Part shown: positions 1 through 64,000 of the stretch, piece after piece | Numbering within the stretch: the stretch's first letter is position 1 | Layout of the letters: each line of letters begins with the position of its first letter | Assembly: GCA_903828515.1 (NCBI GenBank) | Contig: CAIKMD010000003.1 | Coordinates: 248,001 to 312,000 of the forward strand | Reading direction: 5' to 3' | Source: an uncultured Rhodospirillales bacterium | Lineage (GTDB): Bacteria; Pseudomonadota; Alphaproteobacteria; ATCC43930; CGMCC-115725 | DNA: 64,000 bases | Program-made: the position numbers and the translations under genes | Notes under the pieces: generated by a model | The model's database searches: none | Seen by the model: only the letters and a program-made list of their open reading frames with translations | Told to the model about the DNA's origin: nothing

Positions 1-152
1 TCTTCGAGCAGCTTCTTGTTGCGGCCCCAATCCTCGAACGCGGCCAAAAGCGACGGCGCGATGTCCGCCGCCGAGGTCATCTTTTTCAGATCGCGCGAGA
101 CGACGACGAGGGTGCCGTCGCGTCCGCCTTCACGCAAAGTTGCGAGTTTCAT
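1..152 (-). CDS. Fumarylacetoacetate hydrolase family protein, N-terminal fragment
   Basis: Only the first 50 codons lie in the window; the gene runs off the left edge. The translation opens MKLATLREGGRDGTLVVVSR, which matches the small N-terminal domain that precedes the catalytic barrel in bacterial fumarylacetoacetate hydrolase (FAH) family proteins. The catalytic metal-binding part is not visible, so the substrate cannot be inferred. Its ATG overlaps the TGA of the dienelactone hydrolase gene (ATGA), so the two are translationally coupled and probably share a role in breakdown of aromatic or keto-acid compounds. Family assignment is fairly good; exact reaction unknown. Confidence 0.7.
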   Translation of the reverse strand, partial: MKLATLREGGRDGTLVVVSRDLKKMTSAADIAPSLLAAFEDWGRNKKLLE

Positions 153-868
153 GCGAAGATTTCCTTGAAGAAGTCCTGCATCGCGATCCACGAGCGCTTG
201 TCGGCCTTCTCGTTATAAGCGGCCGGCCCGCCGCCCGATGTCGGCAGGTTCCAGTTGGTGAAGGTGTGCACCGCGCCGCCGTAAGCGACGAGCTGCCAGT
301 CGACCTTGGCGTCTTCCATTTCCTTTTCGAAGGCGGCGACTTCCGCCGGCGGCACCACCGGATCGACCGCGCCGTGCAGGATCAGGACCTTGCCCTTGAT
401 GTTCTTGGCGTCGGCCGGCGTCGGCGTGTTGAGCTGGCCGTGAAAGGCGACGGTGCCGAGGACGTTGGCGCCGCTGCGCGCCAGTTCGAGGCCGACGATC
501 CCGCCGAAGCAATAGCCGACGCTGGCGATCTTCGATTTATCGACGAGCGGATGTTCCTGCAGGCATTTGAGCGCGGCGTTGGCCCGGCCGCGGGTCAGGT
601 TCCGATCCTGATAATAAGGTGCCGAGATCGGCTCGCATTCGGCATGCGACTTGGCGCGGATGCCCTTGCCGAAGATGTCGGCGGCGAACACGACGTAACC
701 CATTTCGGCGAGCATGACGCAGCGCTTTTTGACGTAATCGCCGAGCCCGCCCCATTCATGCGCGACCAGGATGCCGGGCCGCTTGCCCGATTTGCCCTCG
801 TCATAGGCCCAGTAGCCCTCGCAGGTGGTGCTCTCGTGCAGATACTCGTGGTCGTGCGCTTTAATCAC
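149..868 (-). CDS. Dienelactone hydrolase family protein
   Basis: A 239-residue alpha/beta hydrolase of the dienelactone hydrolase (DLH) family, the usual length. The family triad is visible: nucleophile Cys120 in GYCFGG, Asp169 in HGAVDPVVP and His201 in GGAVHTFT. DLHs open lactone or ester substrates in the cytoplasm; the true substrate here is unknown. The start is GTG, chosen because a strong GGGAGGA ribosome site lies about six bases upstream. A GC-rich hairpin (926-949) sits upstream, possibly in the leader. The gene overlaps a following FAH-family gene by four bases, which suggests a two-gene catabolic operon. Confidence 0.85.
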   Translation of the reverse strand: MIKAHDHEYLHESTTCEGYWAYDEGKSGKRPGILVAHEWGGLGDYVKKRCVMLAEMGYVVFAADIFGKGIRAKSHAECEPISAPYYQDRNLTRGRANAALKCLQEHPLVDKSKIASVGYCFGGIVGLELARSGANVLGTVAFHGQLNTPTPADAKNIKGKVLILHGAVDPVVPPAEVAAFEKEMEDAKVDWQLVAYGGAVHTFTNWNLPTSGGGPAAYNEKADKRSWIAMQDFFKEIFA

Positions 869-968
869 CGGAAATCCTCCCTCGTTTTCGTCACCGATTG
901 CCGGGACTATCTCTCAACCGTCCGGCCGGCACGAGTCTTTTCGTGCCGGACCGGGGGCCTGAAATGGC

Positions 969-991
969 AAAAGCCGCCTTGCGGCGGCTTT
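969..991 (-). terminator. Rho-independent terminator of tRNA-Gly
   Basis: An eight-base-pair stem (971-978 with 983-990) closes a four-base loop and on the minus strand is followed by TTTT. It lies about 20 bases beyond the tRNA 3' end, so it most likely ends the tRNA transcript. Confidence 0.7.
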
Positions 992-1010
992 CACTAAGTA
1001 TTTGATAAAT

Positions 1011-1085
<75 letters not shown>

Positions 1086-1101
1086 ATCCGAGAGCGAGCG
1101 G

Positions 1102-1130
1102 ATCATAGGGGGGTAAGTGTTGGTTTTCAA
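1102..1130 (-). promoter_or_regulatory. Sigma-70 promoter of tRNA-Gly
   Basis: Minus strand: TTGAAA (1130-1125), a 17-bp spacer, then TATGAT (1107-1102). Transcription would start about 10 bases before the tRNA 5' end. Near-consensus boxes and ideal spacing make this one of the clearest promoters in the window. Confidence 0.75.
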
Positions 1131-1240
1131 TTACCGGCGCGGTTATTCGGTTCATGAGGCATTTGGCCGGTCCCGGCCCACCCTTGCGTTAACGCCCCTC
1201 CGCCGCCATTTTTAAGCCGAGGGTCCAAGGGAAAAAGCAC

Positions 1241-2158
1241 ATGGAAACGATGATCGGCGGCGGCGCCCCCCAGGCGGGCGATGCCAATCTCATTAAAAAC
1301 GGCACGACGGCGAGCTTTATGGCCGACGTGATCGACGCTTCGCACGACGCGGCGGTGGTGGTCGACTTCTGGGCGCCGTGGTGCGGCCCGTGCAAGACGC
1401 TGGGGCCGGCGCTCGAAAAAGCGGTGCGCGACGCCAAGGGCGCCGTGCGTATGGTCAAGATCAATATCGACGAGAATCAGGAACTGGCGCAGCAGATGCG
1501 CATTCAGTCGATTCCGGCGGTCTACGCATTCAAGGACGGCCGGCCGGTCGATGGTTTCGTCGGCGCGGTGCCCGACAGCCAGGTCAAATCCTTCGTCGCC
1601 AAGCTCGCCGCCGGTGCCGAGGTTGATTCCCCGATTGCGGAAGCTGTCGCCCTCGCCAAAGAGGCGCTCGCCGCGAACGACATGGCGCGCGCCGAAAATA
1701 TTTTCATGCAGGTCGCCGAGCATGAGCCGGACAATCTCGATGCGATGATCGGTCTCGCGCGCATCGCGATCGCGAAAAAAGATTTCGACGGCGCGCGCGC
1801 GATTCTGGCCAAGGTGCCGGCCGATCAGGACAAGCATGCGGATGTCGTCGCGTTGCGCACTGGACTCGAACTTGCCGAGACCGGCGCCAAGGCGGCTGGC
1901 GCCGCTGACGAGATGAAGGCGCGGCTCGAAAAGGATCCGAAGGATCATCAGGCGCGGATCGATCTCGCCTCGGCGCTCTTTGCCGCGGGCGACCGCGAAG
2001 CCGCGATCGACCAACTGCTCGAGGCGGTGCGGCGTGACCGCGAATGGAGCGAGCAGGCCGCGCGCAAGCAACTGGTCAAATTCTTCGAAGCGATCGGGCT
2101 GGGCGATCCGCTCACCGTGCAGGCGCGCAAGCGGCTTTCCTCGATCCTCTTTTCATGA
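1241..2158 (+). CDS. cnoX: Thioredoxin-TPR co-chaperone (CnoX/YbbN family)
   Basis: A 305-residue cytoplasmic protein with an N-terminal thioredoxin domain (about 20-125) and a C-terminal TPR-like helical region (about 130-300), the CnoX/YbbN layout. The thioredoxin motif WCGPC is intact (Cys48, Cys51), unlike E. coli CnoX, so it may act as an active oxidoreductase as well as a holdase that delivers clients to GroEL or DnaK. It starts a conserved block with the LON-domain, Trm112 and DUF971 genes; its TGA overlaps the next ATG, so coupling with the LON-domain gene is expected. The start has an AAGGGA-type ribosome site. Confidence 0.88.
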   Translation: METMIGGGAPQAGDANLIKNGTTASFMADVIDASHDAAVVVDFWAPWCGPCKTLGPALEKAVRDAKGAVRMVKINIDENQELAQQMRIQSIPAVYAFKDGRPVDGFVGAVPDSQVKSFVAKLAAGAEVDSPIAEAVALAKEALAANDMARAENIFMQVAEHEPDNLDAMIGLARIAIAKKDFDGARAILAKVPADQDKHADVVALRTGLELAETGAKAAGAADEMKARLEKDPKDHQARIDLASALFAAGDREAAIDQLLEAVRRDREWSEQAARKQLVKFFEAIGLGDPLTVQARKRLSSILFS

Positions 2159-2808
2159 GCTTCGAGCCGAGCTTTGCCGATCTTCCGGCATTGCTGCCGA
2201 TCTTTCCGCTGACCGGCGTTCTGCTCCTGCCGCGCGGCCGCCTGCCGCTCAATATTTTCGAGCCGCGCTATCTGGCGATGACTCAATACGCGCTGGCGCA
2301 TGGCCGCTTCATCGGCATGATCCAGCCGCATGAAGGCCGCGGCGATGCCGGCGATCCGCCGCTCTATCGCACCGGCTGCGTCGGCCGCATCGTCGAATTC
2401 GCCGAGACGCCGGACGGCCGTTATGTGATGACGCTGAAGGGCGTGGCGCGGTTCGACGTCGCGACCGAGCCGGCGCGCACCGAGATGTTTCGCTTCGTCG
2501 ATGCGGATTACGGCCGCTGGCGCGAGGATTTCGAGGAAGACCAAGCGGGCGTCGATCGCGAACATCTGGTCGCTGCGCTGCGGCCCTTTTTCGAGCGCCA
2601 GGGCATCGGCGCCGATTCCGACGTGTTGACCTCGGCGCCGATCGAGCACCTGGTCAATTCGCTGGCGATGGCGTGTCCGTTCAGCCCGCGCGAGAAACAG
2701 GCTTTGCTCGAGGCCGAGCGCACCGCCGAGCGCGCGCGGGTCCTGACCGCGTTGGTCGAGATGTCGGTGGCGAGCACGGTGCCGCCCGGCGCCAATTCCC
2801 GTAATTGA
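2155..2808 (+). CDS. LON peptidase substrate-binding domain protein
   Basis: A 217-residue protein consisting of a stand-alone LON N-terminal (substrate-binding) domain, with the family hallmarks [12 protein letters not shown] near the N-terminus and FEPRYLAM shortly after. There is no AAA+ or protease domain, so it is not Lon itself. Such proteins are thought to bind or present substrates, but no reaction is established. I chose the ATG at 2155, which overlaps the cnoX stop (ATGA), rather than an earlier in-frame start inside cnoX. The link to a thioredoxin co-chaperone suggests protein quality control. Confidence 0.85.
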
Positions 2809-2833
2809 AGATCCGATCCGGAAAGAGCCGTTC

Positions 2834-3052
2834 ATGCCCGATACCGCCACCGACATCGATCCGCGGCTGCTCGAAATCCTGGTCTGCCCGCTGACCAAGG
2901 GGCCGCTCTCCTATGACCGCACCCGCCACGAATTGCTGAGCGCGCAGGCGGGTCTCGCCTATCCGGTCCGCGACGGGATTCCGATCATGCTGGTCGATGA
3001 GGCGCGGTCTTTAAGCGACGACGAGAAAGCCGCGCTCGCCGGCAAGGCGTGA
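2834..3052 (+). CDS. Trm112 family protein (UPF0434/YcaR-like)
   Basis: A 72-residue protein with the conserved motif [14 protein letters not shown] followed by [18 protein letters not shown], diagnostic of the bacterial Trm112/YcaR family. In eukaryotes Trm112 activates methyltransferases; the bacterial role is unclear. Only one cysteine of the usual zinc-knuckle pair remains (CPLT instead of CPxC), so metal binding is doubtful. It lies 25 bases after the LON-domain gene and 10 bases before the DUF971 gene, and is probably co-transcribed. Confidence 0.85.
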
Positions 3053-3062
3053 GGCGCCGCAC

Positions 3063-3443
3063 ATGAGCGACGCCGGGACGACGCGCTGGCCGACCGAATT
3101 GCGGTTGAAGCGGGCGGAAAAATTGCTCGAGATCGCGTTCGACGACGGCACGATCTTTCGCCTGCCCGCCGAATACCTGCGCGTCGAAAGTCCCTCGGCC
3201 GAAGTCCAGGGCCACGGACCCGGACAAAAACAGGTCGTGCCGGGCTGCGCCGAGGTCGGAATCGCCAAGATCGAAACCGTCGGCAATTATGCCGTGCGTC
3301 TCGTCTTCGACGACGGGCACGATACGGGGCTCTATTCCTGGAGCTATCTTCATCAGCTGGGGCTCGAGCACGACAAACGCTGGGCCGATTACCTCGCCGC
3401 GCTGACCAAGGCGGGCATGAGCCGCGACGCGAAGAAGAAATAA
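3063..3443 (+). CDS. DUF971 domain protein
   Basis: A 126-residue single-domain protein of the DUF971 family, which resembles the small N-terminal domain of gamma-butyrobetaine hydroxylase. Typical segments are WPTELRLKRAEKLLEIAFDD at the start and YAVRLVFDDGHDTGLYSW towards the end. The family is often linked to Fe-S proteins, but the function is not established here. It is the last gene of the cnoX-LON-Trm112 block; the next gene follows after 30 bases behind a GGGAGAGGA ribosome site and may be a separate unit. Confidence 0.85.
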   Translation: MSDAGTTRWPTELRLKRAEKLLEIAFDDGTIFRLPAEYLRVESPSAEVQGHGPGQKQVVPGCAEVGIAKIETVGNYAVRLVFDDGHDTGLYSWSYLHQLGLEHDKRWADYLAALTKAGMSRDAKKK

Positions 3444-3473
3444 CGTCGGACAATAAAAAGGGAGAGGAACGCC

Positions 3474-4469
3474 ATGACGCTGCCGCCCGCGATCCCGACC
3501 AGGCCCGATGCCGACATCAATCATTCGCTCGGCACCGCCGGCGTGGTGGTGGTGTGCAAACGCGACGGCTTCGTCGAATTCCGCGATCCGAAAAACTTCG
3601 CGCTGCGTGAAGAAATCAAGCTGCCCGATTTCCCGCACGAGGTCGTGCTCTCGCCCGATCGCAAGAAGGCCTATGTCTCGATCTACGGCAACGGCCAGGT
3701 CGGCACCAACACCGAACCGGGCACGCGCATCGCGGTGTTCGACCTGGCGACCAAGAAGCTTGAGGGCTTCATCGAGTTGGCGCCTTTCCTCGCGCCGCAC
3801 GGCATGTGCTTCGACAAAGACGGCCTGCTCTGGGCGACGGCGGAATCGAGTCACGCGCTGGTCTATATCGATCCGGCGCGGGGGATCATGCTCGGCCATG
3901 TCGAAACCGAAAGCCTGCGCACGCATTTCATGACGGCCAATGCTGACGGCACCAAGCTCTACGTGCCGCATCGTCAGTTGGGCTTCGTCAGCGTGGTCGA
4001 CACGGCCACCCGCCAGGTCACCAAGCGCATCGCGAATTTCCGCTACGAGTGCCAGGGCGTGTGCGCGGCGCCCGACGGCAACCGCATCTATCAGGCCGCC
4101 TCGGCGCGGCCCGAGATCAATGTGATCGATCCGAAGACGGATGAAGTGTGCGGCACGATCACGGTCGCGGGCATGGGCGATTTCCCGCCGCAGCTCAACC
4201 GGCTGCGCGTCAGTCCCGATAACCGCTATCTCGTCATGTCGTTCCATGTCTCGCGCATGGCGGCGGTGATCGACACGGCCGAGCCCGAACGCCAGCATCT
4301 CTTCAAGCTCGACAAGGGCCCGATGGGGATCGCCTTCGCCGCCGATCTCGGTCACGCATTCGTCACCAATCACGACGAAGGCACGATCTCGTCAATCGAC
4401 CTGAAAGAAATGAAGCTCGACGACAGCTTCAAAACGCATCTCGGCCCCGAGACGATGGCGTTTTATTAG
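3474..4469 (+). CDS. YVTN/YncE-type beta-propeller protein
   Basis: A 331-residue protein made of repeated beta-blade units such as LSPDRKKAYVSIYGNG, LRVSPDNRYLVMSFH and IDPKTDEVCGTITVAG, as in the YncE/YVTN seven-bladed propeller superfamily. No signal peptide is visible, which is unusual since many relatives are exported, so this copy is probably cytoplasmic. Propellers of this kind bind ligands or DNA, or act as lactonases; no catalytic signature is clear, so the role is unknown. A strong AGGAG-like site supports the ATG. It ends just before the large inverted repeat that separates it from the convergent ubiH-like gene. Confidence 0.75.
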   Translation: MTLPPAIPTRPDADINHSLGTAGVVVVCKRDGFVEFRDPKNFALREEIKLPDFPHEVVLSPDRKKAYVSIYGNGQVGTNTEPGTRIAVFDLATKKLEGFIELAPFLAPHGMCFDKDGLLWATAESSHALVYIDPARGIMLGHVETESLRTHFMTANADGTKLYVPHRQLGFVSVVDTATRQVTKRIANFRYECQGVCAAPDGNRIYQAASARPEINVIDPKTDEVCGTITVAGMGDFPPQLNRLRVSPDNRYLVMSFHVSRMAAVIDTAEPERQHLFKLDKGPMGIAFAADLGHAFVTNHDEGTISSIDLKEMKLDDSFKTHLGPETMAFY

Positions 4470-4489
4470 GACGCCTCACCCAAACAAAA

Positions 4490-4635
4490 CCCTCCCCCCT
4501 TGAGGGGGAGGGCAGGGTGGGGGGTAATGCATTCGACGCTGGCGCCGCGATGGCTCGATCAACGATCAATAAATTCTTCGATTCTCATCGGGGCGCGTAC
4601 CCCCCACCCCAACCCTCCCCCTCAAGGGGGGAGGG
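4490..4635. repeat. Long inverted repeat (paired G/C-tract palindromes)
   Basis: Two 37-38 bp arms (4490-4526 and 4598-4635) are inverted copies that differ at only a couple of positions and flank 71 bp of ordinary sequence. Each arm is partly palindromic, with a CCCTCCCCC / GGGGGAGGG core. It sits between two convergent genes, where the RNA of either strand would fold into a long stem and could end transcription. It resembles dispersed intergenic palindromic repeats common in alphaproteobacterial genomes; no transposase is present. Confidence 0.8.
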
Positions 4636-4651
4636 AATGTGCAACGAGGCG

Positions 4652-5878
4652 CTACAACGTTTCGCCGCGCACGAGTCTCGGTGAGTCGCCGACCGTGCCC
4701 ATCGCATGGCGCATCAGGAAGCGCTTGAGCCTCGGGGCGCGATGGACCGCGGCGAGGCCGAGATCGCGGATCAGGCGGATCGGCGGTGCGTCGTTGGCGA
4801 AAAGCCGGTTCAATCCGTCGGTCACCGCGACCAGCGTCATGATGTCGAAGCGTCGCCAGCGTTCGTAGCGGCGCAAGACTTCACCGCCGCCGATATCGAG
4901 ACCAAGCCGGCTCGCATCGACGACCAGTTCGGCGAGCGCCGCGATATCGCGCACGCCGAGATTCCAGCCTTGTCCCGCGATCGGATGAATGACATGCGCG
5001 GCGTCACCGACCAGCGCGAGGCGCGGCGCCGTGTAGCGTTTGGCGATCAGCAGCGACAGCGGATAGGACCAGCGGTCGCCGTCGAGCGTGAGTTCGCCGA
5101 GGTGGTCGCCGAAACGCCGCGCGAGTTCGCGCGTGAACGCGGCGTTGTTCAACGCAAGGAGACGCTTGGCGTCGTCGGGCCGCTCGGTCCACACGATCGA
5201 CGACCGATTGCCGGTCATCGGCAGAATCGCGAACGGACCCGAGCTGCGGAAATGTTCGACCGCGACGCCGTCATGCGGCAATTCGTGGCGCACGGTGCAG
5301 ACGAGCGCGGTCTGGCGATAATTCGTGCCGAAGGTCTTGATGCCGGCGGCTTCGCGCAACGGCGAATGTCGTCCGTCGCAGCCGGCGACCAGCGCCGCGC
5401 GCAAGGTTTGCCCGTCGGAGAGGCGCAATACGGCGGAACCGTTGCTGAATTCAGTGCTCTCGACCCGACAGGGCGCGCGCAGGTCGAGCCCCGATAGTGC
5501 ACGCGCGCGCTGATGCAGGCCACGGCGCAGCAACCGGTTCTCGACGATGAAACCCAAGGGTGCGGTGCCGAGATCGCGATGGTCGTAATGGAGAAAGAGC
5601 GGCGATTCCCCGTCGGCGACGCGAATCTCGCGGATCGGCTCGGCTTCGGGTTCGAGAAATTTCCACACGCCGATTCCGGCGAGGACCTGCTGCGACCCAT
5701 AGGCGACGGCGGTGGTCCGGCCGTCATAGGGCGCAGCCATCGTCGCGGCGGGGTCCTCGCGATCGACCACGGCGACCGAAAGCCCGGCCGAGGCGCAGGC
5801 GATTCCGAGGGTGAGGCCCGAGAGCCCGCCGCCCACCACTGCCAGATCGACCCGTTGCTCGGCCTTTTGTTTCGCCAT
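4652..5878 (-). CDS. UbiH/COQ6-family FAD-dependent hydroxylase
   Basis: A 408-residue flavoprotein monooxygenase of the UbiH/UbiF/VisC/COQ6 family, expected to hydroxylate the ring of a ubiquinone precursor on the membrane face. An N-terminal FAD fold has GGGLSGL after DLAVV (about 10-25), a DG-type motif lies mid-protein (VAGCDGRHSPLR), and the second FAD motif is LVGDAAHVIHPIAGQGWNLG (about 285-304), nearly invariant in the family. I chose MAKQKAEQ as the start because a longer reading adds about 40 residues of poor-quality sequence. Which ring position is hydroxylated cannot be told. It converges on the propeller gene. Confidence 0.87.
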   Translation of the reverse strand: MAKQKAEQRVDLAVVGGGLSGLTLGIACASAGLSVAVVDREDPAATMAAPYDGRTTAVAYGSQQVLAGIGVWKFLEPEAEPIREIRVADGESPLFLHYDHRDLGTAPLGFIVENRLLRRGLHQRARALSGLDLRAPCRVESTEFSNGSAVLRLSDGQTLRAALVAGCDGRHSPLREAAGIKTFGTNYRQTALVCTVRHELPHDGVAVEHFRSSGPFAILPMTGNRSSIVWTERPDDAKRLLALNNAAFTRELARRFGDHLGELTLDGDRWSYPLSLLIAKRYTAPRLALVGDAAHVIHPIAGQGWNLGVRDIAALAELVVDASRLGLDIGGGEVLRRYERWRRFDIMTLVAVTDGLNRLFANDAPPIRLIRDLGLAAVHRAPRLKRFLMRHAMGTVGDSPRLVRGETL

Positions 5879-6094
5879 GCGGCGAGAGTGAAACGCCGCT
5901 GGCGCGAAAACAAGCGGGGCGCGACCTCCCGACGAAGTGTCCGCTGAAACAATAGATAGCGGTACCGGTGACCGGATACACCGTTTGGCTGTTATCCGAT
6001 GCAATCAAATAGGGCTGATTGACGCCGAAAGTTTACGCTCGATTCATAATCAGCCCAAAATATGATCATTCGTCGCACAGGTGCCGAATATTTA

Positions 6095-6111
6095 TGCAGT
6101 TTTATGGTGCA
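6095..6111 (+). promoter_or_regulatory. NtrC-like binding site upstream of amtB
   Basis: TGCAGTTTTATGGTGCA has the 17-bp layout of the NtrC consensus TGCACC-N5-GGTGCA with 10 of 12 defined bases matching. It is centred about 80 bases upstream of the start expected from the sigma-54 promoter, a usual place for an NtrC enhancer site. Confidence 0.6.
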
Positions 6112-6158
6112 GCGCACCGCGAAATCACGGAAACCCATGCGAATCGTAACAAGGCGGG

Positions 6159-6175
6159 TTGGCACGAATCTTGTT
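6159..6175 (+). promoter_or_regulatory. Sigma-54 promoter of amtB
   Basis: TTGGCACG-AATC-TTGTT matches the -24/-12 consensus (TTGGCACR-N4-TTGCW) with one change, T for C in the -12 box. It ends about 60 bases before the amtB ATG and has an NtrC-like site upstream, as expected for a nitrogen-starvation gene. Confidence 0.75.
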
Positions 6176-6236
6176 CTTATGGGGCAGGCGGCGGCGGGCA
6201 CGTGTCCGATCGCGCGTGGTCACTCGGGAGGTTTGA

Positions 6237-7682
6237 ATGAGTTTTCGGAAGTTTTGGACGCTAGCGGCGTTGATTTTGCCGCTTTTACTACTCGCCGTCG
6301 CGTTCCCGACGGCGGTTTCTTATGCAGATGACGCAGCACCTGCCGCGGCAGCCGATGCGGCGCCGGCGGCCGATGCCGCGCCGGCCGGTCCGCCGGCTTG
6401 CGCCGGCAACGCCGATCCGAAATTGGCGGTGCTTGAGAAGTGCACGCCCAATTCCGGCGACACGGCTTGGATGCTCACCTCCATGGCCCTCGTGCTCATG
6501 ATGACGGTCCCGGGTCTCGGCCTCTTCTACGGCGGCATGGTCCGCAAGAAGAACGTCGGCGACACGGTGATGACCAGCTTCGCGATCACCTGTCTGGTCA
6601 CGGTGCTCTTCGCGGTCTGCACCTACAGCATGGCGTTCACGGCGGGGTCGCCTTTCGTCGGCGGGTTCAGTCGAGCGTTCCTGCAGGGGATCGTCAGCGA
6701 CATCGCCAACGGCATCGGCAATCCGAATCCGCTGGCGGCGACCATCCCCGAGACGGTCTTCATGTGCTTCCAGATGACCTTCGCGATCATCACCCCGGCT
6801 CTCATCGCCGGCGCCTTCGCCGAACGCATGAAGTTCTCGGCGATGCTCTGGTTCATCGGCTTGTGGGCGGTCGTCGTCTACGCGCCGGTCGCGCACTGGG
6901 TGTGGGGACCGGATGGTTTCCTCAACAACGCCAACTCGGATGCCATCGTTCACGTGATGGACTTCGCCGGCGGCACGGTCGTTCACATCAATGCCGGCGT
7001 TGCCGGACTGATGTGCGCGCTCATGCTGGGCAAGCGTAAGGACACCGGGCCCGCGCATAACGTCGTGCTGACCTTCATCGGCGCCTCACTGCTGTGGGTG
7101 GGCTGGTTCGGCTTCAACGCCGGTTCGGCGGTCACGGCCGGCATGCAAGCCGGTATGGCGATGACGGTCACTCAGTTGGCGACGGGCATGGCCGGTCTCA
7201 CCTGGATGTTCGTCGAATGGATCCACCGCGGCAAGCCGACCGTCATCGGCATCTGCTCGGGTGCGGTCGCCGGTCTCGTGGCGATCACCCCGGCCTCGGG
7301 CTTCGTCGGCCCGATGGGCTCGCTCGCGATCGGCATCTGCGCCGGCGTGATCTGCTACATCGGCGCCGTCTGGCTCAAGAGCGCGATTGGTTACGACGAT
7401 GCGCTGGATTGCTTCGGCGTCCATGCGATCGGCGGCGCCGCCGGCGCGATCCTGACCGGCGTGTTCGCGATCAGCGAATACGGCGGCACCTCGGGTTGGA
7501 TCGAAGGCAACGGCGCCCAGGTCCTCAACCAGATCGAAGGCGTCTGCATCGTGATCGTCTATGACGCGATCGTGTCGTTGATCATCTTGAAGATCGTCGA
7601 TCTCGTCATCGGCCTGCGCGTCGACGAAGAAATCGAACGCGACGGCCTCGATCTCGCCCTCCATGGCGAGACCGTTCAGTAA
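6237..7682 (+). CDS. amtB: Ammonium transporter AmtB
   Basis: A 481-residue ammonium channel of the inner membrane. The first 30 residues form a cleavable signal peptide, followed by an Ala/Pro-rich linker to about residue 55, then eleven hydrophobic segments. The paired pore histidines are visible in GGTVVHINAG and CFGVHAIGG, and the C-terminal cytosolic tail (LRVDEEIERDGLDLALHGE) that contacts the PII protein GlnK is intact. A GGGAGG ribosome site lies six bases before the ATG. Regulation by RpoN/NtrC is suggested by the promoter. No glnK lies next to it, although glnK-amtB pairs are usual in this class. Confidence 0.96.
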   Translation: MSFRKFWTLAALILPLLLLAVAFPTAVSYADDAAPAAAADAAPAADAAPAGPPACAGNADPKLAVLEKCTPNSGDTAWMLTSMALVLMMTVPGLGLFYGGMVRKKNVGDTVMTSFAITCLVTVLFAVCTYSMAFTAGSPFVGGFSRAFLQGIVSDIANGIGNPNPLAATIPETVFMCFQMTFAIITPALIAGAFAERMKFSAMLWFIGLWAVVVYAPVAHWVWGPDGFLNNANSDAIVHVMDFAGGTVVHINAGVAGLMCALMLGKRKDTGPAHNVVLTFIGASLLWVGWFGFNAGSAVTAGMQAGMAMTVTQLATGMAGLTWMFVEWIHRGKPTVIGICSGAVAGLVAITPASGFVGPMGSLAIGICAGVICYIGAVWLKSAIGYDDALDCFGVHAIGGAAGAILTGVFAISEYGGTSGWIEGNGAQVLNQIEGVCIVIVYDAIVSLIILKIVDLVIGLRVDEEIERDGLDLALHGETVQ

Positions 7683-7733
7683 GTTACTTTCGACGCGTAG
7701 TACTGCGTAGTACCGATCGTTTCTCCAGAACCT

Positions 7734-7762
7734 GGGGCGCCTCGCAAGAGGCGCCCCTTTTT
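7734..7762 (+). terminator. Rho-independent terminator of amtB
   Basis: A perfect 10-bp stem (GGGGCGCCTC with GAGGCGCCCC) with GCAA loop is followed by TTTTT. It lies 50 bases after the amtB stop and just before the convergent glycosylase gene ends. Confidence 0.85.
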
Positions 7763-7775
7763 CTATGCCCCTTTG

Positions 7776-8387
7776 TCAGGGTGGAGCAGCGTCGACGAGT
7801 TTCCACATGTAGAGCGACAGGATCGAGCGCCACGGGCTGAAGGCGAGCGAGGCCTTGCGCGGACTCTTGCGGCCGATGTAGCGGCGAAACACGTTCTGCA
7901 CAGCAAGATCGCCCTCGGGCCAGATGTCGGTGTCGCGAAAATAAAAAATCGACAGCATGTCGCAGGTCCACGGGCCGATGCCCCAGAGCCGCGTGAGTTG
8001 GGTCATGCGCGCCGCATGATCGAGCGCCACCAGCATCGCGTGATCGAGCTCGCCCGCGCGCGCCGCCGCACCGATCCCGCACAGCGCCTTGACCTTGCCG
8101 CGCGACAGGCCGCAGGCCCCGAGCGTCGCGTGGTTGTCGTCGTGAAACAGCGCGACGAGTTCGGCGCCCGACGCGGCCTCGACCCGCGCCCAGATGCTGC
8201 GCGCGGCTTTGGCCGAGAGTTGCTGGCCGACTACCGCGCGGCCAAGGAACGCGACGACGTCGCCCTCGCGGTCGGGAAACCACAGCGGTCCTACCGTCGC
8301 GATATCGCGGCCGAGCGCCGGTGCGATCGCGGTCGCCGTCGCGATCAGGTGACGATGCAGGTCTCGCGGCATTTTGCTTTGCGCCAT
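7776..8387 (-). CDS. DNA-3-methyladenine glycosylase (AlkA-like, HhH-GPD)
   Basis: A 203-residue base-excision repair enzyme of the HhH-GPD superfamily, close to the short AlkA/MAG type that removes alkylated purines. The helix-hairpin-helix [15 protein letters not shown] (about 140-155) is followed by the catalytic aspartate in WPEGDLAVQ. No Fe-S cluster cysteines are present, which separates it from endonuclease III and MutY. The ATG at 8387 has a GAGGCGG site; an earlier ATG would add 13 residues. It is divergent from the symporter gene with a 44-base gap, so their promoters must overlap. Confidence 0.83.
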
Positions 8388-8431
8388 TTCCGCCTCTATA
8401 TCACGATGCCGCCGGGGAGGAACCAATCGAC

Positions 8432-9697
8432 ATGACCGAACGCCGCGCGAAGATCGCCGCCGTCATTCGCGTCGCGAGCGGCAATTTCCTCGAGATGTTC
8501 GATTTCTTCGTGTTTGGCTATTACGCCAAGGCGATCGGCGACATGTTCTTTCCGAGCGACGACCCGTTCGCGTCGCTGATGGCGGCGTTCATGACGTTCG
8601 GCGCCGGGTTTCTGATGCGGCCTTTGGGCGCGCTGGTGCTCGGCGCCTATATCGACCGCCACGGCCGCCGCACCGGGCTGATGCTCACGCTGATGCTGAT
8701 GGCGCTCGGCGTCCTGACGATCGCGCTGGTCCCCGGCTACGAAAGCTGGGGCGCGGCGGCGCCGGTGATCGTCGTGCTCGGGCGATTGATCCAGGGCTTC
8801 TCCGCCGGCGTCGAGCTGGGCGGCGTCTCGGTCTATCTCTCGGAAATCGCGACGCCCGGCCACAAGGGATTTTACGTCGCCTGGCAATCGGGCAGCCAGC
8901 AGATCGCGGTGATGGTGGTGGCGCTCCTCGGCGTGGCGCTCGCCGCCTATCTGACGCCCGCGCAGATCATGGCATGGGGCTGGCGCATCCCGTTCTTCGT
9001 CGGCTGTCTTATCATCCCGTTCATCTTCTGGCTGCGCACCGGGCTCGAGGAAACCGATGAATTCCTCGCGCAACAACACCATCCCGCCGTCGGTGAAATT
9101 TTTCGCAGCGTGGCCGCGCATTGGCGCCTCGTCCTGCTCGGCGGGCTGCTGGTGACGATGACGACGGTGTCGTTCTATTTCATCACCGCCTATACGCCGA
9201 CCTTCGGCGCGACGGTGCTGCATCTCACGCCGTTGTCGGGCTTGATCGTCACGCTCTGCGTCGGCTTCTCCAACCTGGTCTGGCTGCCGGTGATGGGCGC
9301 GGCATCGGATCGCATCGGGCGTCGGCCGTTGCTGCTGGCCTGCACCGTGTTGATGCTGCTCACCGCCTATCCGGCCTTGCTCTGGCTGGTCGACGCGCCG
9401 TCCTTCGCGCGCTTGCTGGGTGTCGAACTCTGGCTGTCGTTTCTCTACGGCAGCTACAACGGCGCGATGGTGGTCTACCTGACCGAAATCATGCCGCAAG
9501 CCGTGCGCACCGCGGGCTTCTCGGTCGCCTATAGTCTCGCGGCGGCTTTGTTCGGCGGCTTCACCCCGGCGATCAGCACCTATCTCATCCACATCACCGA
9601 CAATCGCGCGATGCCGGGGATCTGGCTCGGCTTTGCCGCGCTGTGCGGGCTGGCGGGAACCCTGCTGCTGGGGCGAAAGCGGCCGGTGGAGGCCTAG
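8432..9697 (+). CDS. MHS-family citrate/tricarballylate:H+ symporter
   Basis: A 421-residue inner-membrane transporter with twelve predicted hydrophobic segments. The family signature [18 protein letters not shown] opens the protein, then [20 protein letters not shown] with the RHGRRTG loop, [16 protein letters not shown], and [17 protein letters not shown]. These agree closely with the CitA/TcuC branch of the metabolite:H+ symporters, which import citrate or tricarballylate with protons. Citrate versus tricarballylate cannot be told apart. The ATG has a GGGGAGGAA ribosome site. No tricarballylate dehydrogenase genes lie nearby, so uptake of citrate-like acids seems more likely. Confidence 0.85.
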
Positions 9698-9709
9698 ACC
9701 CAGGCAGGC

Positions 9710-9727
9710 GGGGCGGTTTTCCGCCCC
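9710..9727 (+). terminator. Possible terminator after the symporter gene
   Basis: GGGGCGG-TTTT-CCGCCCC forms a 7-bp hairpin 13 bases after the stop codon. A direct T tract does not follow, so termination would be weak or Rho-assisted. Confidence 0.35.
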
Positions 9728-9741
9728 CGAAAGCGCCCCTT

Positions 9742-9770
9742 TTGCCCCTCCCTTTGGAAGCCGTTATGCT
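9742..9770 (+). promoter_or_regulatory. Sigma-70 promoter of the aminotransferase-ftsK unit
   Basis: TTGCCC, a 17-bp spacer, then TATGCT. The start of transcription would be near 9777, about 27 bases before the TTG start codon. Confidence 0.55.
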
Positions 9771-9803
9771 ATGGTACCCGTGACTTAGGGGGTACTCTTC
9801 GAC

Positions 9804-10997
9804 TTGCCTATCAACCCGCGCCTCGAACGGCTTGCCGACAACCCGTTCTCGAAGCTCCGCGAGCTTCTGGACCCGGTGCAGCCACGCTCGAACGAGCCGG
9901 CCTTGCCCTGGGCGGTCGGCGAACCGCAGCACGAGCCGCCGCCCATGCTGGCGCGAATTCTGGCGGAAAACAGCCATTTATGGAACCGTTACCCGCCGCC
10001 GCCGGGGACCCCGGAATATCGCAAAGCGTGTGCCGCTTGGCTGGCCCGACGTTACCGGTTGCCGGCCGGAATGATCGATGCCGAGCGCCATGTCCTGATC
10101 TGCGACGGGACCAAGGAGGCGCTGTTCCTGGCGCCGCAAATGGCGGTGCCGCCGGACAAGAACGGCCGGGTCCCGACCGTCCTCATGCCGAACCCTTATT
10201 ACAATGTGTACAACGGCGGGGCGACGCTGGCGGGCGCCGAGCCGGTCTATCTCGACTGCACCAAGGAGACCGGGTTCCTGCCCGATCTCGATGCGATCCC
10301 CGAGGACATCCTCGCGCGCTGCGCGCTCTTTTATCTCTGCAGCCCGGCCAATCCGCAGGGCGCGGTCGCCGATCTCGCCTATCTCAAGGAAGCGATCCTG
10401 CTCGCGCGCGCTTACGACTTCGTCCTCGTCGTCGACGAATGTTATTGCGAGATTTATTCCGACGCGCCGCCGCCGGGCGCGCTCGATGCTTGCGCCGAAC
10501 TCGGCGGCGCGCTCGACCAGGTGCTGGTTTTTCACTCTCTCTCCAAGCGATCGAGCGCGGCGGGTTTGCGCTGCGGTTTCGTCGCCGGCGATCCGCGCCT
10601 GATCGAACGCTTCGCTCATCTGCGTTCCTACGCCGCCCCGCAAGTGCCGTTGCCGGTGCAGGAAGTCGGCATCGCGCTGTGGGGTGATGAAGATCACGTC
10701 GATGAAAACCGCGCGCGCTATCGCCGCAAATTCGACATCGCGGAAAATCTGCTGGGCGGACGTTTCGGTTTCTACCGGCCCGCCGGCGGATTCTTTCTCT
10801 GGCTCGATGTCGAGGATGGCGAGGCGGCGGCGCGCACCCTGTGGCGCGAGGCGGCCATTCGCGTGCTGCCCGGCGCCTATACCGCGCGCACCAATCCGGG
10901 CTGCGAGAATCCCGGCCAACGTTACATCCGCGTCGCTCTCGTTCACGACGACGCCACCATCGAAGCGGGCATGCGGCGCATGCTTCGCGTGCTTTAA
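9804..10997 (+). CDS. PLP-dependent class I/II aminotransferase (DapC-like)
   Basis: A 397-residue fold-type I aminotransferase. The PLP-binding lysine lies in FHSLSKRSSAAGLRCG, with YLCSPANPQG and VVDECYCEIYSD as the usual substrate/cofactor motifs and a C-terminal YIRVALVHD. Alphaproteobacterial homologues in front of ftsK are annotated as N-succinyldiaminopimelate aminotransferase (DapC), which makes an intermediate of lysine and peptidoglycan; that assignment is from context and not proven by residues. The start is TTG with an AGGGGG site about 11 bases upstream; the next ATG would remove a conserved N-terminal stretch. ftsK follows 17 bases after the stop. Confidence 0.82.
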   Translation: MPINPRLERLADNPFSKLRELLDPVQPRSNEPALPWAVGEPQHEPPPMLARILAENSHLWNRYPPPPGTPEYRKACAAWLARRYRLPAGMIDAERHVLICDGTKEALFLAPQMAVPPDKNGRVPTVLMPNPYYNVYNGGATLAGAEPVYLDCTKETGFLPDLDAIPEDILARCALFYLCSPANPQGAVADLAYLKEAILLARAYDFVLVVDECYCEIYSDAPPPGALDACAELGGALDQVLVFHSLSKRSSAAGLRCGFVAGDPRLIERFAHLRSYAAPQVPLPVQEVGIALWGDEDHVDENRARYRRKFDIAENLLGGRFGFYRPAGGFFLWLDVEDGEAAARTLWREAAIRVLPGAYTARTNPGCENPGQRYIRVALVHDDATIEAGMRRMLRVL

Positions 10998-11014
10998 GGA
11001 AGACGAGGAAGCCC

Positions 11015-13456
11015 ATGGCAAGCATCTCCGAGACCGGCCGCCGACTGATCGCATCGCCCGAACGTCCGTGGCGCCGCTTCTTCAGCCTGCTCGCGGGGCT
11101 GAGCCTTGGGCTGATGGCGATTTGGGTCGCGGCCGCGCTGGCGAGTTACGACCGTGGCGATCCGTCGTGGAATCAATCGATCGCGGCGACCGCGAAGAAC
11201 GCGATGGGTCTCTCGGGTGCCAAGATCGCCGACGCGTTGCTGCAATGGCTCGGACTTGCGGCGTGGCTGGTGCCCTTCGTCATGCTCGACTGGTCGGTGC
11301 GCCTGACGATCTGGCGCGGCCTGCGGCGCTTCTGGCTGAAGGCGCTGGTTCTGCCGCTGCTTTTTCCGGCCGCCGCTTTGGCGATCTCGATCCTGCCGCC
11401 GCCGGTGTCCTGGCCGCTCAAATCGGGAATCGGCGGCGCGATCGGCAAGATCGGTCGCGACGGCTTCGCGCATGTCAGCATCGCGCCGCCGCTTTCGGCG
11501 ATGGCGGCCGCCTTGGTCGTGTTGCTGCTGATGCTCTACGTCATGGGCTGGGGCTTCATGCGGATCGGCGGCACCCGCACGACGACGCAAAAGCGCCGCT
11601 ATGTCCGGCCGGCCCTGCGCACGCCCGATCCCGAGGACGACGAGCCCCGGAATGACGACGATACGGCGCCCAGGCCCAACCTCATCGCGCGGGCCAAGAC
11701 GATCCTGCTGCCGCTCTGGCGCAAGAGCATGGACGGCGCGACCGACGACGAGGCGGTCGCCACGGCACGCCGCGAACCGCGTTTCGGTGCGCCGGCGCAT
11801 ATCGACGACGACGAGATCGATATCGAGATCGACGAAGCCGACGATGAAAAACCCGCGCCGCGTCGCGTCGCCAAGATCGACCGGCCGTTGAAGGCGAAGA
11901 CGCGCGAGAAACAGCGCCAGGCGCTGCTCGATCTCGGTCCCTCGGGCGAACATCTTTTGCCGCCGCTCGACATGCTGCAGGAGGTCGTGCCCTCGCGCTT
12001 CACCGAAGTCAGCGAAGACGCGCTGCAACAGAACGCGCGCCTGCTCGAATCGGTGCTCGCCGATTTCGGTATCGAAGGCCGCATCGTCAAGGTGCGCCCC
12101 GGTCCGGTGGTCGGACTCTATGAGCTCGAACCCGCGCCCGGCATCAAGGCCTCGCGCGTGATCGGGCTCGCCGACGACATCGCGCGTTCGATGAGCGCCA
12201 TCTCGGCTCGCGTCGCGGTCATCCCCGGCCGCAATGTCATCGGCATCGAATTGCCCAATGTCCGCGCCGAGACGGTTTACCTGCGCGAGTTGCTGGCCTC
12301 CGAGGATTACGAGCGTTCCACCGCAAAGCTTGCGCTGGTGCTCGGCAAGGATATCGGCGGCACGCCGGTGATCGCCGATCTGGCGCGCATGCCGCATCTT
12401 CTCATTGCCGGAACGACAGGCTCAGGAAAATCCGTCGGCATCAACACGATGATCCTGTCGATCCTCTATCGTATGCCGCCCGATCAATGCAAATTCATCA
12501 TGATCGATCCGAAGATGCTCGAACTCTCGGTCTATGACGGCATTCCGCATCTCCTCGCGCCGGTGGTGACCGAGGCGCGCAAGGCGGTGGTCGCGCTCAA
12601 ATGGACGGTGCGCGAAATGGAAAACCGCTATCGCGCGATGTCGAAGCTCGGCGTGCGCAATATCGAGGGTTACAACCAGCGCCTCGCCGAAGCGAAAGCG
12701 CGCGGCGAGATTTTGAAGCGCAAGGTGCAGACCGGCTTCGACGAGGAAACCGGTCGTCCGGTGTTCGAGGAACAGCCGCTCGCCTCGCAACCGCTGCCGC
12801 TCATCATCGTGGTGGTCGACGAAATGGCCGATCTCATGCTGGTCGCCGGCAAAGACATCGAGGCCGCGGTGCAGCGTCTCGCCCAGATGGCGCGCGCCGC
12901 CGGCATCCATATCGTGATGGCGACGCAGCGTCCGTCGGTCGACGTCATCACCGGCACGATCAAGGCGAACTTCCCGACCCGCATCTCGTTCCAGGTGACC
13001 TCGAAGATCGACAGCCGCACCATCCTCGGTGAGAGCGGCGCCGAACAACTGCTCGGCCGCGGCGACATGCTCTATATGGCGGGCGGCGGACGCATCACGC
13101 GCGTGCACGGGCCGTTCGTGTCGGACGACGAGGTCGAGCGCGTCGTGCGTTTCCTGAAAGATAACGGCGGCCCGCCGACCTATATCGAGGAAGTCACCGA
13201 GGAAGAGGAAGACCTCGCCGCCATGGGCATGGGCGGCGACGAAGGCGCCGGCTCGGGCGATCAGCTTTACGACCAGGCGGTGGCCCTGGTCTGCCGCGAG
13301 CGCAAGGCCTCGACCAGCTTCGTGCAGCGCCATCTGCAGATCGGCTACAACCGCGCCGCGCGCATCGTCGAGCGGATGGAAGCCGAAGGCGTCGTGACCG
13401 CCGCCAATCACGTCGGCAAACGCGAGGTCCTGGGGCGCAATATCGACGAACGGTGA
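11015..13456 (+). CDS. ftsK: DNA translocase FtsK
   Basis: An 813-residue septal DNA translocase. Four hydrophobic segments (about 20-185) anchor it at the division site, followed by an acidic linker rich in Asp/Glu (about 200-300), shorter than in E. coli FtsK. The motor has Walker A GTTGSGKSVG, Walker B LIIVVVDEMADLM and a conserved MATQRPSVDVITG. The C-terminal winged-helix gamma domain (from LYDQAVALVCRERKAST) reads KOPS sites and contacts XerD at dif. The ATG chosen has GAGGAA upstream. It lies between the dapC-like and lolA genes, an alphaproteobacterial order. Confidence 0.95.
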   Translation: MASISETGRRLIASPERPWRRFFSLLAGLSLGLMAIWVAAALASYDRGDPSWNQSIAATAKNAMGLSGAKIADALLQWLGLAAWLVPFVMLDWSVRLTIWRGLRRFWLKALVLPLLFPAAALAISILPPPVSWPLKSGIGGAIGKIGRDGFAHVSIAPPLSAMAAALVVLLLMLYVMGWGFMRIGGTRTTTQKRRYVRPALRTPDPEDDEPRNDDDTAPRPNLIARAKTILLPLWRKSMDGATDDEAVATARREPRFGAPAHIDDDEIDIEIDEADDEKPAPRRVAKIDRPLKAKTREKQRQALLDLGPSGEHLLPPLDMLQEVVPSRFTEVSEDALQQNARLLESVLADFGIEGRIVKVRPGPVVGLYELEPAPGIKASRVIGLADDIARSMSAISARVAVIPGRNVIGIELPNVRAETVYLRELLASEDYERSTAKLALVLGKDIGGTPVIADLARMPHLLIAGTTGSGKSVGINTMILSILYRMPPDQCKFIMIDPKMLELSVYDGIPHLLAPVVTEARKAVVALKWTVREMENRYRAMSKLGVRNIEGYNQRLAEAKARGEILKRKVQTGFDEETGRPVFEEQPLASQPLPLIIVVVDEMADLMLVAGKDIEAAVQRLAQMARAAGIHIVMATQRPSVDVITGTIKANFPTRISFQVTSKIDSRTILGESGAEQLLGRGDMLYMAGGGRITRVHGPFVSDDEVERVVRFLKDNGGPPTYIEEVTEEEEDLAAMGMGGDEGAGSGDQLYDQAVALVCRERKASTSFVQRHLQIGYNRAARIVERMEAEGVVTAANHVGKREVLGRNIDER

Positions 13457-13564
13457 CAAAAATTTCATCCGCGCCCTTATTCGCTTGAACGCGGAACTCC
13501 GTGTATCGTCGGGACTTCAGTTGCGGGGTCCCGGCGATCCCGTTTCACGGAGAAGTCACCCGAC

Positions 13565-14200
13565 ATGATCGTCTCTCGTCGCGACCTGCTTTTAACCACC
13601 CTGCCGGCGCTGACCGCGATGGCCTTGCTGCCGCGCGCGGCGCATGCGGCCTTGAACGCGGCGGACACCGCCGACCTCAAGCGCGTGCAGGACTATCTCA
13701 ACAACATCAAAACCCTGCAGGCCAAGTTCGAACAGACCTCGGACGGCGGCGGCGTCGCTTCCGGCACGATCTATCTGCAGCGTCCCGGCAAGATGCGGGT
13801 GGTCTACGATCCGCCGGTGCCGATCCTCTTGGTCGCGACCGACGACCGCATCTGGTACTACGACAAACAGCTCCAACAGGTCAGTTTCTTCGCCTTGAAG
13901 GACACGCCGGCCTGGTTCCTGCTGCAGGACAATGTGAGCTTCGGCGGCGACATTTCCGTCTCGCATCTGGAGCGCGGGCCCGGCACGCTGCGCGTCACCG
14001 TCAACGAGACCAAGAATCCGGATCTCGGCCAGGCGACGCTGGTGATGAGCGACCAGCCGCTGCAATTGCGCAAATGGCAGATTCTCGATGCGCAGAAAAA
14101 GAACGTGACGGTGACGCTCGACGATCCGCATTACGGCGCGCCGCTCAACCCAAGCCTGTTTTATTGGACCGATCCGCGGCCGCCCAGCGCGCGCGAGTGA
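13565..14200 (+). CDS. lolA: LolA-like outer-membrane lipoprotein carrier
   Basis: A 211-residue periplasmic protein with the LolA fold: YLNNIKTLQAKFEQTS near the mature N-terminus, GTIYLQRPGKMRVVYDPP mid-protein and LRKWQILDAQ late. LolA carries lipoproteins from LolCDE to the outer membrane. The signal peptide carries an SRRDLL twin-arginine motif and ends AHA (about residue 29), so export through Tat is possible although LolA is normally Sec-exported. Position just after ftsK is typical in Alphaproteobacteria. Confidence 0.88.
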   Translation: MIVSRRDLLLTTLPALTAMALLPRAAHAALNAADTADLKRVQDYLNNIKTLQAKFEQTSDGGGVASGTIYLQRPGKMRVVYDPPVPILLVATDDRIWYYDKQLQQVSFFALKDTPAWFLLQDNVSFGGDISVSHLERGPGTLRVTVNETKNPDLGQATLVMSDQPLQLRKWQILDAQKKNVTVTLDDPHYGAPLNPSLFYWTDPRPPSARE

Positions 14201-14289
14201 ACGGGGAGCCGATGCGGGAATAGGTCGCATGCGCGATCCGTTACTGTAGGCTTGCAAAGATCGCTGTTCTCGGGCCCAATTTTTCCGCC

Positions 14290-15096
14290 ATGCCGTATCT
14301 CGATACGTTTGCCCCGTCGGATGCCGGACCGCTCGCGGTCATCGGCATCCAGTGCTGCCGGCGCGAAATCGTTACGCCGCATGGGCGAAGCCCCTCTCAC
14401 GCGGTGGTCAAGAAATACGTCGATGCGGTGATCGACGGCGCCGGCGGCTTGCCGATGCTGATCCCCGCCGAAGGCGGCGACGCGGCGGCAAAGGCGCTGA
14501 TCGCGCGGCTCGACGGGCTGCTGGTGCCGGGCTCGCCTTCCAATGTCGAACCGCATCACTATGCCGGCGACCCGAGCCTGCCCGATACGATGCACGACCC
14601 GGCGCGCGACGCGATGATCCTGCCGCTGTTGCGCGCGGCGGTGGCGGCCGATCTACCGGTGCTGGCGATCTGCCGCGGCATTCAGGAACTGAACGTGGCG
14701 TTGGGCGGCACGCTGCATCAGAACGTCCACGAAGTGCCCGGCCGCATCGATCATCGCGAAACGAGCGAAGACAGCGAGGACATACGTTACGCGCATTCCG
14801 CGCACGACGTCGCGCTGACCGGGGGCGGCCTGTTCGAGGATTTTGCCGGCGGCAAACGGCTGATGGTCAATTCGCTCCACACCCAAGGCATCGATCGTCT
14901 TGCCACGGCGCTGTCGGTCGAAGCGGTTGCGCCTGACGGGCAGATCGAGGCGGTGTGTCTGCCGGGGTCACGGTTCATCGTCGGCGTGCAATGGCATCCC
15001 GAATTTCGTCTCGCCGAAAATCCCTTCTCGGTTCGGCTGTTCCGCGCGTTCGGCGCGGCCTGTCGCGCCCGCGCCGCGGCGCGCCAACTCGTCTGA
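14290..15096 (+). CDS. Gamma-glutamyl-gamma-aminobutyrate hydrolase family (peptidase C26)
   Basis: A 268-residue class I glutamine amidotransferase-like hydrolase. The nucleophile cysteine is in AICRGIQELNVALGG and the His-Glu pair in VQWHPEFR, with GTLHQNVHE and NSLHTQGID as further PuuD hallmarks. PuuD releases GABA from gamma-glutamyl-GABA in putrescine breakdown, but no other puu genes are nearby, so another gamma-glutamyl substrate is possible. No clear ribosome site precedes the ATG. It ends ahead of the candidate small-RNA gene. Confidence 0.85.
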   Translation: MPYLDTFAPSDAGPLAVIGIQCCRREIVTPHGRSPSHAVVKKYVDAVIDGAGGLPMLIPAEGGDAAAKALIARLDGLLVPGSPSNVEPHHYAGDPSLPDTMHDPARDAMILPLLRAAVAADLPVLAICRGIQELNVALGGTLHQNVHEVPGRIDHRETSEDSEDIRYAHSAHDVALTGGGLFEDFAGGKRLMVNSLHTQGIDRLATALSVEAVAPDGQIEAVCLPGSRFIVGVQWHPEFRLAENPFSVRLFRAFGAACRARAAARQLV

Positions 15097-15143
15097 TACG
15101 CCGCGCGCAGACCCCACGAATTGTTGGGTCTGACATGACAAGT

Positions 15144-15172
15144 TTGACAGACTCGCCGTCAGACGCCTGATT
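15144..15172 (+). promoter_or_regulatory. Putative promoter of the candidate small RNA
   Basis: TTGACA is followed after 17 bp by CTGATT. The -35 box is perfect but the -10 box is poor, so this is tentative. It would start a transcript near 15179 that ends at the strong terminator about 190 bases on. Confidence 0.35.
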
Positions 15173-15178
15173 TGATTT

Positions 15179-15372
15179 CTGGATCAATTGGTTATCGCGA
15201 TTCGGCGGGTCCGGGCCCGACCCATTGAAGGCCGGGCATCGGGTTCCCAACTAGAATCCCAGAAGCGTGGCGATTTCTTCGCTGCCAACCCGTCCGGCGT
15301 TCCCCCGAGCCCTGACGGGTCCCCTCAAGGGGCTTCGGGCGCCCGGCTACCCCCCTAGCCGGGCGCCTTTTT
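15179..15372 (+). ncRNA. Candidate structured small RNA (unknown family)
   Basis: This stretch lies in a 328-base gap with no protein gene. It holds nested inverted repeats: a GGGTC/GACCC hairpin near 15210-15230, a longer stem in which GCCGG..GGGTT pairs with AACCC..CCGGC across about 70 bases, a CCCCTCAAGGGG element, and a perfect terminator. With a TTGACA box upstream this looks like an independent transcript of about 190 nt. I do not recognise 4.5S RNA, tmRNA or RNase P motifs; the size would suit a 6S-type RNA, but that is a guess. A processed leader of the next gene is unlikely because the terminator intervenes. Confidence 0.45.
15338..15372 (+). terminator. Strong Rho-independent terminator
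   Basis: A perfect 11-bp stem (GGCGCCCGGCT with AGCCGGGCGCC) with an 8-base loop is followed by TTTTT. It is 240 bases past the preceding stop codon, so it more likely serves a small RNA than the PuuD-like gene. Confidence 0.85.
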
Positions 15373-15424
15373 ATTGCGCGCGATTTGTTCTAGCGATGAT
15401 CGCGTTACGCGAGGGGCGGGGAAC

Positions 15425-16489
15425 ATGTCGGAACCGTTGGTGATCGCCAGGCAGGGCTATCTCTTTGCCGGCGGCAAATATGTCGAGATCGACGGCAAGA
15501 AAACGCTGGCCGGCCAGCTCTATGCCGAATTTCAGATCCCGGAAAATCTCACCTGTCCCTATCCCGTCATCATGGTGCATGGCGGCAGCCAGTCGGGCAC
15601 CAACTACACCGGCACGCCCGACGGCCGCGAAGGCTGGGCGCAGCATTTTCTCCATCGCGGCTATGCGGTCTATGTCGTCGATCAGGTCGGGCGCGGCCGT
15701 GCCGCCTATCATCCCGATCCCTGCGGGCCGGTGCGCCATCCCGATCTCGATGGTGCGCAACAACGCTTCGTCGCGATCGAACGCGACAAGCTTTGGCCGC
15801 AAGCCGCGTTGCACACGCAATGGCCGGGCGCGGCCGCGCCGGGCGATCCGATCTTCGATCAGTTCTTTGCATCCCAACTGCCGACCATCGCCGATTTCAC
15901 CCGGCAACAGGAACTCAACCGCGATGCGCTGATCGCGCTGATCGACAAGATCGGTCCGGCGATCCTGCTCACCCATTCGCAATCGGGCGCGTTCGGCTGG
16001 CCGGTCGCTGACGCAAGGCCGGATCAGGTGAAGGCGTTGATCCAGGCCGAGCCAAGCGGCCCGCCGTTTTACGATGTCGGGCTCGAGTATCTCGGGCCGC
16101 CCGAGTATTACCGCGCGGGCGCCAAATCGCGGCCCTGGGGTCTGTGCTCGGTGCCGCTGACCTATGATCCGCCGGGCATGCCCGAAGCGGTGCAGGAGAA
16201 AGACTCCGACGGTCCGGGCCTCGCGCGCGGCTGGCTGCAGGCGGAACCGCCGCGCAAACTGCCGAACCTCATGCGCGTGCCGATCCTGATCGTCAGTGCC
16301 GAGGCGTCCTATCACGCGACCTACGATCACCTCACGGTGAAATATCTCGAACAGGCCGGGGTGAAGCCGCACGTCATGCGGCTCGCCGATCTCGGCATCA
16401 AGGGCAATGGCCATATGCTGCAACTCGAGAGCAACAATCACGAAATCGCGCGCGTGATGCTGCATTGGCTGACAGAGACGTTAGGATAA
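15425..16489 (+). CDS. Alpha/beta hydrolase (esterase-like)
   Basis: A 354-residue protein with an alpha/beta hydrolase fold: oxyanion region MVHGGSQSGTNYTGTPDG, nucleophile serine in LLTHSQSGAFGW and a late histidine in GIKGNGHMLQLESNNHEI. No signal peptide is seen, so it should be cytoplasmic. It resembles bacterial proteins annotated only as esterases; the substrate is unknown. The ATG at 15425 has a GAGGGGCGGGGA site and follows the strong terminator, so a separate promoter is needed. xthA starts five bases after its stop and is probably co-transcribed. Confidence 0.78.
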   Translation: MSEPLVIARQGYLFAGGKYVEIDGKKTLAGQLYAEFQIPENLTCPYPVIMVHGGSQSGTNYTGTPDGREGWAQHFLHRGYAVYVVDQVGRGRAAYHPDPCGPVRHPDLDGAQQRFVAIERDKLWPQAALHTQWPGAAAPGDPIFDQFFASQLPTIADFTRQQELNRDALIALIDKIGPAILLTHSQSGAFGWPVADARPDQVKALIQAEPSGPPFYDVGLEYLGPPEYYRAGAKSRPWGLCSVPLTYDPPGMPEAVQEKDSDGPGLARGWLQAEPPRKLPNLMRVPILIVSAEASYHATYDHLTVKYLEQAGVKPHVMRLADLGIKGNGHMLQLESNNHEIARVMLHWLTETLG

Positions 16490-16493
16490 TTCG

Positions 16494-17294
16494 ATGCTCA
16501 CCCTTGTCACCTGGAACATCAATTCGGTCCGGCTGCGGATCGATCTCGTCAAGCGCCTGATCGGCGAGTTGAAGCCCGACGTGCTGTGCCTGCAGGAGAC
16601 CAAGACGCCCGACGAATTTTTTCCCCGCGAGGCGGTCGAGGCGCTGGGCTTTCCGCACATGATGGTGCACGGGATGAAAGGCTATAACGGCGTGGCGATT
16701 CTATCGAAGCGCGCGCTCACGAAGGCGCGCAGCGAAGGCTGGTGCGACAAGGAGGATTGCCGTCATGGCATCGCCGAATTGCCGGGCGGGATCGAGCTGC
16801 ACAATGTCTACATCCCGGCCGGCGGCGACATTCCCGATCCGGTCGAGAACGTGAAATTCGCCCACAAGCTTCGCTTCCTCGACGAGGTCACCGGCTGGTT
16901 CCAGGGCCGCAAGCGGTCGACCAAGCCGACCATCCTGGTTGGCGACCTCAACATCGCGCCGCTCGAAACCGATGTTTGGTCGCACAAGCAATTGCTCGAT
17001 GTGGTCAGCCATACGCCGGTTGAAGTCGCCAAGCTCAACGCGCTGCAGAAATCGGCGAAGTTCGTCGATGCCGTGCGTCACTTCATCCCGCCCGAGCAAA
17101 AACTTTATACCTGGTGGAGCTATCGCAATCGCGATTGGGCGGCGTCGGATCGCGGTCGTCGCCTCGATCACATTTGGGTGACGCCGGTGCTGCAGGATCG
17201 TCTGTTCGGCGCCGCCGTGCATAAAAGCGCACGCGATTGGGAGCGTGGCTCCGATCATGTTCCTGTGTTGGTGCGGATTCGCGATGCCGATTGA
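16494..17294 (+). CDS. xthA: Exodeoxyribonuclease III
   Basis: A 266-residue AP endonuclease/3'-exonuclease of the exonuclease III family, the usual length. Family motifs are complete: TWNINSVRLR, LCLQETKTPDEFFP with the metal-binding Glu, YNGVAILSK, VGDLNIAPLETDVW with the catalytic Asp-Asn pair, and the C-terminal RRLDHIWVTP and RGSDHVPV with the catalytic His. It cuts at abasic sites in base-excision repair and would act downstream of glycosylases such as the AlkA-like enzyme. Confidence 0.93.
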   Translation: MLTLVTWNINSVRLRIDLVKRLIGELKPDVLCLQETKTPDEFFPREAVEALGFPHMMVHGMKGYNGVAILSKRALTKARSEGWCDKEDCRHGIAELPGGIELHNVYIPAGGDIPDPVENVKFAHKLRFLDEVTGWFQGRKRSTKPTILVGDLNIAPLETDVWSHKQLLDVVSHTPVEVAKLNALQKSAKFVDAVRHFIPPEQKLYTWWSYRNRDWAASDRGRRLDHIWVTPVLQDRLFGAAVHKSARDWERGSDHVPVLVRIRDAD

Positions 17295-17399
17295 TGGCGA
17301 AATTGTGGCGACATCGCATAAGCCATCGGAAAACCGCATGGCTCACCGCTTTCAATAAATAGTTGCGGCTCACGGAAATTAGCGCAAGCTATCGACGTC

Positions 17400-19730
17400 A
17401 TGTCTGCGCGTAGTGATGAATCAACAGCGGGTACGATCCGGCGTCCCGGCCTGTGGCGGTGGAAGTCGGTGGCCGTCGCGGTGGTGGTCGGCGTCGTGCT
17501 GTCGGCGATGGCCTACGTCCTCGCGCGGCGCTCGGACGATGAGCGCGTGCAGACGGCGCTGGAATTGCGGGCGGAATGGCGGGCGCGCGATTTCGAACGC
17601 AAGCTCACTCTGTCCGCCTATCCGGTCCAGATTCTCGCGCCGCTCATCGCCGCGCAGGACGATTTCAACCCCGGCGTGTTCTATCGCTTCGTCAGGTTGG
17701 CGCATGGTGTCGACGATGTGGCTGATGGGCTGAGCTGGGCACCGCTGGTCAACGCCGACGATCGCGATGCGTTTGTCGCCGGCGCGCGGCGGGCGGGAGC
17801 GACGGGTTACGACATCGTCGAGCGCGATGCGAATGGTAAGACCGTGCCGGCGCTGCCGCGTGATCGCTATCTGCCGATCTATCTCGATGAAAATTTCGGT
17901 CTCGCCACGCCGTTGGGTCTCGACATCCTCGCGACGCCAACCCGCCGCGCGCTGGCCGATGCGGCGCGCGACAGCGGCGTGCCGACGGGCCTGCCTTATC
18001 CGCCGGTGCGCGGCACCGCCGCTTACGCCTATCTGGTTTTCGCACCGGTCTATGCCGGCGGCGGCGTGCCGACGACACTGGCCCAACGCCGTGCCGATTT
18101 TCGCGGCATGGCGGTCGGCCGCTTCACGGTCGCGACCCTGCTGGCGGCCGCCACGATCGGAACGCCCTCGATCATCGAGCGGATCGATTTCCTGACGGCC
18201 ACCGGCGCCGGCGCGCCGCCGACCGCGATCGCGCATTACGATCCCGTCACCAAACGCTTTACCGCGCCGCTCGCCGTGGCGCCGGCGTCGGACGACATCA
18301 CGATCACGCGCAATTTCGAGCTGCTGGGTCAGACCTGGACGCTGGTCTCGTATTTCTCCGCGGCGAGCGCTGCCGATCTGCGCTCGACCGGGCCCTATGC
18401 CTGGCTGGCGATGGGGCTGCTGCTGACCGGCCTTGTCGCTTCTTATCTCGCGCTCGAACGCGGCCGGCGTTTCGGGGTCGAGGCGACGGTGGTGCGGCGC
18501 ACCGCCGAGCTGGCGGTCGTGAGCGACGAACGCCGCCGTGTCGAGCAACAACTCGTTCAGGCCCAGAAAATGGAGGCGATCGGCAATCTCACCGGCGGCC
18601 TCGCGCATGATTTCAACAATCTTCTCGGCGTCATCATCGGCAATCTCGATCTATTGCGCGCCAATCCGCACAACGCGAATGAGGTGAACGAATTCTCCGC
18701 TGATGCGCTCGACGCGGCGCTGCGCGGCGCCGATCTGACGCGGCGCCTGTTGGCTTTCGCGCGTCGCCAGCCGCTGCAACCCGAACGCGTCGACATCGAC
18801 AAGCTGGTCACCGGCATGGCGAAGCTGCTCGGACGCACCCTCGGCGAACAGGTCGAGATCGAACTGGAGCTGGCGCCCGATATCTGGCCGGTGGTGGCCG
18901 ACCCGGCGCAGCTCGAGGCGAGTCTCGCCAACCTCGCGACCAACGCGCGCGACGCGATGCCCCAGGGCGGCAAGGTCGAGATCGTCACCGCCAATCGCCG
19001 GCTCGACGCGGATTACGCATCGTCGCATCCCGACGTGAAACCGGGCGATTACGCGATGATCGAGGTCAGCGATACCGGCACCGGCATGAGCGAAGACACC
19101 ATGACGAAAATCTTCGAGCCGTTCTTCACAACCAAGGAGCCCGGCAAGGGCACCGGGCTCGGCCTCTCCATGGTGTTCGGCTTCATGAAGCAGTCGGGCG
19201 GGCACATCAACGTCTATAGCGAGCCGGGGTTCGGCACGTCCTTTCGCCTCTATCTGCCGCGCGCGACGACCGTCGAAACTGTCGCCGATCTGCCCGATCC
19301 GGCGGCGGTCGCGATGGCGCGCGGTGAAATCGTGCTCGTTGTCGAAGACAATGACGCGCTGCGCCGTGTCGTCCTGCGCCAGTTGCAGGAACTCGGCTAT
19401 CGCACCCTCGAAGCCGAGAATGCTTCCGTGGCGCTGGCGGTGCTGGCACGCGAGGGCGCGGATATGCTGCTGACCGATATCGTGATGAATGGCGAGGCCG
19501 ACGGTTATGCGCTCGCCGCGCAGGTGCAGCGGCAGTGGCCGGCGATGAAGATACTGCTGACCTCGGGCTTCCCGCAGGGCAAGCTGAACGGCAACGGCAA
19601 TGGTCACGCCAACGGCCACGGCAATGGCAATGGCCATAGCGATCCCGGTCGCGGCTTCCGTTTGCTCAATAAGCCCTATCGTCGCGACGAACTGGCGCGA
19701 ACGGTACGCGAGACGCTGGACGGGGTTTAG
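17400..19730 (+). CDS. Hybrid sensor histidine kinase (CHASE-HisKA-HATPase-REC)
   Basis: A 776-residue membrane sensor. A first membrane helix (about 24-43) leads to a periplasmic CHASE-type sensor (about 45-330), a second helix (about 338-358), a HisKA domain with the phospho-accepting His403 in [12 protein letters not shown], an ATPase domain with DTGTGMSED and [12 protein letters not shown], and a C-terminal receiver whose acceptor is Asp693 in [10 protein letters not shown]. Near residues 729-750 the receiver carries an inserted run of Asn-Gly and His-Gly dipeptides before the conserved LNKPY. No Shine-Dalgarno is seen; TTGCGG (17363-17368) and AAGCTA (17386-17391) could give a nearly leaderless mRNA. 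The partner regulator and signal are unknown. Confidence 0.9.
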
Positions 19731-20198
19731 CTAGCTGACGCGATAGAGATAGTCGCTGCGCTGATGCTCGGGCGCCGCCACGGATTGCCAGCCCGGCAGC
19801 TCGAGCGGCGCTTCCGACACGACCAGCGCGCCGACCCGCATCAGCGGCGCGAGCAGCGGCGCCAACTCGACCCCCATGCGGGTCGCGGCGGGAAAATTCA
19901 AATGCGCCAGCGCGGCTTCGCGGCGAAACCGCTCCCAGACCAGCGGCAAGGTCTCGCGTGGATCGCCGACGATGCGCATCTCCGCCGGTGGCGGCTGGTC
20001 CGCCGGCGCGTCGATGTCCGGATCGAACACGATGATGTCGCGCCGTCGCATGACTTCGCGCAGATGATCGTAGGCGGCGCCGCCATCCCAGCCGATCATC
20101 AGCGCCGGCCCCGTCATCTGGGTGATCATCGCCGCCGCGCGTTCGAGGCTGGCGCGTTGCGACATCAGGCGTCGGATCAAAACGTCGAGCGAACTCAT
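19731..20198 (-). CDS. Small class I SAM methyltransferase (Methyltransf_17-like)
   Basis: A 155-residue protein that resembles the Methyltransf_17 family of short SAM-dependent methyltransferases. The opening SLDVLIRRLMSQRASLERAA, the degenerate glycine-rich SAM motif ALMIGWDGGAAYDHLRE and the acidic IIVFDPDID segment fit the fold. The target is unknown. It lies three bases after the OmpR-type regulator gene on the same strand, so they form an operon, and its stop codon abuts the hybrid kinase stop with no base between them. Confidence 0.65.
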   Translation of the reverse strand: MSSLDVLIRRLMSQRASLERAAAMITQMTGPALMIGWDGGAAYDHLREVMRRRDIIVFDPDIDAPADQPPPAEMRIVGDPRETLPLVWERFRREAALAHLNFPAATRMGVELAPLLAPLMRVGALVVSEAPLELPGWQSVAAPEHQRSDYLYRVS

Positions 20199-20201
20199 GG
20201 T

Positions 20202-20891
20202 TCAGGGCACCAGCCGGTAGCCGCCGGGTTCGGTGACGAGGATCACGGCATTGCCCGGATCGTGCTCGATCTTCTGGCGCAGGCGGTACACATGGGTCTC
20301 GAGCGTATGGGTGGTCACGCCGGAATTATAGCCCCAGACCTCGTTCAAGAGAACGTCGCGCCCGATCGTCTTGTCGCCGGCGCGATAGAGATATTTGAGG
20401 ATCGCGGTTTCCTTTTCGGTGAGCCGGATTTTCCGGCGCTTGCCGTCGTCGGTCAGGGTCTTGGCGCTCGGGCGAAACGTATAGGGACCGATGCTGAAGA
20501 TCGCGTCTTCGCTCAATTCGTGCTGGCGCAGTTGCGCGCGCAACCGCGCGAGCAGGACGTTCAGGCGGAACGGTTTGGTGATGTAGTCGTTGGCGCCGCT
20601 GTCGAGGCCGAGGATCATGTCGGCCTCGCCATCCGCGCCGGTCAGCATCACGATCGGCGCGCGGACGCCCGACCGGCGCATCACCCGGCACAATTCGCGA
20701 CCATCCATGTCGGGCAGGCCGACATCGAGGAGGATCACGTCGAAATACTCGTCCTTGGTCCGGGCCATCGCGTCGGCGGCGGTTCCGGCGGATGTCGCGG
20801 CAAATTCCTCGTGAAGCTGAAGCTGCTCGGCGAGCGAATGACTGAGCGCGTCATCGTCGTCGACGATCAGAATCTTGCGGCCGACGGTCAT
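20202..20891 (-). CDS. OmpR/PhoB-family response regulator
   Basis: A 229-residue transcription regulator: receiver domain (1-120) with acidic DDDD pocket, phospho-acceptor Asp56 in ILLDVGLPDMDG, switch Thr in MLTGADG and the conserved YITKPF, then a winged-helix DNA-binding domain (about 130-229) with RLTEKETAILKYLYR, VWGYNSGVTTHTLETHVYRL and GGYRLV. An AGGAAG site supports the ATG. A cognate kinase is not adjacent in the same operon; the neighbouring hybrid kinase is convergent. The orthologue name was not assigned. Confidence 0.9.
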   Translation of the reverse strand: MTVGRKILIVDDDDALSHSLAEQLQLHEEFAATSAGTAADAMARTKDEYFDVILLDVGLPDMDGRELCRVMRRSGVRAPIVMLTGADGEADMILGLDSGANDYITKPFRLNVLLARLRAQLRQHELSEDAIFSIGPYTFRPSAKTLTDDGKRRKIRLTEKETAILKYLYRAGDKTIGRDVLLNEVWGYNSGVTTHTLETHVYRLRQKIEHDPGNAVILVTEPGGYRLVP

Positions 20892-21014
20892 CGTGCTTCC
20901 TGTTCCGGTCGTTTCTGCCTGCCCGAAGCATAGGCATGCCGCGTCCGGTTCGTCCCCGGGGGCGCTTCCTGGGGAGTTTAAGAGAAAAGCATGAAGCGGC
21001 GATAGGGGGCGGGA

Positions 21015-21038
21015 ACCGGCCGCCGCGCGGTGGCCGGT
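21015..21038 (-). terminator. Possible Rho-independent terminator (no T tract)
   Basis: ACCGGCC and GGCCGGT form a 7-bp stem with a GC-rich 10-base loop nine bases after the stop codon of the outer-membrane barrel gene. It lacks a T tract, so support is weak. Confidence 0.3.
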
Positions 21039-21046
21039 GGTTCGGC

Positions 21047-22375
21047 CTAGAACGGAACCGTGAGCTGCACGCTGCCCTGATGGCGGTGATAGGTATAGAG
21101 CGCCTGGTTGGAATCGGCGAAGGTCCAGGCATAGGTCAGCGACACTTGCGCGTCGTGATAGCCGAGATCGTAGATCAGGCTCGCCGTCGTGGTGTAGATC
21201 GTGTCGTTGCGCGTGTTGCCGAAGGCCGGTGTGTTTTTCTCATAGGCCGCGTTGCGGATGCCCGGTTCGACATAGACCGAGAAGCCGTTGCCGATCGGCT
21301 GGAAGATGGCGAGCGAGCCACCGATCTGGTCGTCGCGGTTGAACGCGGCGCGCGCCTCCTCGTGTCCGAGCAGCAGCTTCGGTTGGATATAGGCGCCGGG
21401 CGAGCCCCAGAACCATTGCAGCGAGGTCACGCCGAAATAGGCCTGGCCGGTGCGCGACGAATCGGTGTGATAAATGTTCTGCTCGATCGATGCCTGCTCG
21501 AGGAAGACGAGCTGCGAATTGATCGGCATGGTGAAGAGCGGCGCCAGGCCGAACGACGTGCTGTAATCGCGGCCGTTGAACAGCGAGTGGCTGACGTTGG
21601 CATTGGTGTTGAGCTGGAACGGCAGCGCGCCGAAATTGCCGCGGAAAGCGGGTCCGGCGAACAGCGTGCCGGCGCCGTAATCGAACTGATCGTAGGTCAG
21701 ATAATGCACGCCGCCGAGCGCGGCGCCGGCGGTGAACCCGACCGTGTCGTTGAAGAAATGCGCGTAATCGATTTCGCCGGCGGCTTCGAGGCCCCAGTCG
21801 GAGCGTTTGCGGACCGCGCTCGAAAGCTGGAACGGCGCGCCGAACACGGTGATCGTGCCGCTCGACGGGCCGGCGCCGGGGTTGCTGTCGAAGAGGGCGC
21901 CGAAGGTGAACTGGGCCGACCATTCCTTGCCGGTGTTGGCGGGCGCGAGGCTCGCCAGAATGCGTTGCAGATCCGCGCGCACTTGCGGCGGCGGATCGGC
22001 GTCGAGCACGGATTGATAATCCGCGCGCGCCGAATTCGTCTGCCCCGCCGCCAGTTCCGCGTTGGCGAGTTCGGCGCGTGCGCGCGTGTTGCCGGGTTCG
22101 CGTGCGAGGATGAATTGGAAATGCTGGATCGCTTCGTCGGGCTTGCCGGTCTGCGTCAGGCATTGGCCCATCATGAAGCGAAGCTGAAGGTCGTCGCGGT
22201 TCCCCGGCAGCAACGGGCGCAGACGATCGCACGCGGCTTGCGCCTGTCCGCTCTGTAGAAGTTTTCCGGCATCGGCTTCCGCCGCGGCGGCGCTCGACGG
22301 CGCTTGTGCCTGCGCGGCGCCGGTGACGAACAACGCGATGATGAAGGTGGTGGCGATCAGATGATGCTTACGCAT
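21047..22375 (-). CDS. Slam-like (DUF560) outer-membrane translocon with TPR domain
   Basis: A 442-residue exported protein. A signal peptide (1-23, ending AQA) is followed by a TPR region (about 30-145) with units such as FMMGQCLTQTGKPDEAIQHF and ARAELANAELAAGQTNSARA, then a C-terminal beta-barrel (about 150-442) opening FTFGALFDSNPGAGPSS and ending in an aromatic residue (VQLTVPF), as outer-membrane barrels do. This is the layout of Slam / type XI secretion translocons, which export surface lipoproteins or soluble cargo. The adjacent upstream gene encodes an exported glycine-rich protein that could be cargo. The assignment to Slam rather than another TPR-barrel family needs a profile search. 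Confidence 0.6.
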   Translation of the reverse strand: MRKHHLIATTFIIALFVTGAAQAQAPSSAAAAEADAGKLLQSGQAQAACDRLRPLLPGNRDDLQLRFMMGQCLTQTGKPDEAIQHFQFILAREPGNTRARAELANAELAAGQTNSARADYQSVLDADPPPQVRADLQRILASLAPANTGKEWSAQFTFGALFDSNPGAGPSSGTITVFGAPFQLSSAVRKRSDWGLEAAGEIDYAHFFNDTVGFTAGAALGGVHYLTYDQFDYGAGTLFAGPAFRGNFGALPFQLNTNANVSHSLFNGRDYSTSFGLAPLFTMPINSQLVFLEQASIEQNIYHTDSSRTGQAYFGVTSLQWFWGSPGAYIQPKLLLGHEEARAAFNRDDQIGGSLAIFQPIGNGFSVYVEPGIRNAAYEKNTPAFGNTRNDTIYTTTASLIYDLGYHDAQVSLTYAWTFADSNQALYTYHRHQGSVQLTVPF

Positions 22376-22555
22376 AGTCCCCCCAACGTTCGGCGCGCGT
22401 CTTCCGCCTCTTGCGGAAAAATCATCGGCTTCGATTTCGACGGCGCCGATCTATCCCTGAAATTTTTTTTAGGTCGAGTGAAAAGCGCTGCTGCCTTTAC
22501 CTTTCCCAATCGTCGACACGGATTTTTCACATTCCGCCGCGTGTCGTGTTGTGAC

Positions 22556-22582
22556 AAAAAAAAGCGCGCCGGCGTGGCGCGC
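22556..22582 (-). terminator. Rho-independent terminator of the glycine-rich gene
   Basis: On the minus strand GCGCGCC-ACGCC-GGCGCGC is followed by eight T residues. It lies 25 bases after the stop of the glycine-rich gene, so the downstream barrel gene needs its own promoter or relies on read-through. Confidence 0.9.
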
Positions 22583-22606
22583 TTTTTCTTGGCAAATTTT
22601 CTACCT

Positions 22607-25093
22607 TCACTGAGTCGATCGCTTGTCTTGCGGCACGGATGCGGTTTGCTCGTGCGCCGATCCATTGTTGTTGTCGGCGGTGTTGTTCGAGTTCTCGGTC
22701 GAACCGCAATAGTAGTAATCGTTCGCGTGCGTCGACGAGCAGACATCGGCGACGGCACCGACGCTCGCGCCGCTGCTTCCGCCGGAGCCGGCGAAACCAT
22801 TGCCGCCGCCATTACCGATCCCGGTGCCGCCGGCGCCACCGATACCGCCGCCGGTCCCACCCGATCCGATGGTGCCGCCACCGGTACCGCCCGTGCCGAT
22901 CGTGCCGCCGACCGTGATGGGGCCGGTGTCGATCGGCAATCCACCGACATCGACCGTGCCGCCGACGGTGGTTCCGCCGGTTCCCGTCGTCACCGTGACA
23001 CCGGTCGAACCGCCGAACGGCGCGCCGCCGCCGGTACCGCCGGCCGATGGATTGATAACGATGGTACCGCCCGCGTCGGTGCCGCCGATGGTCGTGCCGA
23101 CCGTCCCGGTTCCCGATCCGCCCGTGCCGGCGCCTGTCCCGAGGCTGACACCGGCATTGGCGCCAACGGGGGCGAGCGTGGCGACGGCCGGCGTCGTGAC
23201 GCTCGTACCAGCCGATGCGGTGGTGCTGCCCGGATTACCCGCGGTGCTGCCGCCCGGACCGTTGCTGGTTCCGAGATTGACGCCAATCGTGGCGTCCGCC
23301 GGGGCGAGGAAAGCTGCGCTCGGCGTTGCCGCGTCTGCGCCAATCGATGCGGTCGTGGTGCCCGGATTACTCGTGGTGCCGCCGCCCGTTTCGGTCCCGG
23401 TTCCGAGATTGGCACCAATCGTGGCATCCGTCGGCGGGACAACGGCCAGGCTTCGCGTTTTTGTGTGCACGCCGACCGACGCGGCGGTGCCCGGATTGCT
23501 CGCAGTGCCGCCGCCCGTTCCGTTGCCCGTACCGGTTCCGAGATTGACGCCAACCGTGGCGTCCGCCGGCGCGATGGCGGCGACGCTCGGCGTCAACACG
23601 TTCGCACCGACCGATGTGGTGGGTATGGTCGATGTGCCATCGCTATTGCCGAGCGTGACGCCGAGTTCGGCGCCGGCCGCTGCTGGCGCGATCGCGAGGA
23701 TGCTGGGTGTCGCAAGGCCCGCGCCGGCACCGGTCGATCCGCCGGTACCGCCCGAATTGCCGGTGCCACCGTTATTGCCGAGGCCGACGCCCAAACCCGC
23801 ACTGACATTGGCGAGGCCGGTGTTCGCGCCGATTCCCGCACCCGCCGTGGTCGGCGTGCCGCTCGGAGAACTTCCGGTGCCGCGATTGCCGAGATCGAGA
23901 CCGAATCCGACGCTCGCGACGGCCGGCGTAATCGGGGTCACGACGCCGGTGCCCGCGCCGATCATTGCGCCGGTGCCGGTCGAATTGCCGCTGCCGTTAT
24001 TGCCAAGTCCGACGCCCAACCCGGCGGTCGTGCCGTTCGGCGGGCTCGCATTGCCGCTATTGCCGAGGCCAAGGCCGATACCAACCCCGGCGCCGACCGG
24101 CGTGATCAGGCCGATATCGGGCGTTGCCACGCCGACCCGGGCACCAACAGCGGCCACAGTGGCGTTCGTGCTGCCGCCGTTATCGCCTGAGTTTCCGTTG
24201 CCGGTATTCCCGTTATTTTCGTTTCCCGTGTTGCCGCGGGTTCGGCCGAGCGCGACGCCCGCGCCGGCTCCGGCGGCGGTCCGATCATGGCTGGTCCCGA
24301 TGCCGAGACCGGCACCGACGGCGGCGACAGTGTCGCTCGGGTTGCCGTTACCGGCGGTTCCGCTGCCGGCATTCCCATTATCGTTGCTGGCTCCGCTCCG
24401 GCCGTTGGTTCGGCCGAGCGCGACACCCGCGCCGGCGCCGGCGGCAACCCGATGGTGACTGGTCTTTGCGCTGACGCCGGCACCAGCGCCGACTACCGCT
24501 TGCCGCGACCCGGCGGCATCGCCCGACGATGTGCGCTGGTGCGGTTTCGTACCGACGCCAACACCCACGCCGGCGCCCGCCTGGAGATCGGCCGGTCTCG
24601 CGCCAACGCCGACGCCCGCGCCCACCCCGACGCCCGACGGTCCGGCGCCCAAGGCCTCGAGATCCTGGGTGCTCAGCCCGGCGCCCAGGCCGGTACCGAC
24701 GCCCACGCCGTTGCCGGTCGCGGCGCTTCCAACGCCGGCACCCACACCAGCGCCGACACCCAATCCCGATCCCGCGCCCGGATGCGCCGTGCTGCCGGCG
24801 GGGCTACCGATTCCGGCGCCCGCGCCCAATCCCGCGCCAATGCCCGGTGCGCCGCCGATCCCGGCGCCGAGCCCGACACCGCCGCCGAGGCCCGGAATGC
24901 TGGTCAGCCCGGCGCCAATCCCGGCGCCTGCGCCGACTCCCGGCGTGGTCGCCGCGTGAGAGCCACCCGCACCCGCACCCACGCTGACCCCGGCGACGAT
25001 CCCACCGGCATGCGCCGGCGACGACAGGGAGAAGCCGATCGTCAGCGCGATGACGGAGCAGGACGCGGTGAAAGAATTGCAAAATCCGAACAT
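22607..25093 (-). CDS. Exported glycine-rich repeat protein, unknown function
   Basis: An 828-residue protein with a Sec signal peptide (about 1-29, hydrophobic core VIALTIGFSL, ending AHA) and no lipobox. The mature part is low complexity: GAG/GVG-rich stretches (about 40-250), Asn/Gly-rich linkers, then imperfect repeats of about 44 residues (about 500-680) built on TPSxAxxAPxxATxGxNLGT and NPGTTxAS. The last 50 residues differ: two cysteines (VCSSTHANDYYYC) that may form a disulfide, then a polar, charged tail. A GAGAGGA ribosome site supports the ATG. It has its own terminator. I do not recognise a family; surface, matrix or filament roles are guesses. Confidence 0.7.
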   Translation of the reverse strand: MFGFCNSFTASCSVIALTIGFSLSSPAHAGGIVAGVSVGAGAGGSHAATTPGVGAGAGIGAGLTSIPGLGGGVGLGAGIGGAPGIGAGLGAGAGIGSPAGSTAHPGAGSGLGVGAGVGAGVGSAATGNGVGVGTGLGAGLSTQDLEALGAGPSGVGVGAGVGVGARPADLQAGAGVGVGVGTKPHQRTSSGDAAGSRQAVVGAGAGVSAKTSHHRVAAGAGAGVALGRTNGRSGASNDNGNAGSGTAGNGNPSDTVAAVGAGLGIGTSHDRTAAGAGAGVALGRTRGNTGNENNGNTGNGNSGDNGGSTNATVAAVGARVGVATPDIGLITPVGAGVGIGLGLGNSGNASPPNGTTAGLGVGLGNNGSGNSTGTGAMIGAGTGVVTPITPAVASVGFGLDLGNRGTGSSPSGTPTTAGAGIGANTGLANVSAGLGVGLGNNGGTGNSGGTGGSTGAGAGLATPSILAIAPAAAGAELGVTLGNSDGTSTIPTTSVGANVLTPSVAAIAPADATVGVNLGTGTGNGTGGGTASNPGTAASVGVHTKTRSLAVVPPTDATIGANLGTGTETGGGTTSNPGTTTASIGADAATPSAAFLAPADATIGVNLGTSNGPGGSTAGNPGSTTASAGTSVTTPAVATLAPVGANAGVSLGTGAGTGGSGTGTVGTTIGGTDAGGTIVINPSAGGTGGGAPFGGSTGVTVTTGTGGTTVGGTVDVGGLPIDTGPITVGGTIGTGGTGGGTIGSGGTGGGIGGAGGTGIGNGGGNGFAGSGGSSGASVGAVADVCSSTHANDYYYCGSTENSNNTADNNNGSAHEQTASVPQDKRSTQ

Positions 25094-25174
25094 GGGGTAA
25101 TCCTCTCTCTGGCGGTCATGATTAATAGTTTGTTAACCAACCGCGCCCCATGCGAATCGTTCCGAATCAACTCC

Positions 25175-25201
25175 GTGATAGATAAGGAAATTCTGTGTCA
25201 A
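25175..25201 (-). promoter_or_regulatory. Possible promoter of the glycine-rich gene
   Basis: Minus strand TTGACA (25201-25196) is followed after 15 bp by TATCAC within an AT-rich tract unusual for this genome. The short spacer lowers confidence. The 284-base gap around it holds no gene that I can support. Confidence 0.3.
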
Positions 25202-25377
25202 ACGCCGAGCGAGAGCCTTAATCCGGACATCGAACCGATGCGCATACTGCTCAAGATTCAATTCCGCCGACACGGGTATGTTGCGTGCCATCGCCTAAAG
25301 CTTTAGGCAACTTGCCGCGCGACGCTGTCGACCGAGGGGCTGGACCCGATTGCTTCGTTCCTGATCGAGGACGAACC

Positions 25378-25662
25378 CTAACGCTCGACTTCGACGCCCT
25401 TCCAGAACGCGACATAGTTCTTGATCTGCGCCGCGGCATCGAGGGGCTCGGGGTAATACCAGGCGGCATCCTTGTTCTCGGCGCCGTCGACCGCGACGGT
25501 GAAATAATGCGCGGTGCCTTTCCAGTGACAGACCGAGGTCGTCGCGCTGTCCTTGAAATAATTCTTGTCGATCGTCTCGGGCGGGAAATAGACATTGCCT
25601 TCGACGATTTCGAATTTCGGGCTTTCCGCCAGAACCTTGCCGTGCCAGATCGCTTTGGCCAT
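25378..25662 (-). CDS. DUF427 domain protein
   Basis: A 94-residue protein of the DUF427 family, which spans nearly the whole chain. Typical segments are YFPPETIDKNYFKDSATTSV, CHWKGTAHYFTVAVDG and the late AWYYPEPLDAAAQIKNYVAF. The structure of relatives is a small beta barrel; no reaction is established. A GAGGAG site defines the ATG. It starts 17 bases after the methyltransferase gene ends on the same strand, so it may be the last gene of that operon, although nothing in the family ties it to pterin chemistry. Confidence 0.85.
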   Translation of the reverse strand: MAKAIWHGKVLAESPKFEIVEGNVYFPPETIDKNYFKDSATTSVCHWKGTAHYFTVAVDGAENKDAAWYYPEPLDAAAQIKNYVAFWKGVEVER

Positions 25663-25679
25663 TGCGTGTCTCCTCAGGT

Positions 25680-26540
25680 TTATCCCGGTAGGGCCAGTAT
25701 ATCGCGATGACCCACGGTCAAGGCGAGTCCTCCGTCGGCGAGCGTCGCCTGCCGCGCCGCGCGCCAGGCGGTGATGACATCGGTTTGTTCGGGCGCCGCT
25801 TCGCATGCCGCGCCGGCTTCACCATCGACGAGCGCGCTCAATAACAAGCGATCGTTTTTGCCAAGCCGCCACGCGCTGCTCGCGGCGGAGACGGCAAACC
25901 CGCGATCGACGAGACATTGGTCGAGTGCGTCGGCAGCCGCGCCGCCGAGCGCCGCGCCAAATCCCTTGTCGCGCGCCTGATGATGGCGAAAGGCGGCTGC
26001 GACGATCGCGTCGTCGTCGTGCACGGGTAGCCAATCGCGAACGCCGTCAACCGTGAGGACCGCCAACAACGGCAACCGCCGCCGTGCGAGAACGTCGACG
26101 AAGCGCGTAAGCCATTCCGCCGACACGAGATCGAAAAACGCGGCGGCGGTCACGGCGTGAATGTCGAGCCGGTCGAGCGCGGCGAGATTGCTCATCAGAT
26201 CGAGCGGCATGCTGGCGGCGGTCCAGCGCGCCGCCCCAACGGTGATCGCGATGCGGCCACCGCCGGCGAGGACGGGATAACCCTGGCGCCTTGCCCAATG
26301 CGTGAATTCCGGTTCCTGCGCGGCGATCAGCGCGCGGTCGCGATCGATCAGAATCCAATCCTGCTCGGCGCCGATGCGCGGCATCAAGGCGCGCGCATTG
26401 GCGCCGCTGCCCGATCCCAGATCGGCGATGCGGAGCGGACGCGGCAATGTGGCGGCAAAACTTCGCGCCAGCGCGGGGCTGCGCGCGGCGAGATCGGCGG
26501 GTTCGCGCAGGCGCAACCAGTCGAGCGCGAAGTCGCTCAT
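25680..26540 (-). CDS. Class I SAM-dependent methyltransferase
   Basis: A 286-residue protein with a Rossmann-type SAM fold: motif I RIADLGSGSGANARAL (about 50-65), the following acidic WILIDRDRALI, and a later TAAAFFDLVSAEWL that corresponds to motif IV/V. The acceptor is unknown. Its ATG overlaps the stop of the glycosyltransferase gene (ATGA), and it is the fifth gene of the tightly overlapping minus-strand set that starts with the RibD-type reductase. It may methylate a sugar or pterin-like product of that set; this is inferred from context only. Confidence 0.75.
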   Translation of the reverse strand: MSDFALDWLRLREPADLAARSPALARSFAATLPRPLRIADLGSGSGANARALMPRIGAEQDWILIDRDRALIAAQEPEFTHWARRQGYPVLAGGGRIAITVGAARWTAASMPLDLMSNLAALDRLDIHAVTAAAFFDLVSAEWLTRFVDVLARRRLPLLAVLTVDGVRDWLPVHDDDAIVAAAFRHHQARDKGFGAALGGAAADALDQCLVDRGFAVSAASSAWRLGKNDRLLLSALVDGEAGAACEAAPEQTDVITAWRAARQATLADGGLALTVGHRDILALPG

Positions 26541-27589
26541 GCCAGCAATCGTTCGATCTGGGTTTGCCACTGCATCGCCGCCTGGTCCCAATCGGGAAGC
26601 GCCGCGCCGGCTTCGGCGGCGCCGCGCGCCAGTTGCGCGAGGCGGTCGCGGTCATCGAGCAGCACCGACAGCGCGTCGCGCAACGCGCCGATATCGCCTG
26701 GTGGTACGAGGATCGCGGCCTTCGCGGGCACCGTGTCGGGAATGGCACCGGCGCGCGTGGCGATGATCGGCACGCCATGCGCCAGCGCCTCGGTGAAGGC
26801 CATGCCATAGCCTTCGTGATAAGACGGCAGAACGAAAAGATCGGCGCTGTCATAAGCCGCGCCCAATTCGCCCGGCGCGCGTTCGCCGGCCAGTGTCACG
26901 CGATTGCCCAGTCCGTGAGTCGCAATCGCGTCGCGCAATTGCGCCCCGCAAACCGGATCGCGGTCGAGGCTGCCGATGCAGTCGAGTTGCCAGTCAGCGT
27001 GAGTCAGCGATGCCAGTGCCTCGATCAACAGGACATGGCCTTTGCGCGGCGTGACCGTCGCGACGCAGAGCAGACGCAACGGGCCGGATGTTTTCTCGCG
27101 CCGGATCACGCGCATGGGCTTCGCGGTGCCGGGCGGTGCGACCGCGATGCGCGCGCGCGTCACGCCATAAGCCGCGACCGACGCTTCGGTCGCTGGGCTC
27201 GGACAGATCACGCCGCGCATCAGCGGCAACAGATCGGCTTCCATCGCAGCAAAGTGTGCGGCTTGCACGGCGCTTAAGCCGGTTTCCTCGGCCAGCGGAT
27301 GGTGCACCCAGGCTACGAGGCGCAACCGCTTTGCTTCGCGCGCGAGACAAGGCGCGAACGCGGCCAGCGACAGCCCGTCGATGATCGCGGTCGTGTCGTC
27401 GGGCAATGCGACGAGTGCCGCATCCGCTGCCGCGATGGCGGTGCGATCCGGTTCGGGAAAGGTGCCTGCGAGTTCGATCACCTCGACGGATTGTCGGCGC
27501 GCGCGCAGGCGCTCGACGATGTTGCGCGCGAAGAGATAACCGCCGGTCAGCTGATCGATGGAGCCGGGGAGGATGAGGACAAGCCTCAC
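26537..27589 (-). CDS. Family 4 glycosyltransferase
   Basis: A 350-residue GT-B glycosyltransferase. The C-terminal nucleotide-sugar domain has LLCVATVTPRKGHVLLIEAL, the GERAPGELGAAYDSADLFVL loop and the EX7E-type motif in PSYHEGYGMAFTEALAHGVP, typical of GT4 enzymes. The N-terminal domain starts LVLILPGSIDQLTGGYLFAR. No membrane segment is seen. It overlaps genes on both sides by four bases (with the PTPS-like gene upstream and the methyltransferase downstream), so it belongs to the same operon. It may glycosylate a pterin-like product, as known for pteridine glycosyltransferases in cyanobacteria, but the acceptor is unproven. Confidence 0.85.
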   Translation of the reverse strand: MRLVLILPGSIDQLTGGYLFARNIVERLRARRQSVEVIELAGTFPEPDRTAIAAADAALVALPDDTTAIIDGLSLAAFAPCLAREAKRLRLVAWVHHPLAEETGLSAVQAAHFAAMEADLLPLMRGVICPSPATEASVAAYGVTRARIAVAPPGTAKPMRVIRREKTSGPLRLLCVATVTPRKGHVLLIEALASLTHADWQLDCIGSLDRDPVCGAQLRDAIATHGLGNRVTLAGERAPGELGAAYDSADLFVLPSYHEGYGMAFTEALAHGVPIIATRAGAIPDTVPAKAAILVPPGDIGALRDALSVLLDDRDRLAQLARGAAEAGAALPDWDQAAMQWQTQIERLLA

Positions 27590-27987
27590 AGTTTCCCTTC
27601 GAAGGCCGCCCAGGCGACCGGCGATTCGCGCAGCATCACCCGCATCGAAGCGAGTTCGCCGGCGATATCGGGACCGAGCGCGCCGGCGACGATCCGCGTT
27701 TTCATGCGGCGAAAAATGTCGCCGGCCAAAAACTCGGTGGTGGTGTTGCGCCCCTTGTAGCCGGCGACCTCGTCGAGGTTGCGGTAATTGATCTCGCCCA
27801 GCACCGCCTTCAGTGTGTCTAGCGCCTTGCCGATGTCGCAGATCAATCCGTCCGCGTCGAGTTCGGCGCGGCGGAACTCGACCTCGACTTCATAGGTGGC
27901 GCCGTGCAGGCGCTGGGCGGGGCCGAAGATGTCGCCGACGAAACTATGGGCGATCATCACGTGGTCGCTGACGGCAAGACTGTACAT
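27586..27987 (-). CDS. 6-pyruvoyl-tetrahydropterin synthase/QueD-like protein
   Basis: A 133-residue protein of the PTPS/QueD fold. The LDEVAGYKGRNTTTEFLAGD segment and the catalytic glutamate in MRVMLRESPVAWAAF match the family. The zinc site looks altered: the first His is present (MIAHSF), but the usual HGH motif reads HGA (RLHGATYEVEV), and the catalytic cysteine that normally precedes it is missing. It may therefore bind a pterin but catalyse a different step, or none. The start MYSLAVSDH was chosen over a longer arginine-rich reading. It overlaps the glycosyltransferase gene by four bases. Confidence 0.75.
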   Translation of the reverse strand: MYSLAVSDHVMIAHSFVGDIFGPAQRLHGATYEVEVEFRRAELDADGLICDIGKALDTLKAVLGEINYRNLDEVAGYKGRNTTTEFLAGDIFRRMKTRIVAGALGPDIAGELASMRVMLRESPVAWAAFEGKL

Positions 27988-27997
27988 GGGTGCGATC

Positions 27998-28972
27998 CTA
28001 GCGGTAGCGCACGATCTCGCACAACGCGCCATCGGGCGCCGTTGCGAGCCGTGTCATGGTTTGCGGCAAATCGGCGAAACGCGATTCGCCGGTGATGAGG
28101 TGGTCGTAGACCGGATCGGCGAGCAGGTCCAAGGCCGCAATCAATCGCTCGCGATGGGTGACCGTCGCGCGGCGCGAGGGTGCGACGGCGCCGACCTGCG
28201 AGGCGCGCAAGGTCAAACGCTTGCTGTGAAAATTCTCGCCGAGCGGCACCGCGATGCGTTTGTCGCCGTACCACGAGAGTTCCAAGACCGTCGCCTCGAA
28301 GGCCGCGAGCGACAAGGCGGTGGCGAGGCCGGCTTCGCTGGCGCTCGTGTGAATGACGAGGTTGTTGTCGCCTTTGGCATCGGCCGGCAGCGCGAAGTCG
28401 CAACCAAGCTTTGCCGCGATGGCGGCGCGGCGCGGATCGATGTCGATCAATTGCAGGCGAACCTTCGACAGGCCCTTGAGCAGCGACGCGACGAGACAGC
28501 CGACCACGCCGGCGCCAACCACCGCGATGCGATCGCCGATCCAGGCGCCCGAATCCCATTTCGCGTTGAGCGCGGTTTCCATGTTGGCGGCCAGCGCCGC
28601 GCGCGCATCGGGCACCGCATCGGGGACCGGCACGACGGAGTCGGCCGGGACGATATAAAAATCCTGATGCGGATAAAGGCAGAAGACGCGCTTGTCTTTC
28701 ATCGCGGGCGCGCCGTCTTCGACGATGCCGACCGAGGCATAGCCGTATTTCACCGGTCCGGGAAAATCCCCGTCCTGAAAAGGACAGCGCATCGCCTGAT
28801 ACTGGCTCTCCGGTACCGCGCCGTTGAAGACGAGGCTCTCGGTGCCGCGGCTGATACCGCTGGTCAGGGCGCGGACCAGAACCTCGCCGGGTTTCGGTTC
28901 GGGAAGTGTCGTCGTTCGAAGGATGCCGCGTCCCGGCTGTTCGAGCCAGAACGCGCGCGCCTCAATCGTCAT
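27998..28972 (-). CDS. MDR-family dehydrogenase lacking the catalytic zinc cysteine
   Basis: A 324-residue medium-chain dehydrogenase/reductase. The nucleotide-binding fold has AVVGAGVVGCLVASLLKG (about 165-182) followed by LIDIDPRRAAIAAKLG. The N-terminal catalytic domain reads SGISRGTES where zinc alcohol dehydrogenases have GxCGTD, so the zinc-ligating cysteine is absent, as are the four cysteines of the structural zinc. Relatives with the SRGTE motif are usually called zinc-binding dehydrogenases without proof. The ATG overlaps the stop of the RibD-type gene, and the PTPS-like gene follows after 10 bases. It probably oxidises or reduces a side chain of the pathway product. Confidence 0.78.
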   Translation of the reverse strand: MTIEARAFWLEQPGRGILRTTTLPEPKPGEVLVRALTSGISRGTESLVFNGAVPESQYQAMRCPFQDGDFPGPVKYGYASVGIVEDGAPAMKDKRVFCLYPHQDFYIVPADSVVPVPDAVPDARAALAANMETALNAKWDSGAWIGDRIAVVGAGVVGCLVASLLKGLSKVRLQLIDIDPRRAAIAAKLGCDFALPADAKGDNNLVIHTSASEAGLATALSLAAFEATVLELSWYGDKRIAVPLGENFHSKRLTLRASQVGAVAPSRRATVTHRERLIAALDLLADPVYDHLITGESRFADLPQTMTRLATAPDGALCEIVRYR

Positions 28973-29753
28973 CGCCGCCATCGAAGATGCACTCGAACAG
29001 CACATCTTCGCCGAGGGTGAAGCGGCGGATGCGTGGTCGCATGCCGTGACCGGGCTCGACGATTTCGGGCAGCGTGACGCTCGGCCGGCCCGAGCCGAGA
29101 ATGACCGGCGCGACCGCCAGATGCAGGCGATGCAGCAATCGCGCGCGCAGGAAATGCGAGACGGTGACGCCGCCGCCCTCGATCAACAGCCAATGCAGGC
29201 CGCGCGCGGCCAATGCGGTCATGATCGCGCCCGGCGCCACGATGCCGTTCTCGCGTGGCAGCGACAGGATTTCGGCCGCGCCGGCGCGGCCACCCGCTGC
29301 CGCGCGATCCGCCGCGGCGATGACGAGGGTCGGCGCGCTGGTGTCAGTGAAGACGCGATGATCGGGTCCGAGCTTGCGCTCGGGATCGATCACCACGCGG
29401 ACCGGATGCTTGCCGTCGCAATGCCGCACGGTGAGCTGCGGGTCGTCGTGCAGGATGGTGTCGGCGCCGACCACGACGGCGTCGGCCAGCGCGCGCAGGC
29501 GATGGGTGTGGCGCAGATCCTCGTCGCCCGAAATCCAGCGCGAGGCGCCGCACGCGGTCGCGATCCGCCCGTCGAGGCTTTGGGCCAGATGCGCGAGCGC
29601 GAAGCTTTGCCCCGGCGGCACGGCGCAGAGCGGGCCGTAAAGCTCCGCGAGCTCGCCCAGATCGGTCAACGGCGCGGCGGCGCCGCGACGGCGCGCCAGT
29701 ACCCGTCGCCATTGCGCGTCGGTGCGCGTGGCTATGTCGCCTTCGGCCGGCAT
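28962..29753 (-). CDS. RibD C-terminal (DHFR-fold) reductase
   Basis: A 263-residue protein with the reductase domain of RibD, the 5-amino-6-(5-phosphoribosylamino)uracil reductase fold. Markers are AQSLDGRIA, VVGADTILHDDPQLTVR, VRVVIDPERKLGP and LLIEGGGVTVSHFL. The N-terminal deaminase domain of RibD is absent; instead there is a 70-residue unrecognised leader. It heads the minus-strand operon. NADPH reduction of a pyrimidine or pterin intermediate is likely from the fold, but whether it serves riboflavin itself is doubtful given its neighbours. It is divergent from the CDP-alcohol phosphotransferase gene across only 47 bases. Confidence 0.8.
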   Translation of the reverse strand: MPAEGDIATRTDAQWRRVLARRRGAAAPLTDLGELAELYGPLCAVPPGQSFALAHLAQSLDGRIATACGASRWISGDEDLRHTHRLRALADAVVVGADTILHDDPQLTVRHCDGKHPVRVVIDPERKLGPDHRVFTDTSAPTLVIAAADRAAAGGRAGAAEILSLPRENGIVAPGAIMTALAARGLHWLLIEGGGVTVSHFLRARLLHRLHLAVAPVILGSGRPSVTLPEIVEPGHGMRPRIRRFTLGEDVLFECIFDGGDDD

Positions 29754-29800
29754 GCTAAACCCCTTTTCCCTACAACGTAATATGAGGCAAGGAGTGGGGC

Positions 29801-30382
29801 TTGGGGACAAACAATTTTTCGCGAGTGGTGGTTCCAAGCCCTTTCGGCGCCGCGAACGCGGTCACCGCGTTCCGGGGCGGCTGCCTCCTCGTCGCCATCG
29901 TCGCGGGTCTTGCCCTGCCCGGACCGACCGGTCGCTGGATCGCGGCGGGAATCGCGGCGGCGGCGCTGCTGCTTGACGGTCTCGACGGATTTCTCGCCCG
30001 CCGTCTCGGCCAGGCCAGCGCGTTCGGCGCGCGGTTCGACATGGAAACCGATGCTTTCGCGATGCTCGCGCTGGCGTTCCTGGTCTATGCGCTTGGCCAG
30101 GCCGGACCGTGGGTCCTTCTCAGCGGGCTTCTGCGTTATATCTTTATCGTGGGCGGTTGGGTGTTTCCGCGCCTCGCCGCCCCGCTGCCGCCGAAGAAGC
30201 GGCGGCAAACGGTCTGCGTGGTGCAGATGGCGGCGCTGATCCTGGCCTTGGCGCCGCCGGTCACGCCGGCGGTGGGCGGATGGATTTGCCTCGCGGGTCT
30301 GATCCTGCTGGGCTATTCCTTCGCGATTGATACGGCCTGGCTGATGCGGAACGGCCGGACGGAAAACGAGGCGACGGGTTGA
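29801..30382 (+). CDS. CDP-alcohol phosphatidyltransferase family protein
   Basis: A 193-residue membrane enzyme with about six hydrophobic segments. The full family motif D-x2-DG-x2-AR-x8-G-x3-D-x3-D is present, from LDGLDGFLARR to the aspartates of ARFDMETD at about residues 59-84. Such enzymes move a phosphoalcohol from a CDP-activated donor to an acceptor alcohol, usually in phospholipid synthesis. The acceptor is unknown. The start is TTG, supported by AAGGAG seven bases upstream. Its stop overlaps the TTG start of the GTP cyclohydrolase gene, so the two are coupled. Confidence 0.85.
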   Translation: MGTNNFSRVVVPSPFGAANAVTAFRGGCLLVAIVAGLALPGPTGRWIAAGIAAAALLLDGLDGFLARRLGQASAFGARFDMETDAFAMLALAFLVYALGQAGPWVLLSGLLRYIFIVGGWVFPRLAAPLPPKKRRQTVCVVQMAALILALAPPVTPAVGGWICLAGLILLGYSFAIDTAWLMRNGRTENEATG

Positions 30383-31491
30383 GCGACGGAACACAAAAGA
30401 CGGCGACGCATTTGCTGCGCAATGTCGACCGGGTGATCGGCGATTTGCGGCGCGGCGTGATCGCGATCATCGCCGACGACGATCGCGCGCTGGGCGTTCT
30501 CGCCGCCGAGACCGCGACGGCGGAGTCGCTGGCCCAACTCGCGTCTCTCGGGTCGGGCAGCGTCGCGCTCGCGTTGACGCGCCGGCGCGCGGCGGTGCTG
30601 GGCCTGGCGCCGGCGGCGAGCAGCCCCGGCGGCTCGATTGTTCTGACACTGCCGCCCGGCACCGAAGCATCGTTTCTGCATCGCCTCGCCGATCCCGGCG
30701 CCGCCGTGGTCGGCCTGGGGCTCGCATCGCCCAGCGGCGACCGCACCGCCGACGCGGCGGTCGAACTGACCAAGCTCGCGCGGCTCTTGCCGGCGGCGGC
30801 GATCGTCGAGATCGCACTCAAGGATGCGGGCGCCATCGCGGCGGCGGAAGGCTTGTTGATGTTGAGCGCGGCTGACGTGTTCGCCTATCAGGATGCTGAA
30901 TCACGAAGCCTGACGATCGTCAGCGAAGCGCGCGTGCCGCTGGAAGATGCCGAGGAGACGCGCCTCATTCATTTCCGTCCGCGCGATGGCGGCGTCGGCC
31001 ATGTCGCGATCGTGATCGGCGATCCCGATCCGACCAAGCCGGTGCTCGTGCGGCTTCATTCGGAATGTTTCACCGGCGACCTGCTCGGTTCGATGCGCTG
31101 CGATTGCGGCGATCAGTTGCGCGGCGCGATCGCCGAGATCGCCAAGAGCGGCGGTGGCGCGGTGCTTTATCTCTCGCAGGAAGGACGCGGCATCGGCCTC
31201 GCCAACAAGCTGCGCGCCTATGAATTGCAAGACGCGGGTTTCGACACGATCGACGCCAACGAGTTGCTGGGTTTCGACGCCGACGAGCGGGTCTATCTGC
31301 CGGCCGCCGAGATGCTGCGCAAACTCGGGTACAACAGCGTGCGCCTGCTCACCAACAATCCGGAAAAGGTGGCGGCGCTGACACGCTGGGGGATTACCGT
31401 GGCCGAACGCGTGCAACATGCGTTTCCCGCCAACGCCCATAACGAACGTTACCTGCGCACCAAGGCGATACGCGGCGGTCACCTGCTCTGA
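30379..31491 (+). CDS. GTP cyclohydrolase II with a decayed RibB-like domain
   Basis: A 370-residue protein. The C-terminal part (about 180-370) is GTP cyclohydrolase II: VRLHSECFTGDLLGSMRCDCG supplies the zinc cysteines, GAVLYLSQEGRGIGL carries the catalytic residues, and VRLLTNNPEKVAALT follows. The N-terminal half has the length and opening (DRVIGDLRRGVIAIIADDDR) of 3,4-dihydroxybutanone-phosphate synthase, but the metal-binding ENEGD motif is gone (RALGVLAAET), so that activity is probably lost. It opens GTP to give a pyrimidine for riboflavin-like or pterin-like products. The start is TTG, overlapping the preceding stop (TTGA). Confidence 0.88.
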   Translation: MSDGTQKTATHLLRNVDRVIGDLRRGVIAIIADDDRALGVLAAETATAESLAQLASLGSGSVALALTRRRAAVLGLAPAASSPGGSIVLTLPPGTEASFLHRLADPGAAVVGLGLASPSGDRTADAAVELTKLARLLPAAAIVEIALKDAGAIAAAEGLLMLSAADVFAYQDAESRSLTIVSEARVPLEDAEETRLIHFRPRDGGVGHVAIVIGDPDPTKPVLVRLHSECFTGDLLGSMRCDCGDQLRGAIAEIAKSGGGAVLYLSQEGRGIGLANKLRAYELQDAGFDTIDANELLGFDADERVYLPAAEMLRKLGYNSVRLLTNNPEKVAALTRWGITVAERVQHAFPANAHNERYLRTKAIRGGHLL

Positions 31492-31604
31492 CCATCCGAC
31501 GCGAACTTGCCCGGCAATTTCTGCCGGGCGATGCATCGGCGTCCGCGCAATAGCTTGATTCGACACGATGTCGCGCTTGGCATCCCGCTTGCAGTTAAGC
31601 TGGC

Positions 31605-32567
31605 ATGGGTGTCCTCCACTATGTGCCGTTGACGTCATCGACCAGCGCGGTCCCCGCGGCGGCGGCGGCGAAACCGTCGACCACGACGGCGTCCGATGCG
31701 AAGTCGGGTGGCGCGACGCTGTGGTCGAACGGCAGTTTCGGTTTCAAGGACCTGCTCGATATCGTCAACCCGCTCCAGCATCTGCCGGTGATCGGCTCGG
31801 TCTATCGCTATCTCACCGGCGACGAACCTTCGGGCGGCGCGCGCATCATCGGCGACGCGATCTTCGGCGGTCCGATCGGCTTCGGCACCGGCGTCGTCAG
31901 CGCCATGCTGACGGATTCGAAGGGCCACGATCTCGGCGAACGCGCGCTTGCCGCCGTGTTCGGCCCCCCCTCGAGCGATGGTCCGATCGTCGGCACGCCG
32001 ACCATCGCCAACAATAACGTTCCACCCGCCGCGGCGCCGCTGCAGACCGCGCGCGCCGCCGTTGCCGCCGTGCCCCAGGCCGCGCCGGCCGTGGCCGCCC
32101 AGGATCAGCCGGTTCGTCAGCCGGTCGGCCTGCCGGTCGCCACCCCGGACATGGCCGGCCTGTTCCGGTCCGCACCCGCCGCCGCGCCGGCGGCGACGCC
32201 CGAACAGGCGTTCCTCGCCCAGGCTGCTTCGGTGCAGCGCCAGGCCGCCAACGGCCAGACCCTCAATAACCGGGCGGTGCCGCTCGAATTGACCAGCAAT
32301 CTCCTACCGGTTTCCCGGCCTGCCGCGCGGCCCGCCGCTCCGGCCCAGCCGACCCTTTTGGCGCCGCCCGTGCCGGCCACGGCCACCCCGGCGTCCTCGA
32401 CCCCCGCCGCCGGCCCGGCCGATCCGGCTCCAGCCGCCAACGGCTCCAATCCGATCGCGCAAAAGATGCTGGACGCCCTGACCAAGTACCAGCAGCTGAA
32501 AAAGGCGGAAGAACAAGGGGATAGCGCCCAGGACCCGGCACCACCCAAGGTCGATCTGTCGCTTTAA
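31605..32567 (+). CDS. Ala/Pro-rich protein of unknown function (alphaproteobacterial family)
   Basis: A 320-residue protein with one ordered block, about residues 45-105, with FKDLLDIVNPLQHLPVIGSV and YRYLTGDEPSGGARIIGDA followed by the glycine-rich FGGPIGFGTGVVSAML. I have seen similar NPLQHxPxxxxxYRxxTGDE blocks in uncharacterised alphaproteobacterial proteins. The rest is low complexity, Ala/Pro-rich, and the last 40 residues form a polar helix (AQKMLDALTKYQQLKKAEEQ). There is no signal peptide. The hydrophobic glycine-rich part may touch a membrane. No ribosome site is clear. It precedes rpoH behind a weak hairpin. Confidence 0.65.
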   Translation: MGVLHYVPLTSSTSAVPAAAAAKPSTTTASDAKSGGATLWSNGSFGFKDLLDIVNPLQHLPVIGSVYRYLTGDEPSGGARIIGDAIFGGPIGFGTGVVSAMLTDSKGHDLGERALAAVFGPPSSDGPIVGTPTIANNNVPPAAAPLQTARAAVAAVPQAAPAVAAQDQPVRQPVGLPVATPDMAGLFRSAPAAAPAATPEQAFLAQAASVQRQAANGQTLNNRAVPLELTSNLLPVSRPAARPAAPAQPTLLAPPVPATATPASSTPAAGPADPAPAANGSNPIAQKMLDALTKYQQLKKAEEQGDSAQDPAPPKVDLSL

Positions 32568-32577
32568 GCCGCCGCCC

Positions 32578-32597
32578 GGCTCCCTTGGGGGGCCTTT
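32578..32597 (+). terminator. Weak terminator between the unknown gene and rpoH
   Basis: A 7-bp stem (GGCTCCC with GGGGGCC, one G-T pair), small loop, then TTT, starting about 10 bases after the stop. It would separate the upstream gene from rpoH only partly. Confidence 0.4.
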
Positions 32598-32612
32598 GTC
32601 GCACTGCGAAAT

Positions 32613-32656
32613 AGGACCACTTTGGTCCTTGAATGAAACAATCCGCGATCTTATTT
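32613..32656 (+). promoter_or_regulatory. rpoH promoter with overlapping palindromic operator
   Basis: A perfect inverted repeat AGGACCA-CTT-TGGTCCT (32613-32629) overlaps the start of CTTGAA (32628-32633). After 16-17 bp lies CTTATTT (32650-32656). The boxes fit a sigma-70 promoter (TTGAAT-N16-TTATTT) and also look somewhat like a sigma-32 site (CTTGAA), so auto-control is possible. The palindrome is well placed for a regulator. Confidence 0.45.
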
Positions 32657-32748
32657 GTTGATAACGATGGGCGACCATACGGCACCCAGACGTCCCGCAA
32701 AGCTGACGAGCGGCTCGACAAGGAACCGATCTTCTCGCCGGCATGAAC

Positions 32749-32791
32749 CTTCCCCTCTCCGGGGCGGGGTACGGGGGGTAGCGAGGGAAAG
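32749..32791 (+). promoter_or_regulatory. rpoH leader hairpin that can mask the ribosome site
   Basis: CTTCCCCTC (32749-32757) can pair with GAGGGAAAG (32783-32791) with one mismatch. The second strand is the Shine-Dalgarno region, ending eight bases before the rpoH ATG. G-rich sequence between them offers competing pairs. A temperature-sensitive structure is plausible, but it does not match the ROSE consensus. Confidence 0.35.
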
Positions 32792-32799
32792 TAAGACCG

Positions 32800-33672
32800 A
32801 TGAGCATGAAATTTGATTCCAGCCTGAGCCGTTTCGTCACCGAGGCGAAGCGGTACCCGATGCTGACGCACGAACGCGAACGCGAAGTCGCGGCGGCGTG
32901 GCATGAGAAGACCGACCGCGCCGCGCTCGACGAGCTGGTCGGCAGCCATCTTCGCCTAGTGGTGAAAATTGCGCGCGGTTTCGCCGGCTACGGTCTGCCG
33001 CTCTCCGATCTTGTCGCCGAAGGCAATGTCGGCTTGATGCAGGCGGCCGAAAAATTCGATCCCGATCGCGGCTTCCGTTTCGCGACCTACGCGATGTGGT
33101 GGATCCGCGCCTCGATCCAGGAATACATCCTGCATTCCTGGTCGCTGGTGAAGATCGGCACGACGGCCGCGCAAAAGAAGTTGTTCTTCAACCTGCGCCG
33201 GCTCAAGGCCCAATTGCAGCAATTCGAGCAGGGCGACCTGCCGAGCGAGGCGGTCACGGCGATTGCCGTCGAACTCGACGTCTCGGAAAACGAGGTCATC
33301 GAGATGAACCGCCGGTTGGGCGGAGCCGATACCTCGCTCAACGCGCCGTTGGGCGGCGAAGCCGAAAGCGAATGGCTGGAACTTCTCCCCGACGAACGCC
33401 CGAGTCAGGAAACCGTCCTGGGCGATCTCGAGGAAGGCCGCCGCCGCCGCGATCTCCTGGGCGTCGCCTTGAAGAAGCTCAACCCCCGCGAACGCGAGAT
33501 CGTGGTCGAGCGCCGCCTGAAGGATGAGCCGGCGACGCTCGAAGAACTCTCGCATAAATACGCGGTCTCGCGCGAGCGCATCCGCCAGATCGAAGTGCGG
33601 GCGTTCGAGAAACTGCAAAAGGCGGTAACCGCCGCCAACATCTCGCACGCGCCGGAACGCATCGCCGCCTGA
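32800..33672 (+). CDS. rpoH: RNA polymerase heat-shock sigma factor RpoH
   Basis: A 290-residue sigma-32. Region 2 contains LRLVVKIARGFAGYGLPLSD and FATYAMWWIRASIQEYI; the RpoH box QKKLFFNLRRLK (about 127-138), diagnostic of heat-shock sigmas, is exact; region 4 has LSHKYAVSRERIRQIEVRAF for -35 recognition. It directs transcription of heat-shock genes such as dnaKJ, which in this window has a sigma-32 type promoter. The GAGGG site nine or so bases upstream may be masked by a leader hairpin. Alphaproteobacteria often have two rpoH genes; only one is seen here. Confidence 0.96.
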   Translation: MSMKFDSSLSRFVTEAKRYPMLTHEREREVAAAWHEKTDRAALDELVGSHLRLVVKIARGFAGYGLPLSDLVAEGNVGLMQAAEKFDPDRGFRFATYAMWWIRASIQEYILHSWSLVKIGTTAAQKKLFFNLRRLKAQLQQFEQGDLPSEAVTAIAVELDVSENEVIEMNRRLGGADTSLNAPLGGEAESEWLELLPDERPSQETVLGDLEEGRRRRDLLGVALKKLNPREREIVVERRLKDEPATLEELSHKYAVSRERIRQIEVRAFEKLQKAVTAANISHAPERIAA

Positions 33673-33851
33673 TCCGACACGCCCGCGCGCTGCCGCGCCG
33701 TCCATGGCGACGGTGGCGCGCGAGAGCGGAACGCCGCTGTGGCGATAGGTCCGAAGGGCCGGTCGTCGCGGCGGCGTTTGTCTATCCGGTCGTCATCGAA
33801 TCGCCATCATCGAAGCCCAAGACAGGCGGACGATGCGGCGCGGTTCCGATT

Positions 33852-35957
33852 ATGCTAGAAAGCCTTCTCAAAGCCGGGCGTGAGGCGCGCACCGGCATCA
33901 GACGTAGGATTTCAGCGTTTATGGCGCGACGCAGTACCGGTTCATCCGGCGACCGTGGCGCGCGCGAGCCTCGGCGCGCGCCCTCCGACAAGAAACCCGC
34001 CGCTCAAAAGAGCGGTGGCGGGATCGCCCGATTTTTCGTGATCGCGGCGCTCTGGTGTTTCATCGCCGGAATCGGCGTGCTCGGTATCTTCGCGCTGACC
34101 CTGCCCGATACCGGCGATCTCACCGCCGCCCAGCGCAAGCCGAGCATCACGCTTCTTGCCACGGATGGCTCGCTGGTCGCGACCTATGGCGATCTCTTCG
34201 GCGAGGCGCTGCGTCTGCGCGACTTGCCGAAATATCTGCCCGAGGCGGTGATCGCGACCGAGGACCGGCGCTTCTACGGGCATTTCGGCATCGATCCGTT
34301 CGGCCTCATCCGCGCCGCCTTCGTCGATCTGCGCGCCGGGCATATCGTGCAGGGCGGCAGCACGATCACCCAACAGCTCGCCAAGAATCTGTTCCTGACG
34401 CCCGATCGCACGATCACGCGCAAGATCCAGGAGACCATGCTCGCGCTCTGGCTCGAGCATAAATTCTCCAAGGATCAGATCCTCGAAATCTATCTCAACC
34501 GCGTCTATCTCGGCGCCGGCGCGTTCGGCGTCGATGCCGCCTCGCATCGCTATTTCGGCAAATCGGCGCGCAACCTCACGCTCTACGAGGCGGCGGTGGT
34601 GGCCGGACTTTTGAAGGCGCCGTCGCGCTTCTCGCCGGCCAACGACAAGGACCTCGCGGCGGCGCGCGCCAACCAGGTGCTGGCCAACATGGTCGATGCC
34701 GGCTTCATCACCGATGCCGAGATCAAGACGGCTGCGCTGCAAAAGACGCCGCTCGCCAAGACCGAGACCGTGCGGCGCGGCAGCCGCTATTTCGCCGACT
34801 GGATCGCCGATCAGATTCCGAGCTTCAGCGGCACGCAAGGCCGCGACCTCATCGTGACCACGACGATCGATCCGCGCATGCAGGTCGCGGGCGAGACCGC
34901 GATCACCAACACGCTCAGCCGCGAAGGCGAGAAATCCGAAGTCGACCAGGCGGCGCTCGTCGCGATGGCGCCCGACGGCGCGATCCGCGCCATGGTCGGC
35001 GGCGGCGATTACGCCGACAGCCAGTTCAACCGCGCGACCCAGGCACTGCGCCAGCCCGGCTCGTCGTTCAAGCCGATCGTCTATCTCGCCGCCGTCCAGC
35101 GCGGGTTGAAACCCACCGATCATTTCATCGATCAGCCGATCCGCATCGGCAAATGGGAACCGAAGAACTACGAGGGCAAATATCGCGGCGACGTGAGCGT
35201 CGCCGATGCGATCGCGCTGTCGATCAACACGGTCGCGGCGCAGGTCCTGCAGCGCGCCGGGCTCGACAACGTGATCGCGACGGCGCGCCAGCTCGGCATC
35301 ACCGCCGACCTCACGCACGACGCCAGCCTGGCGCTCGGCACCAGCGAGGTCTCGCTGATCGAACTGACGGCGGCCTATGCGCCCTTCGCCTCGGGCGGCA
35401 TCGGCGCGTGGCCCTACGGCATCATCGAAATTCGCGACGCGCATGGCGGCGTGCTCTATCGCCGCGACGGCTCGGGGCCGGGACGGGTGGTCGATGCCGG
35501 CGCGGTCGCGACGATGAATCAATTGCTGACCGGCGTGATCAGTTACGGCACCGGCAAGGCGGCGCGGCTCGACCGGCCGGCCGCCGGCAAGACCGGCACG
35601 ACGCAGGATTCACGCGACGCGCTGTTCATCGGCTACACCGCCGATCTCGTCACCGGCGTGTGGTTCGGCAATGACGACGATTCGCCGATGGCGGGAGTCA
35701 CCGGCGGAACCCTGCCGGCGCGGACCTGGCATGAATTCATGGCGGTGGCGACCAAGCCGATGCCGATCCGGCCGCTGCCCGGCGAGGCTGGCGCTGCGGT
35801 CGCGGTCGCCTCGGGCGCGCCGCCATCGGCATCGCCGGCCAAGCAACCGGTCTCGGGCTTGAAGGGTCTGCTCGACAAGATTTTCGGCGGCGGCAATCCG
35901 GCGGTCGATCCGGCCCGCGCGACGCCCTATCAGCCGCAGAACCAGCCGGGAACCTGA
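33852..35957 (+). CDS. Class A penicillin-binding protein (PBP1A/1C type)
   Basis: A 701-residue bifunctional peptidoglycan synthase. A basic cytoplasmic tail (about 1-55) precedes one membrane helix (about 60-80). The GT51 transglycosylase domain has ATEDRRFYGHFGIDP and QGGSTITQQLAKNLFL; the transpeptidase domain has SXXK in QPGSSFKP, SIN, and KTGTT. No OB-fold insertion is seen between the two, so it differs from canonical alphaproteobacterial MrcA. The C-terminus is a Pro/Ala-rich tail. The N-terminal ATG lacks a clear ribosome site; MARRSTGS at 33921 is an alternative start. It converges on a membrane-protein gene after four bases. Confidence 0.92.
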   Translation: MLESLLKAGREARTGIRRRISAFMARRSTGSSGDRGAREPRRAPSDKKPAAQKSGGGIARFFVIAALWCFIAGIGVLGIFALTLPDTGDLTAAQRKPSITLLATDGSLVATYGDLFGEALRLRDLPKYLPEAVIATEDRRFYGHFGIDPFGLIRAAFVDLRAGHIVQGGSTITQQLAKNLFLTPDRTITRKIQETMLALWLEHKFSKDQILEIYLNRVYLGAGAFGVDAASHRYFGKSARNLTLYEAAVVAGLLKAPSRFSPANDKDLAAARANQVLANMVDAGFITDAEIKTAALQKTPLAKTETVRRGSRYFADWIADQIPSFSGTQGRDLIVTTTIDPRMQVAGETAITNTLSREGEKSEVDQAALVAMAPDGAIRAMVGGGDYADSQFNRATQALRQPGSSFKPIVYLAAVQRGLKPTDHFIDQPIRIGKWEPKNYEGKYRGDVSVADAIALSINTVAAQVLQRAGLDNVIATARQLGITADLTHDASLALGTSEVSLIELTAAYAPFASGGIGAWPYGIIEIRDAHGGVLYRRDGSGPGRVVDAGAVATMNQLLTGVISYGTGKAARLDRPAAGKTGTTQDSRDALFIGYTADLVTGVWFGNDDDSPMAGVTGGTLPARTWHEFMAVATKPMPIRPLPGEAGAAVAVASGAPPSASPAKQPVSGLKGLLDKIFGGGNPAVDPARATPYQPQNQPGT

Positions 35958-35961
35958 CGGT

Positions 35962-36774
35962 CTAAAAAATCCCGAGCCCGCGCAGCACGATGCGGCGATA
36001 GAAGCCCGACAGCACTGATGCGCCGAGCGCGACCACGATGAAATTGGCGCAGGTCCCGATCACCCCGCGCAGGATGAAAAAGCCGAGCGGCAGTTTGCCG
36101 GCGGCCTGATCGAGATGCAGCCCGGCGAAAATGCCGCCGAGGATCAGCACGAGCGCCATCACCGTCGGCAAACACGCGACGATGCCGCAACCGAACAGCC
36201 GCCAGGTATTGCCGCGCGCGATCTGCCACGCGGCGCGGACCGACAGGGGCTTGCCGTAAGCGGCGGCGGGAAAGACCAGCGCGCACCGCATCGTGCCGAC
36301 CCAGATCAGCGAGACGACGAGCCCGGCGATCGGCGCGACATAGGGCGGCGCGTCCTGCGCGCTGGCGACGATGAGGGTCGCCATCAACGCCGCCGAGACG
36401 ATATAGAGCAGCAAGGTATAGCCGAGGAACCGGCCCCAGGCGGGCAGAAAGAGCTCCTTGGGCGGTTCGCGGTCGCCGGAAAACAGGCTGCGCTGATGCC
36501 AACGCACGGCGAAGGCGTTGAGGCAGAGCAGCCCGGCCAGCGCCTCGATGAGATCGCTGACGCCGAAGCTGAAATTGTCGCCGTGCCAGCCCGGCAAGGC
36601 GCGCCAGCCGAGATAGGTCGTGAGATAACCGGGCAACAGGGTCGCGGCGAGCATGACCAGCAGGGGCAGCCAGGCCAGATCGAACAGGATCGCGATGCGT
36701 CCGAAGACGGCGCGATAGGCCTCGACCGCCACCGTCGCGACCGGCACGATCACGCGCGCGCCGACATCCGCCAT
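35962..36774 (-). CDS. Multi-pass membrane protein of unknown function
   Basis: A 270-residue integral membrane protein with six or so hydrophobic segments (about 27-48, 75-90, 115-135, 148-165, 200-222 and 240-262). The amphipathic SVRAAWQIARGNTWRLFGCG between two of them resembles segments in DUF-type membrane proteins with duplicated TM pairs. No catalytic motif is visible. It follows phoB on the same strand but more than 100 bases away, and nothing links it to phosphate control. Real gene by length, codon use and lack of competing frames. Confidence 0.7.
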   Translation of the reverse strand: MADVGARVIVPVATVAVEAYRAVFGRIAILFDLAWLPLLVMLAATLLPGYLTTYLGWRALPGWHGDNFSFGVSDLIEALAGLLCLNAFAVRWHQRSLFSGDREPPKELFLPAWGRFLGYTLLLYIVSAALMATLIVASAQDAPPYVAPIAGLVVSLIWVGTMRCALVFPAAAYGKPLSVRAAWQIARGNTWRLFGCGIVACLPTVMALVLILGGIFAGLHLDQAAGKLPLGFFILRGVIGTCANFIVVALGASVLSGFYRRIVLRGLGIF

Positions 36775-36879
36775 TCCCGCATCTCCCCAGCTTTCGCGCG
36801 GAGTCTAGCCGATCGATCGCGGTATAGACAGGAGCGCGCCGGACAAGATTGACCCGGAATAACCAATCCGGTGGTGGTT

Positions 36880-37572
36880 CTAGGCGGCGCCGGCGTCGAG
36901 CGCGTAGCCTGCCGCGCGCACGGTGCGGACCAGATCCTTGTGGCCGCCTTCGTTCAGGGCCTTGCGCAGCCGGCGGATATGGACGTCGACGGTCCGCAGC
37001 TCGACTTCGGCGTCGCGGCCCCAGACCGCGTCGAGCAATTGCTCCCGCGAGAACACCCGGCCCGGCCGCTCGAGGAAGAAGCGCAGCAGACGGAATTCGG
37101 TCGGCCCCAGATGAATCGATTGCCCGGCGCGGCTGACGCGATGGGCGGAGAGATCGAGGGCAAGATCGCCCATGCGCAGGATCTCGGCGCTGACGGCGGG
37201 ACGCGCGCGGCGGATGACGGCGCGTAAGCGCGCGACCAGTTCGCCGGTGCTGAAGGGTTTGGTGACGTAATCGTCGGCGCCGCTGTCGAGGCCGCGCACC
37301 CGATCGCTTTCCTCGCCGCGCGCGGTCAGCATGATGATCGGCACTTCGCGCCAGGCCGGATTGCGCCGGATCTGCCGGCAGAGTTCGAGGCCCGATACGC
37401 GCGGCAGCATCCAGTCGAGCAGCACCGCGTCGGGCACCAGCTCTTTCATGTGCAACAGGGCTTCCTCGCCGTCGCGCGCCTCGGCGACGTCGAAGCCCTC
37501 TTTGTCGAGGTTGTAACGCAGCAGCGTGAGCAACGCCGCTTCGTCTTCGACGACGAGAACGTTGGGACGCAT
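36880..37572 (-). CDS. phoB: Phosphate response regulator PhoB
   Basis: A 230-residue OmpR-family regulator. The receiver has DEAALLTLLRYNLDKEGFDV, acceptor aspartate in AVLLDWMLPRVSGLELCRQ and YVTKPFSTGEL, strings that are characteristic of PhoB. The winged helix has LGPTEFRLLRFFLERPGRVF, VWGRDAEVELRTVDVHIRRL and GYALD. When phosphorylated by PhoR it activates genes with Pho boxes, such as the pst operon. It is the last gene of the pst set: its ATG shares one base with the phoU stop. Confidence 0.95.
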   Translation of the reverse strand: MRPNVLVVEDEAALLTLLRYNLDKEGFDVAEARDGEEALLHMKELVPDAVLLDWMLPRVSGLELCRQIRRNPAWREVPIIMLTARGEESDRVRGLDSGADDYVTKPFSTGELVARLRAVIRRARPAVSAEILRMGDLALDLSAHRVSRAGQSIHLGPTEFRLLRFFLERPGRVFSREQLLDAVWGRDAEVELRTVDVHIRRLRKALNEGGHKDLVRTVRAAGYALDAGAA

Positions 37573-38306
37573 CAGGCAGCGCCTTCCTTGCCCTCCTCAT
37601 GCCGCGGCGCCTCATAGGCTGAGGTGTTGTCGCGCTTCGGGCGGATCTGGCCGAGCGGCGTGCCGTGGACCTGGAAATAGAGCGTCTCGGCGATGTTGGT
37701 GGTGTGATCGCCGATGCGTTCGAGATTCTTCGCCATGAACAGAAGATGGGTGCAGGGCGTGATGTTGCGCGCGTCCTCGATCATGTAGGTGAGCAGCTCG
37801 CGAAAGAGGCTGGTGTACATCTCGTCGAGTTCTTCGTCGCGCAGCCAGACCGCGAGTGCCTTGTCCGCGTCGCGTTCGACATAGGCATCGAGCATGTCCT
37901 TGACCATCGACTGGCACAGCGCGCCCATGCGCGGCAGCGCATAGACCGGGCGCACCGGCGCGGTCTGGTTCAGCACGATCGAACGCTTGGCGACGTTGGC
38001 GGCGTAATCGCAAATCCGCTCGAGATCGGTCGCGGTCTTCAGCGCGGCGACGATCTGGCGCAGATCGCGCGCCATCGGCTGACGCAGGGCGAGGAGGCGG
38101 ACGACCAGGCTTTCGACTTCATGCTCGAGCTGGTCGACCTTGGTATCGCCCTCGATGACTTCGCTCGCCAGCTCGCTGTCGCGCTTGACCACCGCGTCGA
38201 TCGCACCGGCCAGCTGGCTTTCCGCCATGCCGCCCATCTCCGCGATGGTGTTGTCGAGCCGCTGCAGTTCTTGGTCGTAGCTCTTGATGATGTGTTCGGC
38301 GACCAT
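37572..38306 (-). CDS. phoU: Phosphate signalling protein PhoU
   Basis: A 244-residue helical protein with two PhoU repeats, each with the metal-binding motif: ERICDYAANVAKRS in the first half and ERIGDHTTNIAETLYF in the second. PhoU links the Pst transporter to PhoR and holds PhoR in its kinase-off state when phosphate is plentiful. It follows pstB by 16 bases and precedes phoB by an overlap, as is standard in this class. Confidence 0.95.
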   Translation of the reverse strand: MVAEHIIKSYDQELQRLDNTIAEMGGMAESQLAGAIDAVVKRDSELASEVIEGDTKVDQLEHEVESLVVRLLALRQPMARDLRQIVAALKTATDLERICDYAANVAKRSIVLNQTAPVRPVYALPRMGALCQSMVKDMLDAYVERDADKALAVWLRDEELDEMYTSLFRELLTYMIEDARNITPCTHLLFMAKNLERIGDHTTNIAETLYFQVHGTPLGQIRPKRDNTSAYEAPRHEEGKEGAA

Positions 38307-38322
38307 GATATGCCTCTCGCTC

Positions 38323-39195
38323 TCAGCCGAAACGGCCGGTGATGTAATCTTCGGTCTGGCGTTCTTTGGGGTGGGTGAAGATGCGCTCGGTCTCGTCGAA
38401 TTCGATCAGCGTGCCGAGATACATGAACGCGCAATAATCCGAGCTGCGCGCCGCCTGCTGCATGTTGTGGGTGACGATCGCGATCGTGTAGTCGGATTTC
38501 AATTCGGCGATCAGTTCCTCGACGCGCTGGGTGGAGAGCGGATCGAGTGCCGAGCACGGCTCGTCGAGAAGCAGGATCTCGGGCTTCACCGCGATCGCGC
38601 GGGCGATGCACAGACGCTGCTGCTGGCCGCCCGAGAGCGACAGGCCACTTTGTTTGAGCTTGTCCTTGGCTTCGTCCCACAACGCGGCGCGACGCAGGGC
38701 CTGCTCGACGCGCGCGTCGAGATCCTGCGCCGACAGCTTTTCGTAAAGCCGGATGCCGAAGGCGATGTTGTCGTAGATCGACATCGGGAACGGCGTCGGC
38801 TTCTGGAACACCATGCCGATCCGCGCGCGCAGGAGGTTGAGGTCCTGGCCGGGCGTCAGGATGTCGTGCCCGTCGACCAGTACCTGGCCGGTGGCGCGCT
38901 GGCCGGGATAGAGGTCGTAGATGCGATTGAGGACGCGCAGCAAGGTCGACTTGCCGCAGCCCGAGGGGCCGATGAAGGCGGTGACGCGGCGGTCGTAGAG
39001 GTCGATGTTGATGCCCTTGAGGGCCTCGTAATTCTTGTAATAGAAGCGCAGATCCTTCACCGCGACCTTGGTCTGCGGCACCGCGCGCTCAGCGGTATGG
39101 CTCGCCGACACCATGGGCGCCTGGGCCAGGGAGGCGGCGCGTGCCGGCATCGGGGGGTGGGCGGGAGTTTGCACAGGGCTCACTTCGATTGTCAT
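38323..39195 (-). CDS. pstB: Phosphate ABC transporter ATPase PstB
   Basis: A 290-residue ABC ATPase. Walker A is [17 protein letters not shown], the signature [16 protein letters not shown], and Walker [13 protein letters not shown], followed by [20 protein letters not shown] and the PstB-typical [20 protein letters not shown] end. An N-terminal extension of about 40 Ala/Pro-rich residues precedes the domain. The ATG overlaps the pstA stop (ATGA). It powers high-affinity phosphate import. Confidence 0.95.
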
Positions 39196-40034
39196 TTGGT
39201 ATCGCCGCTCCAGCTTGCAAGCATTCGGGCAATGATGTTGAGGATAAGAATGGTAAAGGTGATCAGCAAGGCGCCGCCCCAGGCGAGGCGTTGCCAGTCG
39301 GCATAGGGGCTCATCGCGAACTGGAAGATCACGACCGGCAGATTGGCCATCGGCGCGTTCATGTTGGTGCTGCCGAACTGGTTGTTCAGCGCGGTGAACA
39401 GGAGCGGCGCGGTCTCGCCGGCGATGCGGGCGACCGCCAGCATCACGCCGGTCAGCATCCCCTGGATCGCCGCGCGATAGGTCACCATGACGACGACCTT
39501 CCATTGCGGCGCGCCCAGCGCGAAAGCCGCCTCGCGCAGGCCCGCGGGGACAAGGTTCAGCATGTCCTCGGTGGTGCGCACCACCACGGGAATGACGATG
39601 ATGGCGAGCGCGATCGAGCCCGCCCAGGCCGAGAAATGCCCCATCGGCACGACGATCGCGACATAGACGAAAAGGCCGATCGCGATCGACGGCGCGCTCA
39701 GCAGGATGTCGTTGACGAAACGGGTCACCTCGGCGAGCACGCCGGTGCGGCCGTATTCGGAAAGAAACGTGCCGGTGAGGATGCCGACCGGCGTGCCGAC
39801 CAGCGTTGCCGCGATGGTCATCACCACGCTGCCGAAGATCGCGTTGGCGAGACCGCCCTGACTGCCCGGCGGGGGCGTGGTCTGGGTGAAAGTCGCGAGG
39901 TTGAGCGCCGGCACGCCTTCGGCGAGGAGCGTGCCGAGGATCAGGAACAGGATCAGCAGCGCCAAGCCGGTGGCGCCGAGCGACAGGGCCAGGATGACGA
40001 AGTTGCGGGCGCGCCGGCGGTTGTAGAGGGTCAT
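39192..40034 (-). CDS. pstA: Phosphate ABC transporter permease PstA
   Basis: A 280-residue inner-membrane permease with six membrane segments. The coupling loop for PstB contains [20 protein letters not shown], and [19 protein letters not shown] is characteristic of PstA. The first helix follows a basic stretch (NRRRARNF). Both ends overlap neighbours by four bases (pstC stop, pstB start), showing a translationally coupled operon. Confidence 0.94.
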
Positions 40035-41002
40035 TTCGCCGCCTGTCTCTCGATCCGCAGCAGCATCAGCTTGGCGGCGGCGAGGACGACGAAGGTGATG
40101 AAGAAGAGAATGAGGCCGAGTTCGATCAGCGACGAGGTATAGAGCGGACCCGTCGCCTCGGTGAACTCGTTGGCGAGCGACGCCGAGATCGTGGTGCCGG
40201 GCGCCAACAAGGATGGGCTGATGCGGTGCGCGTTGCCGATCACGAAGGTGACCGCCATCGTCTCGCCGAGCGCGCGACCGAGGCCCAGCATGACGCCGCC
40301 GACCACGCCGACGCGGGTAAACGGCAACACGATGTTGCGAACGACTTCGGCGGTGGTGCAGCCGACGCCATAGGCGCTTTCGCGCAGCATCGGCGGCACG
40401 GTCATGAACACGTCGCGCGTCACCGCGGCGATGAAGGGCAGCACCATGACGGCGAGGATGAACCCGGCGGTGAGGATGCCGAGACCCAGAGGCGGACCGC
40501 TGAACAGAATGCCGAAGCCGGGAATTTCGCCGAGCGTCGCCTTGAGGAAGGGCTGCACCGTGCTCTGCAGAAACGGCGCCAGCACGAAGAGGCCCCAGAT
40601 GCCGTAGATGATGCTGGGGATCGCCGCGAGGAGTTCGATCAGGGTGCCGATCGGCCGGCGCAGCGATGGCGGGCATAATTCGGTGAGGAAGATCGCGACG
40701 CCCAGGGCGAGGGGCACGCCGATCAGCATGGCGATGATCGAGGTGACGATCGTGCCGTAGATGGCGGGCGCGCCGCCGAAGATTTGTTTGACCGGGTTCC
40801 AGGTCGAATCGACGAGAAAGGTGAAGCCGAACGCGCGGATCGCCGGTAGCGCCCCGATGAAGAGCGCCAGCATGATCGCGCCGAGCAGCAGAAGGACTCC
40901 GACCGCGAATAGCTTGGTGGTGCCCCGGAACAGCATGTCTTCAAGCTGTTGCCGCCGCATCCGGTTGGTGGAAGTCGTTGTAACAACTAAGGAATCGGCC
41001 AT
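40031..41002 (-). CDS. pstC: Phosphate ABC transporter permease PstC
   Basis: A 323-residue permease with six membrane segments and the PstC markers [38 protein letters not shown] (coupling loop) and [18 protein letters not shown]. It pairs with PstA to form the pore. It is the first gene of the pstCAB-phoU-phoB unit. A Pho box lies about 100 bases upstream. No pstS, the phosphate-binding protein, is present here; in Caulobacter and relatives it lies elsewhere in the genome. Confidence 0.94.
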
Positions 41003-41050
41003 TCCTAGCGCCGTTTGCCGTGTTCGGTGACCATGCTCCGCCTACCCCTC

Positions 41051-41068
41051 GCGGCCGGTTCCGGCCGC
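41051..41068. repeat. Perfect GC palindrome in the pst leader
   Basis: GCGGCCGG-TT-CCGGCCGC, an 8-bp arm palindrome between the Pho box and pstC. It would form a hairpin in the pst leader RNA. There is no T tract on the pst strand, so it is unlikely to be a terminator; it may affect mRNA stability. Confidence 0.5.
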
Positions 41069-41098
41069 TATTTTGGGGCTCAGGAGTACAGGCGCTCG

Positions 41099-41116
41099 GT
41101 TGCGGTTTTATGACAG
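41099..41116 (-). promoter_or_regulatory. Pho box of the pst operon
   Basis: Minus strand: CTGTCAT-AAAA-CCGCAAC. The first heptamer and A/T spacer are perfect matches to the PhoB consensus; the second heptamer is degenerate (about 4 of 7). It lies just past the phoR stop and about 100 bases before pstC, with TACTCC about 10 bases downstream as a possible -10 box. Confidence 0.55.
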
Positions 41117-41140
41117 CCGGCGGGGCCGCCGGGGCCGAAT

Positions 41141-42526
41141 TCAGCCGTTGGCGATCGGCAGGTGAACCGTGAAGACCGAGCCCTGGCCGAGCTCGCTGTC
41201 GATGTCGAGGGCGCCCCGGTGGTGGCTGACGATATGTTTGACGATGGCGAGGCCGAGCCCGGTCCCGCCCATCTCGCGCGAGCGCGCCGGGTCGACCCGG
41301 TAAAAACGCTCGGTCAGGCGCGGCAGGTAGTCGCGCGCGATTCCGGGCCCATGGTCGCGGACGGAAACGGCGATGCCGGGGCTGCGTTGTCCGGGACGCG
41401 CGCCCGGCAGGATGCGGCTCGACGCCTGTGCCGAGATATCGACCGTGCTGCCCATGCCGCCATATTTGATCGCGTTGTCGAAAAGGTTCTGGAACACCTG
41501 GGCGAGTTCGTCGGCGTCGCCGAGGACCGGCGGCAGATCCTCGGGCAGGTCGAAGACGAAACGCACCTGGCGCGACGCGGCGCGCTGTTCCAGCGCGTCG
41601 GCGACGGTGCGCAGGACGTCACGGATGACGACCGCGCCGGTCGGCGCGCGGTGCTCGTTCATCTCGATCCGCGACAGCGACAGCAGATCGTCGACGAGAC
41701 GCGACATCCGTCCGGCCTGCTCGGCCATAATCGCGAGGAAGCGTTCGCGCGCGGTCGCGTCGTCGCGCGCGGGGCCGCGCAGGGTCTCGATGAATCCGAT
41801 CAGCGAGGCGAGCGGCGTGCGCAGCTCGTGACTCGCATTGGCGACGAAATCGGCGCGCAGCCGCTCGGTCCGTTTCAGCGCGGTCAGGTCGTGCAGCAGC
41901 AGCACCGCGGCGGCGCCCTCGGAGGTCGGCGGCGAGAGGCGCGCGATCCGCGCCGAGAGGTGCCGTTCGACCGGTGCCGCCATCTCGAACTCGACGACGC
42001 GATCGCCCTCGCCGCGTAACACCGCGTCGGTCGCGTTGAGCACCGCGGGATTGCGCAGCGCGCCGGCGAGGTCGCGATCGATCAGCCGGTCGCCCAGAAG
42101 ATGAATCGCGGCGTCGTTGGCGCGCACGATGCGCCGCCCGGTGTCGAGCAGCAGCAACGGTTCCGGCAATGCCGCCTGCACCGCGCGGGTCGCCGCGAGT
42201 TCCAACGCGCGGGTCTTGGCGGTGGCGCGGATCTCGCGGGCCCACCGGCTGAGGGTAAGCCAGAGTTCGCGGACCAGCGGGCTCCAGGTCTCGACCTCGG
42301 GATTGGCGTTCTCGTCGGCGGCCATGGCGCGGATCGCCGCTTCGATCGCGACGATCCCGGTGATCAACGGGCGGAGCAGGAGCGCCAACAGACCATAACC
42401 GACGAGCGCGGCAATCCACGCCGGCGCGGCATCGAGGAAATCGGCGAACGTCAGAAAGACGAGGATCAAAAACAGCGGCAGCGACAGGAAAAGCGCGCCG
42501 AGCAGCAGCCGCGGCAGCGCGTTCAT
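41141..42526 (-). CDS. phoR: Phosphate regulon sensor kinase PhoR
   Basis: A 461-residue histidine kinase. Two N-terminal membrane helices (about 5-28 and 34-58), a short cytoplasmic segment and a PAS-like domain (about 110-200) precede the HisKA domain with phospho-accepting His in FVANASHELRTPLASLIGFIE in two parts, then N box FQNLFDNAIKYG, G1 RDHGPGIA and G2 EMGGTGLGLAIVKHI. There is no large periplasmic sensor, as expected for PhoR, which senses phosphate through Pst and PhoU. It lies just upstream of pstCAB-phoU-phoB. Confidence 0.92.
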   Translation of the reverse strand: MNALPRLLLGALFLSLPLFLILVFLTFADFLDAAPAWIAALVGYGLLALLLRPLITGIVAIEAAIRAMAADENANPEVETWSPLVRELWLTLSRWAREIRATAKTRALELAATRAVQAALPEPLLLLDTGRRIVRANDAAIHLLGDRLIDRDLAGALRNPAVLNATDAVLRGEGDRVVEFEMAAPVERHLSARIARLSPPTSEGAAAVLLLHDLTALKRTERLRADFVANASHELRTPLASLIGFIETLRGPARDDATARERFLAIMAEQAGRMSRLVDDLLSLSRIEMNEHRAPTGAVVIRDVLRTVADALEQRAASRQVRFVFDLPEDLPPVLGDADELAQVFQNLFDNAIKYGGMGSTVDISAQASSRILPGARPGQRSPGIAVSVRDHGPGIARDYLPRLTERFYRVDPARSREMGGTGLGLAIVKHIVSHHRGALDIDSELGQGSVFTVHLPIANG

Positions 42527-42598
42527 GGACGTGCGAGGAGAAAATGCGAGGCAGCGATTCCGGCCTTCATCGGCCGGAGTCTAACGGATACCGCCGAT

Positions 42599-43435
42599 TC
42601 AGCGCCAGCGCAGGAAGATGCGTTCGAATACGGTGATCGCAGCGCCGATGCTGAGGCCGAGGATCGAGAGGATCACCACGCCCGCCATCAGATCGTCCGA
42701 CTGCATCAAATTGCCGGCAGTGAGCAGGAAGGCGCCGATGCCGTATTGCGCGCCGATCATTTCGGCGGCGACGACCAGGATCAGCGCGGTCGAGACCGAA
42801 ATGCGGAAGCCCGAGAGAATGCCGGGCAAGGCCGACGGCATCATGATTTTCCAGATGATGCCGCTGGTCGGCATGTTGAAGCTTTGCGCCATGCGGATGA
42901 GATTGCGCGGCACCGCATCGACGCCGGCGAGGGTCGCGATGATGGTCGGGAAGAACACGCCCGAGGCGATGGTGACGACTTTCGGCGTTTCGCCGATGCC
43001 GAGCCACAGGATGAGCAGCGGCAGCAGCGCGATCTTCGGCACCGGATAGATCGCCGAGACGAGCGGCATGCCGACCGCGCGCGCCGACGAGTTGAGGCCC
43101 ATCGCCACGCCGATGGCGAGACCGAGGCCGGTGCCGATGAACCAGCCCGTGCCGATGCGGCTCAGCGAGGCCGACATGTGAATCCAGAGATCGCCCGATA
43201 CGACGAGCTGCCACAGCGCGATGCAGATGCTGGCGGGCGAGGGCAAGAACACCGGATCGATCCAGCCCGCCGAGATCGAAACCTGCCAGAGCGCGATGAT
43301 GCCGGCAAAGGCGACCCAGGAATAAAGCGGCTGCGGCACGGCCATGAAACCGCCGCCGCGGAACTCGACCTCGCGACGCTGGGGCGATCCGGATGACGGC
43401 AGGACGGACGGTCCGGATGCTGCAATCTCACTCAT
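42599..43435 (-). CDS. ABC transporter permease (SsuC/TauC/NrtB type)
   Basis: A 278-residue inner-membrane permease with about six hydrophobic segments and the EAA-like coupling loop MAQSFNMPTSGIIWKIMMPS followed by ALPGILSGFRISVSTALILV, typical of the nitrate/sulfonate/taurine importer family. It overlaps the ATPase gene by eight bases. Substrate cannot be read from the permease. A WP-type N-terminal extension of about 25 residues is polar. Confidence 0.88.
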   Translation of the reverse strand: MSEIAASGPSVLPSSGSPQRREVEFRGGGFMAVPQPLYSWVAFAGIIALWQVSISAGWIDPVFLPSPASICIALWQLVVSGDLWIHMSASLSRIGTGWFIGTGLGLAIGVAMGLNSSARAVGMPLVSAIYPVPKIALLPLLILWLGIGETPKVVTIASGVFFPTIIATLAGVDAVPRNLIRMAQSFNMPTSGIIWKIMMPSALPGILSGFRISVSTALILVVAAEMIGAQYGIGAFLLTAGNLMQSDDLMAGVVILSILGLSIGAAITVFERIFLRWR

Positions 43436-44201
43436 GGATCACCTCTCGATCGGCTACCGATGCTTCGTCGCGGATCAGCGACCATAATTTGTTGCCCAGA
43501 TCGGCCAGCGTGATCACGGCCGCTTTGTCGGTCCGCTCGCGCTGGGGAATCGGGATACTGACCACTTCCTTGATCCGCCCGGGACGCCGCGACAATACCA
43601 CGACCCGGTCGGCCAGGCGCAACGCTTCCTGGAAGTTATGGGTGACGTAAATCCCGGCGATCCGCTCGCGCAGCAGCAGATCGAGGAAATCCTCCATCAG
43701 CAGATCGCGGGTCTGGGCATCGAGGGCGGAGAGCGGCTCGTCCATTAGCAGCACGGCCGGTTTGACGACCAGGGCGCGGGCGATGCCGACGCGCTGCTTC
43801 ATGCCGCCCGAAAGCTGCTTTGGGAGGGCGCCGGCGAAATCGGTGAGACCGGTACGCGCGAGCGCGTCGGCAATGCGCGCGTTGCGCTGTCCCGACGGGA
43901 GCCGGTGATGCTCGAGCGGCAGGCCGACATTCTGGGCGACGGTGCGCCACGGCAACAGGGCGAAATCCTGGAAGATGAAGGTCAGCGGATTGAGGCAGTC
44001 GGCCGGCGGTTTGCCGTCGAGAAAGACCGAGCCTTCGCTCGCCTTGAGAATGCCGCCGACGATGCCGAGCAGGGTCGACTTGCCGCAACCCGAAGGCCCG
44101 ATCACCGCGACGATCTCGCCCTCGCGGACATGCACCTTGATGTCCTCGAGCACGAGAAGCTCGTCGTAGGAATGGCGTTTGACGTCGATAATTACATCCA
44201 T
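43428..44201 (-). CDS. ABC transporter ATPase (SsuB/TauB/NrtD type)
   Basis: A 257-residue ATPase: Walker [19 protein letters not shown]-loop FIFQDFALLPWRT, signature QLSGGMKQRVGIARALV, Walker B AVLLMDEPLSALDAQTRD and H-loop YVTHNFQEALRLADRVVVLS. The LPWRTV string is typical of the nitrate/sulfonate/taurine group. It energises the adjacent permease, with which it overlaps. A short remnant of a substrate-binding gene lies directly upstream. Confidence 0.92.
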   Translation of the reverse strand: MDVIIDVKRHSYDELLVLEDIKVHVREGEIVAVIGPSGCGKSTLLGIVGGILKASEGSVFLDGKPPADCLNPLTFIFQDFALLPWRTVAQNVGLPLEHHRLPSGQRNARIADALARTGLTDFAGALPKQLSGGMKQRVGIARALVVKPAVLLMDEPLSALDAQTRDLLMEDFLDLLLRERIAGIYVTHNFQEALRLADRVVVLSRRPGRIKEVVSIPIPQRERTDKAAVITLADLGNKLWSLIRDEASVADREVIHE

Positions 44202-44212
44202 GTCGGGTCCGT

Positions 44213-44383
44213 TTACCGCGCCGCATCGCAGAAGACGAGCGGGGGCTCGATCCCCTGCCCGGCGAAAAATCCTGTGTTCACAGCGACATAGGCGGTCGCC
44301 GCGGGGGCTGTTCGGATCTCGAACGCCGGCACCCGAACGGCCATCAGCCGCCGGCGCCGCGTGCGCTCAAGGATGCCTGTCAT
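44213..44383 (-). pseudogene. Remnant of a fourth SsuA-like binding-protein gene
   Basis: An open frame of 56 codons with a GAGGG site before its ATG. Residues 25-55 (APAATAYVAVNTGFF then AGQGIEPPLVFCDAA) align well with residues 35-60 of the three binding proteins downstream in the same cluster (for example APILVAHDRGFFKAEG). The signal peptide is replaced by an Arg-rich stretch and the frame stops at 44213, so about 90% of the protein is missing. It is probably a decayed duplicate; a short functional peptide cannot be excluded. It sits in the otherwise empty 304-base gap before the ATPase gene. Confidence 0.5.
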
Positions 44384-44505
44384 GCCCCCGTTCCCTCGTT
44401 TTGATTATCGGTCGGCGTTGGCGCCGCGACCGGACGATATACCGTAACTCACCATAATGGGCACAAACAGGCCGGTCCACTCAAGGGGCCGGCGCGGGGT
44501 TAAGG

Positions 44506-45504
44506 CTAAGGCGCCACGATCGCATAGCGCGTGTCGATCAGGGATGCCGCGTCGATGTGGCCCTTGATCATGCCTTGCGCCTCGTACCAGTCGATCACCC
44601 GTTGGGTATCGGAGAGCGAGGCGCGGGCTTGCGGGTCGTAATAGGCGATGCCGGGTTTCACCACCTCGATCGGTTGCTGCAGGGCGGCGGCGGCGAGCGC
44701 GATCAGGTCGGCCGCGCCCGCCTGGTCGCCGCGTTTGCCGTCGGGGCCGACGAAGGCGTCGTCCCAAACCTTGTCCGCGTGGCGCAACGCGGCGAGGAAA
44801 TGTTTGACCGTGTCGGGCCGCTCATTGGCGACCTTGGTCGGAGTGAAGGTGGCTTCGCTTTGGCCGCCGGGCAATTCGTCGCCGACCCAGCCGAGAATCT
44901 TGGCGTCGCCCTTGTTGACGAGTGCATAGGCATTGGCCGCCGTCTGGACCGCGCCATCCGCCTGGCCGCCCGACAGGGCCGAGGCGACGTTCGGATTGGA
45001 TTGCAGCGCCAGCACGCGAACGTCCTTCAAATCGACGCCGTATTTCTCCAGGACGCGGGCGAGATTGTAATGGAGCGGCGTGCCGGTTTGGGTGATGGCG
45101 ACCGAACGGCCTTTCAAATCCTTGAAGGATCGGACTCCGCCGGCATCCGCCTGTTTCGAGATGATGAAGCCGATGCTTTGAAAGCCCGCGTGCTCCCACG
45201 TGCCGGCGCCGATCATTTTGAGCGCGCCTTGATTGGCCAACGTGAAGAACGCGGCGGTCATCCCGGTGGTGCCGAAATCGATGTCGCCCGAGGTCGCGGC
45301 GACCGCGATCGGCTGGGCGGAGTCGAAGAAGATGATTTCATCGTCGAGCCCCTCCGCCTTGAAGAAGCCCCGGTCATGCGCGACCAGGATCGGCGCGCCG
45401 CCGAGCGAGCGGACGACACCGATCTTGATGTGCTCGGCCGCGCGAACGGGCATCGCGGCGAACAGCACCGCGGCGGCGAGAACCGCGAAACTCCGGGTCA
45501 GCAT
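44506..45504 (-). CDS. ABC substrate-binding protein, SsuA/NrtA-like (copy A)
   Basis: A 332-residue periplasmic protein with a signal peptide (1-22, ending VRA). Family motifs are HIKIGVVRSLGGAPILVAHD, GFFKAEGLDDEIIFF, DIDFGTTGMTAAFF and TQTGTPLHYNLARVL. It delivers a small anion or organic ligand to the SsuBC-type transporter. It is one of three tandem paralogues, placed nearest the transporter genes. A GGAGA site precedes the ATG; the 34-base gap from copy B leaves little room for a promoter, so both should be co-transcribed. Confidence 0.85.
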   Translation of the reverse strand: MLTRSFAVLAAAVLFAAMPVRAAEHIKIGVVRSLGGAPILVAHDRGFFKAEGLDDEIIFFDSAQPIAVAATSGDIDFGTTGMTAAFFTLANQGALKMIGAGTWEHAGFQSIGFIISKQADAGGVRSFKDLKGRSVAITQTGTPLHYNLARVLEKYGVDLKDVRVLALQSNPNVASALSGGQADGAVQTAANAYALVNKGDAKILGWVGDELPGGQSEATFTPTKVANERPDTVKHFLAALRHADKVWDDAFVGPDGKRGDQAGAADLIALAAAALQQPIEVVKPGIAYYDPQARASLSDTQRVIDWYEAQGMIKGHIDAASLIDTRYAIVAP

Positions 45505-45538
45505 GTTTCGTCTCCTGGTTCGTGGAGGGCGTCGCGGG

Positions 45539-46546
45539 TCATTGCCCCGGCAGGCTCACGGCATAACGCTTGTCGATGATGTCTTCGGCGTTGAACTCGG
45601 TCTTCAGCATCCCTTGCGCGCGATACCACGCGACCTGATGCATCACGTCCTGCGCGTCGATCCGTGCCTCGGCATCCATGTAGCCGAGGCTGGTCGTCAG
45701 CGCCTCGGGCGCCTGGCCGGTATATTTGGCGAGGATGGTCAGGATCGCGGGCGCGGTCGCCTGGTCGGCGCGCCTGCCGGCCGCGTCGGTGAAGGCGTCG
45801 TGATAATCGTGCGTTGCCTTGCGCAACGCGCGCAGGAAGCGCTCGACCAGATCGTGTTTGTCGTTGGCGGTCTTGGTGGCGGTGAACGAAACCGACAACT
45901 GCCAGGGCGATTCGTCGCCGATATAGGCGAGCAGCTTGGCATCGCCTTTTTGAATCGCCGGCGTCACCCACGGCGCGATCGTCACCACCGCGTCGGCTGA
46001 GTTGCCGACCACCGCCGCGACCGCATTGGGATTGCTCTGCAACGGCATCAACCGAATACTCTTCAGGTCGAAATGATATTTATCGGCGAGCAGGCCGAGA
46101 TCGTAATGAAAGGCCGAACCGATCTGGGTGATCGCCACGGAATGGCCGGCGAGATCCTTGACCGATCTTAGGCCCGCCTCGAAGGCCTTGTTCGAAGCGG
46201 CAACCGTGTTGGCGTGAAAGCTCGGCACTTCATGGGTCTGGCCGGCGATGATGCGCAGCTGGCCGGCGCCGGCGAGGCTGTAGAAGCCACCCGTTAATCC
46301 CGCCGACCCGAAATCGACCGCGCCCGACGCGACCGCCACGGCGATCGGTTCGCCCGCTTCGAAGAAAACATACTCGGGGGTGAGGCCCTCGGCGGCGTAA
46401 TAGCCCTTGGCGTCGGCGATATAGAGCGGTCCGCCGACCGGCTTCTGGGTCCCGATCTTGATCGTCTCGGCCGAGGCTATCGACGATAGGAAAAGCACGG
46501 ACAGGATCACGGCGGCGCGCGTCAGGCGTGTCGTTCGCTGTGTCAT
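45539..46546 (-). CDS. ABC substrate-binding protein, SsuA/NrtA-like (copy B)
   Basis: A 335-residue periplasmic protein with a signal peptide (1-26, ending ASA). It shares the paralogous motifs IKIGTQKPVGGPLYIADAKG, YYAAEGLTPEYVFFEAGEP, VDFGSAGLTGGFYSLAG and TQIGSAFHYDLGLL, and the ending DVMHQVAWYRAQGMLK. Similarity to copies A and C is clear along the full length but far from identical, so the copies are old and may bind different ligands. A promoter (TTGACC-N16-TACTAT) lies upstream. Confidence 0.85.
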   Translation of the reverse strand: MTQRTTRLTRAAVILSVLFLSSIASAETIKIGTQKPVGGPLYIADAKGYYAAEGLTPEYVFFEAGEPIAVAVASGAVDFGSAGLTGGFYSLAGAGQLRIIAGQTHEVPSFHANTVAASNKAFEAGLRSVKDLAGHSVAITQIGSAFHYDLGLLADKYHFDLKSIRLMPLQSNPNAVAAVVGNSADAVVTIAPWVTPAIQKGDAKLLAYIGDESPWQLSVSFTATKTANDKHDLVERFLRALRKATHDYHDAFTDAAGRRADQATAPAILTILAKYTGQAPEALTTSLGYMDAEARIDAQDVMHQVAWYRAQGMLKTEFNAEDIIDKRYAVSLPGQ

Positions 46547-46588
46547 GGTACCCTCCCGGTCTCGTGCAGCCTTTGCGGCTTTCGCGTC

Positions 46589-46616
46589 ATAGTATCGAGG
46601 CGGTTGAAGCGGTCAA
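46589..46616 (-). promoter_or_regulatory. Promoter of binding-protein copy B
   Basis: Minus strand TTGACC (46616-46611), 16-bp spacer, TACTAT (46594-46589). The -35 box overlaps the stop codon of copy C. It suggests that copies B and A can be expressed apart from copy C. Confidence 0.5.
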
Positions 46617-47617
46617 CGCTCGGGCATCGGCACGACAAAGCGTTTGTCGAGCAGCACATTGCCGTCGACCTCGTTCTTGATGAAGCCTTGCGCGCGATAC
46701 CACGCGATCTGGTGCAGCACGTCCTTGATATCGACGCGTCCGGCGCCGTCGACATAGGCGATTGCGGGCCGCACCTGCTCGATCGTCTGGCCGACATAGG
46801 CGGCGACGATGGGGAGCACGTTGACCGCATCGGCCTCGTCGTGGCGCGTGCCGTCGGGCGCGGTGAAAGCATCGTGATAGTCGCGCTGCGCCTTGTGGAA
46901 CGCGACGAGGAAGCGTTTGACTGTGTCGGTGTGCTCGTTGGTGAATTTGGTCGCGGCGATCACGGCGCCGAATTGCCACGGTGTCTCGTCGCCGACCCAG
47001 CCCAGCAACTTCACGTCGCCGCGCTGCGAACCGGGCATCGCGAAATTGCCCAGCACCGCGGCAGCATCGACCTGGCCGCCGGTCACCGCCGTCGCCACGT
47101 TGGCATTGGCCTGCAGCGGCACGATGCGGATCGTCTTCAGATCGACGCCATATTTGTCGGAAATCAGCGCGATGGAATAATGCAGCGCCGACCCGACTTG
47201 CGTGACGCCGATCGACTTGCCGGCGAAATCCTTGAACGATTTGAGTCCCGCATCCCAAGCGCGGTTGGACGCAACGATGGCGCTGCCGCGAAAGGTCGGG
47301 TGCTCCTGGATCTGGCCCGAGATGATGCGGATGGCGCCTTGCCCACCGAGCGAATAGAGCCCGGCGGTCATGCCGGTGACGCCGAAATCGATCGAGCCCG
47401 AAGTGACGGCAACGGCGACCGGCTCGGCCGCATCGAAGTTGACGAGTTCGACGGTGAGGCCCTCGGCGTCGAAATAGCCGCGCTGCTGGCCGATAATGAC
47501 GATGCTGCCGGATGAGGTGCGCAGCGAGCCGATTTTGACGGTTTCGGCCTGGGCGGCGGCATACGTCAGAAGAACGGATATCGCGGCTGCTATGGCGCCA
47601 AGCGTGCCTTTGGGCAT
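46613..47617 (-). CDS. ABC substrate-binding protein, SsuA/NrtA-like (copy C)
   Basis: A 334-residue periplasmic protein with a signal peptide (1-24, ending AQA). Shared motifs are VKIGSLRTSSGSIVIIGQQR, GYFDAEGLTVELVNF, IDFGVTGMTAGLYSLGGQG, TQVGSALHYSIALI and the ending DVLHQIAWYRAQGFIKNEV. It is the first of three tandem paralogues. A GGGAGGATTACGGAGA region supplies the ribosome site and a TTGACG promoter lies about 80 bases upstream. Confidence 0.85.
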   Translation of the reverse strand: MPKGTLGAIAAAISVLLTYAAAQAETVKIGSLRTSSGSIVIIGQQRGYFDAEGLTVELVNFDAAEPVAVAVTSGSIDFGVTGMTAGLYSLGGQGAIRIISGQIQEHPTFRGSAIVASNRAWDAGLKSFKDFAGKSIGVTQVGSALHYSIALISDKYGVDLKTIRIVPLQANANVATAVTGGQVDAAAVLGNFAMPGSQRGDVKLLGWVGDETPWQFGAVIAATKFTNEHTDTVKRFLVAFHKAQRDYHDAFTAPDGTRHDEADAVNVLPIVAAYVGQTIEQVRPAIAYVDGAGRVDIKDVLHQIAWYRAQGFIKNEVDGNVLLDKRFVVPMPER

Positions 47618-47669
47618 TCTCCGTAATCCTCCCGAACGTCTCGTCTTATCGCTTGCGCGATTTGCAGCA

Positions 47670-47699
47670 AGACTATCCGTGTGCGGGTGGAACCGTCAA
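47670..47699 (-). promoter_or_regulatory. Promoter of binding-protein copy C
   Basis: Minus strand TTGACG (47699-47694), then ATAGTC after 17 bp or TAGTCT after 18 bp (47676-47670). It gives a leader of about 45 bases before the copy C ATG. Confidence 0.45.
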
Positions 47700-47722
47700 A
47701 CCGCTTCGAGGGGTCGGTGCCG

Positions 47723-48760
47723 CTAGACTTCGATGATGACCTTGAGCGCCTTCGTGTCGGCGGCATGTCCGAAGGTCTCATAAGCATCGAGAATATTGTC
47801 GAGCTTGAAGCGGTGAGTGATCAGGAGCTTGGCGTCGATCTTTTTCGACCGCACGATATTGAGAAGCATCGGCGTGCTGGCGGTATCGACGAGCCGTGTC
47901 GTGATGGTGATGTTGCGGTCCCACAGGCGCTCGAGGTGCAGGGCCACCTTGGTGCCGTGCACGCCGATATTGGCGATCGTGCCGCCGGGCGCGACGATCT
48001 GTTCGCATAATTCAAAAGTCGCCGGAATGCCGACCGCCTCGATGGCGGTGTCGACCCCGCGTCCGCCGGTCATCTTCATGATGGCGTCGACGGCCTTGCC
48101 GTCGGTGCTGTTGACGGTGGCGGTTGCGCCGAAGCGCTTGGCGACGGCGAGGCGATTGTCGTCGAGATCGACCATGATGAGTTCGGCGGGCGAATAGAAC
48201 TGGGCGGTCAGCAACGCCGCGAGCCCGATCGGTCCCGACCCCACGATCGCCACGCTGTTTCCCGGTTGAACCTTGCCGTTGAGCACGCCGCATTCGAAGC
48301 CGGTCGGCAGGATGTCGCTGAGCATCACCAGGGCTTCTTCGTCCGCACCGGCGGGAATCGGATAGAGGCTGTTATCGGCATGGGGAATCCGCACAAACTC
48401 CGCCTGGGTGCCGTCGATGCTGTTGCCGAGAATCCAGCCGCCGGTCGTGCAATGGGAATACATCTGCCGCCGGCAATAGTCGCATTTGCCGCAGGCGCTG
48501 ATGCACGAAATCAGGACGCGGTCGCCCGGCTTGAACGCGGTGACCGCTGATCCGATTTTGTCGACGATGCCGACGCCCTCGTGCCCGAGGATGCGGCCCG
48601 GCTTGCAGGTCGCGACGTCGCCCTTGAGGATATGCAGATCGGTGCCGCAAATCGTCGTTCTGGTGATCTTGACGATCGCGTCGGTCGGCGCGGCGACGTC
48701 CGGCTTCGGACGGTCTTCGAGCGCCTTCTGCCCAGGTCCGACATAAACGAGAGCTTTCAT
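47723..48760 (-). CDS. Zinc-dependent alcohol dehydrogenase
   Basis: A 345-residue MDR alcohol dehydrogenase. The catalytic zinc ligands are in TTICGTDLHI and GRILGHEGVG; the structural zinc cysteines are in ISACGKCDYCRRQMYSHC; the NAD(P) fold has VAIVGSGPIGLAALL. The pattern is close to secondary-alcohol or propanol-preferring dehydrogenases. I start it at the second ATG because AAGG lies nine bases before that codon; the first ATG would add three residues and has no spacing to the site. It lies upstream of the three binding-protein genes and may be co-regulated with them, but the substrate link is unknown. Confidence 0.9.
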   Translation of the reverse strand: MKALVYVGPGQKALEDRPKPDVAAPTDAIVKITRTTICGTDLHILKGDVATCKPGRILGHEGVGIVDKIGSAVTAFKPGDRVLISCISACGKCDYCRRQMYSHCTTGGWILGNSIDGTQAEFVRIPHADNSLYPIPAGADEEALVMLSDILPTGFECGVLNGKVQPGNSVAIVGSGPIGLAALLTAQFYSPAELIMVDLDDNRLAVAKRFGATATVNSTDGKAVDAIMKMTGGRGVDTAIEAVGIPATFELCEQIVAPGGTIANIGVHGTKVALHLERLWDRNITITTRLVDTASTPMLLNIVRSKKIDAKLLITHRFKLDNILDAYETFGHAADTKALKVIIEV

Positions 48761-48860
48761 GGCTGACATCCTTGGCGGCTGTGATCGCGCGCGGGCTGAC
48801 GATTACGGTCGGCCACCGGCGCGGAGTAGGCTCGGAAACTACTCAGCGCCTACCCGCAGT

Positions 48861-48888
48861 TTGAAACCGTGCCGCGCGGTGGTAGTTT
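48861..48888 (+). promoter_or_regulatory. mutS promoter (start at the ATG)
   Basis: TTGAAA, 16-bp spacer, TAGTTT. The -10 box ends six bases before the mutS ATG, so transcription would begin at or next to the A of the start codon. No Shine-Dalgarno is seen, as expected for a leaderless mRNA. Confidence 0.45.
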
Positions 48889-48894
48889 CGCGTC

Positions 48895-51558
48895 ATGCCA
48901 GATTCCCCTGCTGCACCGCCCAGCATTCCGGCGCCGCCGGAGGCAACGCCGGTGATGGCGCAATACCTCGAATTGAAGCGCGCGCATCCCGACAGTCTCC
49001 TGTTCTATCGGATGGGCGATTTCTACGAGTTGTTCTTCGACGATGCCGCGCGCGCAGCGGCGGCGCTCGACATCACGCTGACCAAGCGCGGCAAGCACGA
49101 CGGCGAAGACATTCCGATGTGCGGCGTGCCGGTGCATGCCGCCGAGGCCTATCTCTCGCGCCTGATTCGCCAGGGCTTTCGCGTCGCCGTCTGCGAGCAG
49201 ATGGAAGACCCGGCCGAGGCGCGCAAGCGCGGCGGTAAATCGCCGGTGCGCCGCGCGGTCGTCCGCATCGTCACGCCGGGCACGCTGACCGAGGACAATC
49301 TTCTCGACGCGCGCCGGCATAATTATCTCGCGGCATTGGCCGATGCCGGCGGCGATCTCGGCATCGCCTGGCTCGATCTCTCGACCGGCGAATTCGCCAC
49401 CCAGGAAGTCGCGTCGTCAGGTCTTGGCGCAGTATTGGCGCGGATCGCGCCCGGCGAGTTGCTGGTGCCCGAACGGCTTTTGGCGCGGGCGGAACTCGCC
49501 GATGTTCTCAGCGATCACAAAGCCAATCTCACGCCGTTGCCGTCGAGCCGCTTCGACAGCGACAATGGCAGGAAGCGCCTCGAGGCCTTGTTCGGCGTGC
49601 GCGAACTGGCCGGGTTCGGCGCCTTCATGCGCGCGGAAATCGCGGCGGCCGGCGCGCTCGTCGATTACGTCGAACTGACGCAACAGGGCAAGCGGCCGCA
49701 ATTGTCGCGGCCCTATCGGCTCGCCTCGGGCGAGGTGATGGAGATCGATGCGGCGACGCGGCGCAATCTCGAACTGACCGAGACGGTGACCGGCGAGCGT
49801 GGCGGCAGTCTGCTCGCGGCGATCGATCGCACGGTGACCGGCGCGGGCGCGCGGCTATTGGCCGATCATCTCGCTGCGCCGCTGACCGATGCCGCCGCGA
49901 TCGAACGACGCCTCGATGCGGTTGCCTTTCTCGCGACGGCCGAGCGCTTACGCGAATCGTTGCGCGAGATTCTGCGCCGCTGTTCCGACATGGCGCGGGC
50001 GATGGCGCGGTTGGGGCTTGGGCGCGGCGGCCCGCGCGATCTGGCGGCTTTGCGCGACACGCTGAACGAGACCGCGAATTTGCGCGCGCTGCTGGGCGGT
50101 GTCGATTTCGCCGCACCACCCGCGCTGATCGCCGGGATCGAGCGCGACCTTGGCGCGCATGACGATTTCGTCGCCCATCTGGCGCGCGCGCTCGGGTCCG
50201 ACCTGCCGCTCTTTACCCGCGACGGCGGGTTCATCGCGGCGGGATATTCGCCCGACCTCGACGAGTTGCGCGGCTTGCGCGACGAAAGCCGGCGCTTGGT
50301 CGCGGCGTTGCAAACCCGCTACGCCGCCGAGACCGGCGTCGCGGGGTTGAAGATCCGCCACAACAACGTGCTCGGCTACCACATCGACGTGACGCCGACT
50401 CACGCGCCGAAAATCGGCGAGGGATTCATCCATCGCCAGACGCTGGCCTCGTCGGTTCGCTTCTCGACCGTCGAATTGGGCGAACTCGAAAGCAAGATCG
50501 CCTCGGCCGGCGACAAGGCGCTGGCGCTCGAACTGCAATTCTTCGACGAACTGGTCATGGGTGCGAAGGCGCATGGCGATGCCATCGCGCTGGCCGCCGG
50601 GGCACTCGCCGCGCTCGATGTCGCCGCAGCTTTGGCCGAACTTGCGGTGGCCGAACGCTATTGCCGGCCGCGCGTCGACGGCACCGTCGCCTTTGCCATC
50701 CGTCAGGGCCGTCATCCGGTGGTCGAGGCGGCGTTGCGCCGCGCCGGGCAAAATTTCGTCGCCAATGATTGCGACCTGCGGGAGGAAAACCGGCTCTGGC
50801 TGCTGACCGGTCCCAACATGGCGGGCAAGAGCACGTTCCTGCGGCAGAACGCGCTGATCGCGGTGATGGCGCAGATGGGTTCGTTCGTGCCCGCCGAGGC
50901 GGCGCATATCGGCACGATCGACCGGCTGTTCAGCCGGGTCGGCGCGGCCGACGATCTGGCGCGCGGACGTTCGACCTTCATGGTCGAGATGGTCGAGGCG
51001 GCCGCCATTCTCAATCAGTCGGGTCCGCGCTCGCTGGTCATCCTCGACGAGATTGGACGCGGCACCGCGACCTATGACGGGCTGTCGATCGCCTGGGCCG
51101 CGATCGAACATCTCCACGACCGGAATTGCTGCCGCGCCCTTTTCGCCACCCATTACCACGAGCTGACCGTGCTGGCCTCGAAGCTCGACCGGCTCGCCTG
51201 CCACACGATGTGGGTGAAGGAATGGCAGGGCGACGTGGTGTTCCTGCACGAGGTGGCGCCGGGTTCGGCCGACCGGTCCTATGGCATCCATGTGGCGAAG
51301 CTCGCCGGGCTGCCCCCGGCGGTGATCGCCCGCGCCGAACAGGTGCTGACCACCCTCGAAAAAGGCGAACAGGGCGGGGCGCTGACCCGGCTCGCCGAGG
51401 ATTTACCGCTCTTCGCGGCGGCCAAGCCCGAAGCCCCGCCGCCCGCGCCATCGGCGCTCGAAACCCTGCTGGGCGAACTGCGTCCGGACGAACTCACCCC
51501 CCGCGCGGCGCTGGATTTGCTCTACCGGATCAAGCGCCTGTCGGACGGGGACAATTAA
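48895..51558 (+). CDS. mutS: DNA mismatch repair protein MutS
   Basis: An 887-residue mismatch-recognition ATPase. The N-terminal mismatch-binding domain shows [15 protein letters not shown], the source of the Phe-x-Glu wedge. The core and clamp follow, then the ATPase with Walker [16 protein letters not shown] (about 638-652), [20 protein letters not shown] and Walker [18 protein letters not shown]. MutS starts mismatch repair with MutL. The region upstream lacks a ribosome site. glnD follows after 24 bases, the normal pairing in this class. Confidence 0.97.
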
Positions 51559-51576
51559 CCCGCAACGGTGTAAAAT
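51548..51576 (+). promoter_or_regulatory. glnD promoter (start at the ATG)
   Basis: GGGACA, 17-bp spacer, TAAAAT. The near-perfect -10 box ends six bases before the glnD ATG, the same spacing as at mutS, again pointing to a leaderless transcript. The -35 box is weak and overlaps the end of mutS. Confidence 0.4.
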
Positions 51577-51582
51577 CGCGCC

Positions 51583-54348
51583 ATGACTGAAATTCCCCGT
51601 CAGCGCGAGATCATCGATCGGCGTGCCCTGACCCAGGCGCTCGACGCCCTGGCTGCGTCGTCGCGCGAGCCGTCGCGCAAGGTCGTTTCCGATCGGCTGA
51701 AGGAAGCGATGCTCGCGGGCCGTGCCGAGGTGCGCCGGCGCTTCGAATCGGGAGCATCGGGAACCGAGACGGTTCACGCGCTGTGCTTCCTGATGGATCA
51801 GCTCATTCGCGTGCTTTACGACTTCGTCGACGCGCATATCTATCCGATCGCCAACCCGACCGACGGCGAACGCATGGCGCTGGTCGCGGTCGGCGGTTAT
51901 GGCCGCGGCGAACTGGCGCCGTTCTCCGACATCGATCTGCTGTTCCTCACGACCTACAAGGCGACCCCGCATACCGAACAGGTGGTCGAATACATTCTCT
52001 ATACGCTGTGGGATCTCGGCCTGAAGGTCGGTCAATCGACGCGCTCGGTCGAGGAGACGATCCGCCAATCGCAGGCTGATCTCACCATCCGCACCGCCGT
52101 GCTCGAGGCGCGCTACATCTGGGGCGATCAGGCGCTCTATACCGAATTGAAGGCGCGGTTCGACGGCGAGATCGTCAAGCGCACCCCGACCGATTTCATC
52201 GAGGCGAAACTGTCCGAGCGCGATCAGCGTCATCAGCGCCTCGGGGATTCGCGCTATCTGGTCGAGCCCAACGTCAAGGAAAGCAAAGGGGGCTTGCGCG
52301 ATCTCCACACGCTGTTCTGGGTCGCGAAATACGCCTACCACGTCGACGACATCGACAAGTTGGTCGAATTGAAGATGCTGACCGCCGAGGAAGCGCAGCG
52401 TTTCGCGCGGGCGCAGAATTTCCTCTGGACGGTGCGCTGCCACCTGCATTTTCTCGCCGACCGCGCCGAGGATCGCCTGACCTTCGATCGCCAGACCGAA
52501 GTCGGCCGTCGCATGGGTTATACCGATCATGCCGGCGCCAAGGGCGTCGAACGTTTCATGAAGCACTATTTCCTGATCGCCAAGGATGTCGGCGATCTGA
52601 CGCGCATCTTCTGCGCGGTGCTCGAGGCACAGCATCAGCGCCCGGCCCGGTTCTCGATGAAGCTCTGGGGCTGGGGCAAGAAGTCGATTGACGGTTTCAC
52701 CGTCGACGCGGGGCGTCTCGACGTCGCGAGCGACGATCAGTTCCGCACCGATCCGGTCGCGCTGATTCGGCTGTTCCACGTCGCGCAAAAGGAAGGGCTC
52801 GATATCCATCCGCACGCGCTGCGGATCATCACCCAGTCGCTGAAACTGATCGACAATGAATTGCGCAACGATCCTGAGGCCAATCGCCTCTTCGTCGACA
52901 TCCTAACCTCGAAGAAGGATCCGGAAAGCGCGCTGCGCTCGATGAACGAGTCGGGCGTGTTCGGACGCTTCGTGCCGGATTTCGGTCGCGTCGTCGCGCA
53001 GATGCAATACGACATGTATCATACCTATACGGTCGACGAGCATTCGCTCTTCGCCATCGGCATCACCCATCAGGTCGAGACCGGCGCGCTCAAAGAGGAA
53101 TTGCCGCTCGCCACCTCGGTGTTCCCGACCATCGATTCGCGCCGCTCGATCTATCTCGCCGTACTGCTCCACGACATCGCCAAAGGGCGCGGCGGCGATC
53201 ATTCGGTGCTCGGCGCGCAGGTCGCCGAGAAACTCGGGCCGCGCCTCGGGTTCACCGCCGAAGAGACCGAAACGGTGTCGTGGCTCATTCGCTATCACCT
53301 GCTGATGAGCAACACCGCGTTCAAGTTCGACATCGACGATCCGCAGACCATCCAGGATTTCGTCGAGCGCGTGCAATCGCCGGAACGGCTGAAGTTATTG
53401 TTGATCCTCACCGTCGCGGATATTCGCGCGGTCGGTCCGAAAATCTGGAACGGCTGGAAGGCCGCGTTGCTGCGCGAGCTCTATCAGCGCTCGATCGAGT
53501 TGATGTCGGGCGGCATCGATACGGTCGCACGCGAAGACCGGATCAAGTACGCGCAACAGGCGGTGACGAAAAAACTGGGCGATTTCTCGCCGGCGGAAAT
53601 CGCCTCCTTCATCGAGAAGGGCTATCCGTTCTATTGGCTGAGCTTCGACGCCGAAACCCAATCGCGTCACGCGCGGCTGATGCGCGAGGCCGAACGCAGC
53701 GGCGCGCCGCTGACGGTCGACACCCGCGTCGATCCGGCCCGCGCGGTCACCGAGGTCACGGTCTACACGGCCGATCATCCCGGCCTCTTCTCGCGGATCA
53801 CCGGGGCGCTGGCGTTGGCCGGCGCCAACATCGTCGACGCCAAGATCCTCACCATGTCGAACGGCATGGCCCTCGATACGTTCTGGGTGCAGGACCGTTC
53901 GGGCGGCGCGTTCGATCAGCCGCAAAAACTCGCCAAGCTCTCGGTGATGTTCGAGAACGTCTTGATGGGCCGGGTGCGCCCGCAACTCGATCTCGACGCG
54001 CCCGAGAAAGTGCCCAGCCGCACGCGCGTCTTCACCGTGCCGCCGCGCGTGCTGATCGATAACAACGCGTCGGGTGCCTACACGGTGATCGAGGTCAACG
54101 GCCGCGACCGTCCGGGCCTGTTGTTCGAACTGACCCGCGCGCTCACCCAGCTTAATCTGCAGATTTCGAGCGCGAAGATTTCGACCTATGGCGAGAAAGT
54201 GGTCGACGTCTTCTATGTGAAGGATCTCTTCGGCCACAAGGTCGAGCACGAGAAGAAGCTCGCCGACACGCGCGAATTGCTGACCGAGGTGCTGACCGAC
54301 CCGGCCGAACGCAAGGGTGTGAAGGGCGATACCGTCGCCGCCCAATAG
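51583..54348 (+). CDS. glnD: [Protein-PII] uridylyltransferase GlnD
   Basis: A 921-residue nitrogen sensor. The nucleotidyltransferase domain has VAVGGYGRGELAPFSDIDLL (about 102-121); the HD domain has VLLHDIAKGRGGDHS (about 525-540), the uridylyl-removing site; two C-terminal ACT domains (VTVYTADHPGLFSRI and IEVNGRDRPGLLFELT) bind glutamine. When glutamine is low it uridylylates PII (GlnB/GlnK), which in turn affects NtrBC, glutamine synthetase and AmtB. This links it to the amtB gene elsewhere in the window. No ribosome site precedes the ATG. Confidence 0.96.
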   Translation: MTEIPRQREIIDRRALTQALDALAASSREPSRKVVSDRLKEAMLAGRAEVRRRFESGASGTETVHALCFLMDQLIRVLYDFVDAHIYPIANPTDGERMALVAVGGYGRGELAPFSDIDLLFLTTYKATPHTEQVVEYILYTLWDLGLKVGQSTRSVEETIRQSQADLTIRTAVLEARYIWGDQALYTELKARFDGEIVKRTPTDFIEAKLSERDQRHQRLGDSRYLVEPNVKESKGGLRDLHTLFWVAKYAYHVDDIDKLVELKMLTAEEAQRFARAQNFLWTVRCHLHFLADRAEDRLTFDRQTEVGRRMGYTDHAGAKGVERFMKHYFLIAKDVGDLTRIFCAVLEAQHQRPARFSMKLWGWGKKSIDGFTVDAGRLDVASDDQFRTDPVALIRLFHVAQKEGLDIHPHALRIITQSLKLIDNELRNDPEANRLFVDILTSKKDPESALRSMNESGVFGRFVPDFGRVVAQMQYDMYHTYTVDEHSLFAIGITHQVETGALKEELPLATSVFPTIDSRRSIYLAVLLHDIAKGRGGDHSVLGAQVAEKLGPRLGFTAEETETVSWLIRYHLLMSNTAFKFDIDDPQTIQDFVERVQSPERLKLLLILTVADIRAVGPKIWNGWKAALLRELYQRSIELMSGGIDTVAREDRIKYAQQAVTKKLGDFSPAEIASFIEKGYPFYWLSFDAETQSRHARLMREAERSGAPLTVDTRVDPARAVTEVTVYTADHPGLFSRITGALALAGANIVDAKILTMSNGMALDTFWVQDRSGGAFDQPQKLAKLSVMFENVLMGRVRPQLDLDAPEKVPSRTRVFTVPPRVLIDNNASGAYTVIEVNGRDRPGLLFELTRALTQLNLQISSAKISTYGEKVVDVFYVKDLFGHKVEHEKKLADTRELLTEVLTDPAERKGVKGDTVAAQ

Positions 54349-54357
54349 GCGCGGGAT

Positions 54358-55527
54358 CTATCGCCGCGCGCGGCCGAAATCGATCGTGAAGGGCAATCCC
54401 GCAAGCACGATCGCGCAAAATCCGATCGGCATGAACGCAGTCCACGACAAGCCGGTCACATCCCAGGCATAGCCGCCGATCACCGACATCAGCACCGCGC
54501 ACGGATAGCTGATGGTGAAGATCGCGGCCGACAGGCGATGGACATCGTCGGGATCGCCGAGCAGCGGCGCCAGGGCCAGCACGAGAATAAGCCCGGCGGC
54601 AACGCTGAACCCCAGCAGGCCGGACCAGATCAGCACCGCATCACCCGGCATCAGCACGATGCCGGCGATGCAGGCGAGATTGCCCAAGCCGACGCAGGCA
54701 TAGGCCCAGCGCTTCAGGACGACGCGCGGCGCGATCGCTAGCATGAGAAACGATGCCGGCAACTGTCCCAGATTGAGCGAGGTCAACGCGCCGCTGACGA
54801 GATCGCCGCGGCCCATCGCGTGGAGATAATCGGGCAGGAACGTGTTGGTCGCGAAATAGCAGGTGTTGACGCAGCCGAGACAGAAACCCAATCGCCAGAT
54901 CAACGGATCGCGCCAATTGGGCCACCAGCGTTGCGGCACTCGAATCTTCGGCGCGCCGGGCGCGAAGATCGCGATGATCGCCGCGATCGCCAGCACCGGC
55001 ACGCCCCACACGACGAAGGCGAGACGCCAAGAGCCGTCGACCATCGGCAATATCACGGGAAGGGTGAGCGCCACCGCCAATACCTCGGCGACGAGAAGCC
55101 CGTTGGTATAGACCGCCGTCGCCAGCGGAATGCGCTCGGGGATCCAGGCGCGGACGGCGGGCGGCATCGCCGGCTGCATCACCGCGACGCCGGCGGCGGT
55201 GACGATGGTCGCGAGATAGAGCGATGCGATGCCGGTGGCGCCGCCGCGCGCGGCCGAGCCCAATCCCACCATCAACAAACCGACGACGAGCGCGGTCTTG
55301 ACGCCGAAGCGCGCGATCAGCAGCGAGCCGGGGATCGCCGCAAGTGCGAGGAGCAACGTCGGCAGCGAGCCGAGCGCGCCGACCTGGACCTCGGACAAAT
55401 TCAGATCGGCGTGGATGAGCGGCAGGACCGGCGGCACCGCGAGCAGCGTCAGGCGCAGCCCCGAGCCCGCGAGCCAGAGCAGCGTCAGGGTGGCCCAGAC
55501 GGGGCGGGCGGAAATGTTCGGCGCCAA
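54358..55527 (-). CDS. MFS transporter (CynX/NimT-like)
   Basis: A 389-residue major facilitator with twelve hydrophobic segments. The pattern SGLRLTLLAVPPVLPLIHAD near the N-terminus and GVAVMQPAMPPAVRAWIPER resemble the CynX/NimT cyanate-nitroimidazole group, whose real substrates are mostly unknown. The start is TTG one base after the dnaJ stop; no ATG lies in a sensible place, so translation by reinitiation after dnaJ is likely. This puts a transporter in a heat-shock operon, which is unusual. Confidence 0.8.
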   Translation of the reverse strand: MAPNISARPVWATLTLLWLAGSGLRLTLLAVPPVLPLIHADLNLSEVQVGALGSLPTLLLALAAIPGSLLIARFGVKTALVVGLLMVGLGSAARGGATGIASLYLATIVTAAGVAVMQPAMPPAVRAWIPERIPLATAVYTNGLLVAEVLAVALTLPVILPMVDGSWRLAFVVWGVPVLAIAAIIAIFAPGAPKIRVPQRWWPNWRDPLIWRLGFCLGCVNTCYFATNTFLPDYLHAMGRGDLVSGALTSLNLGQLPASFLMLAIAPRVVLKRWAYACVGLGNLACIAGIVLMPGDAVLIWSGLLGFSVAAGLILVLALAPLLGDPDDVHRLSAAIFTISYPCAVLMSVIGGYAWDVTGLSWTAFMPIGFCAIVLAGLPFTIDFGRARR

Positions 55528-55528
55528 A

Positions 55529-56650
55529 CTATTCCCGGAGATCGCCGAAGAACTCCTTCACCTTGGCGAAGAAGCCCTCGCTTTCGGGGCTGGTTTTGCC
55601 GCTGCCTTCTTTCTCGAACTCGCGCAGCAATTCCTGCTGGCGCTTGGTGAGCTGAACCGGCGTCTCGACGCTGACCTGCACGAACATGTCGCCGCGCTGA
55701 TGGCTGCGCAGCACCGACATGCCTTTGCCCTTGAGGCGGAACTGGTGTCCGGCCTGGGTTCCCGCCGGAATGGCGACCTTGGCGCGCGTGCCGTCGATGG
55801 TCGGCACTTCGACCGATCCGCCGAGCGAGGCGGCGGTCATCGTGATCGGCACGCGGCAATGAATGTTGGCGGCATCGCGCTGGAACAGCCGGTGCGGTTT
55901 GACCGCGAGGAAAATATAGAGATCGCCATTGCCGCCGCCGCGCGGACCCGCTTCGCCTTCGCCGGCAAGCCGGATGCGGGTGCCTTCCTCGACGCCGGCC
56001 GGGATGGTGACGTTGAGGGTCTTGTCCTTGCGCACGCGGCCTTGGCCGCCGCAGTTCTTGCAGGGCTTCTCGATCACCTTGCCGGCGCCCTGACAGCTGG
56101 GGCAGGTGCGCTCCATGGTGAAGAAGCCCTGCTGGGCGCGCACGCGGCCCGCGCCACGACAGGTCGTGCAGGTGATCGGTTTCGATCCCGCCTCGGCGCC
56201 GGTGCCCTTGCAGGGCTCGCAGGAGCCGAGGGTCTGGATGCGGACCTGCGTGTCGCGGCCCTTGAAGGCTTCCTCGAGCGTGATCTCGAGATTGTAGCGA
56301 AGATCGCTGCCGCGCCCGGCACCGCCACCGCGCCCGCCGCCATCGTTCATCGAGCCGAACATTTCCTCGAAAATGTCGGCAAAGCCGCCGAACCCGCCGC
56401 CACCACCGCCGCCGCGTCCGCCCTGCTCGAACGCGGCATGGCCAAAGCGGTCATAGGCGGCGCGCTTCTGTTCGTCCTTCAGGACTTCATAGGCTTCGGT
56501 CGCGTCCTTGAATTTCTGCTCGGCGGCTTTGTCGCCCGGATTGCGATCCGGATGATGCTGCATGGCGAGCTTGCGGTACGCCTTCTTGATGTCGTCGGGC
56601 GAAGCCTCGCGCGCCAATCCCAAGAGTTCATAGAAATCTTGCTTCGCCAT
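55529..56650 (-). CDS. dnaJ: Chaperone DnaJ
   Basis: A 373-residue type I J-protein. The J domain has the HPD triad in [11 protein letters not shown]; a Gly/Phe-rich linker follows; four CxxCxGxG zinc repeats are complete ([32 protein letters not shown]). DnaJ delivers unfolded clients to DnaK and triggers its ATPase. It follows dnaK after 110 bases that include a strong hairpin, and is followed at one base by an MFS gene. Confidence 0.97.
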
Positions 56651-56707
56651 TGCCGTAACCCGCTATCCCCCGAACCGTCCCGGCACGCAGCCGGCCCCAA
56701 CCCCGAT

Positions 56708-56738
56708 AACAAACCGCCCCGGCACGAAGCCGGGGCGG
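56708..56738 (-). terminator. Attenuating hairpin between dnaK and dnaJ
   Basis: A perfect 10-bp stem (CCGCCCCGGC with GCCGGGGCGG) with a 5-base loop is followed on the minus strand by TTTGTT. It should stop part of the transcripts after dnaK, which would give more DnaK than DnaJ. Confidence 0.65.
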
Positions 56739-56760
56739 CAGGTCTTCAATCGCGCAACGC

Positions 56761-58701
56761 TCAACCCGCGCCGCGTTTTTTGCTGTCGTCGACCTCTTCG
56801 AAATCGGCATCGACCACTTTGTCGTCGCCGCCGGGCGCCGCACCGTGCGGGCCGCCCTGAGGCCCGCCTTGCGGTCCGGCATCGCCGCCTTCGGGACCCT
56901 GCGCCTTGTACATCGCTTCGCCGATCTTCATCGCGACCTGGGCAAGCGCCTCGGTCTTGGCCTTGATGTCGTCCGGGTCTTCGCTCGCGGTCACCCCTTT
57001 GAGGGCGGTGATCGCGGACTCGACGGCCTGACGGTCATTCGCCGCGACCTTGTCGCCCGCTTCTTTCAGCGTGCGCTCGGTCGTGTGGATCAGACCTTCG
57101 GCCTGGTTACGGGCCTCGACCAGTTCGCGGCGTTTCTTGTCCTCGCTGGCATGGGCTTCGGCATCCTTGACCATCTTCTCGATGTCGGCCGACGACAGGC
57201 CGCCCGACGCCTGGATGCGGATCTGCTGTTCCTTGCCGGTGGCCTTGTCCTTGGCCTGGACGCTGACGATGCCGTTGGCGTCGATATCGAAGGTGACCTC
57301 GATCTGCGGCATGCCGCGCGGCGCCGACGGAATCCCGACCAGGTCGAACTGGCCGAGCAGCTTGTTGTCCGCCGCCATCTCGCGTTCGCCCTGGAACACG
57401 CGGATCGTGACCGCGGTCTGATTGTCCTCGGCGGTCGAGAAGGTCTGGCCCTTCTTGGTCGGAACCGTGGTGTTGCGGTCGATCAGGCGGGTGAACACGC
57501 CGCCCAGCGTCTCGATGCCGAGCGACAACGGCGTCACGTCGAGCAGGAGGACGTCCTTGACCTCGCCCTTCAGCACGCCGGCCTGGATCGCCGCGCCGAT
57601 GGCGACGACTTCGTCCGGATTGACCGAGCGATTGGGTTCCTTGCCGAAGAATTGCTTCACCACCTCGATGACGCGCGGCATACGGGTCATGCCGCCGACC
57701 AGGATCACCTCGTCGATCTCGGATGCCTTGAGGCCGGCGTCCTTCAACGCGGCGCGGCAAGGATCCATCGTGCGCTGGATCAGCTCTTCGACCAGTGCTT
57801 CGAGCTTGGCGCGGGTCAGCTTGATGTTGAGATGCTTCGGGCCGGTCTGATCGGCCGTGATGAACGGCAGATTGACCTCGGTCTGCATCGACGAGCTGAG
57901 TTCGATCTTCGCCTTCTCCGCCGCCTCTTTCAGGCGTTGGAGCGCGAGCCGGTCGGTGCGCAGGTCGATGCCCTGCTCTTTTTTGAATTCGTCGGCGAGA
58001 TAGTCGATGATGTGCTTGTCGAAATCTTCGCCGCCGAGGAAGGTGTCGCCGTTGGTCGATTTGACCTCGAACACGCCGTCGCCGATCTCGAGCACGGAGA
58101 TATCGAAGGTGCCGCCGCCAAGGTCATAGACCGCGATGGTGCCGGTGCCCTTCTTCTCGAGCCCATAGGCGAGCGCGGCCGCCGTCGGCTCGTTGATGAT
58201 GCGCAGGACTTCGAGACCGGCGATCTTGCCGGCATCCTTGGTCGCCTGGCGCTGGCTGTCGTTGAAATAGGCGGGAACGGTGATCACCGCCTCGGTCACG
58301 GTCTCGCCGAGATAGGCTTCGGCGGTCTCTTTCATCTTTTGCAGGATGAAGGCGCTGATCTGCGACGGCGCGTATTTCTTGCCGCGGCTCTCGACCCAGG
58401 CGTCGCCGTTGTCGCCGCCCACGATGTGGAACGGGACCATTTCCTTTTCGCGCACGACCATCGGGTCGCTCATGCGGCGGCCCATCAGGCGCTTCACGCC
58501 GTAAAGCGTGTTGTCGGGGTTGGTGACCCCCTGACGCTTGGCGGCCTGGCCGACCAGCCGCTCGCCGCCCTCCGTGAAGGCGACCATCGAGGGGGTCGTG
58601 CGCGCGCCCTCGGTGTTTTCGATGACTTTGGCGGTCTTGCCTTCCATCACGGCGACGCAGGAATTCGTCGTTCCGAGATCGATGCCGATAACTTTTCCCA
58701 T
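56761..58701 (-). CDS. dnaK: Chaperone DnaK (Hsp70)
   Basis: A 646-residue Hsp70. The ATPase domain opens [20 protein letters not shown] and includes [19 protein letters not shown]; the substrate domain has [20 protein letters not shown] and the C-terminal Gly/Gln-rich tail ends in DADFEEVDD. The start MGKVIGID is the family start; a longer reading adds 20 residues without support. A sigma-32 type promoter lies about 100 bases upstream. Its cofactors dnaJ and grpE are both in the window. Confidence 0.98.
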
Positions 58702-58796
58702 AATGACCCCTTGGTTGCAGCAGGGTTCCGCAGCCCGCTCAGGCGCTACGAAATCCCCCACGTATTGGCAGGCCGGGTATCCCCGGCGGTTCGTGG

Positions 58797-58830
58797 CCTA
58801 TATATGTAGCGGCGGCCCCCCGCCTTCAAC
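58797..58830 (-). promoter_or_regulatory. Sigma-32 (heat-shock) promoter of dnaK
   Basis: Minus strand GTTGAAGG (58830-58823) followed by CATATATAGG (58806-58797) with 17 bp between TTGAAG and CATATA. This resembles the alphaproteobacterial heat-shock consensus and the Caulobacter dnaK promoter. No CIRCE element is seen between it and dnaK. Confidence 0.65.
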
Positions 58831-58878
58831 GGGGAAACGTCCGAAATCGGCCCCATTTCGTATCGAAATCAACGCCCG

Positions 58879-59748
58879 ATGATCGTTTCGGCGAGTTATC
58901 GCACCGATATCCCGGCCTTCTATGCATCCTGGTTCCTGGCCCGGTTGGCGGCCGGCGCCTGTCGGGTCCGCAATCCTTATGGCGGCAAGGATTATGAGGT
59001 GTCGCTGCGCCCGGACGCGGTCGACGGATTCGTCTTCTGGACCCGCAACCTCCGGCCGCTCGCGCCCGAGCTGGCGCGGGTGGCGGCGGTGGCGCCCTTT
59101 ATCGTCCCGTTCAGCGTCCTCGGCTATCCGCGTGCGCTCGACCGGGCGGTCATCGGCGCGGCCGATGCGGTGGCCCAGCTCCAGGCCGTGCGCCGCGATT
59201 GGGGGCCGCGCGCCGCAATCTGGCGCTACGACCCGGTGGTGCTGACCACGCTGACCCCGCCCGACTGGCATCTCGCCAATTTCGCCGCGCTGGCCGCGGC
59301 GCTCGCCGGCACGGTCAACGAGGTCGTGGTGTCGTTCGCGGCGCCGTACCGGAAAACCACCCGGAATCTCGACGCGGCGGCCGCGCGGCACGGCTTCACC
59401 TGGCGCGACCCGCCCACCGACGAGAAGATCGATCTCGCCGCACGCCTCGCCTCGATCGCCGCCGATCACGGCATGGTCCTGACGATCTGCGCACAGCCGG
59501 AGGTTCAGCTCGCCGGCGTCGCGGCCGCGCGCTGCATCGATGCGGCGCGCCTATCCGATGTGGCTGGCCGTTCCATCGTGGCGCCGGAGAAGGGCAATCG
59601 CCCCGGCTGCCGCTGCGCCGCGTCGCGCGACATCGGCGCTTACGATACCTGCACCCATGGCTGCGCCTATTGTTACGCGGTGCAGAATCGCGACGCAGCC
59701 GCGCGGCGCTATCGCGCGCATGATCCGGCTGGCGAAACTCTGATTTAA
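58879..59748 (+). CDS. DUF1848 protein with C-terminal CX3CX2C motif
   Basis: A 289-residue protein of the DUF1848 family. The opening IVSASYRTDIPAFYASWF and the internal VFWTRNLRPL, VPFSVLGYPRALDRAV and EVVVSFAAPYRKT segments are typical and suggest a TIM-barrel. The C-terminus is cysteine-rich: CRCAASRDIGAYDTC and CTHGCAYCYAVQN. The CX3CX2C pattern is like a radical-SAM cluster site, but at the wrong end of the barrel. Function is unknown. It is divergent from dnaK, and the dnaK promoter lies about 50 bases from its ATG. Confidence 0.82.
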   Translation: MIVSASYRTDIPAFYASWFLARLAAGACRVRNPYGGKDYEVSLRPDAVDGFVFWTRNLRPLAPELARVAAVAPFIVPFSVLGYPRALDRAVIGAADAVAQLQAVRRDWGPRAAIWRYDPVVLTTLTPPDWHLANFAALAAALAGTVNEVVVSFAAPYRKTTRNLDAAAARHGFTWRDPPTDEKIDLAARLASIAADHGMVLTICAQPEVQLAGVAAARCIDAARLSDVAGRSIVAPEKGNRPGCRCAASRDIGAYDTCTHGCAYCYAVQNRDAAARRYRAHDPAGETLI

Positions 59749-59756
59749 GAAACGCG

Positions 59757-60632
59757 TTAGCTGGTGACGCGGCTCAGCACGGCATGCGCCAGCGGCGATC
59801 CCGCATCCATCATGGTTCGGATGCCCTCGAAATGATTGGAGCCTTCGAGCACGAGTTCGCGGCTGGCGAGGCCCTTCGCTTTCAAGGCATCGGCGAAGCT
59901 CTTGCCGTGGCGCTTGAACTCGGGGCTTTCCTTCGAGCCATAAGCGACGGTGATCGGGCAAGCGACGCGGTCGAGATGCCGCATCGCGCTGAACGCGTCT
60001 TCTTCGTCCGGCGACAACTTCACGTAAGAACTGCGCGCCGACAGCAGCACCGGGCGCAGATCGTACATGCCGGACACACAGGTGCCGCTTTTGAGGACGT
60101 CGGCGGGCGCGCCCATGCCGGTCCAGTCGGTGGTCAGCAGCACGCTCGAGAGATGCGCGCCCGAGGAATGACCGAGCAGATGAATGCGCTGCGGGTCGCC
60201 GCCGAAACCCGGTGCGTTACCGGATAGCCAGACCACCGCGCGACGCAGTTCGGCGACCATGTCGGGCATGCGCGTCGGGCGCGTGGCCGGATCGAGGGTC
60301 GAGAATCGCGCGGCGACGAAATGCACGCCGGCGCTCACCACCGTGTCGGCGAAATAAACGAAGGCGTTGTCGGGCTGCGGCCGCCAGCGTCCGCCATGCA
60401 CGAACAGCAGCACCGGCGCGTTCGCCTTGTCGGTCGGCATGATCTCGAGGGTTTCCTCGGCGCCCGGCCCGTAACTGACCTCGGAGTGTTTCAGGCGCTG
60501 GCGCATCGCGACGCAACGCTTTTTGCTGTCCGCGCTCAGGGCCTCGAAATTCGGCGCCCAGATCGTCTGTTCGTAGGCGTCGTCGAGTTCTTTTTGGGTG
60601 TAGTCGAGGTAAACCTTCGGGTCGTCCGTCAT
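59757..60632 (-). CDS. Alpha/beta hydrolase (kynurenine formamidase/esterase-like)
   Basis: A 291-residue hydrolase of the hormone-sensitive-lipase-like group. The oxyanion motif is LLFVHGGRW, the nucleophile serine is in LLGHSSGAHLSSVLL, an acidic residue follows in YGSKESPEF, and the catalytic His is in EGSNHFEGI. The opening YTQKELDDAYEQTIWAPNFE is typical of bacterial kynurenine formamidase-like proteins, but no tryptophan-pathway genes are nearby, so the substrate is uncertain. It is convergent with the DUF1848 gene and lies just downstream of grpE on the same strand. Confidence 0.82.
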   Translation of the reverse strand: MTDDPKVYLDYTQKELDDAYEQTIWAPNFEALSADSKKRCVAMRQRLKHSEVSYGPGAEETLEIMPTDKANAPVLLFVHGGRWRPQPDNAFVYFADTVVSAGVHFVAARFSTLDPATRPTRMPDMVAELRRAVVWLSGNAPGFGGDPQRIHLLGHSSGAHLSSVLLTTDWTGMGAPADVLKSGTCVSGMYDLRPVLLSARSSYVKLSPDEEDAFSAMRHLDRVACPITVAYGSKESPEFKRHGKSFADALKAKGLASRELVLEGSNHFEGIRTMMDAGSPLAHAVLSRVTS

Positions 60633-60655
60633 CGTTCCTCGCTTGGCCCGCGCGT

Positions 60656-61237
60656 TTATACGGTCTGATCGACCCGCGGCTGGTCTTTCGGACGAGCGTC
60701 GCCCTTGGCGACGCCGACCATCGCCGGCCGCAACAGCCGGTCGTGCATCTGATAACCGGGCTGCAGCAGCTGCACGACGCTGCCGGGGGCCTGGCCGGTG
60801 TTCTCGAGCTCGAACATCGCCTGATGGAAATTGTGATCGAAGCGCTCGCCCAATTGCGGCTCGATGCGGCGAATGCCTTGGCGCTCGAAGGTGGCGAGCA
60901 ACGCGCGCTCGGTCGCGGCGACGCCTTCGATCAGCGACTTCACGCGCTCGTCGTTCACCGCGTCGCCGGCGACGGCGGCCAGCGCGCGTTTCAGATTGTC
61001 GGCGACGTCGAGCAATTCCTTGGCGAAGTTCGATGCCGCATAACGCTGCGCCTCGTCGCGGTCGCGCATCAGGCGGCGGCGTTGATTCTCGCTCTCGGCC
61101 AGCGTGCGCAACAATTTGTCCTTGGCGTCGGCGAGTTCCGCTTCGGTCCGGGCGAGTTTCGCCTCGATCGATTCCGCCGCCATGTCGTCATGCGCGTCCT
61201 GCTCGGCCGCGTTGTTCTGCTCGATATCGTCGCTCAT
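60656..61237 (-). CDS. grpE: Nucleotide exchange factor GrpE
   Basis: A 193-residue protein with the GrpE layout: acidic N-terminus, long coiled coil (about 25-85) with LLRTLAESENQRRRLMRDRD, four-helix region, and the C-terminal beta wing with FDHNFHQAMFELENTGQAPG and LLQPGYQMHDRLLRPAMVGV. It releases ADP from DnaK. It follows hrcA by 12 bases and is co-transcribed with it, which is the usual order. Confidence 0.95.
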   Translation of the reverse strand: MSDDIEQNNAAEQDAHDDMAAESIEAKLARTEAELADAKDKLLRTLAESENQRRRLMRDRDEAQRYAASNFAKELLDVADNLKRALAAVAGDAVNDERVKSLIEGVAATERALLATFERQGIRRIEPQLGERFDHNFHQAMFELENTGQAPGSVVQLLQPGYQMHDRLLRPAMVGVAKGDARPKDQPRVDQTV

Positions 61238-61249
61238 GTCCTGCTGCCT

Positions 61250-62308
61250 TTAGCCCAGCATCCTTCCGATGACTTTGGACGTGTAGTCCACCAGCGGAAT
61301 GATGCGGGCATAGTTGATTCGGGTGGGGCCGATCACGCCGATCGCGCCGACCACTTTCTCGTGCTTGTTGCCGTAAGGCGCCATCACCACGGAACACCCG
61401 GCGACGCCGAACAGCGAATTCTCCGATCCGATATAGATCTGGACGCCCTCGCCCTCGCGCGTCGCGTCGAGCAGGCGCACCATCGCTTCCTTGGTTTCGA
61501 GCATGTCGAAGAGGGTGCGTAAGCGTTCGAGATCGGCGATCGCAGTGATGTCGTCGAGCAGGTTGGATTGGCCGCGCACGATCAGCGCGCTGCGGTCGTT
61601 GCCGGTCGCCCACGAGGCGAGGCCGGCCGCGACCAGCTTGCCGGTCAGTTCGTCGAGCTGCGTGCGGCGCGATTCGATTTCCTCGAGGATCGCCGATTTC
61701 GATTCCTCGACGGTGCGGCCGACGAGACGGCTGTTGAGGTAATTCGACGCGGTCTGCAGGGTCGAGGGCGGCGTGCCGAGCGGCACGTCGATGATGCGGT
61801 TCTCGACCAGACCGTCCTCGGTGACCATCACGACCAGCGCGCGTCCGGGCGACAGCGTCACGAATTCGATGTGTTTGAGCGGCCGTTCGGTCTTCGGCGC
61901 GATGACGAGGCCGGCGCAATGCGACAGGCCCGACAGCGTCGAACTGGCTTCCTCGAGCGCCTGGGAGAGGCTTTTGCCCGCCGAAAAGCAGCGGCCTTCG
62001 ATGCTCGACCGTTCCGCTTCGCTCAACCGGCCGACTTCGAGGAGGCCGCTGACGAAGAGACGGAGGCCGGCTTCGGTCGGCAGGCGGCCGGCCGAGGTAT
62101 GCGGGGCATAGAGCAGCCCGGCCTCTTCCAAATCGGCCATGACGTTGCGAATGGAAGCCGGCGAGAGATCGATCCGCCCCAGCCGCGCGAGCGTGCGCGA
62201 CCCCACCGGCTCGCCGGTTTCGACATAAGCATCGACGATGGCGCGAAAAATCTCGCGGCTGCGCTCGTTGAGTTCGCCGATCATCGGTCTTGGAAGGGGC
62301 TCTGACAT
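61250..62308 (-). CDS. hrcA: Heat-inducible transcription repressor HrcA
   Basis: A 352-residue repressor. The N-terminal winged helix has LNERSREIFRAIVDAYVETG, PVGSRTLARLG, and SPASIRNVMADLEEAGLLYA followed by PHTSAGRLPTEAGLRLFV, diagnostic of HrcA. The GAF-like dimerisation domain ends with GAIGVIGPTRINYARIIPLV. HrcA binds CIRCE elements and is refolded by GroEL. No CIRCE is seen before hrcA or dnaK in this window. The start MSEPLPRP is only about four bases from the predicted transcription start and has no ribosome site. Confidence 0.95.
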   Translation of the reverse strand: MSEPLPRPMIGELNERSREIFRAIVDAYVETGEPVGSRTLARLGRIDLSPASIRNVMADLEEAGLLYAPHTSAGRLPTEAGLRLFVSGLLEVGRLSEAERSSIEGRCFSAGKSLSQALEEASSTLSGLSHCAGLVIAPKTERPLKHIEFVTLSPGRALVVMVTEDGLVENRIIDVPLGTPPSTLQTASNYLNSRLVGRTVEESKSAILEEIESRRTQLDELTGKLVAAGLASWATGNDRSALIVRGQSNLLDDITAIADLERLRTLFDMLETKEAMVRLLDATREGEGVQIYIGSENSLFGVAGCSVVMAPYGNKHEKVVGAIGVIGPTRINYARIIPLVDYTSKVIGRMLG

Positions 62309-62318
62309 ATGAGGTGAA

Positions 62319-62347
62319 AATGTAGGAATGACGCGGGTAACCGTCAA
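62319..62347 (-). promoter_or_regulatory. hrcA-grpE promoter (near-leaderless)
   Basis: Minus strand TTGACG (62347-62342), 17-bp spacer, TACATT (62324-62319). The ATG lies 10 bases after the -10 box, leaving a leader of about four bases. This sigma-70 form differs from the heat-shock promoter before dnaK. Confidence 0.65.
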
Positions 62348-62411
62348 CCGCTGCTCTTTACCTCATGGCGGCCAGACACTAGGTTTCGCCGCGTTCACGA
62401 GAGGAATGATC

Positions 62412-63131
62412 ATGCCGCGCCCTTCCGGCCGCGCCCCCGACCAGATGCGGGCCGCGACCCTCGAACCCGGTTTCTCCAAATACGCCGAAGGCTCCTGCCT
62501 GGCGAAATTCGGCGATACCCACGTCCTGTGCACCGCCTCGGTCGAGGAAAAAGTGCCGCCCTTCCTGCGCAACACCGGGCGCGGGTGGGTGACCGCCGAA
62601 TACGGCATGCTGCCGCGCTCGACCCATACCCGCACCGATCGCGAAGCCGCGCGCGGCAAGCAATCGGGCCGCACCCAAGAGATTCAACGCCTCATCGGGC
62701 GCTCGCTGCGCGCCGTTACCGATCTCACCAAGCTCGGCGAGCGCCAGGTCCGCATCGATTGCGACGTGTTGCAGGCCGATGGCGGCACCCGTACCGCCGC
62801 GATCACCGGCTCCTATGTCGCGCTTCACATCGCGTTGCAGAAACTGGTGGACGCCAAGACGCTCGCGGCACTGCCGCTGACCGATGCGGTGGCGGCGGTT
62901 TCCTGCGGCATTCACGACGGCAGGCCGGTGCTCGATCTCGATTACATCGAGGATTCGAACGCGGCGACCGATTCCAATTTCGTGCTGACCGGCAAGGGCG
63001 GCATCGTCGAGATTCAAGCGACCGCCGAGCACGAGCCGTTCGCCGAGGCGCAATTCGCCGAACTTCTCGCCCTCGCGCGCAAGGGCATCGGCGAATTGAT
63101 CGCGTTGCAGCGCGGCGCGCTCGGCCTTTAG
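62412..63131 (+). CDS. rph: Ribonuclease PH
   Basis: A 239-residue phosphorolytic exoribonuclease that trims tRNA 3' ends; the length is standard. Motifs are [11 protein letters not shown] at the start, [37 protein letters not shown] and [20 protein letters not shown]. The second ATG (62412) is used because GAGAGGA lies six bases upstream; the first would add two residues. It is divergent from hrcA and followed after three bases by rdgB. Confidence 0.96.
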
Positions 63132-63134
63132 CCG

Positions 63135-63746
63135 ATGGCCCGGCGCTTTGACGGCGAAAAGCTCGTCATCGCAACCCATAATCGCGGCAAGCTGGTCGAG
63201 ATGGAGGCGCTGCTGCGGCCCTATCGCGTCGCTTGCGTGAGCGCGGGCGAACTCGGCCTGCCCGAGCCCGAGGAAACCGGTCTGACCTTCGAGGCCAATG
63301 CCGAATTGAAGGCGCGCGCGGCGACGATGGCGAGCGGCTTGCCGGCCTTGTCCGATGATTCGGGTCTGTGCGTCGAGGCGCTCGGCGGCGCGCCGGGGAT
63401 TTATTCGGCGCGCTGGGCCGGCGAATCGAAGGATTTCGGCCCGGCGATGGAACGGGTCGAGCGCGAGCTGGTGGGCAAGTCCGATCGCCGCGCCTATTTC
63501 GTCGCGGTGCTGTCGCTCGCCTGGCCCGACGGGCATATCGAAAGCTTTCGCGGCGAGATCCATGGCGCGGTGATTTGGCCGCCGCGCGGGAAACTGGGCT
63601 TCGGTTATGATCCGATGTTCCTGCCGACCGGCCACGCCGATACGTTCGGCGAACTCGATCCGGCGATCCGGGCGCAGGTGAGTCATCGCTCGATCGCCTT
63701 TCGCCAACTCATGGCCGCGTGTTTCGGCGCGCCACCGGCGCCGTGA
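63135..63746 (+). CDS. rdgB: Non-canonical purine NTP pyrophosphatase RdgB/HAM1
   Basis: A 203-residue house-cleaning enzyme that hydrolyses ITP, dITP and XTP to monophosphates. The motifs IATHNRGKLVEMEALL, the metal-binding FEANAELKARAA, LSDDSGLCVEALGGAPGIYS and GKLGFGYDPMFLP, and the late VSHRSIAFRQL are all present. It is coupled with rph (three-base gap) and overlaps the next gene (GTGA), where many alphaproteobacteria have hemW instead. Confidence 0.95.
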   Translation: MARRFDGEKLVIATHNRGKLVEMEALLRPYRVACVSAGELGLPEPEETGLTFEANAELKARAATMASGLPALSDDSGLCVEALGGAPGIYSARWAGESKDFGPAMERVERELVGKSDRRAYFVAVLSLAWPDGHIESFRGEIHGAVIWPPRGKLGFGYDPMFLPTGHADTFGELDPAIRAQVSHRSIAFRQLMAACFGAPPAP

Positions 63747-64000
63747 AACTCACCTTCGTCAACCACGCCTGCTGCAAAATAACGACGCGCACGACGAGCG
63801 TGCTGTTCGATCCGTGGATCGAGGGTCCGGCCTTCAACGCCGGCTGGGACCTCCTCGTACCGACGCCGTATTCCTTCGACTGGCTGATGGAGGACGTGTC
63901 CTTCATCTGGATTTCGCACGAGCATCCCGATCATTTCTCGCACCGTTTTCTCGCCCGCGTCGCCGAACGCCACGCCGACAAGGTCACGATCCTCTTTCAG
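63743..64000 (+). CDS. Metallo-beta-lactamase-fold protein, N-terminal fragment
   Basis: The first 86 codons of a gene that runs off the right edge. It starts with GTG, overlapping the rdgB stop. The translation MKLTFVNHACCKITTRTTSV, then LFDPWIEGPAF and the zinc motif ISHEHPDHFS (HxHxDH) show a metallo-beta-lactamase-fold hydrolase. The N-terminal pattern is similar to UlaG-like or sugar-hydroxylase-like relatives. Substrate unknown because the rest is missing. Confidence 0.78.
   Translation, partial: MKLTFVNHACCKITTRTTSVLFDPWIEGPAFNAGWDLLVPTPYSFDWLMEDVSFIWISHEHPDHFSHRFLARVAERHADKVTILFQ

Follow-up and report, generated by a model that had tools for sequence, protein, structure and literature searches.

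A conserved bacterial gene cluster of the SCO6650 type with a predicted GTP-derived, decorated product

In the 64,000-nucleotide stretch of DNA analysed here (the window), a core of four genes, encoding an MDR dehydrogenase, a PTPS-like protein, a GT4 glycosyltransferase and a methyltransferase, is predicted to form, together with an adjoining RibD-type reductase, a conserved pathway of the SCO6650 type in which a GTP-derived ring is made and then decorated (probability roughly 0.55). Of 162 distinct neighbourhoods, which come from Pseudomonadota, Actinomycetota, Gemmatimonadota and Acidobacteriota, 145 hold all four core genes, indicating that the grouping is more than chance, and judged by this sequence conservation the core genes are a widely conserved pathway. 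No description of its product was found in the literature searched, mainly openly accessible papers, and searches combining the names of these families gave no paper; likewise none was found on SCO6650 or 3D7J.

Gene content of the cluster

ORF calling of the window gave seven ORFs between 25680 and 31491, and their coordinates bear out the tight packing and the 47 bases between two strand sets described in the sequence-only reading. The features are as follows.

25680..26540, minus strand: class I SAM-dependent methyltransferase (AF2 fold and Foldseek; no Pfam family)
26537..27589, minus strand: GT4-family glycosyltransferase (PF13692 2.4e-28, PF00534 7.5e-28)
27586..27987, minus strand: PTPS-like T-fold protein, orthologue by sequence of SCO6650 (PDB 3D7J) (PF01242 1.7e-20)
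27998..28972, minus strand: MDR-fold dehydrogenase, distantly BchC-like, without the conserved zinc-ligand cysteines (predicted fold; TIGR01202 below cut-off)
28962..29753, minus strand: RibD C-terminal-type reductase without deaminase domain (PF01872 5e-39)
29754..29800, no strand: divergent intergenic stretch of 47 bases (sequence)
29801..30382, plus strand: CDP-alcohol phosphotransferase with intact catalytic motif (PF01066 3.9e-19; TTG start, AAGGAG upstream)
30379..31491, plus strand: GTP cyclohydrolase II (GCHII) with a degenerate DHBP-synthase-like N-terminus (PF00925 1e-57; TTG start)

Same-strand neighbours share 4 to 11 bases or have a gap of 10 bases between them. The start of the PTPS-like gene was set at ATG 27987, which is kept in relatives; the mechanical ORF starts at 28032. 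A consensus scan gave no sigma-70-like site in the divergent stretch, and no FMN riboswitch was detected in the window at the Rfam gathering threshold, where the sole Rfam family was one tRNA.

The PTPS-like protein belongs to the PTPS family by profile (73.6 bits against a cut-off of 22.4) and matches 3d7j with E 3e-60 as a profile and E 6e-40 as a single sequence over residues 1-131 of 133; by these alignments it is a full-length orthologue of SCO6650 of S. coelicolor. SCO6650 is said, in the paper on 3D7J, to lack zinc, the catalytic triad and PTPS activity. Residues E85 and E121, which we take to have a role in pterin binding, are retained in 125/125 PTPS-like sequences. In the literature on the family, catalytic PTPS-I, II and III (COG0720) carry the motifs CxxxHGH, CxxxxxHGH or ExxHGH (PMC5041015). 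All 125 sequences have HGA where HGH is expected, and at the three motif places Ala24 and Gly22 are present in 125/125 and Gln25 in 122/125. An ordinary catalytic PTPS or QueD was rejected because of this loss.

For the MDR protein, the Pfam match fell below the cut-off (19 vs 32 bits), as did that to TIGR01202 (bchC; 42 bits, cut-off 291), while the predicted fold (pLDDT 93.0) matched alcohol-dehydrogenase (MDR) folds with a best E of 5e-21. No Cys was found among the columns 93% conserved in 123 sequences; a conserved SRGTE motif presumably sits where zinc alcohol dehydrogenases usually have Cys, and C318 near the C-terminus is the sole nearly invariant Cys among 27 sequences. Identity as a zinc alcohol dehydrogenase was rejected because the Cys/His zinc ligands are missing. 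The methyltransferase gave no Pfam or NCBIfam match; its AF2 fold (pLDDT 96.8) had SAM methyltransferases as top PDB matches in Foldseek (best 3mgg, E 3.7e-10; TM-scores of about 0.5). The GT4 protein matched generic GT4 profiles only.

In the RibD-type reductase, PF01872 covers residues 83-260, and profile searches gave no match to a deaminase domain. Its nearest PDB entry is 6p8c (101 bits), named 2,5-diamino-6-ribosylamino-4(3H)-pyrimidinone 5'-phosphate reductase, with RibD entries reaching 69.5 bits at most. CDP-alcohol phosphotransferases carry the motif DxxDGxxAR...GxxxDxxxD, which is present in the protein of the window, and the residues D59, D62-G63, A66-R67, G76, D80 and D84 occur in at least 93% of 71 sequences.

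Conservation of the core and its partners

The 162 distinct neighbourhoods comprise 44 from the window's class, 80 named and 40 actinobacterial ones, less two duplicates (named L096 and L106, equal to L046 and L047), which are still included in counts over 124 or over the 80 named neighbourhoods. Partner genes were found by clustering neighbouring ORFs with the core genes masked. Near the core of the 162 neighbourhoods were MDR in 161, GT4 in 160, the methyltransferase in 146, the CDP-alcohol enzyme in 111, GCHII in 78, flippase-like genes in 71, creatininase in 65, sulfatase-superfamily genes in 37 and YceI in 29. By strict count, the RibD-type gene was near the core in 109/164 neighbourhoods (99/124 and 10/40 actinobacterial); since it was not found in 30 of the 40 fetched actinobacterial neighbourhoods, reduction may not belong to the core steps. 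Among 385 genomes from the class of the window, 45 carry both PTPS-like and MDR genes (Fisher test run), and the other 340 gave no match to either at the cut-offs used. Cluster-bearing genomes include ones of 1.4-1.6 Mb.

The conservation across genomes that the sequence-only reading had asked to be checked was therefore found for the four core genes. The seven genes as one set held in part: the core stands, but GCHII is near it in only 17/44 class relatives and the CDP-alcohol gene in only 15/44.

The partner genes of other lineages, as annotated from their sequences, point to a product that is GTP-derived, glycosylated and possibly lipid-anchored. The CDP-alcohol enzyme lies near the core in 60/80 named and 37/40 actinobacterial neighbourhoods. 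In the tree of this family, the sampled cluster copies were mostly together and apart from paralogues (3 label changes vs 19.7 when shuffled); with these 3 changes and long branches, one clade of cluster copies was not shown, and L237, a cluster copy, carried a paralogue label. Flippase-like genes are near the core in 36/80 named and 35/40 actinobacterial neighbourhoods, with no case among the 44 class relatives; YceI was found within 9 kb of the core in 12/44 class genomes, against 0.19 expected. For the sulfatase-superfamily partner, 15/22 aligned members match Sulfatase, the single L101 sequence has no Pfam match, and a PDB search yielded one weak hit (E 0.06). In the window itself no creatininase, flippase-like, YceI or sulfatase-superfamily partner was found.

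GTP cyclohydrolase II and riboflavin synthesis

The GCHII of the window matches PF00926 (7e-9) over part only and keeps the zinc cysteines C230, C241 and C243 and the Tyr105 equivalent Y281. Outside the cluster the genome has ribD, ribC, ribB and ribH, with the deaminase-bearing RibD at L080:6182-7279 and riboflavin synthase and lumazine synthase both in L080, adjoining nusB, so that a plain riboflavin operon is ruled out here. The genome's other RibBA-type protein is recognised by the GCHII profile even though its zinc cysteines are gone, and no second intact GCHII was found in the genome. In the GCHII tree, built from 24 of 44 cluster-near copies and 20 away copies, the window's copy groups with housekeeping RibA copies away from any cluster; the away copies came mostly from the top of the match list and lean to the window's own, so the two-copy genomes are the fairer test. 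No GCHII match at E 1e-30 was found in 8/45 cluster genomes.

From its sequence, the window's GCHII is probably the cell's RibA, with a predicted activity common to riboflavin synthesis and the cluster. A GCHII dedicated to the cluster was rejected because this is the sole intact copy found and because of the tree grouping, and the expectation that it has no part in riboflavin synthesis is not supported. Of the expected rib set outside the cluster, ribD, ribC, ribB and ribH were located, and the GCHII half there lacks its zinc cysteines. Since this GCHII resembles housekeeping RibA, its adjacency to the core could be incidental, and a neighbouring ribA should not be assigned to a new pathway alone.

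In other lineages the cluster holds a separate GCHII, often with a creatininase-family protein, and GCHII is near the core in 34/40 actinobacterial neighbourhoods and 44/124 others. SCO6655 reportedly releases a formylamino pyrimidine owing to a Tyr to Met change, according to a 2006 paper. At the Tyr105 place (E. coli numbering), 31 actinobacterial loci with creatininase have Met (23), His (4), Leu (3) or Gln (1), and 8 loci without creatininase have Tyr (7) or Leu (1); in the two named genomes with a Met-type GCHII (G385, G386) the RibBA-type copies retain Tyr. The 22 loci outside Actinobacteria with creatininase and a Tyr-type GCHII argue against a simple split of labour. By analogy with BrbF, a creatininase-family protein described in PMC9478397 as a proven formamidase of the GTP-opening intermediate, the creatininase-family protein of these clusters is likely a formamidase; no creatininase was found in the window's genome.

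Predicted pathway, alternatives and known systems

For the reactions and the product, which we infer from the gene families, the following order is proposed. GCHII would convert GTP to 2,5-diamino-6-ribosylamino-pyrimidinone phosphate, and the deaminase-less reductase would convert its ribosyl to a ribityl group without deamination; ribosyl reduction without prior deamination is the archaeal and fungal way. The PTPS-like T-fold may bind a pterin- or pyrimidine-like intermediate and complete, with the MDR enzyme, the ring or side-chain chemistry, after which glycosylation by GT4 and methylation by the methyltransferase would follow. A phospholipid may be coupled to the product by the CDP-alcohol phosphotransferase. 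The earlier idea of a GTP-derived ring that is glycosylated and methylated has its enzymes in the conserved unit, with a PTPS-like protein that lacks the catalytic motifs; the link to a phospho-alcohol, then offered as a perhaps, gains from the CDP-alcohol gene here and the flippase-like, YceI and sulfatase-superfamily genes elsewhere. The product is very likely useful to the cell, since the pathway stays clustered in Actinobacteria, Halomonas and alphaproteobacteria, the 1.4-1.6 Mb genomes among them.

We tentatively suggest, as a reading that may well be wrong, that the product is a bacterial envelope lipid of a new class, with a methylated, glycosylated, GTP-derived ribityl-pyrimidine or pterin head group. 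The CDP-alcohol phosphotransferase would link the polyol of this head group to phosphatidic acid; in many lineages the lipid would be flipped by an LPG_synthase_TM protein and handled outside by YceI and a sulfatase-superfamily transferase. If true, such a lipid, which may be redox-active, would occur in at least four phyla of bacteria. Doubtful to a similar degree is a glycosylated pterin or pyrimidine that is soluble or secreted, with the CDP-alcohol enzyme serving an unrelated lipid function. GT4 and the methyltransferase would be enough for making one, and the CDP-alcohol enzyme is near the core in few class relatives (15/44); its frequency in the other neighbourhoods (60/80, 37/40), the grouping of its cluster copies (3 vs 19.7 changes) and the flippase-like genes (36/80, 35/40) speak against it. 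Vicine is a pyrimidine glycoside. Its synthesis in faba bean begins, according to PMC12202586, with a GCHII reaction, which also favours a soluble glycoside.

It is improbable that the core draws on a pterin made by GTP cyclohydrolase I (FolE), with GCHII and RibD as incidental neighbours. The PTPS fold, the retention of E85 and E121 in 125/125 sequences, the genome's own FolE elsewhere and the 17/44 count for GCHII would fit; however, a homologue of this FolE type is near the core in only 2/124 neighbourhoods, against 44/124 and 34/40 for GCHII and 99/124 for the RibD-type gene, and the actinobacterial cluster GCHII has lost its Tyr beside creatininase. Plain riboflavin synthesis by GCHII and the RibD reductase among chance neighbours is very improbable: the GCHII is the sole intact one found and groups with copies away from clusters, but the genome encodes its deaminase-bearing RibD, riboflavin synthase, RibB and RibH at other places, and the PTPS/MDR pair had no match in 340/385 class genomes. 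For the five minus-strand genes this reading is contradicted by their conservation as a unit, so that it is tenable for GCHII only. We know of no place for GT4, methyltransferase or MDR in riboflavin synthesis. The prediction is a GTP-derived glycosylated compound, perhaps lipid-linked; the orphan structure 3D7J gains a defined set of partner genes, and a catalytically altered PTPS fold is linked to GTP cyclohydrolase II, not I.

Among known systems, cyanobacterial pteridine glycosyltransferases glycosylate a GTP-derived ring and the toxoflavin tox genes combine GCHII with a methyltransferase; to our knowledge neither has the window's gene set, and both are likened to it by description only. 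The S. coelicolor SCO6650/SCO6655 system shares the PTPS-like orthologue, and, from the tag numbers only, SCO6650-SCO6655 would fit the order of actinobacterial loci L179 and L184 (PTPS, GT4, methyltransferase, flippase-like, creatininase, GCHII); the window cluster differs in having no creatininase, a Tyr-type, housekeeping-like GCHII and an adjoining RibD-type reductase. In BrbF and archaeal ArfA-ArfB systems (PMC9478397), GTP opening and deformylation are on two proteins, which Actinobacteria with the cluster seem to share; those systems serve riboflavin, and the window's genome gave no creatininase. With the bacterial riboflavin operon, the window cluster has GCHII and the RibD reductase domain in common, but in place of the deaminase domain, riboflavin synthase and lumazine synthase it has GT4, MDR, PTPS-like, methyltransferase and CDP-alcohol genes.

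Gene content and conservation of the cluster

All seven genes described in the sequence-only reading were recovered at its coordinates (25680-31491), arranged as follows:

Leftward from 29753, minus strand: RibD-type reductase, MDR dehydrogenase, PTPS-like protein, GT4 glycosyltransferase, methyltransferase
Rightward from 29801, plus strand: CDP-alcohol phosphotransferase and GTP cyclohydrolase II (GCHII), overlapping by four bases
32800-33672: RpoH, downstream of the cluster

Five of the seven proteins were well placed by Pfam. The methyltransferase had no Pfam or NCBIfam match, and its predicted structure (pLDDT 96.8) resembles SAM methyltransferases; profile matches of the MDR protein were weak, its predicted fold (pLDDT 93.0) resembles MDR-type alcohol dehydrogenases, and no conserved zinc-ligand cysteines were found in its family. 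The window also holds two long ORFs overlapping on opposite strands (22304-25093), neither with a Pfam match, and an Ala/Pro-rich protein of no Pfam family (31605-32567, plus strand); 10 of 124 loci (44 class relatives and 80 named genomes) have relatives of this protein near the cluster.

In the organism's class, the PTPS-like query matched 49 of 385 genomes (E 1e-5 or better), 45 of them, own genome counted, at E < 1e-28; the other four matches (3e-7 to 9e-6) were excluded as probable other PTPS proteins. The MDR protein (E 1e-20 or better) was found in exactly the same 45 genomes, while the remaining 340 gave no match (Fisher p 8e-60, relatedness ignored). An alignment scan of named genomes gave at least 590 relatives, of which the best 80 were taken, a set biased to close relatives, many metagenome-assembled, from alpha-, beta- and gammaproteobacteria, Gemmatimonadota, Acidobacteriota and Actinomycetota. 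A search of the class to which the Streptomyces genome with locus L150 belongs placed the PTPS-like gene in 57 of 394 genomes (E 1e-15 or better), and 40 of these supplied the actinobacterial neighbourhoods.

Neighbourhoods containing each gene (44 class relatives; best 80 of at least 590 named; 40 actinobacterial)
MDR: 43; 80; 40
GT4: 42; 80; 40
Methyltransferase: 38; 73; 37
RibD: 35; 64; 10
GCHII: 17; 27; 34
CDP-alcohol enzyme: 15; 60; 37

The single MDR gene absent from a class neighbourhood sits on another contig of its genome, and the actinobacterial loci also carried flippase-like (35) and creatininase (30) genes. Two named loci duplicate unnamed ones, leaving 162 distinct neighbourhoods of 164, and all four core genes (MDR, PTPS-like, GT4, methyltransferase) were present in 145 of them. 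Three class relatives with 1.4-1.6 Mb genomes (L076, L077, L079) retain a compact cluster that includes GCHII, a RibD-type gene and creatininase. The reading of the locus as a GTP-ring cluster is thus upheld as regards a conserved unit, but its case against riboflavin synthesis is not, the window GCHII being most likely the housekeeping RibA.

GTP cyclohydrolase II and riboflavin supply

Ordinary riboflavin synthesis had been thought unlikely because ribC and ribH are absent locally. In the organism's own genome a rib set lies on another contig:

L080 (own genome, C7:1825000-1841000), 6182-10015: ribD (with deaminase), ribC, RibBA-type gene, ribH and nusB, consecutive

The RibBA-type protein of this set scores above the GCHII profile cut-off (129 bits), but the GCHII zinc cysteines and a large part of the active-site region are missing, so that it probably has no GCHII activity; ribA is therefore probably the window gene at 30379-31491. 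With the window GCHII as query, this protein was the only other match in the genome (98.7% complete, so that a gene could be missed). A third RibD_C-type protein (233 aa; L005 / L081:6214-6915, own genome C6:720297-720893) lies away from the cluster, beside an ABC-transporter-type ATPase gene.

Of the 385 class genomes, 162 had GCHII of the window kind (E 1e-30 or better); 125 of these lacked the cluster, and eight of 45 cluster genomes had no such match at E 1e-30. When 45 GCHII proteins were placed in a tree, the window copy grouped with six near-cluster copies and with 20 sampled away-from-cluster copies, which were chosen largely by similarity to it and so favour this grouping; support was not strong (86/94; next larger group 96/92), and Halomonas, Thauera and several alphaproteobacterial cluster copies fell separately. 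Genomes with both kinds provide a fairer test: in G015, G216 and G382 the window GCHII was 58-60% identical to the away copy and 44-46% to the near-cluster copy, so it is most likely the housekeeping RibA, adjoining the cluster. Such an enzyme can feed both the riboflavin and the cluster pathways.

Substrate, creatininase and envelope partners

The RibD-type reductase would use the GCHII product directly, which fits its lack of a deaminase domain and its closest PDB entry, one named as a reductase of a 2,5-diamino compound. A homologue of the genome's own FolE (GCHI) was near the cluster in only two of 124 loci (L037, L098), favouring a GCHII-derived over a GCHI-derived substrate. The absence of RibD from 30 of 40 actinobacterial neighbourhoods is a real difficulty for this mechanism.

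Cluster GCHII was available from 39 actinobacterial loci, out of 40 fetched and 8 named, and was scored at the position of E. coli GCHII Tyr105. Beside a creatininase-family gene (31 loci) the residue was Met 23, His 4, Leu 3 and Gln 1 times, versus Tyr 7 and Leu 1 in the eight loci without (Fisher p 5e-7, which may reflect just one or two evolutionary events). RibBA-type copies in seven named genomes kept Tyr (8/8; one more GCHII-like match, L176, was unreadable), and only two of these genomes, G385 and G386, have a Met-type cluster GCHII. BrbF of Sinorhizobium is a proven creatininase-family formamidase for the formylamino GCHII intermediate (PMC9478397). SCO6655 is listed in a set of genes, the majority of which rise in stationary phase (PMC2853524). 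Creatininase and Tyr-type GCHII occur together in 22 non-actinobacterial loci (L137, L131 and L101 are examples), which counts against a general rule. A search of the window genome gave no creatininase, and the window GCHII, if normal, would need none.

The compound had also been proposed as possibly lipid-linked. Partner families, assigned by profile with a Pfam check on two further actinobacterial loci, recurred in the 124 neighbourhoods (two repeats): LPG_synthase_TM-type (36), creatininase (35), FkbM methyltransferase (32), YceI (30), sulfatase-superfamily membrane protein (29) and MdoH-like GT2 (27). YceI, with 47 copies in the 44 class genomes, lay within 9 kb of the cluster in 12 genomes against 0.19 expected, though these fall in seven families and are not all independent. 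None of the six partners was found in the window, and LPG_synthase_TM genes were found in 0 of 44 class relatives; for the window organism the lipid idea is therefore based on the CDP-alcohol enzyme alone. In G028, adjoining YceI and CDP-alcohol genes (C1:2536413-2537506) lie about 65 kb from the core cluster, where no local CDP-alcohol gene was found.

The PTPS-like protein and the SCO6650-type family

The PTPS-like family profile matched PDB 3D7J ('Uncharacterized protein SCO6650', S. coelicolor) at E 3e-60. The authors of that structure reportedly saw a pterin-like pocket but neither zinc nor the triad, and they reportedly detected no PTPS activity. Relative to the catalytic motifs listed in PMC5041015, HGA replaces HGH in 125/125 family sequences, while Gly22, Ala24 and Gln25 (Arg in 3/125) stand where the motifs have Cys or Glu. 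Where other PTPS proteins align Asp-His, the window protein has Asn-Tyr; across the family the first residue is mostly Asn (89), yet Asp in 14, and the second is Tyr (83), Phe (27), Leu (10) or Met (5). These losses are fixed across phyla and so represent altered function rather than decay in one genome; PMC5041015 calls the function of the PTPS-V subfamily still unclear.

In the open-licence literature searched, no report was found of the pathway as a conserved unit, of its partners or of its product. The individual pieces are already known, and the window cluster belongs to the SCO6650-type family of clusters.
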